Of a stretch of DNA of 64,000 nt, positions 1 to 64,000 are shown one piece after another; positions within the stretch are counted from its first letter, which is position 1, and each line of letters opens with the position of its first letter. Under the pieces are notes generated by a model. The model worked only from the letters and a program-made list of their open reading frames with translations, had not been told where the DNA came from and did not search any database. This stretch comes from Botryosphaeria dothidea (Eukaryota; Ascomycota; Dothideomycetes; Botryosphaeriales; Botryosphaeriaceae), in NCBI GenBank assembly GCA_011503125.2, contig WWBZ02000022.1, forward strand, positions 4,030,001-4,094,000, written 5' to 3'. The translations under genes were made by a program, and so were the position numbers.

Positions 1-516
1 CGAAAAGTGTCTCAGGCAGCTCTTTCGTGATGTAGGTGTACATGTTGTAGCCCTTGTCGTAAGGCGCCTTGGTCGCATCGACGTAGAAACCGGCGCCGCT
101 GCCGAAATCATACGCATCGTCTTCGCCCTGGATACCAAGACCACCTGCGAGTCACGGAAGCGCCGGTTAGCCATTGCGCGTGTTGTGAGGTGCGACAACA
201 CCCGATGAACAAATGCCGAAAAAAGAGAAAATGTGGGGTTCTTACGAGGGCTGGTATCCGGGTAGACGACGGCAATGCCCTTCTCGCTGGCCTTGTGCTG
301 GAAGAAGCCCTTCTCGGAGCAGTTGTCGCCGGTGCACGTCAGACCAGAGAGGTAGAACAGCACGGGAACCTTCTGCGTCATCTTCTGCGCGGAGAAAGCC
401 TGCGGCGGCAGGTACAGGTTCAGCGCCATCTTGCAGTTGGTCGACTTCGCCTCGTGCGTGAGCTTTAGAAGCTTGCCGCCGAAAGAGGCGATAGTCGCAG
501 TCGTTGTGAAGGCCAT
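1..516 (-). CDS. S-formylglutathione hydrolase (esterase D), C-terminus outside window
   Basis: Model complement(join(<1..144,246..516)). The enzyme hydrolyses S-formylglutathione to formate and glutathione in the cytosolic formaldehyde detoxification pathway. The translation begins MAFTTTATIASFGGKLLKL, then has the family segments YLPPQAF, FYLSGLTCTGDNCSEKGFFQ, VVYPDTSPRG and EDDAYDFGSGAGFYVDATKAP, which align by eye with human esterase D. The intron 145-245 runs from GTAAG to CAG and joins PDTSP to RGLGIQGED. The start at 516 is the first ATG of the conserved N-terminus. The GxSxG nucleophile and the catalytic Asp and His lie beyond base 1, so activity cannot be judged. Family assignment is strong. 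Confidence 0.92.
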   Translation of the reverse strand, partial: MAFTTTATIASFGGKLLKLTHEAKSTNCKMALNLYLPPQAFSAQKMTQKVPVLFYLSGLTCTGDNCSEKGFFQHKASEKGIAVVYPDTSPRKNPTFSLFSAFVHRVLSHLTTRAMANRRFRDSQVVLVSRAKTMRMISAAAPVSTSMRPRRLTTRATTCTPTSRKSCLRHFS

Positions 517-932
517 TGTGTCGGGTAAATTGGGAATCAATGAAGGAGAAGCAAAATGTGGGAGGGTATCAATTGCAGGAAGGCGTGGGAAAACGGGGCG
601 GGCGTGGTGTTTTGAAGGCTGCCCAGTCGGAGCTGCGGTTAGTGGGGTCGACCTTGAAGCTCGAGGAGGGGTCGCGTTGCCGATTCGTGACGTCTGTCGG
701 TGCCCAGGCCACTTCTCCGCACTGCCGCTAACAGCAACATATTCCGAGTCGGGGAGAAAAATGCCATTTGCAGTCAAATCTTGGAATTCTCTCTAGCTAT
801 TACTCAGCCGGCGACCCGCTGCTGCTTGCGATGTCTTTTTGATCCTGTATAACTCCCATCGCCTTTCCAAAAACCATACAATGCCGCCCGAAAAACTCCG
901 CGCCAAATGCCCATCCCGGTTCTTGTCGGCAA
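517..932. other. Intergenic: SFGH promoter side and RPB6 3' flank
   Basis: Both neighbouring genes read leftward. The overlapping open frames here lack any recognisable protein similarity, so I see only presumed promoter of the hydrolase and the 3' end of RPB6. Confidence 0.5.
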
Positions 933-1788
933 CTATAGGAGCTCCTCACACGTCCAATCCTCGTAACTGCGTCATGAATCATTAGATCCAGTCACATGCC
1001 AGGGCCAAGGTGTAGCGGAACTTACAATCCGTCGGGGAGGTATCTCCGCACAACGAGAGGAATCTTCTTTTCCCGGAGCTCCTTGAGAGCGATCTGCAGT
1101 GGATCCGTCTCGCCCTCCAGGTCGACAAGGACAGGCGCGTTCATGCTAGTCCCATGTCAGTCCATCCATGCCGGCCAAAACTTCATTGATCCCAATTCGC
1201 GGCGTACCTGATTTGCAGAGCCCGTGTTCCCAGCACTCTAGCCCTCTCGTACTTTGTCATGTAGGGTGTCGTGGTGCGCTCGTCGTCGGGGACCTTCTTC
1301 TTGCTCTGCTCTTGAACCGAGTTGATCTTTGCGGCAGCGGCGGCGCTAACATCTCCCGACACGACGACATTCTCGCCCTCACGCCTGTGTTGATCGGGGT
1401 CCTCCTGGCCGCCAGCGAGATCTTCCTCGTCCTCATAGTATGCGCCGGGCTCTTCGGGCTCATCGAAGTCCTCATAGACTTCCTCTTGAACGCTGTCGCC
1501 AGGCGAAACGTCAGCTTTGTGTTTTCCATAGTCGGTCTCTGGCGTCGGAGAATGGTCGTGTAGCTCATGGTAACCGGGGCGGAAGGTCACACAGTTGATC
1601 TCTTCAATCTCCGGCGACAGAGAATGCCCGTGTAGCCCATACCCGGGACAAAAGGCCATTCGGATAGCAGAATACAGCAATAGCGCAAAGAGCAATGCGA
1701 AAAAATGCGGCCAATGCAGTGATGTTGGAGCAGTATAGACTTACTTGTCAAGGCCACCGTCATCGTCACCTCCACCGTAGTCAGACAT
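933..1788 (-). CDS. RPO26: RNA polymerase I/II/III common subunit RPB6 (ABC23)
   Basis: Model complement(join(933..966,1026..1145,1208..1492,1745..1788)), 160 residues. RPB6 is shared by the three nuclear RNA polymerases and helps anchor the clamp. The protein starts [15 protein letters not shown], continues through an acidic, Glu/Asp-rich arm, then the conserved core with [57 protein letters not shown] and a final [10 protein letters not shown]. Introns of 59, 62 and 252 bases have GTAAG/GTACG donors and AG acceptors; the long first intron has a GCTGAC branch site just before its CAG. Length is near the usual 140-160. The gene is divergent from TFIIIA. The 3' microexon of 34 bases was found only by matching the expected C-terminus. 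The first intron is the least certain join. Confidence 0.9.
1493..1744 (-). other. Long first intron of RPB6 carrying an imperfect tandem repeat
   Basis: About four times longer than the other introns here. Two roughly 45-base copies (about 1536-1581 and 1609-1651 on the plus strand) share the string GCTACACG followed by CATTCTC. The intron has no stop in the frame of the downstream exon over about 200 bases. Confidence 0.6.
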
Positions 1789-2074
1789 GTTGCGCAAGTA
1801 ACAGCCGGGAGACTTCGAGAAGGGAAGCGACGGAGCGAGGAGGGTGTCGAGGTGGCAGGCGGAGCTCCAGTAGTCGGGGCGCGGAGCAGATGAAAGAGAA
1901 AGCGCGACTTTGACGGGAGCCGCGTCGAGAATTCGCTAGCGCCGCCAAGATTTCCAATCTGCCGCCGCTCACCGCCCAATTTTTCCCAAGCGCACCGGAG
2001 CGAGCCTCCTCTCCGCGACACCTTCATTCCTCCTTCCTCCTTCACTGGCCACTCGTTTCGTCGTCTTAGCTGCC
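1789..2074. promoter_or_regulatory. Bidirectional promoter RPB6 / TFIIIA
   Basis: The 286 bases separate two divergent start codons, ATG at 1788 (minus) and ATG at 2075 (plus, in the context GCTGCCATGG). Both products belong to the RNA polymerase machinery, so coordinated transcription is plausible. No specific operator could be identified by eye. Confidence 0.6.
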
Positions 2075-3785
2075 ATGGCAGGAGCTCTGGCAGTTCACAA
2101 GAGAACTGCCGGCCCTGCCGGCCCAGCACAGCCGCAGGCTAAGAAGCAGCGTCAAGGTCAGCAATACCGCCGTGTGTTGGCCGGAGACGTCACTGACGCT
2201 GTCAACAGACCCGACCACCCAGGAGTCCGACGCTGCCTCGACCTCTTCAAACAATCCGAGCGACAAAAGCTCGATTGCGGGTGATGATGCCGCGACTGCC
2301 AATACCCCGCCTTCTCCTGTCCCAGCAAAAAAGAAGCAACCCCGTCGCCCTACATATCACTGCACCCACGACGGCTGCAACAGGACGTTTAATCGCCCAT
2401 GCCGCCTGGAGGAGCATCTTCGCTCCCACAACAATGAGCGTCCATTCACTTGCACGTACGATGATTGCAACAAGACTTTCATACGCCAGACTCATCTGAA
2501 TCGTCACATCCGGGATGAACACGAAAACATCCGTGAGCACGAGTGCACTTGGCCCGGGTGCGACAAGAAGTTTGCGAATGCCACGAGGCTGAAGAGGCAT
2601 ATTGAGGCCCATGAGAGCAAGTTCCATTGTACCGACTACCCTCCTTGTCAGGAAGTATTCCGCAAGCACTCGACACTGCAGAAACACATCCGTTCAGCCC
2701 ATCTCGGTCAGAAGAAGTACCAATGTCCGCATATCGACCCAGAAACCGGAAAGCCATGCGACCAAGCATATGATTCACCTTCAAGTCTCAAGGCTCACGA
2801 AGGTCGTGTGCACGGAGGCATCAAACACTATTGTACCCAATGTGCGACCGATCCGGAGAATCCTTTCGAGACCTCACCAGGCTTTTCGACCTATGCCGCA
2901 TTACAACTTCATATCAAGGAAGTTCATCCACCCACGTGTGAACATTGCAATCTCTGTCTGTCCACTCATAAGCAGCTTCAAGCTCATGTCGAGCTCGCCC
3001 ATAGTGGTCTCAGCCTTGCGGACCGCAAGAAATTCCCCTGTCCTTACCTCGACTGTGGCTCCAGCTTCACCAGGCAAGGGAACCTCAATGTCCATATCAG
3101 GCATGCCCATGAGAAGGCCGACAAATGGTTTTGTGGTGAGACGCATCTTAGCAGCAGCAAGAAAGACCACATCAGAAGCTGGGACGGCGAAGGTGGCTGC
3201 GGTCGTGGCTTTTCATCCAAGGGAAATCTGGAGGAACACATTCAAACTCAGCACCTTGGCATGGAAAGCACGCGCGTGGCCAAATTGCAAGAGAAACTTC
3301 TCAAGGAAGGAAAGGACCCCAACGCACCCATATCCAAGAAGTCCCGTTCGCGCGAAGCCAGGGTTCCAATGGCCACCCGTCTCACCGGTATCGACTACGA
3401 CATGGCGACAGGCCGCGACATTGCTTGTATGTTCGGTGATTGCGAGAACCGCTTCTACCGTGAATACGACCTTCAAGTCCATCTGGAAGCTGCCCACGGC
3501 ATGTCGGGTTACGAGGCTATTGAGATGTTGAAAGAACGTGCTGCGGACGAGGGAGGGAACTTCTGGATTGGTGGTCTGGATGAAATGATGGGATCGAACA
3601 TGGATGGCGAGTACGAGGAATGGGATGAGGAGGACTGGGAGGCTCAGCAGGAGTTCGACCGGAGGGCTGGTATTCAGAACGCTGGTCCTTCCGTCAATAT
3701 CCACAGTGCTGGACTCGGCAATGAACCTCAGCATGGAGAGGTGTACAATGCCGTCTGGAACTACCTTCAGGATCAAGGCCAGTAA
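2075..3785 (+). CDS. Transcription factor IIIA, C2H2 zinc-finger protein
   Basis: Model join(2075..2156,2209..3785), 552 residues. TFIIIA binds the internal control region of 5S rRNA genes and recruits TFIIIC for RNA polymerase III; it also binds 5S RNA. The basic N-terminus (MAGALAVHKRT, KKQRQ) is followed by a Ser/Thr/Pro linker and, from about residue 77, nine C2H2 fingers with short linkers, beginning YHCTHDGCNRTFNRPC and ending near FSSKGNLEEHIQTQH. A tenth finger, CMFGDCENRFYREYD, sits apart at about residue 430-460 after a basic spacer. This separated last finger is the known arrangement of fungal TFIIIA. The C-terminus is Glu/Asp/Gln-rich. The 52-base intron (2157-2208; GTCAGC to CACTGAC and CAACAG) moves the start from an internal codon to 2075. 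Confidence 0.9.
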
Positions 3786-4348
3786 ATCTTTGAACTCCCT
3801 GCGCAGGGAGATGGTCGGGTTTGGCTGAGTCAACGAGAAAGAGAATGACGTCGACGCTTCAGTTCAAAGGAGAAAGAAAGGGAGTCGGTAAAGAATCGGA
3901 GGGAATGGAGCTTTTAAATATGTAATGTTGCTTGATTGTATTGATACCCTGGGAGTTTGCTGGAATCGATGGAAAAGGAGCAATATGACGGCGTACTGTC
4001 GAATTTCTTAATCCTTTGCTTCAGATCGCCAGGCATTGGTGGAACTTCGTAGCTAAAGCTCTGAGATTATTCAAACATTAGCTTTTGGCATCAATCGTCT
4101 TCCAACGTGATTGTTGAACTTCTTAACGCCAATCGCATTGCCTGAAGTATCAAATATAAGGGCTGAACTTTCTTTTCTAGAGATCTGCCAGCGACCTCTA
4201 CCGGGGAAATACAGATATCTTACCCATCATACAATCTATACATGTCGATCCCAAAAAAAAAAAAACTCTCTCCCTTTTCTTTCACTTCTTCCATTTCCGT
4301 CACAAAAGCCTTCTCCCATCACGAACCTCCGAGACCGCACCCGAACGA
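3786..4348. other. Convergent 3' flanks, no gene
   Basis: Lies between the stop codons of TFIIIA (plus) and the paraoxonase-like gene (minus). AT-rich stretches around 3915-3950 and 4240-4265 suit 3' processing signals; an A-run occurs at about 4253-4265. No coding signal seen. Confidence 0.5.
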
Positions 4349-5986
4349 CTACTCCTTGCCCACAAAGATTCCACTCTCATACAGCCCACTCACCAACACG
4401 ATCCCCTCCTTCGTATCCCTCGCCACACCTGAGCTGGCCCCGTACCCCTGGTGCCCGACCAGCAACTCCCTCCACGCAAACTCCCCATCCTCCCCGACGA
4501 CCAGCTCGCCCACCCAGCTCGGCGGCGTCGCATCGTACGTCTCGACGCAGCGCTCCAGCCCGCTCTTCTCCTCCTCGCTCAGCACCACCTCGACCGTCCG
4601 CTTGCGCTGCGCATCCGCCAGCTCCTCCTGCTCGCTCGCGTCCTCGCCCAGCCGCGTGTCGACGCCCTCGTCCTCGCCGTGCTGCGCGACGGCCGCGGCC
4701 GCCGCGCGCGCGCGCAGCCGCACGCACTCGGCCCGCACCGCGACCGTCGCCGTCAGCGCGCCGGGCCGCGGGTGGCCCGCGGCGAGCAGGCGGCCGCGGG
4801 CGTCGACGAAGACGTTGTCGAGCATGGCGGGCGCGCGCACCTCGGCCCGGAGCTCGGTGGCGACGGCGCCGCTCTCGGGCGCGGTCGTGAGGTCGTACAG
4901 CCGGACGCTGCGGGCGCCGGTGGACGCGACGGCGAGGGTGGACGCGTTGAGCAGGGCGATGCCGTTGGCGAAGGGGATGCCGTTGGCAACGGTGCGCACG
5001 CCCACGTCCGCGGCAGCGAGCGCGATCTCGCCCGTCTCGGCGTCGGCGGGCGGGAGCGCGGGCGGGAGGGTGACCTGCACGACGTTGCCGCCGGGCAGCG
5101 CGGCGTACGTCTCGAGCTTCTGCGCGACGAAGCGGTCGCGCACGCGGAAGAAGTGGTCGTTGGTCGCGAGGAAGCTCGACGCGTTGAGCGCGTGCAGGCT
5201 GTTGGGCGTCCACAGGCCGTCGTGCTGGACGGTGACGCGGTGCGTGGCCACCGCGCGCCCGAAGCCGTTCCATGGCGTGTAGTCGAAGAGCTCGACGGTG
5301 GGGCCGGCCGAGGCGTGGTTGACGACGAAGAGGGTCGACGAGGCGGCGTGGTAATCGATGCCCAGCGGGTGGAAGTCGGAGAGGGCGCGCGTGCCGAAGT
5401 TCTCGATGGCGAGCGGCTGCGGGAAGCTGTCGGGCTCGGCGTAGAACCATTGGAAGAGGGCGCCCGAGGGGGACGGGTCGATGAAGGTGCCCTGGGGGTG
5501 TGTTAGCAATGGGGACCGTTTTTCTTCGTCCGGAGACCGGCAGCGGAGCGGGTGATAGAGAGATGGGCTCGGAATGGAGAGCCCCTCCTTCCCTATGTTT
5601 ACTCACCATCACGGTGTTCCAGGCATCACGCTGCGGATCGCAGCTTAGGATGGCGACGCCCTGCTCTTCCAGGATGATGACATCCTCGCAATTCTTGAGG
5701 ATGTCCTTGTACTTGACCTCCTGCTCCTTGAAGACGGTCACGTTCTGCAGAGTGCTCGGGTCGGCGGTGACGAGCTGCAGCGTGCCCACACGCCAGGATA
5801 GCTCTGGCCAAAGAAGGGCGATGCCGCCGCCAAGGGCCTGCACGATTCGAAATCAGCACGCGTTGCTTCCAGAAAATACTTCATGCAGCACGAGCGTGAA
5901 GCTGACGGAGGAGAAAACGAGTGGGAAAAAGTAGCCGGCAGAGCTCGTTTGCAACGTACCACTGCGGGAAGTATCTTGCCCAACAT
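4349..5986 (-). CDS. Serum paraoxonase/arylesterase-like (SMP-30 type) six-bladed propeller
   Basis: Model complement(join(4349..5491,5607..5837,5960..5986)), 466 residues. Related proteins are calcium-dependent lactonases or arylesterases; the fungal substrate is unknown. The first exon encodes only MLGKILPAV, and exon 2 continues with ALGGGIALLWPELSWRVG, a possible signal anchor as in mammalian paraoxonases. Recognisable segments are EDVIILEEQGVAILSCDPQR, DFHPLGIDYHAASSTLFVVNH, WTPNSLHALNASSFLATNDH, VANGIPFANGIAL and DNVFVDARGRLLAAGHPRPG, which carry the Asn/Asp and His positions expected of the calcium and active sites. Introns of 122 and 115 bases keep phase 0. A charged Glu/Arg-rich insertion lies in blade 5-6. 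Base composition at 4600-5480 is extremely GC-rich, unlike the neighbours, which makes several other frames look open. Confidence 0.85.
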
Positions 5987-6656
5987 GTCTGATTTTTTGT
6001 TCCTTCTTCAGCTTCCGCGGGCCAATGGCGGGTATGCTGATAGGTGAGGGAGAAAGGGAAGGGGAGAGGACACGCAGGAGACTATGTAATAGCGGGGCAG
6101 TCCGCTGCGCTTAAGTACGTTAGATGGAGACAGGGTGCTTTGATGGTGGGGATCTGCACATGGGATGCAGGCTCCGGGGCTCCCGAGCAGCTGCGGTAAG
6201 TAAGTTGCGTTTGCAGCCAAAACCAAAAGGCTCCGAGACGCGGGGAAAGCTGGGTTCTTGTCACGGCAAGGGTCCAAAGCCTAATGCTTACTGCTCATGC
6301 AACCGCCGGCAATTGCGGCAGCTGCTGATGCTCATCGATCACATCTAAAATCACAATCCCCTCACCAAGTCAACCGTCTTTCGATGTGCAGAGCTTCGTC
6401 TCGTTTGACATTTTTCCGCGCCATAGGTATGCGGCGCTGCTTCTAGAACGCAGCCCTCGCTTCCCCGAGCTATGAACTACTGAACCCTGAAACTCGCCTG
6501 ACCTCTCCACCGCCCTTCATCAACCCCCCCCAGCCCCACAGCCCCACCGCCCTATTAGCACTCAGCAATTTGCCCTTATTTCTCCATCAATTGCTCCAAT
6601 CTTTTTGGTACTGTGAGCCCTAATTTTCTACGCGAAACGCCCCGTATCCCATAATT
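5987..6656. other. Intergenic, promoter of the paraoxonase-like gene
   Basis: Separates the paraoxonase-like start from the CWC22 stop; both genes read leftward. It includes a C-run near 6521-6535 and no supported coding sequence. Confidence 0.5.
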
Positions 6657-9368
6657 TTACAAGTAATCACTCGCCCGAGCCCGGCCCTTTCCTGCATCTT
6701 CTTTCCTTGCCGGACTGTAGCTCCTGCTCCTGCTTCTCGAAACGCTGACCGATGGACTCCTCCGTCTGACACTCTTTCCCTTATCTTTTGGAGGCGGCGA
6801 AGCCTCTGGAGAGCTTGTGTTCCGTCTGCGTGAGTACTTATCATTTCTTCCTCCACCCGAGCTCTTGTCGTCACGGCTCACCGGAGACCTACGCCGAGGC
6901 GGCGGTGACCGGCTGACGCTCCGCGACGGCGACGGGCTGTACCGGCGTGCCTTGCCACGAGGCGTAGGGCTACGCGAACGCGACGAGTAGCTGGCGCTCC
7001 GGTTTCTGCGTCGCGGCGGGCTGCGCGATCGTGAACCAGATGGGCTGCGACCCCTTCGGACTGCTCGCGGAGGCGGCGTAGGTGAACGCGAGGCTGAGTA
7101 TCTAGCACGGCCGTTCTTTTTCGGAGGCGGCGAGCGAGACACTGACGAGGCTGCCCGGTTGCGGCGGGGAGATGGTGATCTCGAAACCGAAGCGCTGTAA
7201 GAGCGGTCCCTACGACGGCGAGCCGGAGTGCGCGACCTGCTGCGTGAGACCGACTCCGAGTAACTCCTGTCACGCCGGCGACGCGGCGGAGGAGTGTATG
7301 AGTATGAACGCGATCTGCTTCTTCCACGTGGGCTCCGTGACCGCGATTCCGAGTAGCTGTCTCTACGTCTCCGCGATCTCGATGGAGACCTCGACCGCGA
7401 GCTGTAGCTCGAGTAGCTGGAGTATGAAGAGACACTCTCCGAATCGCTCTCCGGTTCTGGCAGAGCTGGAGGTGGAGCTGGCTTCGGCATATTCTTGAGA
7501 TACTCGCGCATGTCTTCCGTGAGCACACCCATACCGATAGCCGTGAAGAAGTTGATAGCGAATCTGGTGTTGCGGCTCTCGTCCTTCGGGAAGATGCCAT
7601 CGAGACTTGGTTGCAGAAGGTCCTCTCTCATACGTTCTGCGAGCTTCTTCATGCTCATGGCCTGGGCCAAGTCCTCAAATAGGATCTTGATGAAGATACG
7701 ACTGGACGAAGTGGTGTCGTTCTCATTCAAACGAACGGCTGAGAAGACGTGCCAACCAATCGCATCGCTGGAGAGTAGGTGGCCGAAGAACTGCGCAATG
7801 ATACGCAGGCGGTTCGTCTCATAGCGATGGATTGTGTTGTAGTACTTCATGAATGACTCCTCGAACAGGTCCCTCCAAAGCCTGTTCAACTTCGCGAACC
7901 GCTCACCAATAAGACCGTAGAACTTGTCGTATGTGCGCTCCTGGGATGCGCACTCAATAATCATCGACGGGAGCTCACTCTCATAGCCAGCCGGAAGGTT
8001 AATTTTCATCAACTTGTGACAACATTCTTCGAAGCCGCCGCTGGACTTGATCGTGAGATATATGGTACGGCGTAGGTTGACAAGATCTGTGTTGGTTTGG
8101 TCCTTGATCTCGAGCTCGCGATCCTGCTTGTCGTCTTCGTCTTCGGAACTCTCGTCGCTTTCGTACTCTTCGTCATCGTCGCTTCCCTCAGCCTCGCCCA
8201 AGATCTCCGCCTTGAGCTGCTTATACGCATCTTCATGCTCTTGCCATTCGGGGTCTGCATTTTTGTTAGCCAGCATTCTAGCAGAATTGATACCAGAACA
8301 CCTACCGAACTTGAAGATGTTGAGTCCATCTTGAACCTCCACCTCATCATCAAGACCAACCTTGTGTGTGATCTGATCCTCTTCTTCCACCAAGTCGAGC
8401 TCTTCCCGAACGGCCGGGTTGTCCTTGTACTTGTCCTTCCTGACCTGGAAGAGTACCTCGACCATGTACTGCGTACGCTTGTCGATATCAGCCTCGTGCA
8501 GAATGTTCCTGAACTGATCGAAAACAGCCAGGGCAATCGGTTGCGACATTTCCTCCAAATGCTGGCCGACTTCCCTTGTCAACCCCACCGCAATCTCAAC
8601 ACTGTCATCTGTCGGCTTGTGAAGCAGAAGAAGCAAGATTTGAGCAGCAAGCATTTCGTGAACAACCTGCTGGTTGACCAGATGGGCAAGGAAGGTCGTT
8701 GACGACAAGCAAACAGCCTTATCATTACGCTTGAACGCCTTGCGGAACTGTACGACCAGTCTGGTAACCAACAGCTCGCCGACCTGGGGAAGCTTCGTGT
8801 TGACAATGGCCACCATAGCCGCATAGACGGGCGTGAAAGGCAACGAAGCGGCCTGGGCCTTCATGATGCTCCGGCAAAACAGACCGCGTCCACGGACCAG
8901 GTTCTCGTTGAACAGCTCGGGCACGATGTACTTGATGTTGGACACGTTGACCTTGTTGATCAGACCGTTGATCGATTTCTTCAGAGCCTCCCATGCCATG
9001 CGCTGGTATTCCTTGCTGCTCTTATCCGTGATCTGGGCTTGTAGCGCGCGCAGCCTGGCGGGCGGAATGTAGGTGCCTCCGGAGCGCATGTTGAGCAGTT
9101 TCTCGTACTCAGCCTTGGCAGCAGCCTGCTTCTGCTCCTCCGTCGCAGGCTTGGGTGGTGAAGGCACCCGGGCGCGAAACTCCAGATCGCGCTGGCGGTC
9201 GCGGTCGCGTGCGCGGTCGTCATCGCGTCGGTCGGGCGAGATGGTACGCGATCTGCCACGCGGTGGAGAGCGGTACCGCCTGGGAGAGGGCGAACGGGAG
9301 GGAGGTGAGCGCTTCCTCGGACGCTCGGGCTCCGGTGAGGGAATTCGGACGGCGGACTCAATCTCCAT
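6657..9368 (-). CDS. CWC22: Pre-mRNA-splicing factor CWC22 (MIF4G + MA3 + RS tail)
   Basis: Model complement(join(6657..8254,8306..9368)), 886 residues. CWC22 is a spliceosome component needed for the first catalytic step and, in animals, it escorts eIF4AIII onto exon junctions. An Arg/Ser/Pro-rich N-terminus leads into the MIF4G domain (about 105-330; GGTYIPPARL, AWEALKKSINGLINKVN, LVRGRGLFCRSIMKAQ), an acidic linker (EGSDDDEEYESDESSEDEDD) and an MA3 domain (about 415-560; LRRTIYLTIKSSGGFEECCH). The last 250 residues are SR/RS-repeat with many SRSRSP motifs. Intron 8255-8305 is 51 bases with GTAGGT donor, GGCTAAC branch and CAG acceptor; it has no stop and keeps frame, so a naive translation includes it. 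Removing it restores the conserved FKFDPEW. ATG at 9368 is preferred; an upstream in-frame codon at 9446 would add 26 unlikely residues. Confidence 0.93.
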   Translation of the reverse strand: MEIESAVRIPSPEPERPRKRSPPSRSPSPRRYRSPPRGRSRTISPDRRDDDRARDRDRQRDLEFRARVPSPPKPATEEQKQAAAKAEYEKLLNMRSGGTYIPPARLRALQAQITDKSSKEYQRMAWEALKKSINGLINKVNVSNIKYIVPELFNENLVRGRGLFCRSIMKAQAASLPFTPVYAAMVAIVNTKLPQVGELLVTRLVVQFRKAFKRNDKAVCLSSTTFLAHLVNQQVVHEMLAAQILLLLLHKPTDDSVEIAVGLTREVGQHLEEMSQPIALAVFDQFRNILHEADIDKRTQYMVEVLFQVRKDKYKDNPAVREELDLVEEEDQITHKVGLDDEVEVQDGLNIFKFGRCSGINSARMLANKNADPEWQEHEDAYKQLKAEILGEAEGSDDDEEYESDESSEDEDDKQDRELEIKDQTNTDLVNLRRTIYLTIKSSGGFEECCHKLMKINLPAGYESELPSMIIECASQERTYDKFYGLIGERFAKLNRLWRDLFEESFMKYYNTIHRYETNRLRIIAQFFGHLLSSDAIGWHVFSAVRLNENDTTSSSRIFIKILFEDLAQAMSMKKLAERMREDLLQPSLDGIFPKDESRNTRFAINFFTAIGMGVLTEDMREYLKNMPKPAPPPALPEPESDSESVSSYSSYSSYSSRSRSPSRSRRRRDSYSESRSRSPRGRSRSRSYSYTPPPRRRRDRSYSESVSRSRSRTPARRRRDRSYSASVSRSPSPRRNRAASSVSRSPPPKKNGRARYSASRSPTPPPRAVRRGRSPSGSRSRSPPRRRNRSASYSSRSRSPTPRGKARRYSPSPSRSVSRSPPPRRRSPVSRDDKSSGGGRNDKYSRRRNTSSPEASPPPKDKGKSVRRRSPSVSVSRSRSRSYSPARKEDAGKGRARASDYL

Positions 9369-10031
9369 GATGGTGTTGGTGTGTGTGGAGTGACGGCAGA
9401 CTTCGGCGGGCTCTTTGCGGGGAGAGGGAGGTGGAGCAACAACCACGGATGCACAGCTGAGGGACTTTCAGCAGACGCGCAGCGGGCGGCGGCCGAGTCC
9501 GCTGGAGGTTGAGCTGGCAGCGGCGAGGTAGGCGACAGTTGGGCCAGATGGCGAGGGAAGCTGCGTAATGTTTGGCAGCGCGCAGGCTGGCGCAAGCAAA
9601 AGTCGCAGGAGAGCGGCAGGCCGGCAAAATGATTAATCCCCCGCCACTCCACCCAAGCTTCAGCCACACTTGGTCTGTGCATTGCTCATCGACCGCCTTG
9701 CTACTGCAGGACCACTTTCTCGCGACTAGAATAATTCGTGTGGAGAATGTTAATCCCTTCCCATTCACAGACATGGAACAAGTAGAAAGAACATCAAGTT
9801 CTGACGGAAAGACTGGACCACCTGTGCAATTTGTGCTCCGTTCATGTCAGCCATATTTGTCTTTATATGCTACCTCAATCTCTCCAGTTCTCAGTAATTA
9901 TGAGCGTAGACATGAGTGTTCAAGAAGAAATTTCATAATGCAGAGAAATAAGGCAAAGGGGGAGAATATGTCATTTTTCTTCGTTCTCAAGTCCAGACTT
10001 CGTTTCGCTGTTTTTCCCCAACTCCGTCCTC
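9369..10031. other. Intergenic, CWC22 promoter side
   Basis: Lies between the start of CWC22 and the stop of the WD40 gene. Short open frames are unsupported. Nothing else recognised. Confidence 0.5.
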
Positions 10032-13000
10032 TCACATAATTGAGCAGTTGTCCTCACCGACGATGATCTGATGCTGTCCGCCCTCTCCAACTTCATCGTC
10101 ATCTCCGTCCGGGTTCATCCAAAAGCGTTGGGCCAGTTCTGCCAGCATTCCACGCTGCGAATCTCATCAGTGTCTTGACCTTTCAAATGAAACCAACAGG
10201 ACATGCGCCTTTGGATTACTTGGGATTTAGGAAAATAAAGGCGATGTTGTCTGTGGTAAGAGCACTTACCGTGATGAAAGTCTCACGACTACTGCCGGCG
10301 CGGTTGACATCATTCTCGGAGGTGATACGATACTCTTCATGCATGCGGCGGCGACTCGGGAGTCCATTGCGCGTGGCATGCTCAACTTCATCTTCATCAC
10401 CTTCAGGAACTGTCGTGGTATCGACCTCATCGGAACACGGATGAGAACGCGACGGGCGGGCACGACGTAGACGGCCAAAGGAAATTGAAGAGAACTGAGA
10501 GGCATCGCCGGGTGTGACTCCGATACCGAGACGAGCATTACGGCGAGCACGAGCATCAGGGCTGAATACCTTAACTGTGTGGTCGATACCTGACACTGCA
10601 ATCATTGGCTCGTAGGGGTGACCTGTTGAGGTTAGCGGAAAATTGCAGGGAGAAAAGAGGTACTTGTCGTACCTTGCACGACGTTGACGACCTCGCCGTC
10701 GCCTTCGAGGATGTTGATAATTTGCATAGTCTTCTTGTCCCAAATGAACAGGTGACCCGAGTCGCTACCGCTGACGACATACTCATCTTCTAAGCCAAAG
10801 AAGTTGACGTCCTTGACTGTCTTGACGTTGCAGTGGCCGCGGTACTGGCGGATATGTGGCGAACAAGGCTTGTCGAGCTCAACCTTCTCTTTAAGCCTCG
10901 TACGCTCGAATGCTGAACGGAAAAGAAAACTGGTTGGTTCATCATCGTCGTCGTCGTCGTCGTCGTCGTCGTCATCGTCTTCCTCTTCATCTTCGTCACT
11001 TGAGTATCCAAAATCTCCAGCATTATCTTCATAATCCCCATCTTCGTCCTCGTCCTCTTCTTCCTCATTCTGTCCAGCGACAACCTCTCGCAGTTGCTCC
11101 AGGGGCACAGGTTCCTCACCACTTTCCGTACCTTCACCTTCGTGCGTGGTGGTGCTGTCTCTAGGTCGACGCACCAATCTGGCACTTTCGACGATGTCTT
11201 CATCGTCATCTGGGTCGATAGTCGTCAGAGCTCTACGAATCGCAGCCTCGTCCTGCCGGACGCTGGCGTCACCCCTGCCCAGACCACCGAAGGCTCTATC
11301 CACAAAAGCAAAGTCAACGCCCTGTCCAGCATTCATTAGTACGCCTCGGCCAACCTTGAACCCCCAGAACCTCATCGCTGCCTTCCGATCTTGCGCACCA
11401 ATGGCTTCAGGTGCAGAACTTCCCCCATCGCTGCCTGGAGAGGCAAGGACGACTGCGCTTGATAGATCCGCGAAAGGAATCTTCAGTGCCCGTGCAAAAG
11501 CAATGACGGCCGCGTTTTCGGATGTGAAGACGACGCGGTTCTGATCAGTTTCGAAGGGTGAGGCGTCAATGTTGATGATAGGGGTCTCGTCAGCCAGCTC
11601 AAGCAAGTAGGGTATCAGAACTTCGTCAATCGCATCAATGCTAGCGTTGGGTTGGACGGGGTAGCGTGCAGAATCTCTAGGAGCGTCGCGCGACTTGGTG
11701 AACCCTTCCAGCACAGCTCCAACACCGCTGTCCAACCACAAAAGAATGGCTTTGAGGAAGTCATAACCGAACTGTTCATGGCGGGGCATCCGACTCGGTT
11801 CGCGAGGCGCTGGGACGATCTTCTCAAAGTTGGATAGGAAACTACTTGTCTGGCCTCCAGCTGTACGTAGCCTGCCGCCCAGAACTCTGGCTAAGGTACC
11901 AGCTGCCTGAACAAAGCGCCTGGCTGACCCACGCCTCTCACGCAAATTGTTCTGGAATGCAATATCTACGTCGAGAGGGTTGACTGGATAACGCCATTCG
12001 CGAGAGATCTCGTCCATTTGAGGGAGAGCCACAGCGGCAAAGCTTATGACTGAGGAAAAAGGTACGGCATAACCAGTTGGATCGGAATCTGAGGGATCTT
12101 TGCGAGTGCCGAGAGTGAAGAGATTCTTTCGCAAGGAGACCACATTCTTCGCGATGCGGAAACTCTGCCTCTGAGCTTCTGGAAGGACGGCCTCACGAGC
12201 TTCTGAGATCGGACTGCGAGGACGAGGGGGCTCGATAGGGATTTCTTCACGCTGACCATTCTCATAATGTACCATCAACGACATCTCTTCATCTTCATCT
12301 GGTGAACCGTCGCCAGTCCGTGGTCTCGAACCAGCCCGCTCAGTGCTGTCCTGCGAAAGACCGGTCCGAGCCCTCTTCCTCTTCCTGTTCTTCGACTGCT
12401 TGACTCGACTATTACTCTTGCTTGATTTGGCGGTGTCCTCTTCACCTTTCTGCTCCCCCGCATCCGGACTGTGAACTAGGTCGAAGCTATAAATCCACTC
12501 TCCGGACCAACTCACGATTAAGTCATTCGGATTGTGATCACTGATCTTGCAGGCAGTGATATGACCATTGTCGGTACGCTTCATACGCCTTTGACCACTT
12601 GGAGCAAATTTACGAACACATTGAGTCGCCTGACGCATCAGTTCGTTGTCGTGATCCGAAAGCTTGTCCGGAGAACCCAATGGCGCGCCCCTTTCACGCA
12701 GCCTGTCCCGGCCGGTCATTCGCCGATCATGCAGGAAACAGTGCAAGTGAGCACCTCCAAGAGCAATGTAGTGCGGCTGACTAGGAGAACAAGAGATTGT
12801 GTTCAGGTCGAGGTGATAGCGCTTGTAGGAGATGAGGGGCGGTGGCACGTTGTCGTCACTGACATTGCGCCTTACCGAGCTTGGAGCTGGATAAGAAGAC
12901 TCGGGTTGGCGAATGTCCCACTGCCGAACTTCACCATCCTCTGAGCAGGTCAAGAATAGCCACGGCGAGGATTCAGTGACAATCCTCTTCACCCTATCGC

Positions 13001-13574
13001 TGTGCGAACGGAAGACCTTGCAATTTGTAGAGTTTTCGCCAAGGTAGCGCACACCATCGTAGACTGTATTCAATCCCCTGGCGCGACCAGAAGTATTGGT
13101 TGGTGCTGAAGGGACGGATGAGCTCCCAGCATATTCGATGTCAAAGATACGGACTTCGGCGTCTCCAGCGGCGGTTACGATGGTGCGGTCATTGGTGTAA
13201 GGCATGAACTTGACCGAGAATATGTTGGCGCGGTGGCCAGTGGAAATGGTGGCGGTGAAATCGAATTGGTTCTCGGAAGACTGGGGGAGATAGGTATGGA
13301 CATTAACGTGCTGGTCATCCGAGCCTGATGCCAGCAGCTGGCCGGACCTGGACCAACTACGAAAACACAGTGTCAGCATATATACAACCCAGGCGCGAAG
13401 GATTGACGCTCACCAAAGAGCATTCACGCAGCCCGAGTGACCCGAAAGCTCATTGACAATATCTAGATCGCGGATCCATTGCCGATCGCCGTAGATGTCG
13501 CGGACGCGCGAATACTTGGTATCGCGCAAGCCTAGCTCGCGGTCGAGCAGCTTGCTGTAAAGCTGGTGCCTCAT
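10032..13574 (-). CDS. WD40-repeat protein, DCAF6/WDTC1 (adipose)-like substrate receptor
   Basis: Model complement(join(10032..10154,10270..10622,10673..13356,13414..13574)), 1106 residues. Relatives are DDB1-CUL4-associated factors that present substrates to a CRL4 ubiquitin ligase; that role is inferred here. The N-terminus holds WD repeats with GHSGCVNALCWSRSGQLLAS, TGHRANIFSVKFMP, SHSDRVKRIVTESSPWLFLT and SEDGEVRQWDIRQPE. After a long low-complexity, basic and Ser-rich centre, more WD blades close the propeller (QYRGHCNVKTVKDVNFFG, YVVSGSDSGHLFIWDKKT, IAVSGIDHTVKVFSPD). Before the last blades is an acidic block with a run of about 13 Asp. Introns of 57, 50 and 115 bases all have consensus ends. 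The last exon encodes GMLAELAQRFWMNPDGDDD. The split propeller with an insertion matches DCAF6/8-type proteins. Confidence 0.88.
10940..10982 (-). repeat. (GAC)n microsatellite coding for poly-Asp
   Basis: On the plus strand GTC/ATC triplets repeat without interruption; they encode an Asp run inside the acidic block of the WD40 gene. Length is probably polymorphic. Confidence 0.9.
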
Positions 13575-14713
13575 GCTGGTGGGCCGCGCCGCGGCTATCA
13601 GGACCAGATCAAGTGAGGAAAGGAGGACAGCCGGGCAGGGCGAGTCAGCGACGGAAGCGTCGCTTCGGATGAACGGTTTGGAGCTCGTATGGTGGCGCTG
13701 GCGCTCAGTCCGGGAGAAAAGCAGTAACGCAGGATCGGGCACGCATTGCGAGGTGCAGAAAGGTGTAGAAATGCTTGCGAAGTGCGGACGGTCAGGCGGA
13801 GGAAGGTACCGAGTGGACCAAACTCGCGGGCGAGGGTGAGGAAGAGGGCGTGAAGCAACTGACGCAACTGTTCCAAGGCGCGCTCGCTTATCGATAACGC
13901 ACTGTGAGAGCTGTCAAAAGGAAGCCGGCGGCACTGCGCTACCCTGCACCCGCTCAGCCCTCGACTTCGGCGTGCATATCCGTTCCTTTCTTTCACCGCT
14001 ATTCCGCCTCGACAACATACTTCATGCAGACCGGCATTCCCTACCCTGTCTCCGGTCGTCCTGCATGATTCCCATCTGCGATTGGACTTGCCGTTGCGCC
14101 GGTATCCTTCCACACGCACCGACACGTGGTGGTAGAGCTTTGCGTTGCCGATAATTCCAAATCGCGGATTGGTCCTACAAAACCGCGTGAACTTACCGGT
14201 TCATTGGAGATGCAATCACTTCGACATCATCCGTCCTAAATTTCGCCTATCCTCGCGGATCAATCGCCCTCTTGACTCGAATTAGCGCTGCCAAAAACCG
14301 TCACAGACTGTCAAGAGTCTTTGACATCTGCCCTCTGCCACATCATGTCTCAACCCTGGAGGTCTATGATAGGCCAGGGCATCCAGACATCGCACGCAAC
14401 ATTCCGTTTGCAAAAGCTTCATGGGCCAAAGTGGATCAAAATTTATCTGTTGTAATACCCCTGAGATTAATCTCATATTCTGAAGGCCTCGCCGAGACGT
14501 CATGTGAAGGGCACTTGTGGACTTCGGTTCAAACCTAGCTATTTTTGCGGTAGAGCCCTTGGATGCTGAGGGGCATGAAATAATATCCTCCAGAATGATT
14601 TCTGGCTTTAAGAAGATCCTCAAGCAGCTCGTGTTTGCTGTCTATAGTTCTGTTTCCAATCAGCTCGAAACCCTCGAAATCACTCGTTTTTTTTCCTATC
14701 CTTCCTTGGAAGA
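13575..14713. other. Intergenic, 1.1 kb
   Basis: Upstream of the WD40 gene and downstream of the next minus-strand gene. The first half is GC-rich and promoter-like, the second more AT-rich. No frame shows coding signal I can support. Confidence 0.5.
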
Positions 14714-16298
14714 TTAGATATCATCATCACCTTTGACCAGTGATCTCTTTCCACTAAGCTCTGACCGCAGCTCTCGCTCATTCGATATACTCCAGCTCTC
14801 CATCTCCTTCGGATCGATTGCCAGCCAATTCTCCTTGATACACGTAGCCAGTCCATCTCTCCAGTACCGGAACTCTACGAGATCGCCAAGGTTTTCCATC
14901 ATCTGTGTGAGCAGAATCACAGAAATGGCATTCGGTGCGAACGGGAAACATTTCTCGATGGCCCGACGGTATTCGGACAAAGCGACGATGTGATAAGGTG
15001 TAAAGTCAGCCAAATTGCCGGGGTGTGGCAGTGCCAAAGGTGAGAGCTGAATGTTGTCTCCGTCACGGATATATTTCTCCATGACGGCATTGAAGTGCTT
15101 CGTATAAAGTGGAGGCTGGCAGAAGATGGCCATCTCTTGCTCATCCAGGCTCCTCAGACCCGGATTTTCTCGCAAAGAGCCCACCGGAGTGATGTAGTTC
15201 TCGTAGGTTTCCAACAAATCCCTGTTCGTTGGTGGAGGTCCGTCCAGGATGGTGGAGAAGACGAGCGATAGAATGGTCAGGCTTTTGAAATCCTCTACAC
15301 TCCTGATGACGACACTGTCTAGCCCGTCGAGAAGTTGTCCAGAATTCTGGATATTCGGCCATGTCATACCCTTCCGCAAACTTTGTGATGTCAGACTTGT
15401 TCGAGAAGAGAAGCCTTGGTCGAGAGGGCGGTAATTTTTCCTCCTTGTGGTAAATGTTGGCATTATATTCGTCATCGCTACTACTGTCAACCTCCATCCC
15501 CTCCGCCTGCCAGAACCTCGCACTGACCTTCACGAGATAGATATCCCACCTAGCATCTGCACTTTTCGTCTTCAGAGCTAGTGGGAAGATGTCTTCGTAC
15601 TTAACCCAGTACCCAGCGGTGCGGGCAATGCTCAATGAGTTGAGGGTATCCTTGACCTTAGGGAAAGCCTTGGTGAGGTCCTCACAAAGTCGGCGGGCCT
15701 TCTCAAAGTCGCTGTCGAAGCTGTCAGTGATGATTTTCTCTTCACTTGGAAACAATCCCGCGGACTTTGGAATGAGATTTGTGCGCCTCATCAGGGCAAA
15801 GCCGACATCAAGGAGCCTCGGGTCGATGATCATCTCATGGAATTCGAAGTCGGAGAAGAGTCCAGAGGCTTGGGAGCGGTTTAAACCTTCACACTTTGTC
15901 TCGAGGGTCTTGAGCTTGTCGCTCATTTTGGTGCGATCTTCCGAAGAAAGCGCACCCACGAAAGCTACTGGTATTCCCTGTCCTTCTTTGGTGCGCAGAT
16001 CGAATCCACCATATCGGGCTTGGCTGGCGGTGTGTTTCATAGCATAGATAGCTTGACCTGACCACTCGTTTCCCGGAACAACCTTTCCCACTAGGCATCC
16101 TCTCATTGGAAGCATCTTGGCAAGCTGAGAAGGTGTGAGCTTTTGCTCCGGAATGGTCAGGATGAACTTGCGCCCGTCTTTGGCGTGGAGTTCAACATGC
16201 TCCTCCGGATCGACGCAGCTGAATCGTCGCATATCCATGTTGCGACGAACATTTGGTATATGAATCTCTTTGATCGTTGCTGATGATGATAAGTTCAT
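14714..16298 (-). CDS. Hypothetical protein, 509 residues
   Basis: Model complement(join(14714..15314,15370..16298)). I do not recognise a domain. Two long minus-strand frames overlap, and a 55-base intron (GTATGA donor, GACAG acceptor) joins them without losing frame, giving DITKFAEG followed by VVIRSVEDFKSL. The protein is mixed alpha/beta in character, cytosolic-looking, without signal peptide or membrane segment. The N-terminal part (RKFILTIPEQKLTPSQLAKM, MRGCLVGKVVPGNEW) looks like a compact domain and the C-terminal half is helical, ending in a basic/acidic tail (KRSLVKGDDDI). ATG at 16298 is the first good start; later Met codons would shorten it by about 20 residues. If the intron were wrong the gene would carry a frameshift. 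Confidence 0.7.
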
Positions 16299-17661
16299 GG
16301 TTACTAACCGTATAGCTATCAAGGTCGCAGTGGTGGGTTGTGACGGTGGTGAGAAGGTGTGCTGTCGCTGGCGATGTATGGAGTTTTATGGTGAAGTGAC
16401 CGCGCACATTCCAGCACCAAAGGGAAGTGCTATTCTGCCTGTAAAAATCATGCTTGCTGATCATGTCTATCACATACCTTCTTTGACGCTCACTAAGTAG
16501 ACACATATACCATACGACGCAAAACACCAACCCAACATCGTCATCAACTGCACGCAGCCGATCAAAACACGGGGCACGCAGCTCAAATGCAGAAACTCCA
16601 GCTGTTTATGGCGCTAGTGCTCCGGGACTCTAGGTCGACGTAGCAGATCCAGTCCTGCTGGCGTCACTTCACCTGCGAATGGAAAGCTCGCAAGCTCAAC
16701 GCGCGACGGCCAACCTGTCTCTGACGCAGTTCAGCTTGAAGCCACCACAACCTCGCCTATTCATACACAACCCACCAAGTTATTCTTCATGTCATCTGCT
16801 CACAAGAAACATAGCTTTCAACGTCCCAGAAGACACTAACCCCAGAATCGGATGCTCTCGAGTCCAAACCCATCAATCCACGAACGCCGACCGCCACCGT
16901 CTGTACAAGCCAGCAACTCAAACAGAGTTTCAGCTCACTAACAGGACATCTCGACTAAATCCCATCAGTTTGGGAGAGTGCCGTTGAGCAAGTCGACCCC
17001 GTCTCGATGCGTTTGCCTTCTCCAGTCACTCGCAACGAACTTCCTCCAACTTTGCTCCTGGAGAACATGAAACGATTCTCACTCCAGACCTCACATCAGA
17101 CGCTCTTCGTGAGCAATACTCCGCTTTGACAAGGGTGACCAAGGTCCCCTTCGGGTTTGAAGCGCAAGGATGGTTTTCGTATGGGAATAAATTCTTGAGA
17201 CTTTAGGGGCAAGAACAACCCCCCTTGGTAACTATCTGGAGGAGGTTTTCAGGGAAGCGAGCATGCATTCCGGTTGAACTGGCCATCCTGTAGCGAGGTC
17301 TAACAACGCAACAAGCCGCCTTCTATGACAATGCTATCTACCAGCGTCTTTATAAAGGCCTGGTTATTTTCAAAGGTTATGGCGGTATAGGCAAGTTAAA
17401 ATCTCTCGCAAGAACCATCCACGAGATGACGTATCTCAACTTCAGCGTATTGGTTGTGGTCAGACATCCAATAGCGTGGATCCCTCAAATTGATACGGAG
17501 ACCGTGGTCACTACCTTTAGTGGCACCTGCCGTCAACACCCTGACTTAATTGAGTATGTCAACATTTCTCTTTGTCAGCCACCCATTTATACTTCTCGAC
17601 TCAACAACACCGTAACGCTCGTCGAATCCCGGCAACAGATAATCTGCCGCAGAGAACCCAC
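16299..17661. other. Gene-poor stretch with a possible decayed coding relic
   Basis: The first part is presumably the promoter of the 509-residue protein. Between about 17040 and 17560 the plus strand shows protein-like segments (DALREQYSALTRVTK, GWFSYGNKFLRL, LYKGLVIFKGYGGIG) broken by stops and frame changes. This looks like an old gene remnant, but I cannot name it. Confidence 0.35.
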
Positions 17662-18423
17662 TCAAGCGCCGACGATAGCCTTGGCCTTCGCAACAACACT
17701 ACCACCAAAAATGACAGCCGGGGCCTCACCACGCTTGCTGAAGTTCCCCTCACTAGTAGTGCTTCTGCGCGTCTGGCCGCTGGACACGAGCGCGGGTCCA
17801 GGGATGTCCGGGTAAGTAGTTCTGCTTCCCCCGACGCTGAAGTTGACAGCAGCATCGTCCGGCGAGTAGACGCCCGGAATCGCAACCGTAGGGGACGGGA
17901 CGGGCGAGCCACCGCCGCCCTCGAGCTCGACCTGCGCTCACGCGTAGTCGAACTCGGCGCGCACGAGGTACGGCGGGCACGGCGAAGGCGATGCGGTCCT
18001 CGCGGTACATGCACCAGGCGTCGTTCTGCAGCAGGCCCCTCGAAGACCTTGAACCACGAGCCGCTGCCGTCGTACGACGCGAGGTCCTCGGACGGCGCGA
18101 GCGACGTGTACACCTGCGTCGGGCCCGGGTGCTGCATGCCCGTGCCGCCGTAGGCCTGCTTGAGCGCGACTTTGTCGCCCGCTTTGACGGCGTAGACTTG
18201 GGTGTTGGCGCCGGTCGACGCGCCCTTGTTGTAGCGGAAGTCGTTCTCGAGGATCTCCTCGTGCATGGGTCGGCATGTAGGTGCGCGTGTGCTCTCGGAT
18301 GTACAGCTAGTCGGCGCCGACCAGTTTGTCGTCGACGACGAGTTGCGAGAAGGTGTAGTGTGCGCTTGCAAGTGGCGTGGCGGCGACTGTCAGGGCCAGG
18401 AGCTTGTTGCTGTTGAACTTCAT
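17662..18423 (-). pseudogene. Decayed AA9 lytic polysaccharide monooxygenase (GH61)
   Basis: Intact AA9 enzymes oxidatively cleave cellulose using a copper held by an N-terminal His and a second His. The relic starts with a signal peptide (MKFNSNKLLALTVAATPLAS) and the expected mature His1 followed by YTFSQLVVDD. A TAG at 18307-18309 interrupts where families have ADW. After a frameshift come NDFRYNKGAS, VKAGDKVALKQAYGG, the copper-site MQHPGPTQVYTSLAP and YDGSGSWFKVFE. Another frameshift precedes DAWCMYREDRIAFAVP, a third precedes YLVRAEFDYA, then TGA. The usual HSA..GGAQFY..C segment is missing, and the tail resumes with AQVELEGGGGSPVPSP and VYSPDDAAVNFSVG. Several independent lesions argue against sequencing error. 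The substitution TGG to TAG equals C-to-T at CpA on the other strand, compatible with RIP but not proof. Confidence 0.88.
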
Positions 18424-19726
18424 TGTGGATGGATGAAAGCTTTGCCGGAGTTTTCAAGGCCTGCTTCACGTGGACTGAAGGCAGAGAAAGGTGGAAACGA
18501 AGGACAGAGGAATGAATGGATGGTATTGATGATGCTGCATTTTTCTCTGAGAGCAGTAGGTATCTTTCTACCATTCGAGGTCCCTTAGATTTTACATGAA
18601 ATGCTCCCTCTGCGTCCCCAAATAGTAGTGAAGGCCGTTGTGCTACTCCTGCCAAGGCCATTATGGCTCCTCTTGCAGTGGAAGCCAAGGAGTCGAGAGC
18701 AGCTTCAAAGCAATGTTTGTTTGATGTTTATGGAATACGTTGGCGATTTTGGGAATGTGCCAATCAAAAGCAATGGAAATCCCAAAACGAATGATGGTAA
18801 TTGCCTATGTATGGCATTCGGCGCTACTCGCTTGACTTGCTAAAGTCTGGCATGAAAATAGGGAGTGCACGGCGGCTTTTGCTACTCACCTTTTCACAAA
18901 TTTTCGGACTTACGAGTGCTTTTTCGGAAATGGTTCTAAATACTTTCAGGTAGTACTTGAACTATTGAAGGTAGAGAATCGTACGCAGAGCAAAGCGCCA
19001 CTTTTGGCCATGCGTACCGCTTCGCCACACAGGAGTGGCTCAAACGAAACGACGGCTGAGCCTTGAAAAAAAGTCAATTTGGATCGATTAGCCAAAGCCA
19101 AATTACAATGGGCGATCTGCACGACAGGAATGCAGCAACATTGCAGTGTTTACATAGATTCGACTGATAGTTGGTAAGAATGATGGAGTCAATGCACCAC
19201 CAAGTTTGACCCTCAATGTTCTCACCCCCTGGTATATGTTGATATGTGAAATCATGAAGCCTTCGTTATAATTTTGCTTCACCCTGCGCTGGTCGGCCGG
19301 CCCGAAGCTTGGAAACCGGTGGATACTCTTCGGTGACTGGACAGGCACGGATGGACCCAACTTGAAAATTGCACTGCACGGATATACAAAGCTCACTATT
19401 TATATTCTCAGACTGCATGAACGTACAGCGGAAAACATGGTTGCGTGACATTGATGGTGTCTGACGCAGCAGTTCTTGGTCAGCGGCCCCCGGCGTAATC
19501 CGTATACCGTATTCCGTATTGCGCACTAATTGTGCTGTTTCGATCGGTGGACCAGACACAACAAGGGCCCAACGCAACCCACTTTTACGGCTCCTACGAG
19601 CTCAGCAAGCTAAATAAGCATCTACAGGAACGCTGAATTTGTGCATCCCGAGAGAGCCGATAGTGCGTTTTTGGTGTCTTTGTTCGATGTTGTCTCATAT
19701 CCCTATTCACTCATCAAACTGTTCAG
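18424..19726. other. Gene-free 1.3 kb
   Basis: Contains the former promoter of the AA9 relic and the 3' flank of the Zn2Cys6 gene. The AT-rich part around 18840-19080 holds nothing I can assign. Confidence 0.5.
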
Positions 19727-20975
19727 TCATCCCGCGCTGTCATCCTTCGATTTTGGAAGCCATTTAGTCAAGGCTGGAGGAAAAAAAGTGTCCGCGAAAC
19801 AACGTATCCGTCGATGCCACCGACAAAACCACCAGAAATCCGCGCTACTGTCCATCAGGGCAGTGAAGTGCAGGAATATGATAACCGCTATCGGGCTACG
19901 GTCATCCAGGAAGGACAGAAAAGGTTCCGGCAGTAAGTGTGGCCAACTGAAGACAATACCGAGCACCGAGATTCCGGGAGTGCAACCTCTAGCTTCACGG
20001 GCAACAGCGTACAGGTGGTCGATCGCTTCTCCGTATACCGTATCCTCGCCTGGTGCCCAGCCGCCACCCCATTCCGCCACCAGCTCCTTGAGCGCGAGTA
20101 TATCTTCAGCGGGCGCGTCGAAACCCTTTCTGATCCCATTCAATACCAGAGGCTCGACTTCAGACGCGATCAGCACATGATAGAACGGCTGTACTATCGA
20201 CATGACCCCCCTGATCGTTCGAATGCACTGCACCATATCGGCCAACGGATCGATGGCCTGTTGAACGGAGCCAACGGCCAGAGCATGAACCACTACCGCC
20301 GCCGAGAACAGGAACATTGCCGGGGCATTCGCATCATCCACACCGAGATCCATAACCTGGCGTATCTCTGTGAGCGCGAAGTTGAAGTTCACCGAGGAGC
20401 TCGCCAGCAGCCACGTCTGATCCTCGGTTATGGCAAGGTGGAGGGCAGAAACAGCGAGCAGGCCACGCAGGAGGAAGCGGTGCTGGAAACCGATGCGGAT
20501 CGCGGTGTGTTGCCATATGGGATACTGGCTGGGCGCAGTGTCGAAGGTGGCGTAGGTCTTGGTCGAGAACTGGTGCAGCAGTTGCATATCTTCGGCCGTG
20601 AAGGCAGGGCCGGCCGCGTCACCTGGGAGCTTCCACGGCAGCTTGCGGTTGATTGCGTCGAGACTGTCCAGACATTGCGAGGCTCGCCGCTTCTGTGCAG
20701 AAATGGTGGCGGCGGGCTTGCAGCCCGAAGACTGCACAACATCGGGCCAGACGCACTCCACGCCTAGCCGCCTGCAGCTCGAACACACAGGATGTTCTTC
20801 ATCACACTAAGCCCAGACCGCGTCAGATTGGACATCCGTCTGGGTGAGCGGCATGTCACTCACGCCGCAGTTGTGCACTTGTGGCAGGAAAGCAGTGCTG
20901 GCTTACCTTATTGTGCCTCCGCTTGCACTCAGCACACCCCTTCCGAGACTTCGTGTGTGGTTTCCTCGTTGCCAT
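19727..20975 (-). CDS. Zn2Cys6 fungal transcription factor, UPC2/ECM22 style
   Basis: Model complement(join(19727..20806,20907..20975)), 382 residues. The N-terminal binuclear zinc cluster has Cys at 14, 17, 24, 31, 34 and 41 (KGCAECKRRHNK then CDEEHPVCSSCRRLGVEC), the C-X2-C-X6-C-X6-C-X2-C-X6-C pattern. The 100-base intron splits the cluster between residues 23 and 24, a common fungal arrangement. No coiled coil is obvious after it. The rest is an all-helical regulatory part (HFLLRGLLAVSALHLAI-like helix, then IVQPFYHVLIASEVEPLVLN) resembling sterol-uptake control proteins. Target genes are unknown; the adjacent AA9 relic and the lack of a cluster give no clue. Without the first exon the cluster would be incomplete, which supports the splice. 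Confidence 0.9.
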
Positions 20976-23542
20976 AGCCCAGGGTTTGGTAGCTAACCTT
21001 CAAAACTCTGTGGGGAGGGACAAACTGGTCCACGGGAGAACGGCAATGCAATACTCGTCAGTGGACAGGGAGCGGAAAGTTTGGAACCATTCACGTGCAC
21101 ACACTAGGCCCCCTTTGTAAAGCACGATGCGGCATACACGTGATGCAAATTTGACCATCCCGGCGCATTCGCGACGATGTTGCCCGTTCTGGCTGCTCAG
21201 AAACGTCAGGGCGGCCGAATGCGCGTACGGGTTTGTCGAGATGCAGCCTCGTCGGAAATTGTGTGCCTATGTTTAGCCGGTGCTAGACTGGTACTACGGC
21301 GCTGTTCGGGGGCTTGTAAAATGCAGAATGAGCTCTCCTCATACGCCACAATAAGCCAGTTTTTCTTGGCGCGTGTCCTGAACTATACCGCCGCGAAACT
21401 TCAGTACCAAACCGGACCCAGCTGTCCACTGATACGCGACGACACCGCCTCTGCGTTGTAATAGGCTCCCTCCGAAAATGACAAGTATCAGCCACAGGGG
21501 TTGCTCGACAGCAGAAAGGCTGCCCTCTATCGCACTCGAATCAAAGAGTTGAATGTCCCCACAGCCAGGTCCACACTCGTGAAACACTCTTGCCAAAGCC
21601 CATCCGCGGCATTGGCTTACGGCGATTTCTTTACTCTGCGGAGGAAAAGCATACTTCCGCCGTGTAACTTTCTAGGTATTTGTTGCATTTGCGCAGCAAT
21701 TGTCCATCCGTATTGAAAAGTCCAAAGGTTTTCGCATCCTCGAAGCCGCTTGCGCACAAGGCTACCGGACAATGAATTACTGCGACCTGTCTGGATGTTA
21801 GTCTCCAAACAGACTGTGAAATCAAAATGGCGAGTGAAGCCACAAGGGGTAATGCCGTGGACTGTTGCGGATACAGATGCGGAAAGGAGAAACGGTTTTA
21901 AACGTGCATTGGTCGTTTCCGCTGGGTCCATCAGCTATTAGCCCCGCCGCTGTCAGACAATTGCATTGCCTGGCATTGGCCAGCCCGTACAAGGTTGATT
22001 GCTTGCGCACGGCGAGGACCACGCCCGTGATTATTGCCGGCTCCAGATGCTTAGCGCCGGCCGGCCGGCACGCTCGGCAGGTAGGCCCGCTCGGCAAACA
22101 GTGTGCTATTGTTTGCATTGGTGCAGATGTACGGAGGGGTACTGGACCCGGCGGACACCAGCAGTGACTTCCAACGAGCAGAAATTCGGGCTGAGCCGAA
22201 GCACTCGTCCCGGCGTAAGTATGTAACATTCTCAGCAACGAAGCTACCCGGAAGAATGCTTCAAATCCCATGCAGTAGTCCAACGAGACCTTTGTCTGGC
22301 TTCTTGCTGGGGATGTTCTGCTCGGCGTTGACTGTCAGGTGCAGTATCCCATAGGCCTTTCTGTTTTGCCTCATGTATGACCAGTTCTTGGTAAGGGAAC
22401 CGCTGGAGGTGATTTAGATCTTTCTTGAAGGTCAACCGATCTGGTGGATGAAGTCTACTTGTTACAGGATCCGTTGAGCAACGCAGTTGTTTGAAAAGGA
22501 GCGCTGGCGTACGACCCGACGAAAGTGGTGGTGCTAGCGTAGGGGAAGAATAAAGTGAGTAATCACACCAGCATCTCCATCCAAGCATTCACCACCACTA
22601 AGCTCTTCCACTTATCCGCCACGGTGCTCATCGACAATAGTAAGCATATGCACCATTAGCTAGTCAAACTGATGTCCGAATTAAGTTGTGGACACAGCTT
22701 GCGAGGCTCCCTGGATCCCGGAAGTCGGATTCGGGTCGCAGCCGAGGAAAAGCGGAACAGTGCTGCGGAATTCGGACAGGTATTTCCGCGGGGAAAAACT
22801 TCCCTTCTCGACAGAGGGACGCTGATTGTTCCTGGGTTAAGCTTTAAGGCTGAAGCACAGGGTCATTGGCAGATTACTTGCACATGAGCTTTAGTGGACG
22901 TCTTGTGAGTTAGGAAGCATGGGGCGTCGGATGATGCACCTTGTGGATTGTTATCTAGGAAAAGGTCGCGAACTCACAACTTTGTGGACTAGCCATTCTT
23001 TGCTTTCAGCAAAAAATCTTCAAAACCTGGTGATCTATAGGCCCAATCTCTCTTGGAGGTGTCCGCTGGCAGAATCCAGGTAGTGCCGATCGCCGGGTAG
23101 GTACCGGTTGCCTCCGGCCATGGATTTGAAGTAGCCGATGCATATCACCACACACAACTGTGCAGTCTGGCGTCGTCGCAATTGTGCTACTTGGATTTGG
23201 ATCCGCTCAGATTTTTGGTTTTCATCAAGTGGATTTGCTACTCTCTATGCATTTAGCTATCCGGCTCTTTCCATTTGCCATCTCCATTCCCCGTAATTCC
23301 TTTCCATTTCTATTTTTCGGTTTCGAGTTTGTTTCTCTCTTAATTTTCTTGTTTCTATGTTCTTTTAGCAATCAGTATTCAGCAACTTAACCGGTTCATC
23401 AATCTTTACTACGCAATTCGAGAGTAGGGGTCCGTCAATGATAGCAGAATTTCTCTCCGAAGGCAAAATCCTACTGCCTCTTCTTTCCGAGGCGTCGGAG
23501 CTTTCTGTATCCTATCTTGCTCGCTCCTTAATCTGAGTCGTC
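20976..23542. other. Gene-free 2.6 kb
   Basis: Beyond the Zn2Cys6 promoter the region has only short, overlapping, non-conserved-looking frames with scattered stops. I see no transposase, LTR or clear repeat. It could be a decayed mobile element or simply non-coding. Confidence 0.45.
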
Positions 23543-24798
23543 TCAGTCGATGTAGACCATGCGCGGCGGAAGCTTGAAGCGGTTTTCCTGGTACCAGGCC
23601 TCCCTTGCAGCTTGCTGTTGTTTCCTGCCCATGAACGAGTGGTACCAAGTTGCCTGGCCGTGGGTGACGCCATGCTCTTTGCACTTATGGTCCCATTTCT
23701 TCATATAGTTGTGCATCCAGTAATCCTCGTCGACGTCCGAAGACCTACTGTTCGCCATTTCCATGCATACGAGGCAGAGTCCGTCGAAATACTTCCTGAC
23801 ATCCTGGGAGGCCTTGGCAACCAGACTCTTGTAGTCTGCGCTCCGGCAACGGACGCAGCTGTCAGGGTCAGGCTTCCAATCAAACTTTTCGAGGCGCGTG
23901 AGGAGACTGGAAATGCTGTGCTTAAGCGACATCTGCTCCAGAGGCCAAGCTGCGGTCATGACAAGGGCCTTCTGGTAGCCGTAGACGGTCTTCTCCTTGC
24001 AATTGCATGTGGAGGTCATGAGCAGGCCGTTGATGGGCTTCCAGAGCTCGCTGTGGAGGATGATGCGGAGACGGCCCTTGGCGGAGTTGACCTGCTCTGG
24101 AATCAAGTTAGAGCAATGCTTGCAGTATCGGCTGGAGTGATTGACTTACGGATGCAACGAGGGTAGAGGTGCAGATCACAATGCCTCGTGGGGCTCAACT
24201 CAGTAATGTGACCGTTCATGTTGTACGCCAGGTACTTTGTCGCCCTCGCAAAGCCGGCGGCATGATCGAAGTGGGAGCAAGGGTACATCATCTCCCGACA
24301 ATCCCGGATGCACCAAGTCTTGTTTCTCTCGTTCGTTTTGTACCACTCGGCGAACCAAGCATTGAGCTCGCTTGGCTTGAGAGCGTACTTCTTTCCCGAA
24401 GCGACAATATGCCACAGGTCTTCACGCGGCAGATCCAGGTCCTGCTTCTTGCCGTGAAAGTGTCGAATCCAGACTTTCATAGCCGCAGCAGTGATGAAAG
24501 TGTCCTCGAACAGCTCAACTTCGGTGAGACGGGTCTCGCGCCAGTTGGAACCGAGCATGTTGTAGAGCATCTTTGAGTTGAAGCGCATGACGTTCTTGTC
24601 GACGCCGAAGGCAACGGCGCGTTCCACGTGTTCATTCGGCGTCAGGTCAGAATCGTCGCTCTCATATCCATTGTCTGGGATAAATCCATCCAGGCCGTCG
24701 GTGTACTCAATAATAGTCAAGGTGAGGTTGGGATTGTCGGCGACCTAGACTCGAGTGTACGGGATTGTCCTTCCCTTGCGGATAATCTCGTTGGCCAT
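23543..24798 (-). pseudogene. Hypothetical protein gene with in-frame stop at codon 18
   Basis: Model complement(join(23543..24096,24150..24798)), 400 codons before stop. The ATG at 24798 opens MANEIIRKGRTIPYTRV, a TAG follows at 24745-24747, and the same frame continues with VADNPNLTLTIIEYTDGLDG and about 380 more residues. The 53-base intron (GTAAGTC to ATTCCAG) keeps frame. The N-terminal half (AAAMKVWIRHFHGKKQDLDL, DLWHIVASGKKYALKPSEL) resembles a family of fungal hypotheticals I know only as lineage-expanded. The C-terminal half has paired cysteines (CNCKEK, CVRCRSADY, LCLVCME) suggesting metal binding. The next in-frame Met is about 44 residues past the stop, so a shortened product would lose a conserved-looking part. 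Either a recent pseudogene, a recoded stop or a sequence error. Confidence 0.65.
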
Positions 24799-24811
24799 GT
24801 TGAGTGGCACC

Positions 24812-26023
24812 TTAGCGGTTATATCTTTCTGCTCTTATCTTTAAGTAATCATCCGCCTCCGCATCGCTCTCATCATCGCCTCCATCATCGTCCTCATCCA
24901 CATCCTCATCCGCATCATCGTCCCCGTCATCAGCCTCATCATCGTCACCATCATCGTCCCCTTCTTGGCTCCCATCTTCTCCATCTTCTCCATCTTCTCC
25001 ATCTTCCCCACCATCTCCTTCTTGACTCTTGTCTGCTTTCTCCAGTGACGGACCAGGCGTCAGCAACAATGATCCCGCAGATGCGGGAGTCGGTCTCAGC
25101 GTGTGCGTTGATGCCACCCCGCGTACGTGCATCATCTTCACCAACGCCTCATCCAAGAGCCTATCAAACACCTTGACCAGTCTCGCGTAGCTGTCCTGCA
25201 CGAGTCCGCCACGCGAAGACAGCCCTCCCGGTCCCCGCTTCGTCCCCGACCTCTCGTGCACCAAATTCGCCGGCTCCAGCACCATGACCTGATTGACCTT
25301 GACGTAGCTATTCTCCCTATGCTTCGCAAAATTCTCCGCAATCAGCGCCTCGTACGGGCTCTCGTTAATCCTCTCCACCGTCCCCTCCTCATCATAAATC
25401 GCCATGAAATGCGTCCTCTCCTCAGGACTGAAATCCCTCAACCCCTCCCCCGAATACGTCAGCAGCGGCAGGCACAGCATGCACTCCTCGAACACGCAGA
25501 GCACGACAAACCACCGCTTGCGCACGTAAAACGCCTCCTGCACGGCCTGCCGGCCCTGACGATGCGCCGCCAGCTCGCCGTCGACGTACAGCTTCTGCGC
25601 GTGCTTGTCGTCGTCGTGCAGCCGCCCCACGTGCGGCACCACGTACGTCGACCGGATGATCTCGCCGGGGTAGAAGTCGCCGTCGTCTTTGTGCCGCGTG
25701 CCCGTGTGGTGCGTCGACCTGGGCACGCCGGCGCGCAGCGGTGGCGGCACGCATCTGCCCTGGTTGGCGGCGGGAATGGGCGCGGCGAGCCCGTCGCGCT
25801 CCGCCTGCCGGGGTCCTTGTTTGCCGGGGGAGCTGGCCAGCATGTCGACATTTTCTGGTTGGTGTTCGGCGGCGCTGGAGCCGTGTCGGGCTCCGGTGGG
25901 TGTTCTTGGGGGTTCGGGATGTGCGTTGGCGTTCTGGTAGCTATTCGGGGGTGTTTTTGGACGATCGGGTGGAGGGCTCTGCGGAGGTCTTGGTGGCCAC
26001 GGACCGTGGTTTTTTCTACCCAT
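24812..26023 (-). CDS. DUF6590-like protein with acidic repeat tail
   Basis: Single exon, 403 residues. The N-terminal 100 residues are Pro/Arg-rich and disordered. The central part (about 120-255), with DFYPGEIIRSTYVVPH, KRWFVVLCVFEECMLCLPL and LTYSGEGLRDFS, has the feel of the fungal DUF6590 domain: a wall of beta strands containing a cysteine-rich CLP stretch and a GG/SG turn. The assignment is tentative. A conserved-looking SYVKVNQVMVLEPANLVHE follows. The tail from about 345 is almost only Glu/Asp/Gly (EDGEDGEDGEDG, DEDVDEDDDGGDD), ending KIRAERYNR. The stop is 13 bases upstream of the ATG of the next, interrupted gene on the same strand, which is unusually close for a fungus. Function unknown. 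Confidence 0.75.
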   Translation of the reverse strand: MGRKNHGPWPPRPPQSPPPDRPKTPPNSYQNANAHPEPPRTPTGARHGSSAAEHQPENVDMLASSPGKQGPRQAERDGLAAPIPAANQGRCVPPPLRAGVPRSTHHTGTRHKDDGDFYPGEIIRSTYVVPHVGRLHDDDKHAQKLYVDGELAAHRQGRQAVQEAFYVRKRWFVVLCVFEECMLCLPLLTYSGEGLRDFSPEERTHFMAIYDEEGTVERINESPYEALIAENFAKHRENSYVKVNQVMVLEPANLVHERSGTKRGPGGLSSRGGLVQDSYARLVKVFDRLLDEALVKMMHVRGVASTHTLRPTPASAGSLLLTPGPSLEKADKSQEGDGGEDGEDGEDGEDGSQEGDDDGDDDEADDGDDDADEDVDEDDDGGDDESDAEADDYLKIRAERYNR

Positions 26024-26541
26024 GGCGATGGCCTTCTCGATACTCTTACAATGTGGTCTGTTGGTTTCGAGACAATGGAAAGCGGAAATAGAGAGTAGGT
26101 AGAAAAGATTCGTTGCGTCTGGAGATCCTCGAGGCTATCTTTCGACGGAAGATTGAAAGGTAGAAACAGGGGATGTCTCACGGACACTTGAATAAGCAAT
26201 GGCAATAAGAGCATTGAATTGACGGTATATAAGAATGACGTTGCTTCATCAAAGACGGGGGGTTGCTGAAGGCTTACTTTCTTTGTCTATCCAGAAACGT
26301 CACAGGATATAGACCATTACGGTGCAGTCGAGGCAATTTTCCAATGAGTTTGTGGAGAGAGCAAACAAAGACAGAAACCAAGAACGACCTCCCAGAGAGA
26401 TCTAAACTTCTGCATTCAGCCATATGACCGCTGAGACCTTCTTTAAGCACTTTGAGCCCTTCGCCGGAAGGTATCAATCTAGTTCCCTAATCGTTTTTCT
26501 TCGGTTTCGCTCCAAGGAAATTTTTCGATCTCAGCATCAAG
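26024..26541. promoter_or_regulatory. Bidirectional promoter region
   Basis: The 518 bases separate divergent starts at 26023 (minus) and 26542 (plus). No gene is visible. A TATATAAG-like string lies near 26226 on the plus strand, too far from either ATG to be assigned firmly. Confidence 0.45.
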
Positions 26542-27545
26542 ATGACGCAGCAAAGAGCAAACGCCGACGAGACACTCAGGCGCTCATCAGGAGTCCCACA
26601 GGAGACACAGTGGCACTTCAACTCCGATGGTGACGAGCGGGGTGACTACAGCACCGAGCGCCCGATGATGGTGGCGGTCCACGACGGCACGGCAGAACGC
26701 CCAGCTATCCTGCTGAATCATGACCTGTGTCGCAATATGCAAGCAGCCATTTGGGCAAAGCGAGAAATCATTCTTCGAGTCGAAATCATCGACGACCTCC
26801 ACGACCGGTACGAAGACTTGACGAGGCGGATCGGAGAGAAGCAAGGTATCATGGCTTCGATACTACAAAAACATGCGGGGCAGAGAGAGAAGCTCCAGAA
26901 GGAAATCGACAAGCTGGAACGCAGGCTGCTGCGCGTCGACGAAGAGAGGGACGTGCATCAGGAGCTGTGCCGCCACGCGACGAGGAACAACCATGCGAAC
27001 AACTACGCCGTGAGCGAGGAGCTCGAGAGGATCTTCGTCAGTTGCGCGCTCATGCCCGAGGCGAGGAACAAGAGGCGTCTAAATGCGGTGAAGGAAGAGT
27101 CGACGAGGCTGAACTTTAGTTTGGGATGGCACAATAATCCCCAGGAGCCGGCGAAGTTCTACGACTATGAAAGGTCAGTGGTTCGTACCGCCCTCAGAAC
27201 ATAGCTGGGACTGACGTGTGCAACAGCGACAACTCTGCGAGGGGTTGCGAGGAGGACGATGGGGAGTACGAGACCGTACCGAGCGGTGTCGAGCGGGATA
27301 GAGGTCGTACGGATGGGCTTGGTCCGCAGGATAGCTGGCAAGAAGGACCGCGTTCTGTGTCGTTCAGCCGAACCAGGGAAATGACGGTCTCCACCATGAC
27401 TGCGTCCAGTAGTATTGGTGTGAGAAGCGCGACACCGGATAGAGTACCTTCTGGTAGCTCTCAAGGTTCCCTACCAGCCAGCTCTACAGGAGGCGTGAGA
27501 GGAAGCGGGACTGGGTCTGACGTTGAGAACGACAGTATTGATTGA
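26542..27545 (+). CDS. Hypothetical coiled-coil protein, 316 residues
   Basis: Model join(26542..27173,27227..27545). The start MTQQRANADETLRR precedes an acidic region, then a heptad-rich helix from about residue 65 to 135 (IDDLHDRYEDLTRRIGEKQG, LQKHAGQREKLQKEIDKLER), which I read as a coiled coil. SEELERIFVSCALMPEAR and RLNFSLGWHNNPQEPAKFYD follow. A 53-base intron (GTCAGT, GGGACTGAC branch, CAACAG) joins AKFYDYE to SDNSARGCEEDDG. The C-terminal 100 residues are Ser/Thr/Gly-rich and disordered. No catalytic motif or membrane segment. Divergent from the DUF6590-like gene; similar composition suggests a species-level accessory gene. Function unknown. Confidence 0.7.
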
Positions 27546-29181
27546 GCGTCCATGTGAAGGCGCTTCTTACTCACCTGGTTTTGTGCTTGGGCAAGAGAAA
27601 AAGTCCGAATACCCATAGATAGAGAAATGAAGATAATAGGCCTTGCGCTCGGGTTTCCAGAATATTGCACAAACTCGGTCGTATGTGCTCAAGCAGGTAA
27701 AATGAAATGGATTATTTGTCTATAGGACGCAACGATGCCAGGAAAGTGACACATGAGGCTTACATTTTCTTACCTTTACCTCGCCGGTTGGTATCTAGGC
27801 GGCTTAAGCTTACCTCTTTCTACAGCAGCTTCCTGAGCGCCTAGCATTCGGCTGGCAAAATATAGATCACCTGCTTTGCTTACTGGAAAGTGAAGGAACT
27901 CGAGCTGAAACGATATATCCAGCACTGTGGGCAGGAAACTGAGGACGGCATAGCTAGCAACACTCAAAGAATCGATGGATTGACTGAGAACAGAGTCGGA
28001 AGAGCAGACGCGTAAGATGGAGGAGCTTGCGGTTGCGCAGAAAACACGCTAAATGATGTTAGAGTGTCAGAACTGTGTGGTGAGTATCCTTGAGGATGTC
28101 TTCGTTGGCTGCCGCCTCATGATGCTCCAATAAAAATAAAAGCAAGGGATGAAGGCTGGTTGAATGGTGGCTGGAAATTATTGCACCAGGCGAAAGCGGG
28201 CCGTCCACAGTCTCATTTACGGGCCCAGGAGCAAGGATGCACCGAAGAGGATGTGCAACAGAAAGAAGCAGAGAAGCAGCGCAGATATATCCAGGGTGAA
28301 TGTTGGTTTTCTGGCAATGACGAGCATGGATTCGATCCGGGGAGCAGTCACGTTCTAGTGGTTTGGAAGACGCAGTGATGCTGAACGGCGGGACGACCCG
28401 GGCGGGGGGGGGTTGTTGCGAGAGAAATGAGGTGGCGGCGAAAGACTGGAATGGAATCCTCAGATGAGCTCAGGGATGGACATGGGGAAGGAGGATGAGC
28501 GGGGAAAGGACAGAAGACAAGCCTCGCCAAACGCGCCAAGAAACGGCGACGCGACACAACACGTGCGCCGCTCGCACACAACACCAAAACACTTCACCAC
28601 AGCTCATCGTAGCCTCCCATCTCCATCCATCCTGACTCTGTTGTTGAACTTACTCGCGACACAGCCGATTCTACTTAACCCACGCCGTAACGATGAAGAC
28701 GTGCCCTCGTCCTGAGAATACGCCTCATTCCCCCTTCTTCCTCTCGCCATTTTGGCGCGCATTCCGACTAGAGCAAATCATCTTTCATCTCGTCGTTCAG
28801 ATTCTTCTTCGCCATGCACCAATCTGATCTGCCAGAGTCGCCCGCTTCTGGACCTTGCGCCATGCATGCAAGGAATCCGGCCAGTTGCTTCGGCGTCGCC
28901 ATCCCGATTCCAGTCCGCTCGTTCTTGTTTTGCTGATCGCATTTCTTGCCGACCCAGGAACTGTTCATTGCCGCTGCCCTGTCGTGGCCTTGCCGTGAAA
29001 TATTGCTCTCATATGTCCTCGTCCCGGAGCCCTTCCCGTTTCCTTCGCTCCAGAGTCACCCTGTTGCTCCTCCAGCCAAGTGCTGTCCCTTCGTTTTACC
29101 TTCGTATCCCGTCTCCTGTTCGACCGTATCCGCTTTCTTAGGTAAAGTTTTAATTGAATTTGGTACTGACAGCAGCTGGAC
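27546..29181. other. 1.6-kb upstream region of the giant gene
   Basis: Holds the 3' flank of the coiled-coil gene and, presumably, the promoter and leader of the giant reading frame. The last 450 bases are strongly pyrimidine-rich (CTTC/CTCC tracts), typical of highly expressed fungal promoters. A C/G run occurs at 28398-28411. No gene supported. Confidence 0.5.
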
Positions 29182-32100
29182 ATGATTCTCCGCGGCCTCG
29201 CTGCCGGCCTGCTCGTGCCCTTTGCGGCCGGCGGCATCCTCCAGCATCGCCAAGCGGAAGCCCCTTACCGCGTCCTTGAGATCGATGTGAACGTCGAAGT
29301 CGTCATTCAACCCGTTGCGATTGCGACATTTTGCGCCCAGAACACCATCTTTGCCTACGCCCCTAGCAACCTCTATACCGTTACCAACGCCCCCACGTTT
29401 GTCAATACCGTGGTCAATGCAACGAGAACGTCGAGGGTCACCACCTACAGGACATATGGCACCGAAAGACCAAGTGGTTTGGGACCAACCAGTACGGGAC
29501 TTCCCCCTGGCCTGTCGTCAACCGTTACCTTGAGAACTATAGTCCTCCCAAGTACAAACTTCCCATTTCCGCCGACGTCTTCACCCTCGGTCTCTTCGCT
29601 CTCCGCTAGCTTGTCCGCAAGTAGTCTGGTGAGCTCTACTTTGTCATCTTCAACTTCGTCGGAACCGTCCGACTGCTGTGGACATGAACCAGACTCAGAC
29701 TCATATGTGGGTAGTTTGTCGGGAACGTCCAGCTTTCCACCGGAATCCGTCTCCTCAAGCACACAGACACTGCAGTCGTCGGCCTCATCATATCCGGCAA
29801 CGTCATCCCTCTCTTCCTCGGGACAAGGATCTATCAGCCTGCCATCATCGAGCTCATCATCCAGTACATATTCGACTTCATTGAGTTCAGGACAAAGCTT
29901 TTCTGGCGCACCAAGCTCTTCCAGTGGCCTGCTTGAGTCTTTGAGCAGTTACATCTTCGGAACCAGCAGTGTCACTTCTTTATCTTCACGCTCAAGTCCA
30001 TCTTCGAGCTCTGTGTTCCCTTCTTCTTCGAGCCTCCAAAGTAGCTATCTGTCTAGCACGAGAGGCCCGAGCGAACCCCCCACTTCTGCGATCTCCTCCA
30101 TCCTTTCTTCATCGAGCAGTTCGGAAGTTTCTTCCAGCAGCTATGGATTGAGCACGAGTGGCTCAGTCGAGCCTTTGAGCTCTGAGGGTACCTCTTCTCT
30201 TGTATCATCGAGCAACCCTGGGCCCGTTTCTTCCAGTAGCTATGGATTCAGCGCCGGTAGCTCCAGTGAGCCTCCAAGCTCGTCAAGCTCTTCTGAAGTT
30301 GGACCTGCGAGCAGCTCGGGGTTTGGTCCTTCCTTGAGCAGCAGTTCCGAGTACCTCTCCTCTTCTGTTTCTTCTTACTCTGTGTCCGCATCGTCTGTGA
30401 GCGGATCGCTGAGCTTTCCGAGTAGCAGTACGGAATCTCTGCTTTCTTCGTCCCTCTTTTCGGGATCTTCCACGGTGTCGCCGGCAAGCAGCAGCCTGCT
30501 CTCGAGTAGCACTCCTGAGCCGTTCTCGAGTAGCGCCGGATCTACCAGTGTGCTTTCAAGCTTTTCGTCGCTGTTGAGCGCCAGTCTTGAGTCGAGCTCG
30601 CTTGGCGGTTCTCCCTCCAGTAGCTTGCCCTCTAGCGTTTCACCGCTCTCAAGTACCGTTTCGGGGTCTAGTTCATTCAGCAGCTATCCCCTGACTACTT
30701 CGCTGCCATTCAGCATCATCTCTGAGTTGGCTTCGTTGAGTAGTTACGCCCCCAGCACCTCGTCGCTTTCCAGCGTGGTTTCGGAATCTATCTCACTCAG
30801 CAGCAACCTGCCCAGCATTGAGTCGTTGAGCTCGTCGTTGCTCTTTCCCAGCAGCGTGGGGACTTCCAGCAGCAATTCGCCGGTCTCCATTGTGGTTTCG
30901 GAGTCTATCTCGCTCAGCAGCTACCTACCTAGCAGCGCATCCTCAGGCTCATCGTTGCTCTTTCCCAGCAGCCTAGGGCTTTCCAGCAGCCTAGGGCTTT
31001 CCAGCAGCCTATGGCTTTCCAGCAGTAATTCGCCGGTTTCTATCGAAATTTCGGAATCTATCTCTCTTAGTAGCTACCTACCCAGTAGTGCATCTTTGAG
31101 CTCCTCGTTACTCTTGCCCAGTAGCTTAGGGCTTTCCAGCAGTTTAGGAGTTTCCAGCAGCTTAGGGATTTTCAGCAGCAATTCGCCGGTTTCTAGTGTG
31201 ATTTCGGAGTCTATCTTACTTAGCAGCAACCTACCTAGCAGTGCATCCTTAGGCTCTTCGTTGCTCTTGCCCAGCAGCTCCGGGGTTTCCAGTAGCAATT
31301 CTGCCTCGGCAAGCGTCTCCTCTCTGTCGCTGATCTCGAGCCCTCTCTCAGAGTTGGTTTCTTCCAACCTATTCGGGCCAAGCAGCTCAATCTCTGGTTC
31401 TCCTTCGCTCCCAACTAGTGCCTCAGGACCATACTCGTCCAGCAGCTTCATAGCAAGTAACGAGCTCTCTAGTGCATTGTCGCTGCCGAACGTCCCTTCA
31501 GAGTCATACGCACCTAGCAGCAATCAGCCAAGCATCCCGAATCTTGAGAGTTCCTCGTTGATTCCTGCTTCATCATCGGTATCGTCACCAAGCTTGTCGC
31601 TTCCCGTCTCTATCTCTGTATCCGCCTCGGCCAGTGCATCTTTCAGCACACTAGGATCTTTGTCTTCGTCTTTGTCATCAGAATCAGCGCTGTCAAGCTC
31701 AGGGGTTCTTTCATCGCTTGCTTCCAACTTAGGCAGCATCAGCCCGAGCTTTACGGTATCAAGCGAGTCCCTGAGCGCCAGTAGCCTCCCCACTGGTTTC
31801 TCCACAGTGACATTGGCTTCGGTGTCATCCACTTCGGGGATCTTTTCAACCCTCTCGTCGATCATCTTCGGCTCCAGCTCCAGCCCCACCAGGTCCATTC
31901 AGCCCTCAAGCGTCAGCAGCCTTTTGACTGGGGTTTCCACCGTGACCGTTGCATCGCAATCCACTTCAATTCTCCCCGTCTCCTCGCCTTTTTCATCGAC
32001 AAATGGTCTCCTGAGCTCTTTGTCGGCCATTTCTGGAAGCCTGACAGTGTCTGAGTCATTTTCGTCTCTGATATTGCCTCCAGTATCTTCTAGTACAGCA

Positions 32101-35100
32101 TCGATTGGTGCTTCATCCCTCCTCTCAAGCTCGCTGCCAAGTCTATCCCAGAGTGTTTCTACGGACTTGTCACTCCCATTCTCCAGCCCGATCTCGAGCT
32201 CGTCTGGATCTGTGATCACCGGTGTCCCGTCTCCATTCTCGGATCTGTTGTCTAATTCGCTTGGTACACCATCGAGTAGCGGTCCGTCACTGATCTCAAG
32301 CCCGCTATTGAGCGTATCTGGATCTACAGCCACTGGGGTTTCATCTTCATTCTCTAATCTGTTGTCGAGTTCAGCTGGTACGCCACTGAGCAGTGGTCAA
32401 TCACCGGTCTCAAGCCTGCTATTCAGCTCTTCTGGATCTATACTCACTGGGGTCCCGTCTCCATTCTCGGATCTGTTGCCGAACTCGCTTGGTACAGCAT
32501 CGAGCAGCGATTCGTTGCCGGTCTCAAGCCTAATAGCAAGTTTGTCCGCAATGACATCCGCCAGCGTCTCATTGCCAGGATCAAGCCTCAGCCTTAGCAT
32601 TTCATCGACAGTCTTGCCCACTGTGTCCTCTTTGCTACAATCTCTCAGTGTAGCACCAACCGACTCCGCAGCTATCAGTTCACTTGCATCGATTCTGAGC
32701 TCCATTTACCCTTCCGTCAGTCCTACTTCAGTTTCAGTAATAATCCCGACCGAGGTACCAACCAATCTGGTGTCTCTTTCGTCGGTTTATTCAAGCTACG
32801 GGTATTCGCTTCCCATATCAGTGAGCCTATCACTGCCATCGATCACCGTTCCATCAATTACGCTTTCATCGATAACCAGCCCTTCGATTTCTCTGTCGTC
32901 ACTTACTGGACTGCCTTCTTCCCTGCCTCTGGAATCTCTCGGGCCGCAGGTGTCCTCACTCCTGTCTCAAGTAGGGGGTTTGACGACCGCACTACCGCTT
33001 CCGGTAGTATCATCGCTTCTCTCGCAGGTCGTCAGTGACTTGACAAGATTACCTCTTCCAACTATTTCGCTGCCCATCGATCTGTCTCTGTCGATCTCGC
33101 TTGGTCTTCCTTCGCCAACACTACCGCTTCCGCTGCCTACCCTCCCTCTCACTGCACTTCCGAGTCTTCCCGTGATGGTTCCGACTTCACTTCCTCTGGA
33201 TTCGCTGGTCTCACAGCTTTTAGGCGCTACCAGTATTCTGAACGGACTGACCAGTGTCTCGTTGCCGCTGACACTTCCCACAAGCGAGCCACTGGATTCG
33301 GTCATCTCAGGCCTGCTGGGGGCAACGAGTCTCCTGGGAGGTCTTCCCTCGAACGTTCCTGTCGACTCCCTGGTCTCCGATCTTCTTGGTATCACCACTC
33401 GCCTACCCAGTGTTTCATTGCCGTTGACACTCCCCACCACTGTGCCTCTCGATTCCGTCATCTCTAATCTTCTCGGCGTGACGAGCCTTCTGGGAGGGTT
33501 GCCAACAAATGTTCCGCTGGATTCTGCCATCTCTGATCTCCTGGGGATCACAACTAGGTTGCCAAGCGTGTCGCTTCCACTCACTCTTCCTACGAGCTTG
33601 CCGGTGGATTCCCTGATTTCAGAACTTCTTGGGGCGACGAGTCTCTTGGGAGTTCTACCAACGAGCGTTCCCGTAAACTCATTGATCTCACAGCTGCTGG
33701 GCGCAACAAGTCTTCTGGGGGTGTTGCCAACAAGTGTACCGCTGGATTCTGCAATCTCTGATGTTCTAGGTATTACGACCAGGTTACCAAGTGTGTCACT
33801 TCCACTCACACTCCCAACCAACGTCCCGTTGGACTCGGTACTTTCAGATTTGCTGGGAATAACAACCCGCCTACCGAGCGTGTCACTATCGCTCTCTCTC
33901 CCCACTGGTCTACCAAGCGTATCACTTCCGCTCACTCTCCCAACTGGCCTGCCTAGTGTGTCACTTCCGCTCACGCTTCCTACTGGCCTCCCAAGCTTAT
34001 CTCTACCGCTTACAATTCCGACCGATGTCCCCTTAGACTCGGCGCTTTCGGGTTTGCTCAGCGTGTCACTTTCGCTCTCTCTCCCAACAAGCCTGCCAAG
34101 CTTGTCACTTCCACTCACGCTTCCAACTAATGTCCCGCTGGATTCTGTAATTTCAGACCTGTTGGGCATTGCAACTCGCCTACCAAGCGTGTCGCTTCCG
34201 CTTACTCTGCCCAGCGTGTCACTTCCGCTCACCGTGCCCAGCGCGTCACTGCCGCTCACCTTGCCCAGCGTATCACTTCCTCTCACTCTCCCCACGGGCC
34301 TGCCAACGAACGTCGCACTAGATTCCCTTCTTTCAGGCATTTTGAGTCTCCCAACTGGGCTTTCCGGCGTGTCTCTTTCACTGCCTCTGTCGCTCTCGCT
34401 GAGTTTGCCCACGGGTCTACCGAGCAGCGTTCCGATCGATTCGCTCTTGTCTGGCATTCTGGGGCTCCCTACGCAACTGTCTCTTCCCATAACACTGCCG
34501 ACCGCGCTTCCCACGAATGTTGCTCTGGACTCTCTTGTTTCCGATCTACTTGGAGTCACGTCATTGCTAAACGGGCTTTCTCTTTCTCTCCCTCTCACGC
34601 TGCCAACTTCTCTACCTCTCACACTACCGACCTCTCTACCTCTCACACTGCCGACTTCTCTACCTCTCACACTACCGACTTCTCTTCCTCTCACATTGCC
34701 GACTGGCTTGCCTACGAATCTCCCGGTTAATTCCCTTCTATCCCAGCTTTTGGGCATCACATCGGCATTGTCAGGTGTTTCTCTGCCAATTACCCTCCCG
34801 ACGACCTTGCCCAGCAATGTTCCTCTTGATTCTCTTGTCTCGGATCTTTTGGGGGCCACGTCACTGCTACAAAGCCTTTCTCTGTCTCTGACATTGCCTA
34901 CTGGCTTGCCTAGCGTGAGCTTCCCGAGCGTCAGCCTCCCGCTTACACTTCCAACGAGCGTCGCTGTCGACTCGCTTCTTTCGCAACTTCTGGGTATTAC
35001 CACAGCTCTGCCCAGCGTATCCCTTCCACTCACGTTGCCCACAAACGTGCCCGTCGATTCTCTCGTCTCGCAGCTTTTGGGAATCACCACAGCCCTGCCG

Positions 35101-38100
35101 TCTCTTCCACTACCAACCGGGCTCCCTGTTCAGTCGGTTCTATCAGATCTTCTGGGTATCACGACTCGCCTGCCAGCGCTGTCAGCCAGTCTCCCGGTAG
35201 ACTCGGTCTTGTCAGATCTTCTGGGCATTAGCACCCGCTTGTCGGGTGTCTCGCTCCCACTGACACTGCCTACTGGTCTACCTAGCCTGTCCGTCGGGCT
35301 TCCGCTGTCATTGCCAACGACTAGTTTGCCAAGCTTGTCTTTAAGCCTTCCCAGCCTTTCCGTTGGCCTACCTCTGTCTCTGCCAACCGTAAGTTTGCCA
35401 TCTGGATTACCCAGCAGCATTCCACTCGATTCGGTAATCTCGGGTCTGTTGAGCGATGTTACGAGTCTCCTTGCCAGTCTTCCGAGCGGGCTTCCAACGA
35501 GTGTCCCACTCGATTCGGCTATTTCTCAGCTCCTGGGAGCCACAAGCCTCTTGGGAGCTCTGCCGACCGGACTAACAAGCAACGTTCCTCTTGATTCTGC
35601 GCTCTCTAGTCTTCTTGGTGCAACGAGTCTCTTAAGCGGTCTTCCAAGCGGTCTACCGAGCAATGTACCAGTGGATTCTCTGCTTTCCAATCTGCTTGGA
35701 GCATCCTCTCTCTTGGGAAGTCTCTCACTCAATCTTCCACTCCCAACAAACTTGTTGTCGAGCCTGCCGCTTCCTACTGTCTCCGCTCCTCTTCCAAGTT
35801 TGTCCCTTCCGAGTGTTGGACTTTCTCTTTCTGGTCTTGCTGGAGTTTCGTTATCTTTGCCGACGCCCTCGCTCCCATCGCTGAGCGTAACTCTCCCAAC
35901 TGCCAGTATTCCCTCTCTGCCACTGAGCGTGGGTCCTCTTCCCACAGACGCAGCCGGATTGTCAAGCGCCGTGGGTGGGGTTGAAAGCGCCGTGTCAAAC
36001 TTGCTCAGCGGTCTCCCCGGCGTTCCGAGCAGCGTTCTTGGCGACGTGAGCAATATTCTCCAGAGCGTATTGCCCACAAATCCTATTAGTGCGATCTCGG
36101 CCCTTCAGAGCCTTCTGCCCACCGCCAGCCTTCCGCTCGTCAGCGATCTTTCCGTGCTCCAGAGCATCTTGCCCACAGCTCCGGCGCTGTCTTCTCTCCT
36201 GGGTGGCCTGCCTTCTCTCCCAAGCGCCCTGGCTAGCAATCCTGCTGCAGTTTCGTCGCTTCTTTCAAGGATTGGTGACGTTGTCAGTGAGCTGCCGTTG
36301 AGCCTACCTGCCAGCATTCCCAGCATCGGCCCTATCACAGGTGTTCCATCTCTTTCGATCAGCCTGCCGAGCGGACTGCCCTCAGATCTTGGTGTTCTTT
36401 CGTCTGCATCGGCCAGCTTGCCCCTGCCTTCAAACCCGGCTGATCTGAACTCTCTGCTCAGTTCGGTCTTGCCCAGCCTGGGTCTTCCTGTCCCAACTGG
36501 CTTGCCTGTACCCTCAAACCCCATCGAACTGAGCTCTTTACTGAGCTCCTTGTTGCCCAGTCTTGGTTTGCCTACCCCAACCAGCTTGGCCTTGCCATCT
36601 AATCCAGTTGAACTGAGCTCTTTGCTTGGTTCTCTTTTGCCCAGCCTCGGTGTATCTCTTCCAACGAACCCATCGGATGTATCAGGTGCGCTTTCGTCAC
36701 TTTTGGCAAACCCCAGTCTCAGCGATGTTCTTTCCAACCTACCTCTGCCTACCAGCGCGTTGCCCAGCTTGGCTTTGCCCTCTAATCCCGTTGAGTTGAG
36801 TTCTTTGCTCGATTCCGTCCTTCCCAGCTTGAGCTTGCCAGTTCCGACGAACCCTGCTGATGTATCCGGAGCACTGTCATCCCTTCTGGCAAACCCCAGC
36901 CTCGGAAGTGTCTTCTCAAACTTGCCGACTGGGGTCCTACCAAGTGATCTGCAGTCCTTGCTCCAGCCATCGCTTTCCCTTACTGGTCTTCCATCTGTTG
37001 CGGCGTCCCTTCCACTGAGTCTCAGCCTTGGTTTGCCAACACCATCACTGCCCATCGGTGTCTCAAGCGCTTTGCCGATTCCGTCCAACCCTGCAGACCT
37101 TGCTTCGCTGGTGTCCGAGATTCCGGCTTTATCCTCCATCCTCCCATCAGTGCCGATCGAGTCCCTGTTCACCGACGCTCCGGCCCTCAGTTCGGTCCTC
37201 TCTCAGATTGAGCAGTTGAGCTTGCCACTGCCCACTGCTTTGGGTACCGGTGTACCCTCACTTGACCTCTCTTCTCTTAGCCTGGCTCCGCCGAGCGAAG
37301 TCCTTCCATCCGTGGGGCTTCCCCTGCCAACTGAAAGCCTGTCCCTCGACCTTTCTTCTCTCGGCCTGCCTTCTGAAGGTCTTCCATCTTTGGGGTTGCC
37401 TTCGGGCCTCCCCTCCGAGCTTCCTTCATTAGGTCTCTCTTCGATCGAATTGCCTCTGCCGTCTGCTGGCCTTCCATCACTCGACCTCTCATCCCTCGGT
37501 CTCCTCTCTGAAGCGCCATCTCTGGGTCTATCTTCGGGGGCGCTTCCTTCCCTGGGGCTGCCATCCAATCTCGCACCGTCTGCAGGCCTTCCCTCTGAAG
37601 CCTTGCCGTCACTGGATTTGGGTCTCTCGCTGAGCCTCAGCCCTTCCTTGGGCTTGCCGTCTGTTGGTTTGCCCTCGGCTGCCGTACCATCTCTGGGGCT
37701 CCCTTCAACTGGTCCCCCAAGTCTCCAGTCCACGCCCGACTTGGGTCTTCCCACTGATATTGCCTCGCTCGAATCTGCAGTGCCTTCTCTCCTCTCTAGC
37801 CTGCCCTCAGGTGTCAGCGATCTGGCGTCTCTCCTGCCAGGACTTTCCACCGACGCGCCTTTGGCTTCGGCAGTAAGTCAGCTGCAGAATGCCCCGTCTG
37901 CTATCGCGAGTGATCTGGGATCCGTCTTTCCTGGACTGTCGACCGATGTTCCCTTGGCGTCCGCCGTTAGTCAACTGCTCAACTTACCGTCCGCATCGGA
38001 TAGTGATATTGCATCTCTTCTGCCTGTGCTCTCGACCAACGCTCCTCTGGCGTCTGCGGTGAGCCAGCTGCAGAATGCCCCGTCATCTTTGGTGGCCGAT

Positions 38101-41100
38101 CTGGCGTCGAACCTCCCTCTGGCATCACAGCTTTCCCAGGTCTTGCAAAGCCTCGCACCGAGCGGGTTGCCGAGCTTGGGGCTTCCGACTGCCTTATCCG
38201 GCGTTGGTCTTCCCAGCTCTGCCGTTCCCTCACTCGAATTGTCCAGCCTTGGGCTTCCTGGCCTACCCGGCCTTACTGCCCTTAACCCCGGAGCATCTTC
38301 TGGCGCGGTTCCCAATCTCCCCTTGTCATCGGACTTGGACAACAGTGGAATCAGCCAGATCGCAAGCCTCCCAAGCGCGGGCCCCGAGCTCTCCGAGCTA
38401 CTCTCTGGGCCTCTGCCGACCATCCTTTCAAGCGCTCTCCCTTCTGTGTCCGCTCCTGCTTTGCCCACGGCCGTCCGAAGCGACTTGAGTGCAATTACTG
38501 CTGCTCCCGCCGCGTCTGCCGTCTCTGAGCTTCTCAGTGCTCTGCCCAGCGCGCTTTCCAGTGGTCCTTTGGATTCTGCTTTGTCAGACCTCGTCAGCGA
38601 TTTAGCTTCCAACCCGGCGGACCTTTCCAGCGCGCTTCAGTCCCTGGTCTCTGCAATTGCACCTTCGAACCTGCCTCTCGCATCCGCACTAACGAACTTG
38701 CTGAGCGCTCCGATTGCTTTGTCAACCCCGTCCGCCGGTGGGCTTCCATCCTTGGGCATTTCTATTCCGCTGTCTATCAGTCTCAGCATCCCGACCCTTG
38801 GAGGCATTCTTGCGCCCTCCTCAGCTCCCGTTGCTTCGCTTCCAACACCTGTTCTGCAAAGCCCCAGCGTTGCACTCCCTAGTGACCTCTCTGCGCCCAC
38901 AGATATTGACTCCACATTGCCGAGCGATGTCCTCTCAGCACTGCCGTCGAACGCATTGCCATCGGAGGTGCTGCCATCCAATGCTCTTCCGTCGAACCCG
39001 GCGGTTTCGTCCGTCTTGAATGACGTCTCTCAGATTATTGGTCAGCTTCCGACTGCTGGAGTGCCCACGGATAACCCGCTGGCTATCGGTTCTGTTGTCG
39101 GCGACCTTCAATCTCTCTCTTCCCTGGCCAACCCTACCGCCGGATTGGACTCACTCCTTCCGTCAGAGCTTCAATCACAGCTTGGCCCCATCAACAGCTT
39201 GCTCTCGCAGATTGCTCCGGTGCCCACTACTCTCCTGACAGTGACCGGCATTCCCTCTGCCATCAGCTCAGCTCTACAAGAGTTGCTTTCAAGTAGCCCC
39301 GTGGCTGTTCCGTCTGATCTCAACGAGTTGCCGTCAGCTGCAGCCTCGCTTCCTGCCAGCATTGATCTCAGCACCCTGAACCCGGTGGCCAGTTTGCTGA
39401 ACCCTGTTCTCAGCCCTTCAGTTGGCATTCCACTGCTGTCTGCTCTCATCCCGGGCCAATCAGCACCTGCCTCCCTGCCTGCCGGCATATCGAGCCCAGC
39501 ACCAAGCCTGTCAAACGCCGAGAGCGCTCTCCCAGGTGTCAGCGGCATCGACACCGACCTGTCTCCGCTTACCGAGCTCTCAAACCTACCGTCGGTCCTG
39601 CCGTCCATCACCACCCCGCTGGACCCACTGGCAACGCTCCTCTCGCAAGTCGGCGACCTCCTCACCAATCCCAACGCCGTGCCATCCTTGCTCTCGCAAG
39701 TCGTCTCTGGCGTCGGCGATGCTCTTACGGACCCCAATGCCGTTCCCTCCGTGCTTTCAGGCGTCGGATCCAATCTTGCCGCCTTGCCGTCCGTCGTCGT
39801 CAATCCCGTCCTTTCGAACGTCGGTGATGCGCTCACAAACCCTGCCGTTCTTCCTTCAGCCTTGTCTCAGATTGGCAATGACTTGGGGGGTTTGTCGTCC
39901 GCGCTTCCGGGCTTGGGAAGTCTGCTGCAACCTCCGGCAGCTCTTCCATCTGCTGGTCTCCCTTTCGCAGGTCTCCCTTCCGCAGGTCTCCCTTCTGCTG
40001 CTCTTCCGTCTGAAGTGACTTCTCTCCCTGTCAATCCCGTCAGCTCAGCCCTCTCGGACTTGGGCGATGCTCTAACCAACCCGGTCGCTTTGCCCTCTGC
40101 CCTGTCAGAACTTCAATCCGACATCAATGCACTGCCATCCAACCCAGTCCAATCGAACATCAACTCGGCCCTTTCGGATCTTGGAAACGCCCTTACCAAT
40201 CCTGCGGCACTGCCTTCGGCACTGTCTCAGGTTGGTAATCAGCTCAGCGGCCTTCTGACAAACCCGCTAGGTGGTCTTTTCAGTTCACCAGCAGCGCCGA
40301 CGCCGTCATTTGCAGCCTCTTCCCCTGGCGTGCCGGCGGCATCTTCACTGCCAGCTGGCATCTCGACAGCCCTTCCCGCATCCCCGTCTCTTCCCGTATC
40401 AGCCGGTCTTCCCACCGAAGGCCTCCTATCAGAGACCCCCAGTGCTGCGCTCCCATCGGACCTGGACCTGAGTGCCTCTATTCCTGCATCGTCGGAAGCC
40501 TCGCTGCCCAGTCTCGGCTCAAGTGCAGCCGCCCTCAGCAGCCTTGCTGGTGGCCTCCTGCCTTCCTCCGCCGCCTCAGTTGCTGGAGGACTGACATCCG
40601 CTTCTGCAATCCCGCTCACCGACCTCCTCGACGCCCTTTTCTCATCATCGGCTCCTGCCGGAGCCTCCTCAAGCCCGGCCGTCGGTGGCGTCTCTTCCCC
40701 CACCGCGCTCCCACTGACGAGCGCTGCAGGCGGTGTCCTGTCATCCTCCTCCGTCGCCGCTTCCAATCCCCTCGGAAGTCTCGTGGGCGGTCTCCTCCCC
40801 GGTTTGCTCGGTAGTGGAGTGCCTGCGGCATCGTCTGCGCCCGCTGTTGTTTCTTCACCCGCCATCTCTCCGAGCACGGCTGCGGCCAGCAACCCAGCCA
40901 GCGTCTCTGTGAACGTCGGTTTGTCCGTCGGCGTTGGGCCCGAGGGTTCAGGTCCGGCAGCTTCTTCGCCAGCAGCTCAGGCTTCTGTACCCGGAGTCTC
41001 GTCGGTCGCAGCGGCGCCCAGCGTGCCGGCTGTGTCGAGTGTAGCACCAGCTCTGTCTAGCGCAGCCCCAGCTGTGTCCAGTGCAGCCCCGGGTTTATCC

Positions 41101-42501
41101 AGTGCAGCCCCAGCTTTATCCAGTGCAGCACCGGCGCTGTCCAGTGTAGCTCCAGCACTGTCCAGCCCAGCACCAGCTTTATCCAGCGCCGTCAACAGCA
41201 ACCCTCTGGCTGGCATTGGTGGCCTCTTTAGCGCTCTGGCACCACAACAAGCAGCGTCAAGTACCCCTGGGTCCGCATCAACTCTCCCATCTGCGGTGCC
41301 TTCAAGCAGCGTCAACGCTCCTGCAGCATTCAGCAGCAACCCCGCGGCAGCGCTTCCGAGCAGTAGCCCGGTGGCTGCTGTCCCAAGCTCTAGCCCGGCT
41401 GCTGCGCTCCCAAGTAGTAACTCGGTGGCAGCTATCCCAAGCTCTAGCCCTGCGGCTGCTATCCCAAGCAGCAACCCTGCGCCAGCTCTTCCAAGCAGCA
41501 ACCCCGCTGCAGTCCTCCCAAACAGCAACCCAGCAGCCGCTGTCCCAAGTAGTAACCCTGCTGCAATTCTCCCAAGCAGCAACCCAGCTGCTGTCCTCCA
41601 GAGCAGCAGCCCTGCGGTCGCGCTTCCGAGCAGCAGTCCCGCGGCAGCCCTTCCAGGCAGTAACCCTGATTCAGCCCTCCAAAGCAGCAGCCCAGCAGCT
41701 GCTCTAAGCCATTCAAGCAGTCCTTCGGCGTCAGCATCAGGCTCGGCATCCGTATACGTCGCGCCCGTTGCATCTGCGGTCCAGAGCTCCCCAGCCGCCG
41801 TGTCAAGCAATCCCGTGGCGAGCAACCCCATCGGCAATCTCCTGAGTCCCGTCTTGAGCTCCGGCGGTGGTGCGGCTCAAACGAGTGCTGCTGCTGCTCC
41901 GAGTAGCGCAACCGCGGCAGTGCCCAGCAGCAGTGCCCCCGCAGTTCTCGCAAGCAGCAACGCGCCGGCGGCCGCGCCCAGCAGCTCTCCTGCGGTCCAG
42001 CCGCCGAGCAGCGCCCCTGCAGCTCCCCCCTCCAGCGCCGCCCCAACGAGCGTCCGCAGCAGCAGCTCCGAGGCGCCCTACCTCGTCTCCGCCTCCGCCG
42101 GCGCCTCCGCCGGCCCCGCTCAGCAGCAGTCCTCTGCCGCCGCCACCGCAGCATCGGTCTCGGGATCCGCGGTCGTCGGAGCAGGTCAATCGTCGGCGCC
42201 CAACGCCCAGAGCAGCAGCGCGGCCGCCGTACTTTCGTCGTCTCTGCGAAGCAGCGGCAGCAGCGTCGCGGCCGTTCCCACGAGCAGCTCGGTCGCGCCG
42301 GCAGTCTCTCCAAGCAGCAGCTCCGTCACTCCGGCTCTGTCTCCCACCAGCAGCTCGGTCGCTCCGTCTACGCTGTTGACTACGACAAGGCCGGCATCGT
42401 CGTCCAGCACCGCAGCCGCCACTAGTGTGAGACTGAGCTCTACGGTGACGACTTCGTCTCGGGCGGCCACTGGTAGTGGTCTTCTGGGGCTTCCGATTTG
42501 A
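29182..42501 (+). CDS. Giant secreted Ser/Leu/Pro repeat protein (4,439 residues)
   Basis: One uninterrupted frame of 13.3 kb. The N-terminus (MILRGLAAGLLVPFAAGG) is a putative signal peptide. A short unique domain follows with one Cys (FCAQNTIFAYAP) and Asn-X-Thr sites, then a Cys pair (SDCCGHEPD); I found no other cysteines. About residues 100-1200 are Ser-rich, mucin-like. From nucleotide 32.9 to 36 kb, units of about 29-33 residues repeat the theme LPLTLPTNVPLDSVISDLLG then ITTRLPSVS. At 36.4-36.9 kb the unit is PSNPVELSSLLSSLLPSLGL; at 37.2-37.7 kb LPSLGLPSGLPSEL; at 37.8-38.1 kb GLSTDAPLASAVSQLQNAPS; at 39.6-40.3 kb VGDALTNPAVLPSALSQ. The last 600 residues are Ala/Ser/Pro (SSNPAAALPSSSPAA). 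The tail GSGLLGLPI is too short for a normal GPI signal. No known enzyme or adhesin domain. A cell-wall, surface-coat or adhesive role is inference. Confidence 0.85.
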   Translation: MILRGLAAGLLVPFAAGGILQHRQAEAPYRVLEIDVNVEVVIQPVAIATFCAQNTIFAYAPSNLYTVTNAPTFVNTVVNATRTSRVTTYRTYGTERPSGLGPTSTGLPPGLSSTVTLRTIVLPSTNFPFPPTSSPSVSSLSASLSASSLVSSTLSSSTSSEPSDCCGHEPDSDSYVGSLSGTSSFPPESVSSSTQTLQSSASSYPATSSLSSSGQGSISLPSSSSSSSTYSTSLSSGQSFSGAPSSSSGLLESLSSYIFGTSSVTSLSSRSSPSSSSVFPSSSSLQSSYLSSTRGPSEPPTSAISSILSSSSSSEVSSSSYGLSTSGSVEPLSSEGTSSLVSSSNPGPVSSSSYGFSAGSSSEPPSSSSSSEVGPASSSGFGPSLSSSSEYLSSSVSSYSVSASSVSGSLSFPSSSTESLLSSSLFSGSSTVSPASSSLLSSSTPEPFSSSAGSTSVLSSFSSLLSASLESSSLGGSPSSSLPSSVSPLSSTVSGSSSFSSYPLTTSLPFSIISELASLSSYAPSTSSLSSVVSESISLSSNLPSIESLSSSLLFPSSVGTSSSNSPVSIVVSESISLSSYLPSSASSGSSLLFPSSLGLSSSLGLSSSLWLSSSNSPVSIEISESISLSSYLPSSASLSSSLLLPSSLGLSSSLGVSSSLGIFSSNSPVSSVISESILLSSNLPSSASLGSSLLLPSSSGVSSSNSASASVSSLSLISSPLSELVSSNLFGPSSSISGSPSLPTSASGPYSSSSFIASNELSSALSLPNVPSESYAPSSNQPSIPNLESSSLIPASSSVSSPSLSLPVSISVSASASASFSTLGSLSSSLSSESALSSSGVLSSLASNLGSISPSFTVSSESLSASSLPTGFSTVTLASVSSTSGIFSTLSSIIFGSSSSPTRSIQPSSVSSLLTGVSTVTVASQSTSILPVSSPFSSTNGLLSSLSAISGSLTVSESFSSLILPPVSSSTASIGASSLLSSSLPSLSQSVSTDLSLPFSSPISSSSGSVITGVPSPFSDLLSNSLGTPSSSGPSLISSPLLSVSGSTATGVSSSFSNLLSSSAGTPLSSGQSPVSSLLFSSSGSILTGVPSPFSDLLPNSLGTASSSDSLPVSSLIASLSAMTSASVSLPGSSLSLSISSTVLPTVSSLLQSLSVAPTDSAAISSLASILSSIYPSVSPTSVSVIIPTEVPTNLVSLSSVYSSYGYSLPISVSLSLPSITVPSITLSSITSPSISLSSLTGLPSSLPLESLGPQVSSLLSQVGGLTTALPLPVVSSLLSQVVSDLTRLPLPTISLPIDLSLSISLGLPSPTLPLPLPTLPLTALPSLPVMVPTSLPLDSLVSQLLGATSILNGLTSVSLPLTLPTSEPLDSVISGLLGATSLLGGLPSNVPVDSLVSDLLGITTRLPSVSLPLTLPTTVPLDSVISNLLGVTSLLGGLPTNVPLDSAISDLLGITTRLPSVSLPLTLPTSLPVDSLISELLGATSLLGVLPTSVPVNSLISQLLGATSLLGVLPTSVPLDSAISDVLGITTRLPSVSLPLTLPTNVPLDSVLSDLLGITTRLPSVSLSLSLPTGLPSVSLPLTLPTGLPSVSLPLTLPTGLPSLSLPLTIPTDVPLDSALSGLLSVSLSLSLPTSLPSLSLPLTLPTNVPLDSVISDLLGIATRLPSVSLPLTLPSVSLPLTVPSASLPLTLPSVSLPLTLPTGLPTNVALDSLLSGILSLPTGLSGVSLSLPLSLSLSLPTGLPSSVPIDSLLSGILGLPTQLSLPITLPTALPTNVALDSLVSDLLGVTSLLNGLSLSLPLTLPTSLPLTLPTSLPLTLPTSLPLTLPTSLPLTLPTGLPTNLPVNSLLSQLLGITSALSGVSLPITLPTTLPSNVPLDSLVSDLLGATSLLQSLSLSLTLPTGLPSVSFPSVSLPLTLPTSVAVDSLLSQLLGITTALPSVSLPLTLPTNVPVDSLVSQLLGITTALPSLPLPTGLPVQSVLSDLLGITTRLPALSASLPVDSVLSDLLGISTRLSGVSLPLTLPTGLPSLSVGLPLSLPTTSLPSLSLSLPSLSVGLPLSLPTVSLPSGLPSSIPLDSVISGLLSDVTSLLASLPSGLPTSVPLDSAISQLLGATSLLGALPTGLTSNVPLDSALSSLLGATSLLSGLPSGLPSNVPVDSLLSNLLGASSLLGSLSLNLPLPTNLLSSLPLPTVSAPLPSLSLPSVGLSLSGLAGVSLSLPTPSLPSLSVTLPTASIPSLPLSVGPLPTDAAGLSSAVGGVESAVSNLLSGLPGVPSSVLGDVSNILQSVLPTNPISAISALQSLLPTASLPLVSDLSVLQSILPTAPALSSLLGGLPSLPSALASNPAAVSSLLSRIGDVVSELPLSLPASIPSIGPITGVPSLSISLPSGLPSDLGVLSSASASLPLPSNPADLNSLLSSVLPSLGLPVPTGLPVPSNPIELSSLLSSLLPSLGLPTPTSLALPSNPVELSSLLGSLLPSLGVSLPTNPSDVSGALSSLLANPSLSDVLSNLPLPTSALPSLALPSNPVELSSLLDSVLPSLSLPVPTNPADVSGALSSLLANPSLGSVFSNLPTGVLPSDLQSLLQPSLSLTGLPSVAASLPLSLSLGLPTPSLPIGVSSALPIPSNPADLASLVSEIPALSSILPSVPIESLFTDAPALSSVLSQIEQLSLPLPTALGTGVPSLDLSSLSLAPPSEVLPSVGLPLPTESLSLDLSSLGLPSEGLPSLGLPSGLPSELPSLGLSSIELPLPSAGLPSLDLSSLGLLSEAPSLGLSSGALPSLGLPSNLAPSAGLPSEALPSLDLGLSLSLSPSLGLPSVGLPSAAVPSLGLPSTGPPSLQSTPDLGLPTDIASLESAVPSLLSSLPSGVSDLASLLPGLSTDAPLASAVSQLQNAPSAIASDLGSVFPGLSTDVPLASAVSQLLNLPSASDSDIASLLPVLSTNAPLASAVSQLQNAPSSLVADLASNLPLASQLSQVLQSLAPSGLPSLGLPTALSGVGLPSSAVPSLELSSLGLPGLPGLTALNPGASSGAVPNLPLSSDLDNSGISQIASLPSAGPELSELLSGPLPTILSSALPSVSAPALPTAVRSDLSAITAAPAASAVSELLSALPSALSSGPLDSALSDLVSDLASNPADLSSALQSLVSAIAPSNLPLASALTNLLSAPIALSTPSAGGLPSLGISIPLSISLSIPTLGGILAPSSAPVASLPTPVLQSPSVALPSDLSAPTDIDSTLPSDVLSALPSNALPSEVLPSNALPSNPAVSSVLNDVSQIIGQLPTAGVPTDNPLAIGSVVGDLQSLSSLANPTAGLDSLLPSELQSQLGPINSLLSQIAPVPTTLLTVTGIPSAISSALQELLSSSPVAVPSDLNELPSAAASLPASIDLSTLNPVASLLNPVLSPSVGIPLLSALIPGQSAPASLPAGISSPAPSLSNAESALPGVSGIDTDLSPLTELSNLPSVLPSITTPLDPLATLLSQVGDLLTNPNAVPSLLSQVVSGVGDALTDPNAVPSVLSGVGSNLAALPSVVVNPVLSNVGDALTNPAVLPSALSQIGNDLGGLSSALPGLGSLLQPPAALPSAGLPFAGLPSAGLPSAALPSEVTSLPVNPVSSALSDLGDALTNPVALPSALSELQSDINALPSNPVQSNINSALSDLGNALTNPAALPSALSQVGNQLSGLLTNPLGGLFSSPAAPTPSFAASSPGVPAASSLPAGISTALPASPSLPVSAGLPTEGLLSETPSAALPSDLDLSASIPASSEASLPSLGSSAAALSSLAGGLLPSSAASVAGGLTSASAIPLTDLLDALFSSSAPAGASSSPAVGGVSSPTALPLTSAAGGVLSSSSVAASNPLGSLVGGLLPGLLGSGVPAASSAPAVVSSPAISPSTAAASNPASVSVNVGLSVGVGPEGSGPAASSPAAQASVPGVSSVAAAPSVPAVSSVAPALSSAAPAVSSAAPGLSSAAPALSSAAPALSSVAPALSSPAPALSSAVNSNPLAGIGGLFSALAPQQAASSTPGSASTLPSAVPSSSVNAPAAFSSNPAAALPSSSPVAAVPSSSPAAALPSSNSVAAIPSSSPAAAIPSSNPAPALPSSNPAAVLPNSNPAAAVPSSNPAAILPSSNPAAVLQSSSPAVALPSSSPAAALPGSNPDSALQSSSPAAALSHSSSPSASASGSASVYVAPVASAVQSSPAAVSSNPVASNPIGNLLSPVLSSGGGAAQTSAAAAPSSATAAVPSSSAPAVLASSNAPAAAPSSSPAVQPPSSAPAAPPSSAAPTSVRSSSSEAPYLVSASAGASAGPAQQQSSAAATAASVSGSAVVGAGQSSAPNAQSSSAAAVLSSSLRSSGSSVAAVPTSSSVAPAVSPSSSSVTPALSPTSSSVAPSTLLTTTRPASSSSTAAATSVRLSSTVTTSSRAATGSGLLGLPI
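30972..31025 (+). repeat. Three 18-base tandem units in the giant gene
   Basis: The unit CCTAGGGCTTTCCAGCAG occurs three times, the third with one change (G to T, Gly to Trp). It encodes LGLSSS. Near-identity indicates recent local duplication. Confidence 0.9.
34609..34704 (+). repeat. Four 24-base tandem units in the giant gene
   Basis: Units of 24 bases beginning TCTCTACCTCTCACACT encode the octapeptide SLPLTLPT. Copies differ by only one to three bases, and a more diverged copy precedes them. This marks ongoing repeat expansion in the middle of the Leu-rich domain. Confidence 0.9.
41341..41710 (+). repeat. Degenerate 36-base-type tandem array, Ala/Pro/Ser tail
   Basis: About ten units of roughly 10-12 codons with the theme PSSNPAAAL or PSSSPAAA. 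Codons differ between units more than amino acids do, suggesting selection for the peptide. Confidence 0.75.
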
Positions 42502-43408
42502 TTGTGAGCGGATGACGCATGCTGTTTTCTGTTCTGATCTTCCTGTTGCACGGTATTGATGGATGTGGTATGAAAAATTGGGAAACGCAAAAAGCAAACG
42601 TCTTGTAATGGGATGAATAATGTTGTGGTTCTTTCGTGTGCAACAGTATTTGTTTTTCTATGCTCTTGCTCCGGATGACTATGGTCTGTTAAGTTTCTCT
42701 CTTTGAGTCATGTCGAGCCTGTTGTTACTGTTTAGCTGTAGATAATACATGTTGTTCAGGTCTCTACAATTTAATACTTGCCTCCAATCTCGGGCTTCTC
42801 TACTTCGAGGAGTATGCTGAGTGATGCGCCATGGTGATGATTCGACGACAAAGGCGAAACAACGTACACACGGTCAGGCTAGCCATTATCAACTCATCGA
42901 TCGACAATTCCTCCTTTGTTCTACGACAAGCGCATTGTTTCCGCTGTATCCCCCACATATGAACTCGGCGAATCCGTCCTGATCAACTCATCATCAAGCT
43001 CTTCTGCACGCACTGCTTGATTGACACTCCCACTGCCGACTCTACTTCGGCTCTACAGGCTATCTGCATACGACTTCTTACAAGAACACTTTATCCACAA
43101 TGTGCTCGGGAAATAAAAAAGTCCAAAAATGTCGCGCACCGCTCCCCAATGTGGCCTTCTGGATTTGCTGCCAATGCTTCCAAATGTGGGAGGGCAGGGT
43201 CACGCACCAATGCCTCATTGACGAGCACTATCCCTGTGGTAGTTGCATAGTCATCTATGAGTAAGGTGAAGAGTGAGATAGATCATTGAGAGTAAGCGGA
43301 ATACCCAGGTAAGTTTGGAGCTAAAGTGCGGTTTCGAAGTTCTTGATGAGTATCAATAGCGCTTCATCGTTAAGAAATATCATTAACTCCATTATCTCTT
43401 AAAACATC

Positions 43409-43436
43409 TTTTTTTTTTGGGGGGGGGGGGGGGGGG
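43409..43436. repeat. T10G18 homopolymer junction
   Basis: Ten T are followed directly by eighteen G. Such a run is rare and error-prone, so exact length is uncertain. Confidence 0.85.
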
Positions 43437-43555
43437 AACTTGTGTGCGTGAAACGGTGACGAGGCGTTGTTTGGAGGGATACTGCATCCGACATTTAGCG
43501 CCAAATGCGAGATTCTTACCAACTGATTCCAAAAAAAAAATGTAATCAGCACTGC

Positions 43556-43642
43556 CATGGGTAGTAAAAGCATTCGTCCGGATGGGTTTGTTTCTTAGAA
43601 TGTAATACGCCCGCGTCCGGACGAATGCTTCTACTCCCTATG
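43556..43642. repeat. Inverted repeat, 27-base arms around a 33-base centre
   Basis: Left arm 43556-43582 and right arm 43616-43642 are reverse complements except for three mismatches; the inner 15 bases (AAGCATTCGTCCGGA) match perfectly. A small foldback element or solo terminal-repeat pair of a DNA transposon is possible. No target-site duplication is obvious. Confidence 0.8.
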
Positions 43643-44172
43643 AAGATATTTTTGTCGAAGGCCGTTGCAGCACCCCTTTAACGCTTAGCAACCTTAATTA
43701 ACTATGGCAGAACGGTGATGCAGAGGGTCTTCGCACACGAAGGATGGATGTATTGTGAGCGTTTCGAGGACTCGGAAGTTCTTCAAAGATACTTCGGAGT
43801 TCGCCTACGCATGACCCCACGATCACTTCGCAGCTACAAAGAGGAAGATTCATGTTGCGGCAAGCAACTGACCCGGAAGGCGAGCTCTGAAGGTCCTCTT
43901 GCATTTGTAAAATCGGTAATAGTAACTTGACATACTCTTGGATAAACCCAGTACCCTGAATGCTGCAAATCCCGCTCCCCAGCACTCAGTGCGCCGTTTT
44001 CGTCATCCTAGACCAAGAAAGTCCTCTCCAAACAATTTTCCAATGTTGTTCACAGTCTCATCTTCCCTGTATACCGCGCTCGGGCCACGCCAATCCTTCC
44101 GCCTCGCAAAAAATTTGTTTGTCAGCCGCCCACGCCCCCCAAGCCACGCAAAACAAAAAAATATGGGAATTG

Positions 44173-44245
44173 AGCCCAACGCGGGGGTCGAACCCGCAGC
44201 CTTGAGATTAAGAGTCTCACGCTCTACCGATTGAGCTAGCCGGGC
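44173..44245 (-). tRNA. tRNA-Lys (anticodon CTT)
   Basis: The 73-base minus-strand sequence folds as a cloverleaf: acceptor GCCCGGC with GTTGGGC (two G-U pairs), D-arm GCTC/GAGC, anticodon stem TGAGA/TCTCA with loop CTCTTAA, and T-arm GCGGG TTCGAAC CCCGC. Anticodon CTT (plus positions 44210-44212) reads AAG. There is no intron. The B box GGTTCGAACCC is consensus. CCA is not encoded, as expected in eukaryotes. Confidence 0.97.
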
Positions 44246-46716
44246 GGCTGTTGTAGGATGATCGAGTCATCTTACCGGTTGTTGATGATTAGGGAAATCA
44301 AACTTGGGTATATATACTCTAACAAAATGCTCATCCGGAATAATGCAACCTCAAGAACGATCCAAACACTGCCCTGAATGCGTTATGACAGTGCTAACTT
44401 GGGACTTGAAAATATTTTCTCTGGATTGGCAAGGAATTATTGGTTTTGGATTAGTGCATTTTACTCAAAAGCACATAGCAACGAAGTCAAATATAGAGGT
44501 GAACGTGAGTATTTTTCAGGCATGAGCTGGATGAGATGGGTCTTTTCTTTATAGCGACATCCTATGTCTTTTCCGAGATTCCGTCTCTTCATCATTTTTC
44601 ACGCCGAGCATAGTATTCGTGGACGCTCCATGGCTCATCACCAATTTTTCGCTCTTTACGATCACTGAGGTGAATCGTCTCTTTCTCAAATGCTTCATGT
44701 CCTTTCAAAAGTTCTATTTCTGCCCATGAGCCAATTTGGCTGAGGTCACTGTGCTCTCTAACTCGTGTCTCTCTATTGGTCCAGGAGCTGTTGCGAGTTG
44801 GCGCGGTAGACGCGGATGGGTCAGGTCTGCGTGGTAAAGTCAGGGTCGGCACGGGTCCGCATTGCTGGGAAATGTGGTGACTACCCTTTGGCATCTGATT
44901 TCTTGCACTGTGGCTGTGCTGGTCGTTGGCTTGAAGTGATTGGCGGGCCATCTGCAGTATCCTTGGAAGAGCGTAGACCACTGCTGCGGGGGTGATCATC
45001 GCGCGAAAAACTTCCGCACTCAGCTGGATCGAAGTATTAGCGAGATAGTTACATGAATACGGTAGCTCTTGCCTCTGTTAGATATTTTACCTGCTACGCT
45101 TGAGGCTTTGGAGTTGCGGTTGCTCCTCTCTCCAGTTGGTGCTATATGCTCGAGGTGTCTTGGTGCCATGCAGCAGTGGAATGACGAACTATGGATTCAG
45201 TCCGCCTCGCAAAATGTTCAGTAAAAAAGGAGAGTGATGTCGAACGCTCTTTCTCCATCCCGCGCGGTGAGGAGAGAAATTTATGTCCAACTGCTCACTC
45301 ATGTTGGCAGCGGCAGACCGGCAGACCGCGAACACCGCTCCGCTCATGCAACTGCATATTCTATCATGCTCGACCACTAACATGCCTCCAGAGCGCCTCC
45401 GAGACTCTACTCCCTCCCGCAGCAATGCAACAATGACCGCGTCCAAACACCCTGCAAGGCCAGGCAATTGTCGGGCCGCCGCGGACGGCTGGCCAGCGGC
45501 AACGCCGACTCCACGCCCAGAAGCCGCAAGAAATCTCCCATGAGGACCCAATAACGAGCTCCCACAACCCGTCCTTCTCCGCAAAATTCCAAGCTATCAT
45601 CATCATATCCCTGTCTGGAAGGGGCATGACCCGGGGCCAAAGAAGAAAACACGCGGAAGAGTTGACGCGCGATCGACGGCCGGTCAGGATGAGGACTGTG
45701 CCACCACAGCCACGCCACTTGCCTCCGATTCAACCTTCCCCAGGCAGGCGCCCAGGCAGCAGACCGCCCGCGTATGAGGAGGATCGGGGCCGCACAATTG
45801 ACGCCGGCATGTGCGAACGCGGCAAAGCCGATAACGCTGGGCCAATGGCATCCCGCAGAAACGCCCCCTTCTACAAGCAAGCAGGACCGGGAAAGCGGCG
45901 ACGGTTCGCAAGGCCAACTCTTTGCCTGCCGCGAGGCTGAACCGGTCCTGTGGCCGTGCGGGCTTTTCTCTTGCTGTGGCGCATGAGCGGTGTGGCTTTC
46001 CGACCTTCCTACTCGCAGCCCAACCCGATACACTTCGTCTAGAGTCTTTCTTGTTGAACTCCCACTTTCCTTTCTCGGCCGCTTCTCGCGATGCATCGCT
46101 GGCCCCGCTCTTTCTGAAGTTGCCGAGGTAGAGATTGTTGGGGCCATTGTATTTCATGTCACTCAGCTCTGCCATCTGATTGCGGACATGATTGAAATGA
46201 TCATATCAAACCCTTGAACATCTATCGGCCGAGGCATCAGAGTGAGAAGCCAAGGGTGGCAAACTGCACGTCGAAATGAATACTTGCGCGTAGTCCTGAA
46301 GGGCATTGCAGCCAGTCATCGTCGTGAATAATCACTTGATCGAGGATTTCCCCGGACGGAGATACCACAAGCAGGAATTGGTTTGAAATACTAGGATTTA
46401 TGGTTCAACTGGTCATCTGCATTCACCTGTAAGGCAGCAACTCAGTTCAAAGGAAATCGGTGTGCCTGAGTTGATCTGTCTCCTCCCCTCTTCTGCAACC
46501 CAGAGCAACCGTCTCCAAAATGGCGCTCCCGCGGTGCGGCCTTCCACTTCCCAGTCTTACCATCAGCGCCATGGATTAGTCTCGACTCCCTTTCTTCTCA
46601 TAATCTTACACTGCGGAACTTTTGGTGGACCTCCTCCCATCCAATGTCTACCGTCTATTTACAAAAAATATTGGAGCAGGGACGTTGGTGGGCGCTCACT
46701 TGCATATGGTTCGCGC
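44246..46716. other. Poorly coding 2.5 kb with one weak gene candidate
   Basis: Apart from the weak candidate at 44592-44999, I see only doubtful frames. One on the minus strand from 46175 begins MAELSDMKYNGPNNLYLGNF and looks protein-like for about 50 residues before turning Arg/Cys-rich; it may be a first exon I could not complete. Confidence 0.4.
44592..44999 (-). CDS. Small hypothetical protein, 135 residues
   Basis: Open frame starting MITPAAVVYALPRILQMARQ, possibly a short amphipathic or mitochondrial-type N-terminus. The centre is Ser/Thr/Pro/Arg-rich, and a charged, regular C-terminus (SWAEIELLKGHEAFEKETIH, DEPWSVHEYYARREK) looks selected rather than random. No family recognised. It may be the last exon of a larger gene, since an upstream minus-strand frame begins at 46175. 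Supported only by composition. Confidence 0.4.
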   Translation of the reverse strand: MITPAAVVYALPRILQMARQSLQANDQHSHSARNQMPKGSHHISQQCGPVPTLTLPRRPDPSASTAPTRNSSWTNRETRVREHSDLSQIGSWAEIELLKGHEAFEKETIHLSDRKERKIGDEPWSVHEYYARREK

Positions 46717-48778
46717 TCAATTCTTCGGTGCAGGCGGCGGTGTCTTCGGCCTGCCGGCGAATAATTCTAGAACAAGCGCTTTCTTGTTGACTGAATCACA
46801 ATAGTCAGCTTGGCGTTCATCCTCATAGGATGTCCAACTCACTCTTGCCCATGGCATTTCTTGGAATGCTCTCCACGGTCTTCATCTCGGTAGGAATCTT
46901 GTAGTTTGCAAGCACATCCCTGAGGGCGCGACGCATGTCCATAGGGCCCCACGGCTTACCGCCTCGACCGGCGGTCTGACCTTGTTCGGACAGGACGACA
47001 ACAGCAGCGACTCTCTGGCCCCATTGCTCCGAGTCCAGCGCCACGACAGCGCACTCAGCCACCTCCGGAAGCGACAGCATCTCCCTCTCCACTTCCAGCG
47101 CGCTGACCTTCTCACCACCGGTCTTGATAATGTCCGCGCTCTTCCTGCCCTGGATGAAGTACATCTTCCCCCTGCACCAATCCTGGCTCGGCCGCTCGCT
47201 CTTCCCCGCCATCGGCACCTCCCTCCTAACCGCAACATCCCCCGTCTTGAACCACTTGCCCCGGCCATCCTCGCCCCCCACAAACTCCTTAGCAGTCGCC
47301 TCCGGATTGCGCCAGTACTCCCTGAAGATCGTCGGGCCCCTCAGCTGGACCTCGCCCTGGCGCTCCCTGCCGTCCCGGCCCACCTCCTCGCCATCCTCGA
47401 TGACCTCGTCCGTGTCCGTGTCCACCAGGCGCGCCTCGACGAACGGCAGCGGCCAGCCCACGCTGCCGTCGACGCGGTCCGCGACGGCCAGCCCGCAGCT
47501 CAGCGCCATGCCGACCTCGGTCATGCCGTAGCGCTCGAGCAGCACGTTGCCCGCGCTGAGGCCCGCCCACGCGGCCTTGGTCGGCGTCGGCAGCGCCGCG
47601 GACCCGGAGATGTTGAGGCGCAGGTGCTCCGGGCGGGTCGCCTGGCGCGCGGCGGCCTGCAGCTCGGGTGACAGGCTCTTGTGCGTGTGCAGCAGGCGGT
47701 TGTAGATGGTCGGGACGACGGTGAGGAAGGTAATTTTCGCGTGCGGCGGCGTCGTCGTCGTCGTCGTCGTCGTCGTCTCGCCGTTGCGGGCGGGCAGGAA
47801 GGGCGCGGCGAGGCGCTCCCAGACGTGGTTGGCGTTGAAGGGGAACATGAACTCGATGCTCGAGCCGGCGAAGAGCGGGGTGAGGATGGCGTTGACGGTG
47901 CCGTGGATGTGGTGCAGCGGGAGCAGGTGCAGCAGGCGGTCCTGCGGATTGTATTCCCAGGCCTTGTTGAGTGACTGGGACTGCGCGGTCAGGGTGGAGA
48001 TGGGGATGAGGACGCCTTTCTGCGAAATGTGAGCCATTTGGAGTCTTTCCCTGGAGGATCAGGGGCCTCGTCTCACCGGACGGTTGGTGGTTCCGGACGT
48101 GTAGAGCATCATGCCGCCCTTTTCGTCCGGAACCGCGACCAGCTCGACGTTACCATCGGCTGACGCGCCCTGAAGCCTCTTCTCGACCTTGGCGGAAATG
48201 GGTTCATGCTCCACTCCCTCCTTCAGCACTTCCTGCGCTTTTTCTTGGTACTTGTCGGACGCCAGCAGCATCAGAGCGGCGCTCTGGTTGACGATGTACT
48301 GCAGCTCATGGGCGGGGAAAGCAGGCGACATGGGCACAGCAATGGCATTGCTGGCCAGAATAGAGAGAAGCGTCACTGGCGCCAATCAGCGCATTGCCAG
48401 GCAATCAATTGCTCGTCCAGAAGTGCGGCGCGCACCTACGTAATCGTAGCTGTTCTCTACGAGGAACGCTATTCTCTCGCCACCCAATTCCTTGCCATTG
48501 GCGTGCTGGCGCAACTGGTCCTTTGCGCGGGCGACATCGTGCAGCAGCTGGCCGTAGGTGAACTGGCGGCCGGACAGCGAGTGGACGACGGCAGTGCTCT
48601 GCGGGTCGTGACTCGCAATAGCCTGGAAGACAGGCAGCCTCGGCAGAGTCGAGGCCATGCGGAACAGTGGGTGTAAGATCGGCGGCGGGTGTGTGAGAGA
48701 GCGGCGCGCAGCAGGTCGCAAACGGGACAGCAGCGCGGGAGGGGTTTTCGCGAAGCGGCAGGCAGCTCTGAGGAGCAT
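46717..48778 (-). CDS. Mitochondrial acyl-CoA synthetase, ACSF3 (malonyl-CoA synthetase)-like
   Basis: Model complement(join(46717..46790,46843..48019,48077..48375,48436..48778)), 630 residues. Such enzymes adenylate an acid with ATP and form the CoA thioester; ACSF3 supplies malonyl-CoA for mitochondrial fatty acid synthesis. The Arg-rich N-terminus (MLLRAACRFAKTPPALLSRL) suggests mitochondrial import. Motifs: MMLYTSGTTNRPKGVLI (about 202-219, Asn where Gly is usual), LHHIHGTVNAILTPLFAG, LERYGMTEVGMALS (about 375), WFKTGD, GRKSADIIKTGGEKVSALEV (about 505-525) and the C-terminal NAMGKINKKAL with the catalytic Lys. A Thr run of about nine sits near residue 300. Introns of 60, 57 and 52 bases; the last one (GTGAGT, GCTGAC, TTCAG) recovers the true C-terminus, which a plain frame misses. 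Substrate is inferred from resemblance to ACSF3. Confidence 0.9.
47749..47776 (-). repeat. Triplet microsatellite coding for poly-Thr
   Basis: Plus-strand GTC repeats read as ACG on the coding strand, giving about nine Thr in a surface loop of the synthetase. Confidence 0.85.
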
Positions 48779-49187
48779 TCTGCGGGCTGGGCGAAGGCAG
48801 CTATAACAGTTAAATTGGCCGGGGAGGGGTATGCTGATTACGTGCAGATGGCGGTCGGCGGCATGCTCTTGTGCCCGATCATTCGGTGGGTCAATGAGGG
48901 TCCGGTCTGCGGCGGCGGCTGCAGAAGTAGACGCCGAATGCCTGCCTCAACACAAGCACAATGCTGCTGGCTTTCCTGCGATGATGTCCGGTGCGTGGTG
49001 TTGAGGCCGTTCTATTGCTCGGTGCAAATATCTGGAGCGCGTGCCAGTGATTTTTCGCTCGGCGCGACGCGCCGCAGCTCTACCATTCGTCGTTCTGCCG
49101 TCACTCCGCCCGCTGCGTCTGTCTCCGCCGCCGCTTCTCCCGCATCCATCCCCGACACCTGCAGCTCAACAACAGCTCGCTCCTTTG
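48779..49187. promoter_or_regulatory. Bidirectional promoter acyl-CoA synthetase / BolA
   Basis: 409 bases between divergent starts at 48778 and 49188. Both products look mitochondrial. The last part is pyrimidine-rich on the plus strand, as expected ahead of the BolA transcript. No individual factor site identified. Confidence 0.5.
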
Positions 49188-49811
49188 ATGTTGCAGCGAG
49201 CTCTCCTCCTCCGCGGCACTGCGCGACGGCAATTCTCCGCAATGGCGCAATCAATGACCCCGATCGAGGATACCCTGCGCGCAAAGGCATAGCTCCCAGA
49301 AGCAGAGCGCCTCGTGCAGAGCAGCTACAGCCAGCTAACAGCTTGCCATCACGCCAGATCACCGAAGCATTGAAGCCTACGTCGCTGGAGGTGTTCAATG
49401 ATTCGCACCTCCATGCACACCACAAGGCCATGCAAGGCGTGACCTCGAGAGAGGTGAGTCTCCGAGTGCTGCTGCAGCCCGCAGCATTGTCTCTGCCTCA
49501 GGCTAATCATCGCACACATCCAGACGCACTTCAGGTATGTCCTGCGACGCTCCGCTGCTTTTGCACCAATCCATCCCCCACTGCCGTAGTTACACACATA
49601 TGGGCTTGCGCTCAGACTCTGCTACAGGGTCAACATCGTATCTGAAGCTTTCTGTGGCAAGATGCAGCCGGCGCGACACCGCATGATCTACTCCCTCATG
49701 AAGGACGAGATGGCTAGGGAAGGTGGCATACACGCGCTGCAGCTCCGGACGCGCACGCCAGAGGAAGAGCAGAAGGCAATGGCGCCTGCGGTGACCTGCC
49801 GCTCCGAGTAG
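49188..49811 (+). CDS. BolA-family protein, probably mitochondrial
   Basis: Model join(49188..49286,49358..49453,49524..49534,49628..49811), 129 residues. Mitochondrial BolA proteins work with the monothiol glutaredoxin GRX5 in late Fe-S cluster maturation. The N-terminus MLQRALLLRGTARRQFSAMA is a typical import presequence. The BolA fold follows: MTPIEDTLRAKITEALKPTS, LEVFNDSHLHAHHKAMQG, THFRVNIVSEAFCGKMQPAR and HRMIYSLMKDEM, with the conserved RHR and a Cys and His as possible cluster ligands. Three introns are needed: the first has a GC donor (AAG then GCATAG), the second GTGAGT, the third GTATGT. Exon 3 is only 11 bases (ACGCACTTCAG). Phases close exactly, and each join lands on a conserved residue. 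An upstream in-frame extension from 49041 is possible but not favoured. Confidence 0.9.
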
Positions 49812-51879
49812 CGCGCGCACGCACAATTCAGAACACCGCGCCAAGACGCCTGCGAGAGAGGGAGAGGACGTTTCCTCGCGCCTGTAGGGCGGCGCTACTG
49901 AATCCCCGATACACGACGGGAAAGCAACGGCAGCGAACCGGGCGGGAAACAAAACGATAGTAACAGATGCAATGCAACCTTTTCTTGGCGCCCCTCCGGG
50001 AAGGACGCTCAAATAAACCTTCCGCCCTTTCTTTTCTACTCCGAACGAAGACGCTCCCGCCACGCCAAGAAAAGGGGAGGCGACGATTTGTACGACGAAG
50101 CTTAGCACTGGACAAGCATGAAACACGTAGAAAAGTCCAAAAATGATAGTATCTCCGAGTCATTTTGCATGGATAGCCCGTTCCAGAATCATGGGTTCTT
50201 TCTTGTTCCTGACTTGTCCGCTTCATGGGAGAACCTTGGCGGCGGCGGAAGGGTTGCATGCGTTAGCTCTCCGACCAAGCGGGCGCCATACTGACCCGCC
50301 CAAAAAAACCAAGAGTCAAGCGTTGCTTTGTACGAGGTGTCGCCAAACCCACAATGACCTGATGACGGCCAACCAGAAACTCATGTACATTTTTTGATCG
50401 CATAGGTGCCTTGCCGTTGTTTCACCGCTATCAGACACGTGCATTTTGATCATGCGCGTCCAAATTCTCCGGTCGGCACTTGCAGATGAACCGAAGAACG
50501 TAGAGTCAACAAAAGCAGAAAAGAAGGAAGGTGCGCCGGGGAAAGCAAGAAAAAACTGCAAACGCCCGTGAGATAATCCGGGTATCTCGCCTTCTCCGCG
50601 CTTCCCCGCCCCTTTTTCTGGCACAGCCCTGGTAAGACAGAGATCCGTCTGCAAGGGAGAGAGATAATGGGGGCGGCAGATCCGGTGCGCGTAACGTCGT
50701 ACGAGATTTGCATCCGCACGCAGCAAGAGAAGGCAAGTCGAATAGGGCTATCGCTTTTTTGCTTCAACCTCAAGGGTGCAAAAAGGAAAAAACCGACGCC
50801 GCGGAGAGCGGCGTCAATGCGCGACACACAATAGTTTACGTCTGACCGCGGCGCACGACCGCTCGGTTTCCCGCCAACCAGGTCGTGCCCTCTGTGAGAG
50901 TTGTCACCTTTCGTGACTTGGCGGGCATGGTTGACGACGCACTCCGCGCGCGGCGTGGCGCTTGCGGCTGCTCCAGGCGAGGTCGCAGCAGGAGGAGAGA
51001 GCGGGCTATTGTTTGTCGGCGTAAAGCATGCCGAGACGCGAACTGGTGACTGGGGGGGGGGGAACAGGAGACTTGCTGATGATTGACCAGCCGCAGTCGG
51101 CAGACAGACGGCTGACGCGGGCCTGCTCACGAGATGGTGCGATGACAAGGACACGTATGTACCAAGAGAGCAGAGGGCAGAGAGAAACAGAGGGCGTTTG
51201 GTGGACGATTACGACAGGAATACATAGGATTTTCAATGACCTCACCCACCGCCTCTCTCTCTCTCTCTCTCTCTCCTGGCTTTTCTTCGCTGGTGTGTAT
51301 GGCGTCCAGTTGGATGATGGCTGCGCTGCTTTGGTCCTTGGCGGGTTGGAGCCACCGGCTCTTTTCACCCTCTGCCACCGAGTCATCTGCCATGCCGGGC
51401 CAAGCACCGCGCCATCCGTCACTGGCGTTTTGCGCCTCCGCATAAGCCCAGCCGACGGCGTCAGCGCCCGTGGTCTTGGGAAGCTTTTAGTCACGTCGGT
51501 ACATGATCACCGATTCATGTTTTCTTCGCAAACGCCGAGATTAGCAGCGAAAATAATCCCAACAGAACGAAGAAGCGGAGCGGTGAGAAGTTAAAGACAA
51601 TTAGAAGGCATTGTACGGTGAGCGTATTAGAAGTTTGGTATCTTTGATAGTCATGAACAAACAAAAAAAGAAATGCGCAGAGGGTATTAGGTTAGTTGCG
51701 CAGGCATCCAACCAGTTGCCCTCCCCAGTATCCAACCCATCCTGTGCTTGTCCCATCATTCCTCAGAACCCTCTTGGCACCAGCCAAGGGTTCTTTCCCA
51801 AGTTTCATTATTAGTAGGCATAATCGCAATAAACAAACACCTCGGAACCCTTTCATTCCGACGGTTGTAGGACGTTCGT
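49812..51879. other. Gene-free 2.1 kb with simple repeats
   Basis: Between BolA and the stop of the acetate-transporter gene. It contains a G11 run at 51052-51062 and a (CT)n tract. No frame shows recognisable coding sequence. Confidence 0.5.
51253..51275. repeat. (CT)n microsatellite
   Basis: About eleven uninterrupted CT dinucleotides in non-coding sequence. Confidence 0.9.
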
Positions 51880-52949
51880 TTACACGGCCTGCTCGGCGCG
51901 CGCAGCATGGTTGTCGACCTTGCCGCGCCTCTCGCGGCCCTTGTCAGACCAGGGGAAGTGTGCGACGGGGATGACGAAAAAGCTGCTTCGTGTCAGCGGC
52001 ATGCTCTGAGTCAATGGGGGGAAAACAGAATGCATATCTCGTCACGAACCTGTTGCTCGAGTCGGCAATACCGGCCAGGGCATTGTACCAGGCGGCGAAG
52101 GCGGCAAGAATACCGAAGGCACCACCGGCCTTGATGCAGCCGGCATTGGGCTTGCCACCGCTGTGCTGCAGGTAGCCAATGCCCAGCAGGAGGAAGGCCA
52201 AGTCGAGGGTGGCGAAGAGGAAGAAGAAGGCCACGGTCGAGCGCAGAGTGCACATCAGGAGGATGAAGGTGAAGATGAACCAGCCCTTCGAACTCAATGT
52301 TAGCGGCAGGATCGTGTTGTCGCTGCAATTGGAAGACCAACCATCAGGTAAAGACCGAACGAGTTCAAGAACGGATCGGGGCTCTCAGCCTCGAGCGTGG
52401 AGGCAATTTGGAAACCACCGGGAGTCAGGATGATGGCGAAAGAAATCCAGAAACCACCATACGAGGACAGCGCGGTGGCACCAAAGGTGTTGCCGACAGC
52501 CATCTCCCACATACCAGCCAGGAGCTGGACAAGACCACCATAACCGTAGGCAATGGCGACAACGAGGTTAGGCTCACCGATGCCCAGGGTGCCCATGTTA
52601 ATCAGAGACAGCACAAAGGTGGTGAGAGCGAAAGCGGACAGTCCAAGAGGCGCAGGGTTGGCGAAGTTCTTCTTAGGAGCGCGGTAGAGGCCCGGCTGGA
52701 ATTCACCGCCGAAAGCAGGCAGACGCAGGGTCGGGTCATTGGTAGCGACGTGGGCGAGCGGGTTGCCGCCATAGTCGTAGGGGCTGCGTTGCTTGGGCAG
52801 ATTGCCAGCGTGGTCAACACCGGAGGTGCCGTTGGTGCCGTTGATCTCCTTGGAGACTTCCTGCTGGACTGTTAGAGATATTGCAATAGCTATGCAACGG
52901 GGCGCGCAAAGGTATTGCTTACGGGGTTTGTGGGGGCGGTGGTTGCCAT
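51880..52949 (-). CDS. GPR1/FUN34/YaaH-family acetate transporter
   Basis: Model complement(join(51880..51982,52050..52285,52342..52863,52923..52949)), 295 residues. The family (yeast Ady2, Aspergillus AcpA) moves acetate or related monocarboxylates, or ammonium, across the plasma membrane. A soluble N-terminus (PYDYGGNPLAHVATNDPTLR, FGGEFQPGLYRAPKKN) precedes the signature NPAPLGLSAFALTT (about 78-90). Six hydrophobic segments follow: ALTTFVLSLINMG, VVAIAYGYGGLVQLLAG, ALSSYGGFWISFAIIL, WFIFTFILLMC, AFFFLFATLDLAFLLLG and FGILAAFAAWYNALAG. The tail SFFVIPVAHFPW ends in a charged stretch. The first exon codes for nine residues. Its acceptor is ambiguous: two neighbouring CAGs, both in frame, differ by one Gln. 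Introns are 59, 56 and 67 bases. Confidence 0.92.
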
Positions 52950-55900
52950 GTTTACTGCTGGAGGCTTGCCTCGGACGGGGAGGAGGGAATGCTCTTATGC
53001 GCCAGGCGAAGAAAGAGTCGAGGGATTGGGGTTGCAAGGGGCTGATAGCAGTGCGGTAGCGTTTATATCCAATTGGCCCTGCCTGCGCAATTCGGGGGTA
53101 ACACCAGGATCGGTGGTGGCAGAAACGGGGGCACGGAGCAGAATATATACATGGAGAGGGCGATTCTGCGGAGACGGCCAGGGCGGGATAGCGGACCAAA
53201 GACAGCCACGGTGGGCCTGGACGGGTAAAGCGATGTGGGCAGGGCAGAGTGGGCCTGCTCGCTCGGCAGCCGATTCATAGCATTCTCCACGCACCCTGCC
53301 CTTGGCCAGCCAGTCAGTGCGCGCGCTGGTGACAAGCCGGGTGCACGGGAGCCCGGGATCGCCCCCTCTGGCCGTGTCATCGTCTGGGGAAAGCTGCCTG
53401 CCGAGGACTGCTGCAGCTCTCTGCACCAGGGAACGCCCGCCCTAGCAGCCAGAGAGGGTAATTGTCATGGCGCACGTATAGCTCGCCCCCAAGCCCGCCC
53501 AAGCACCGCCCAGCCAGCCTCGCCGCGCCCGCGTGCTCAGCGTCACTCCACCTCACGTCCGCGCGCGCCGGCCGACCATCGACATCGACCGCGAGGCCCC
53601 CGGCCGCCGGCTGCGCGGTGTTTCCATGAGCGATCCTTAGGCTGAAGGCGATGCGGTGTCGTCTCATCTCAGCCAGGCATGGGCCAGCTCTCCTGGAGAA
53701 TTCCCATTTGTCAGGACAGCGCCGCATCCCACCCACGCAGGGACGCCGGCCGAGGGCACGGTTGCGACGATGGCTTGTCGGCAGCAGGGGCCCAACCCAC
53801 AGCACAAACACCCCAGGCACACCGCGGAGGTTGTGAAAAGGCGCGACAAGGGCTGCGATCCAGCGCCCAATGCCCAGGCGGAGCGGTGCGGGCGCCGGGT
53901 GCTGGCTCTCGCGTGGGATCTGCACCGCTGCGCAGCGATGTGCAGGCATTGGCGGAGGGGCGGAGGGTAGGCAGGCAGGCAGACAGGCAGCCAGGCGGGT
54001 GTGGTGCTCGGCAGCTGTGCTGGCCGACGTCAAAAGGTCTGCTCGACGGGCGAGCTAGAGCGTCAGTCTGCGGGGCCCTCTGTTGAGCCTCTCGCGCGGG
54101 CCTGTCACGTCGCTCCGCGGCCCCATTATTGCCCCTCCGTTCTCTCGATTGCCTGCACATCCTTGATGAAACCGTCGCGACACCTGGGCTGTGGTTGCTC
54201 GTCGGGTCAACGGGAGCTGCACGCGCGCGCACGTTAGCCCTTCCCAAGGTCGGCCCAGACTACCACAATTGTGGGAATCGAGAGTCGACCCGCCCAGCGC
54301 TGCAGGAGTTCGGTCCGGTTCAGGCTTCCTGGCCTGCCACCGTCGGCGTGTTTTCCAGCGCATTCCGCCCGCATCCTGGGGCCCGCAGGCAGGAGACTCT
54401 CAGCTGTCCGACGCGCGAGCGTTGGGGATGCCCGTTGAGAATCGCCCACGCGGCCAGCCAGCCCGTGCGATGCGCGCAACAGCTTCGTTTTCCCTTCTTG
54501 CACCCTTCGCCGCAAGTCTAATAGGCTCTCGCTATTCCCGTCGCGGTGTTGACCGCGCTCCATCGCAATTTCGCGGGCCCATCCCAGCAGAAGCTTTCGA
54601 GCCGTGTGCGGACGCTGGCCCTCTCCCAGGTCCACGCTGCCGGGATTGGAGGACGAACGGGCCGGATTTTAGGCTGTATCGGTCACCACCTGTGGCCTCT
54701 CCTCCGAGCACTAGAATCCTCCTGCATGCCCGCCTCGTGCCGCGCAAGGCGTCGGCGACGGGTGTGTGCGCTGACCTCTAGCGGCCGTCCGATGCACGCA
54801 CGGCTGCCTCTTTCGGACTTCTGGCAGGACAGAGATAGCCACAACAGCAAGGGAGCTCCTTGCTCACACACCGAGAGGGCATGAAAGGCAAACGTGGGAA
54901 GATGAACGGAGCAGCGATCCTCTCACATCTCCACTCTATTTTCTCCGTGGCAGCCCTGCATCCGTTCGATCTGCGGCTGATATTGCTGACCATGCATTGG
55001 CGTTGCGACACGCGGGCAACGTGTGATACGAGTGGTACGGCGGCTTCCTCAGGATTCGCTGCAGGTAAATTGCTTCTATTGAGCCTAAGTTTGCTGTTCT
55101 TTTTGTAGGAAAACGCCACAGTAGTGCCATGTTGCCAGCGCCCATATACTACCAAGCATGTGCCAATGGGCTCTTGTTCTGTGCCAAGTGAAGCCATCGC
55201 CGTATGCCATGCGTTGCGACAACAGCCGCGCAAGGAAGCTCCAATTACGGTCCTTGCCGCGACCGTCTGGTTTACGAAAGGAAATTGTTTGACAGAATCC
55301 AGACGCTGTAAGATGCCCTCTCCTGCGCCGTGGCTGGTGCGATTTTCCATTCGCCCGTTCGCCGCGCTCACCGTCAGAGAGCAGAGCGTCTCGCACTGCC
55401 GGCAACCTCGGCCCTCCACCTTCTCCGCTCCCCCATTAGTGACGTCGGGGACGCCATCATGAGAAATCTGGAGAAAATTCTGGGGATAACTGGGGGTGGC
55501 TTTCGTAGTCTTGCGGCTCATCGCCGCTTCTGGGCCCTCTAAACTCGATGCGGGGCCGACGGCGTGGGCGAACTACTGCGCGCCGTCGCCGCTGTTTTCA
55601 AATTCTTGGTGGAGGAAGCTTGAGCGAGCTTGGCCGCCGCCGCATAGCGTCACCCGCGATTCATGATACGCCTTTGAATCATGGCGCCGAAGCTTGGTAA
55701 TCTGAGGGCCGGTGACGACAGATTAGTAAAGAGGAGCGATCAAAAACGCAGCCGGTGAAGTTTTCGAGATCATGTGCCAACGGACAGATGGGCGGCTGTG
55801 ACGTAGACGTGTGGGCATGTCCTCGGGGTGCTGGGCGAGCACCAGTGTGGTGTATTTAAGCTTAAGCAGGGGCAACGGAGATCCAGAGCCCAAAATGCGG

Positions 55901-57475
55901 AGAAAGAAACACAGATCTTGGATGGGACCCTTGACACGAGCGAGTGGATTCTTGCGGAGGATCTGTGGTTGGGTTATGAACAAACTTGGCGCAGGTGCGC
56001 GGAGGGGGAGACCTGACGGGACTACTTCCGCTGTGAGGCCGAGCGAACCCCGAGCAGCGGCGGAAGTCGGGAAATTTCGAGCAACACAGCCGAGATCTCA
56101 GGGCGAGGGCCAGCGCTGGTTGGCTGAGAGGGCTATAGTTGTGTCGATAGCATGGAGACGACAGGCGCTGCGCGTGGCAGGTGGTGCATGTGCAGCCTTC
56201 TTCACGTTCCAAATCGAGAGACACACGCGAGCCAATGCCGGTCGGAATGCACTCGCGTGCCATACATACCCCAGTATCCAAGAAAAAAGCAGGCAAAATG
56301 TGGAAAATAGAAAGATGGCAGTGGGGTGGGGACCGCTCCAAGGTTTGGAAGCGAGGGCGCAGATGTTAAAATAGGAGAGACAAGGAGCACAGGTGGTGTT
56401 GGACAGCGTGCTGGCTGGTGTGGCGGTTTTATCTTGGGAAACAGGCCCCCGCGGCGGCCTCTTTGGGCATAGCCTCGCCTATTCCTGGCCCTGCCTGCGA
56501 GCCGCATTCCCCAAACATCACCTCTTCAGCCCCGCCCACAGCCTTCTCCCCACCTTCTCCCACAGCTGCTCTTACTCCTACGACTCCACTGCAACTGCTA
56601 TTCTGATGTCGCGCGGCGTTGCGGCGGCCTCTGGCACAGTGCGACCTGGCCGCTGAGCAGTGTCGGAGCCGGCCGCCAAGCAAGGCAGCAGCCTCCAGTC
56701 ATCCCTCTGCACCGCCTCAACTCCCGCCCTCACGGACTCACCGTCTGCCGCTTCGGCCACCCTTCTGGAAACCTCAGGCCTCTGGAGCCTTGTACTAGAT
56801 CCTTCGACGTCATCTGCCAATGATGTTGCCTGCGAATTGTGGCTTGCACGCGCTCTCGTGCCTGACTTCCAGTCATTCTCTTTATCTTCTGCGTCAAAAA
56901 GTGTAGTTGTAGCCTGCCGCTATCCCGTTTCTTTTCGCGCAACTGCGCAAAACGCCCTTCACAATGCCTTGTGGGCGCTGCACGCATCCTTTCGTTAATC
57001 TCACCTGCGCATTATGACTCCCGGTCTGCTGTTCTGGCCATTCGCAAGTGCTGTTTTCCTTGTTCTTCTCCAACGCCGCAATGGAAGTCTGCCTTGCGCC
57101 CCAGTCCGCTTTTGGCCCTCGACACCGTTGGGGGCGGCCTTCTGAAAAAACCAACACCGCCTCACCCAGTCACACCCCGCAAGGCAGCTCTCCAGTGTTG
57201 GAATGCACCAGTGCGTTTGGCCCTTCTGTTAGAAGCCTGCTTGGTCTGTCAGATTGAGCGCCATCAGTGTTATAAAGTCTGCCTTCCATCTTCTCATTAC
57301 TGCCTCCATCCCAGCACCAACACCAGCATTCACCAACCGGCTCCATTCCACCCGACGCCATCAAGCCCGCTTACAACGTCCTCGCCGCCTACGAGCATAT
57401 ATCACTGCCTCAACCGCACTCACCTCATCACTCTCCACTACCTTAAAGCAAGCCACCAACACTCAACTGTACATC
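52950..57475. other. 4.5 kb without a recognisable gene
   Basis: The longest gap in the window. The part up to about 54.8 kb is very GC- and CpG-rich with many overlapping spurious frames on both strands. I see no conserved motif, tRNA or repeat. A long leader of the next small gene may begin near 57250. Confidence 0.5.
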
Positions 57476-57688
57476 ATGGACTACTCCTACGGCTCCAAGA
57501 AGGCTCCCGCTGCCTACTACACTCCATCCTCTTCCTCCCAATACTACGCTTCCTCTGCCGCAACCGCATCATCCATGAAGCCCACTCGCGGCTACGGCAC
57601 GAAGCCTGGCTCGCAACCGCCTGTCATCACTCACGGCGGCGAGACCAAAGATCCCATTTCGCGGGATAACTCGGGCTACTGGAATTAA
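57476..57688 (+). CDS. Small Tyr/Ser-rich protein, 70 residues
   Basis: Starts MDYSYGSKKAPAAYYTPSSS, continues with a Ser/Ala/Tyr-rich middle (QYYASSAATASS), then RGYGTKPGSQPPVITHGGET and ends KDPISRDNSGYWN. No signal peptide or membrane segment. The Tyr/Gly pattern and clean C-terminus look like a real, disordered small protein; similar tiny proteins occur in fungi but I cannot name a family. The ATG sits in CATCATGGA. An in-frame ATG at 57254 could extend it by 74 residues, but that part is less protein-like and may be leader. The pyrimidine-rich leader and long non-coding surroundings suggest strong expression. Confidence 0.55.
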   Translation: MDYSYGSKKAPAAYYTPSSSSQYYASSAATASSMKPTRGYGTKPGSQPPVITHGGETKDPISRDNSGYWN

Positions 57689-59608
57689 AGGCCCAGCTCT
57701 ACTCTGACGGGACGTCCTTCTTCCAGCTGCAGTATCTCCTTTGTCCTACAGCTCGCCGCGACTGCAGCGGATGGGACAGCTTCACGGATCTCCGTCAGAG
57801 ACAACCTTATCTCGATCTGCCACGCCTTCGGGATCATTCCTCGCTACCGTCAGACCAACAGAGGCTAAGCGATCCCCGAAAGTCCGGACGATCAGAGATC
57901 CGCCAGCCACTTCAACAACCACACAACATCCTTTTTTTTCGCTCCAAGACGGCTTGAGCTTTCCTTTCGTTTTTTTACCTTCACGATACCTCTCTGTCCT
58001 CGCCACAAAGATACTCGCCTCACGGCACTACAACAACAACAAAAGCGCGGGCTGTCGTTTCGTGGCGCGCGGGATGCCTGACCATCATCATCGCATCGGC
58101 TCCATCTTCCCCACAAATCGGCCCCCACCAACAACGACCCCCACCGGGAAAGCACTATTTTTGGGTGCCGCCCGGCATTCACGTCGAACGACCGCACGAC
58201 GCACGCACGTCCGCGCGCACATACACACACAAAGCATTGGGAATGGCGCTTAGAGAGCACTGGGTTTCTCACTTCTTGTTTTCTTCTGGCGCGCATGGGA
58301 GGGATAGAATCCAAACCAAACATATTATTCATCATTTACTTTGCATAGCATCGGAAGCATCTGGGCGGATGGAATGGACGGACAACAATTGCATGAATCG
58401 GAAACTGGGCGGCGTTTTTGTTTTTTATCTTCTCTCGTTTGGCTTGATCTGCTTCAGTTTTGGGAGGAGGCTCTGTGGTACTATTCGCTTTTTCTCTTCC
58501 TCCTTACTAGCATCTACTCTCAACAAAGAATCGATCATCTCGATTTCTCACTTCTACTCCTCCTCGCCTATGCTCACGCCGTGCCTCGAATGCTTCTTCA
58601 TAATCACGCCACCGCTCTTGGTCTGACGGCAGCAGTGGCCCCCAGCGCGGGTAAGCAGGAAAGAAAAAAGCTAATTATTGATCCGTGATTATTACAACCA
58701 TGCTACCGTTAAGAAAAAGCAACCCTGTCAATACAAATCACATCACCCGAACGACAAAAAAAGAACACGAACGTCTCGCAAGAAAAATTAACACAAAAGA
58801 TGTTCTCTCTTTTTCTGCAAAAACTGCCTAGCAACAACAAGAGCTACAGACCCACATTGCCCTCCTCCCTCTACCCGATGTATTGAACAGAGAGAAGTAG
58901 CGGAATCCAGACGCACAGCAAACTATCTATAACAACAGCAGTCATAGCGACTTCGACAGCCAAACAAAAAAGACGAGATCAAAACACTAAAGAAACCCGA
59001 CGCCAAGGTGGAATGAAAAAAAGGGAATGAGATACCCCTCCATTTCTCGTTCCAAAGGAAAAATCGCAATATGATGCAATAACACTAAAGAGGTCCGGAC
59101 AGAGCGCAAAATCATATCCGAACCAAGGCGATGATTGATGAAGCTTGAAAGAAAAAAAAAACCTCCAAAGAGATAAGCTTAATAAACCCCTTCCCTCACA
59201 ATTGCAAAATCCCCCGTAGCATAGACCCCAGCCATCTTTCCTGTGTCTGTGCAATGAGTAAACTTCGTACAGTGAGTAAAAATAAAAAAAAAGGTTGATG
59301 CAAAGCTGCAAGTAAGCAGTTTAAAATGCACTAGTCACATCTACGGCGATGTTGCGCCTCTTTTATCAAATTCTCCCCTGGCGGGTGTGGTGTTGGTTTG
59401 GTATTTGGAGTAAAGGAAAATGTCGGTCCCATTTGTAGACTTCTCGTTTTTTCATTCGTTTCCCATCCATGAATCACAAAGTTCACCGTTTCTGATGAGC
59501 CCATGATGCACGAAAAGAGACAGAGAAAAGAGACCGTTCGACAACGATGAAGAGGGAAGATATGAATGCATCTCTCTTTTTTTGTTCTTTAGGTTCGGGG
59601 GTATCATT
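57689..59608. other. Gene-free 1.9 kb
   Basis: Follows the small protein gene; probably its long 3' region plus the 3' flank of the syntaxin. AT-rich stretches with A-runs (58700-59300) and T-runs. No coding support. Confidence 0.5.
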
Positions 59609-60769
59609 TTACTTCTTCTGGTTCATGACAACGACGATGGCGACGACGACGGCGATGATGATGATGATGAGGACTGTGCGTTGCAGCGATCAGCACGTTG
59701 ATTCCCACATGATCTGCGGGCCAAGCGGTGAAGAGACACGCAGGTGTGGGGAAAATGCACTTACTGGAGATACCCAGGCAGTACCACTTCTTCCTGTTAC
59801 GGGAGCGCGCACTGACAATGGCAGTGTCGATCTCCTCGTTGGCCTTGACGACGTTGTCGCGCACTTCCTCGCCCTTCTGCTCAATGTTCTCCACAAGCGG
59901 CTCCTGCTGGACGACGATCTCGTTCAGATCCTGGAACAGCTGTGCCAACTCAACCATCTGCTGTTCGATCTTCTGAATCTCCTTGTGACGGCCCTCGACC
60001 GCGCGCAGCGCCGATTGCGCCTGTCCCCGGCGGTCGCTCTGCATCAACTGTTTGACGTAAAACCGTTAGCATTCCCCGGTTCCTGCTTGCAGAATCTTGG
60101 CTGATCCAAGACATGTTTTTGCACCACATACCGCTTGCGAGAAGATTTGCGCCTGCGGGTCCTCGATGGCCTGCTTGACCTCCTCCTCGGTGGCATCCGG
60201 GCGGACAATCCTGTACTGGCGGGCCTGGCTCTCCTGCAGCTCCTTCCTGAACCTGCTCTCCACCTCCTGGAACTTGTTGATGGTGCTCTTGAGACGGCGG
60301 TCCACGCGGCCGACCTGCGGCTTGTTGCGCGGCTCGCCCGACTCGGGCAGGCCCTTGATCCGCCTCATGCGGTCGACGAGGCCGCGGTAGCCCGTCATGA
60401 TTTCGTTGTTGAGGTTGTCGATCTGGTTCTTGTAGACCAGCGGCTCGTTGACGGCCGACTTGTGCAGGCGCGTCAGCTGCTCGAGCTGCGAGTCGATCTG
60501 GTCAAGGGCGCGGTCAATGGCCTGGCAGTCGTTGAGAATGGCGTTCGGGTCGGCCGCGGGCGCGCCGTAGCCGTTGTTCATCGCCTGCATCTCGTAGTCG
60601 GGCTCTGTGAATGCTACGCTCTTAGCAAGTGGTCACGGCGACGAGGTCGGCGCGGCGGGATCTTACGGTTGCTGTAGCCGTTCTTGTCGCCGTATCCGCC
60701 GTCATTGCCGCCATAGGGATTCTGGCCGTAGCCGCCGCCCTGGCCGTATCCGCCGTACTGTGAAGCCAT
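59609..60769 (-). CDS. Plasma-membrane t-SNARE syntaxin (SSO1/2 orthologue)
   Basis: Model complement(join(59609..59673,59765..60047,60132..60604,60667..60769)), 307 residues. Syntaxin pairs with a SEC9-type SNARE and a v-SNARE to fuse exocytic vesicles with the plasma membrane. The N-terminus is Gly/Tyr/Asn-rich (MASQYGGYGQGGGYGQNPYG). The Habc domain spans about 50-185 (IDRALDQIDSQLEQLTRLHK, EVESRFRKELQESQARQYRI). The SNARE motif runs from about 208 to 270 (HKEIQKIEQQMVELAQLFQD, NEIVVQQEPLVENIE), followed by RKKWYC with a Cys at about 282 that may be acylated, and a C-terminal anchor from 287 (ILIIIIIAVVVAIVVV) ending MNQKK. Introns of 91, 84 and 62 bases have consensus ends; the last exon encodes just the anchor and is easily missed. 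Confidence 0.95.
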
Positions 60770-61346
60770 GTTTAGCTGGGAGAGGCGGAGAGTGCGCGCG
60801 AGAGAATTGCGGTGGAGGAGTGGGCGGCGAGGCGGCGAAGCTAAGGCTTACACTCATGGTGAACTGGTGAAACTAGGAGCGTGTGGACGCGACTCCTGGG
60901 GTCGGTGATTATACTGCGGCGGTATCGAGCGGGTGGGCGCGTGGAGCGTGGGTGGTTTCGGGGTTGATGTGGTGTGAGGCGCGCCTGGCGAAGGATAGGA
61001 ACGAGCAGAGGAAACGCCGGTAAGAACTAAAGAATGACAACGACGGATCCACGGCTCTGGATGCGCGTAAGGAAGGCTGAGAGGCGGAGCTGAGAAGGTG
61101 CGTGTCGGGGAAGATGGTAGGGCAGGACAGGCTCGACGGCGCAGCCCCTGGCGCGAATGCGGAAAGACAGCCCCCAAGCCGCCCGCGCGCGGCCAGGGCG
61201 CTGATTTGCTGCCTATTTTTGTCGCACGAGTCGCAACACGAATGAACCACTGTGCATCAAGAGCTCCGCATACAGCGCTGGCTAAAACTACCTACTGCCA
61301 CCCTCTATCCAGTGCTTACTGCTGAGCCGCACGAGCGTCCTGCGCC
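60770..61346. other. Intergenic, syntaxin promoter and NPT1 3' flank
   Basis: Both neighbours read leftward. GC-rich near the syntaxin start. No gene supported. Confidence 0.5.
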
Positions 61347-63008
61347 TCATGTGGTCTTTGAAGTCGCGTCACCTCCCCATCGCGTCCGCTCGTCGCCGCC
61401 CGCCCATTCCTTCTCGACGTAGCCCAGCCGCCGTTTCACCTCTGCAACCGTCGCCTTGTCGCCCGTGTTCTTGCCCATGTTGTCGCTGATCTTGACGGCC
61501 GCCCTGCCCGCCGCCGACGCTATCTTGATGACAATGTTGAGTGGCACCGACTTCTGGCCCGTGGACCCACGCACGAAATCATCTGTGGGATCGTCAGCAA
61601 CCGATATAGCCTTGGCCACCGAGCGTCGCCACACTTACTTGTCAGGAACGTCCCCACCCCGAACGTTGGCTGGAACCCTTCGGCCTCTGCCGCCTTCTTG
61701 TACTCCAGACACAGCTCGATATTGAGCGAGTCCGAGAAGACAATGGTCTTTCTGTCCTTGACCCCCTCCGCGTCGTAGAAGGCGCGCATCATCTTTATGA
61801 AGTCCTTTGGATCTCCTGAGTCCTGGCGCACCCCGGTGAATGTCTGGGCAAATGTCGGCGCATCCGTATTCGTCCCATCTCCCTTCGTGATTGGAGCGTG
61901 GATGGGTGCTTCGGTCGTCCCGAGGGTGGCCGTTTCGGACAGAGTGGAGCTGGCAGCTACTGAGGCCGTTGTGGCCGCCGAGCCCGGTTCGGCAGTGGTG
62001 TACGTAGGGATCGGCTTCTTGAATGCCTTCAGGAAATTAGGTGTGCCGAAGGTGTCGGTCAATGCGATGCTCAGAACCTGGACCGGTCAGCCTCCTGAAC
62101 GATATTGGGCGGGTCGAATCACCTACGCCTTCACCAAATGTGCCGACCCAGTAGCTCAGGGCAATCGCATTGGCATCCTCGTAGTTGTTGGTCACCGCAG
62201 CGACGCCCATGAACCACTCGTGGGCGACGGTGCCAACGGGAGGAACGCCGTATTTCATGGCAAAGTGAACATTGCTCGTGCCAGAGAGCTTTCCTGTATA
62301 CCCTTTACCTTCCGCATCCTTGGCCGCCTTCAGCAGACCCTCCATGACCACGTCGTGGGTATGGTAATCCCGCCTTCTCCTGCTGCCAAACTCCGAGAAG
62401 ATGCAGCCATTCTCTAGCAACTTTAATCCTTTGTTGTATGCTTTCTCCAGCTGACCATTGTGACTCCAGTCCGTGTCGCAGAACTTGAAGTATGCCTCGC
62501 TAATTAGAGCAAGCAAGGGGATCTCGTATAATATTGTCTCGACCCACAGACCCTCAGTGAGAAGATCCAGGTCGCCTATATCATCGTCGGCGCCGGTGTC
62601 CTTATCCGCCTTGAACGAAAGCTTGATTTGCTTGTCTGGATGAAGCCGGAACGTGCGTAGGTAGCGGAGGTACTGATCGTTGAGGTATGTGCAGTTACTC
62701 TTCAAGAAGTCAAGCTCATCCTGCGAGAAGGCAATGTTCCCCAGCTTATCGATCTGTTTCTGCAGCCAACGGTAGGCGGCGCGAGTAAAGCGCATGTGCG
62801 GAGTGCGATTGGTAAAGCTGTAGGTGACGTCTACGTTTGGAAAATACTTGAGCACACAGCACTGCATCGTCAGCTTGTACAAGTCACTGTGCACTTCTGA
62901 TCAGCAGCGTTTGTGAGTCAATGACGCGTCGGGGTGGGCTCACGTATCCAAGAGAGAGTTAATGCCCTCGGGCAGCGCCGCGGCGCCGCCATTGTTGATG
63001 TTGGTCAT
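61347..63008 (-). CDS. NPT1: Nicotinate phosphoribosyltransferase
   Basis: Model complement(join(61347..61582,61639..62077,62127..62886,62944..63008)), 499 residues. The enzyme makes nicotinate mononucleotide from nicotinate and PRPP with ATP, the entry step of the Preiss-Handler NAD salvage route. Motifs: LPEGINSLLDTDLYKLTMQ at the N-terminus, YSFTNRTPHMRF, CIFSEFGSRRRRDYHT, YTGKLSGTSNVHFAMKYGV, GTVAHEWFMG (phosphoribosyl and catalytic His region), ALTDTFGTPNFLKAF, GVRQDSGDP, TIVFSDSLN and FGVGTFLTNDF. Introns of 57, 49 and 56 bases; the first acceptor (CACAG before TGAC) is fixed by the conserved DTDLYKL. An Ala/Thr/Ser-rich insertion of about 50 residues (roughly 296-348) splits the segment between TDTFGT and RQDSGDP, where yeast Npt1 has a short loop. 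The C-terminus is charged. Confidence 0.95.
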
Positions 63009-63359
63009 TCGCAAGAATGACCCAAGGGCTGAGTAGAGTCAGAGTGAGGAAGAATGCGCCGTGTTGCATGTGGTAGCAGTACTGTGCAGAGAGGATGGGG
63101 TGTTGGTGGGGAGGGCGCGCGTCCCGTGTGCCCCGCCATCGGCAAGTGTGAAATCATCGAAGATAAGGCCTGCGTGTCGCCATGCATGCCACATTCCTCA
63201 AACACTCGCCGACCGGGCTTGCATCGCACCTGCGCGCTGGGACGTCCGTGCGCTCTTTGTCACTTCGCACTCAGCCTTTTTGTTCTATTTTCTCAACCGA
63301 CTTTTTGGCTAGCAAGCTACTCACAGCGATGCGCTGCTGACAACTTTGGCAATACCCAG
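63009..63359. other. Intergenic, NPT1 promoter
   Basis: Lies between the NPT1 start and the stop of the next minus-strand gene. Nothing else seen. Confidence 0.5.
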
Positions 63360-64000
63360 TCACTTTTCAACCCCCGCTACCTTACATTTCTGGACGATGG
63401 ATACTTCAACGTCTCGAGACTTTTTCCGGAGGCGTCCGGGAAGAGCAAGTAGCGAACGCTTAACTGGATAGTCTTTGAACCCATCAGTTTGATATTGGGA
63501 GAGCTCGGAAACTTTCGCCTGAAGCTCTTGAAAGAGGGGAACATCGGGAGTGATGGACTCATTGTAGACACTGTTTACGACGGCTAGGATCCAGTTGATG
63601 CGAGCCACGATTTCGTGAAGCTGGTTCGTCTCGATTCGTTCGCCGTATATGTGGAGAAACCCTCTCAGGTCCAAAACGTGCCTCATTCCTGCTATCTTCA
63701 TCGCCCGAGTGATGTTCTTGGCCTCCACGCCGTAGATGCACTTGAAGGCTTGGGCATGGTGCTCGCCTATGCCTTCCACCATCTCCACCACTCGTGCGTC
63801 TGTCCAGCAGTCGAACTTCAACCTCGGGAACTTGAAAAGATGATGGTTCTCTCTCGCCTCAGAGGGCCGTAATCCCATTGGAACGGGCAGTTCTTCACTC
63901 GGAATTCCCACCTTGTCTCTGTGATACAGAATGTACCAATCGAGGAACAGGCATCTTCGATGAATTCTCATGTCGTCTTTGAACCCCAGGCACGCCTGAA
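63360..64000 (-). CDS. Hypothetical protein, N-terminus outside window
   Basis: The frame is open from the window edge (QACLGFKDDMRIHRRCLFLD) to a stop at 63360, 213 residues visible. The sequence is evenly mixed and looks real: LPVPMGLRPSEARENHHLFK, FPRLKFDCWTDARVVEMVE, AMKIAGMRHVLDLRGFLHIY and a basic tail with RSLLALPGRLRKKSRD. No domain recognised. Introns upstream cannot be judged. Confidence 0.7.
   Translation of the reverse strand, partial: QACLGFKDDMRIHRRCLFLDWYILYHRDKVGIPSEELPVPMGLRPSEARENHHLFKFPRLKFDCWTDARVVEMVEGIGEHHAQAFKCIYGVEAKNITRAMKIAGMRHVLDLRGFLHIYGERIETNQLHEIVARINWILAVVNSVYNESITPDVPLFQELQAKVSELSQYQTDGFKDYPVKRSLLALPGRLRKKSRDVEVSIVQKCKVAGVEK

Follow-up and report, generated by a model that had tools for sequence, protein, structure and literature searches.

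What does a single 13.3-kb reading frame encode in Botryosphaeria dothidea, and what keeps it open? The frame lies in the window analysed here (the whole stretch of DNA under study, 64,000 nucleotides). A first-pass annotation had described one frame of 4,439 codons with only three cysteines, all near the N terminus, and both descriptions were borne out: the frame runs from ATG to stop without an internal stop, and Cys occurs at positions 51, 165 and 166 only. Read in its five alternative frames, this DNA contains 125, 116, 246, 41 and 197 stops, and among 200 order-1 Markov sequences matched to it in length (one frame each) the longest open run was 437 codons. The protein is composed mainly of Ser (26.7%), Leu (18.7%), Pro (12.2%) and Ala (9.3%), and Trp occurs in it once, His three times and Lys never—the absence of lysine being a feature overlooked in the first reading of the sequence. 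Its parts are as follows.

29182..42501, plus strand: single open reading frame, 4,439 amino acids plus stop (ATG at 29182, stop at 42499–42501, no internal stops)
29182..29253, plus strand: putative signal peptide, residues 1–24 (from hydropathy; pattern kept in the paralogue)
29254..29499, plus strand: conserved head, residues 25–106, homologous by sequence comparison to the head of a giant gene on contig C58 that carries GLEYA exons
29782..32871, plus strand: Ser-rich mucin-like block, residues 201–1230 (Ser+Thr 48%)
32872..35781, plus strand: Leu/Ser/Pro repeat block, residues 1231–2200 (repeat units, period of about 2)
35782..40431, plus strand: Leu/Ser/Ala/Pro block, residues 2201–3750 (helix-like amphipathic period of 3.5–3.6)
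40432..42498, plus strand: Ala/Ser/Pro tail, residues 3751–4439 (7- and 9-residue periods)

An antisense frame of 707 codons (32967–35090, minus strand) lies within the Leu/Ser/Pro block; it is probably a by-product of codon use and carries no evidence of a gene.

One account of such a frame is neutral expansion of low-complexity DNA, left open through its composition and devoid of function. Repeats, low complexity, avoidance of TA and the lack of a known domain are all compatible with that account. We compared, copy against copy, ten tandem arrays inside the ORF that were defined by DNA similarity alone. They come from a set of 18 tandem-repeat rows; of the eight rows set aside, six were sub-arrays or alternative periods of stretches already represented, and two were short arrays (39937 and 42090). 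Among the ten, one pair overlaps, and two arrays that contain indels were compared without gaps. The 534 codons compared showed 91 differences at the first codon position, 71 at the second and 225 at the third, which had the highest count in every one of the ten arrays. The copies differ by 175 synonymous and 130 amino-acid-changing codons, where random single-base changes in the same ORF are synonymous in 28.6% of cases; three of the ten arrays (6:7, 14:28 and 5:5) have no synonymous excess, as neutral expansion would allow. All 16 exact peptide copies of SLPLTLPT have distinct DNA. Five repeat families gave pN/pS values of 0.16–0.36 with pS of 0.50–0.79, although these families were picked by protein motif, which biases pN downward. 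The third-position excess together with the synonymous divergence indicates that the repeats are mostly old and preserved at the protein level. Selection thus acts both on the frame and on its amino-acid repeats, neither of which is junk, and the earlier proposal that so long an open frame implies selection is upheld by the codon-position test and by the sequon purge described below. The high synonymous divergence between repeats, the third-position excess over the ten arrays, a sequon purge confined to this frame and a conserved head all weigh against functionless expansion, which is already disfavoured and which we regard as extremely improbable.

The gene had also been called intronless. 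Two intron patterns found no intron-like signal in the ORF, which makes the description plausible; it falls short of proof, as an open frame can hide an intron. Both patterns detect a 51-nt candidate intron in a neighbouring CWC22 gene (window positions 6657–9446, minus strand), where the candidate is in frame and free of stops, so that the naive ORF reads through it; the extra residues are absent from six of the seven orthologues compared, which indicates that an open frame may conceal an intron. The giant ORF contains no intron-like site where its synonymous shuffles give 6.4 (none of 100 as low), and the paralogue contains 4 where its shuffles give 7.0 (20 of 100). Between 29182 and 42498, TA dinucleotides number 313 against 421.7 expected (z = −9.9) and are avoided at the synonymous level, and this general avoidance largely accounts for the missing intron signals. 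A purge of splice signals as such was mostly dropped as an explanation, as TA avoidance explains the bulk of the deficit without splicing; among branch-point words in the giant ORF, CTAAC is scarce (3 against 14.4, rank 6 of 587) and CTGAC falls within the ordinary range (rank 74 of 587).

Long ORFs occur in the neighbourhood as well (CWC22, 929 codons; a WD40 gene, 915 codons). By Pfam, the neighbours are a C2H2 zinc-finger protein, CWC22, a WD40 protein, AA9, DUF6590, AMP-binding, BolA (25.0 bits, slightly below the cut-off of 25.7), Gpr1/Fun34 and NAPRTase, a set that suggests no gene cluster. The CWC22 protein is 93.3% identical to that of Macrophomina phaseolina and 99.4% identical to another database protein; identity is 79–85% over the full alignment with Diplodia and Lasiodiplodia (C termini diverge; 87–91% locally) and 83–84% with Aplosporella and Phyllosticta. 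Judged by this one gene, the DNA is probably from a member of the Botryosphaeriaceae (Dothideomycetes) close to M. phaseolina but probably distinct from it.

Where in the cell would such a protein act? One pointer is the distribution of Asn. Only 1 of 122 Asn residues lies in an N-glycosylation sequon (Asn-X-Ser/Thr), at residue 79 in the head, where 32.1 sequons were expected; none of 1,000 local permutations and none of 1,000 local Markov sequences (mean 24.2) had a count as low. Counting distinct Asn contexts gives 1 sequon in 110, and none of the 115 Asn beyond residue 200 lies in a sequon. Counts of the equivalent context for other residues of the protein, against expectation, are 20 and 27.1 for Asp, 15 and 18.2 for Glu, and 20 and 19.7 for Gln. 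Nine neighbouring ORFs pooled contain 19 sequons where 20.3 would be expected, and none of the five alternative frames of the giant ORF is purged (9 against 3.5, 9 against 11.1, 15 against 13.5, 21 against 12.3 and 6 against 7.8). The paralogue is purged as well (5 of 114 Asn; 34.9 expected). Pro follows Asn in 39 of the 122 cases. A study of fungal cellulase linkers reports avoidance of N-glycan sites, the 150 Asn of the linkers including 7 in sequons and 100 followed by Pro (PMC3490864), and a yeast study reports that N-glycosylation hinders nearby O-mannosylation (PMC4824858). From the purge we infer a chain that transits the endoplasmic reticulum (ER) and is meant for O-mannose without N-glycans. 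What we find, a Ser/Thr-rich chain in which sequons are avoided, is the mark of an N-glycan-free extracellular chain, with O-mannose itself putative.

Lysine is purged even more completely: none is present, although base composition, taken separately for the three codon positions, predicts 35.8. As Arg (26 against 284.4) and His (3 against 68.2) are also low under the same model, the chain avoids positive charge generally. The longest lysine-free run is 2,296 residues in the paralogue and 84–154 in four neighbouring ORFs. Low contents of Lys and Arg have been reported for fungal low-complexity regions (PMC11878562), a known tendency that the lysine-free chain carries to an extreme. Depletion of Leu and Val in such regions is reported there as well (PMC11878562), the opposite of what this protein shows for Leu; set against that reported depletion, 18.7% Leu over 4,439 residues is an outlier of biophysical interest. 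A tRNA-Lys(CTT) gene (44172–44245, minus strand) lies 1.7 kb from the end of the lysine-free gene, which we regard as coincidence.

Lysine deserts are also known from intracellular proteins of the ubiquitin system (PMC10665810), and the signal peptide is putative, being drawn from hydropathy and from the pattern in the paralogue; an intracellular disordered or scaffold protein that is not secreted would be compatible with both. The sequon purge, however, has no evident cytosolic reason, the nine neighbouring ORFs (one of them a predicted membrane protein) are jointly unpurged, and the head is common to a gene with GLEYA exons. An intracellular protein is therefore very unlikely in our judgement, and an extracellular location, taken alone, is highly probable.

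The body of the protein is a train of amphipathic segments, first strand-like and then helix-like. Residues 1231–2200 (Leu 28.7%) are built of the units [V/L]P[L/V]DSxxSxLLG and SVSLPLTLPT. The first half of this block has a super-repeat of 52 residues, and the block shows strand-like hydrophobic alternation with a period of about 2 (z at 2.0 = 6.4 and 13.1; 60 shuffles) and an additional period of 3.3 (z = 7.5 and 6.9). In residues 2201–3750, z at 3.6 is 7.3, 6.0 and 12.0 in three sub-blocks. The helix-like period is not confined to the Leu-rich blocks, as it recurs in residues 901–1230 (z = 6.3, near 3.7) and 3751–4100 (z = 4.3). Ser+Thr make up 25–48% of each block, with tandem repeats; a long Ser/Thr-rich repeat stalk is thus present. 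Mean hydropathy is +0.54 for the whole protein, and its most hydrophobic 19-residue window (residues 2–20; 1.82) falls inside the putative signal peptide. Four windows reach a hydropathy of at least 1.6, each with Pro, Asn or a charged residue, and two of these are the putative signal peptide; nowhere in the protein did the hydropathy scan find a transmembrane-like window that lacks Pro, Asn and charged residues. By hydropathy, no GPI tail is evident—the last 20 residues average 0.52, a hydrophobic tail is absent, and the C terminus, GSGLLGLPI, is not a clear anchor. Dibasic KR or RR does not occur in the protein, which has a single HR at 22–23.

With neither a transmembrane helix nor an evident GPI tail, the protein might be released, as a soluble component of slime or mucilage or as a surface-active film former, instead of being held in the wall. 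Its amphipathic repeats and the hydropathy of its body blocks (+0.35 to +0.86) would suit this role; the head that it has in common with a wall-type adhesin may instead indicate retention. We consider release unlikely.

Domain searches agree with the first-pass annotation that no lectin, hydrophobin or flocculin domain is present. Pfam returned no family at E ≤ 1 for the whole protein or for residues 1–206, and no match to the Als repeats (PF05792) or GLEYA (PF10528) in the 4,439-residue protein. When the protein was searched as six pieces at E ≤ 10, the head had no match, and three of the five body pieces had matches below curated cut-offs only (for example, Baculo_PEP_C at 18.1 bits, cut-off 38). 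A sequence search of the PDB with the whole protein gave nothing at E ≤ 1, and a head profile gave three matches (E = 0.54–0.88). AlphaFold2, proposed earlier as a check, placed strands at residues 41–80 of the head (pLDDT 73–80) and gave no confident fold overall (mean 50.6 for the head and 36.4 for a repeat segment); these models are not taken as evidence. The hope of finding orthologues of similar architecture was disappointed in length-limited, word-ranked candidate sets from a protein database that includes Botryosphaeriaceae proteins: residues 1–400 gave none at E ≤ 0.001 among the 1,565 candidates sharing most words (about 2,441–7,768 amino acids), a query for which Ser-rich words may crowd out a true orthologue, and residues 1–150 gave none at E ≤ 0.1 among 2,689 candidates (about 516–1,643 amino acids). 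Given the word crowding and the limited length windows, we do not claim that the gene is an orphan. A literature search found no description of such a protein.

The relative that places the gene came from its own genome (51.7 Mb, 78 contigs), which was searched with the head, the Ser block, residues 1271–2306 and the tail (residues 3937–4439). At E ≤ 0.001, the head (residues 1–206) matched one other gene, on contig C58 (E = 1.2 × 10−15), the first exon of which is as follows.

Contig C58, 1933228–1954161, minus strand: paralogue exon, 6,976 codons from ATG (20.9 kb)

At 6,976 codons, this exon exceeds the 4,439-codon gene in length. Identity between the heads is 41–50% by stretch over about 100 residues (z = 15.8–25.9 over three stretches; 2,000 shuffles), the similarity holds without the signal peptide, and a signal-peptide-like start is common to both. 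Judged by these alignments, the head is homologous to that of the giant C58 gene. As read from the DNA, the C58 exon continues beyond an apparent intron into further frames. The exon has a Candida_ALS match (38.1 bits, cut-off 25), and the later frames have GLEYA matches of 55.8 and 26.8 bits (cut-off 26.2), for which the nearest solved relative is Epa1p, a weak match (E about 0.005). The paralogue resembles the 4,439-residue protein in its signal-peptide-like start, head, giant Ser-rich exon, sequon purge and scarcity of lysine (13 of 6,978). It differs in its higher Thr and Gly content, its Als-type repeat match, the GLEYA exons at its C-terminal end and a region that by eye is rich in Cys; the 4,439-residue protein, by contrast, is Leu-rich and has no Als-type match, Cys-rich region or GLEYA exons. 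Apart from matching themselves, the Ser block and residues 1271–2306 had no genome match at E ≤ 0.001, and the tail had six weak matches, spread over four sites on contigs C18, C78, C58 and C12 (E = 1.2 × 10−6 to 2.4 × 10−4), all with stops inside. Contig C71 (11 kb; positions 2193–10000 of the piece read) carries a copy of the C58 locus; over 7.8 kb the two differ by 12 gaps and not by a single mismatch (99.85% identity), and this pattern makes the copy most likely an uncorrected assembly duplicate and not a second gene. A search for promoter elements shared by the two giant genes was discarded, its best E value of 0.61 equalling that of the reversed-sequence control.

The layout of the paralogue—a 20.9-kb exon followed by apparent introns and GLEYA exons, as read from the DNA—raises the question of whether the 13.3-kb frame is likewise only the first exon of an adhesin-type wall protein, with an anchor or binding domain in unrecognized later exons. 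Genome-wide, however, GLEYA matches fall on contigs C58 and C8 only, with none on the contig of the 4,439-codon gene, and the forward frames between its stop and the tRNA gene (1,670 bases) are short and contain no domain-like sequence by eye. We therefore judge hidden exons to be quite unlikely. The match on C8 (62805–63077, 67.4 bits) marks a second GLEYA-domain gene, in a frame of 233 codons (5451–6152 of the piece read).

We favour the view that the gene is functional and that its product is a giant secreted protein of the surface or matrix with heavy O-mannosylation; for the mechanism as a whole, the chances seem to us evenly balanced. The putative signal peptide would direct the chain into the ER, where Ser and Thr residues would receive O-mannose and the exclusion of N-glycosylation would leave the chain uniformly O-glycosylated. 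The Ser block may serve as an extended, brush-like spacer, and the strand-like and helix-like segments could associate sideways, through their Leu faces, with copies of themselves, to give a cohesive, water-repelling coat on hyphae or spores or within their mucilage. The head might dock the chain to the wall, or might have a secretion or assembly partner in common with the adhesin. The absence of a lectin and of an evident GPI signal points to the role of a coat or glue polymer rather than of a receptor. Assembly as amyloid was rated low, given the Pro every four residues in SLPLTLPT. Of the earlier suggestion of a surface coat, adhesin or wall polymer of a type not described, the surface or extracellular role gains support from the sequon purge and from the head in common with a GLEYA-exon gene, and the function is inferred; 'a type not described' is too strong, as giant Ser/Thr-rich adhesins are known and the head ties the gene to one. 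What is unusual is a body rich in Leu and free of lysine, with no evident anchor.

A broader proposal, possible but in our view doubtful, is that the protein stands for a class of giant surface polymers in fungi that have neither lectin nor anchor. In such a polymer, amphipathic strands and helices would alternate along a purged backbone that carries O-glycans only and has no lysine (about 1 μm long if extended); this one chain would form a hydrophobic, cohesive coat and so do a hydrophobin-like job. It would have arisen from a giant adhesin that kept its conserved secretion or docking head and had its body replaced. If this is true, fungi build very long, oily surface chains that carry O-glycans only and need neither lectin nor anchor, and the whole body of a giant adhesin can be swapped while its head stays. 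The joint purge of sequons and lysine would then be a simple mark for such proteins in genomes where domain searches find nothing.

Among known systems, the GLEYA/Flo/Epa adhesins (PF10528; Epa1p) have in common with this protein a long Ser/Thr-rich repeat stalk and a secretory start (putative here), and differ in that the 4,439-residue protein has no PA14/GLEYA domain or evident GPI signal and has a Leu/Pro-rich body. Als adhesins (PF05792) are likewise repeat-rich and at the surface (predicted here); the link to them runs through the paralogue only, as the protein has no Pfam Als match. Mucin-type membrane sensors (Msb2/Wsc type) have a transmembrane helix, which hydropathy does not reveal here. 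Hydrophobins are recognized by a pattern of eight Cys, against three in this protein, and repellents (Rep1 type) by repeats separated by dibasic Kex2 sites at which they are cleaved, whereas the protein has no KR or RR Kex2 sites; with both groups it may share a water-repelling coat function. A parallel for the sequon avoidance and the preference for Asn-Pro comes from fungal cellulase linkers (PMC3490864); there the avoidance concerns a linker between enzyme domains, and here it spans 4,439 residues.
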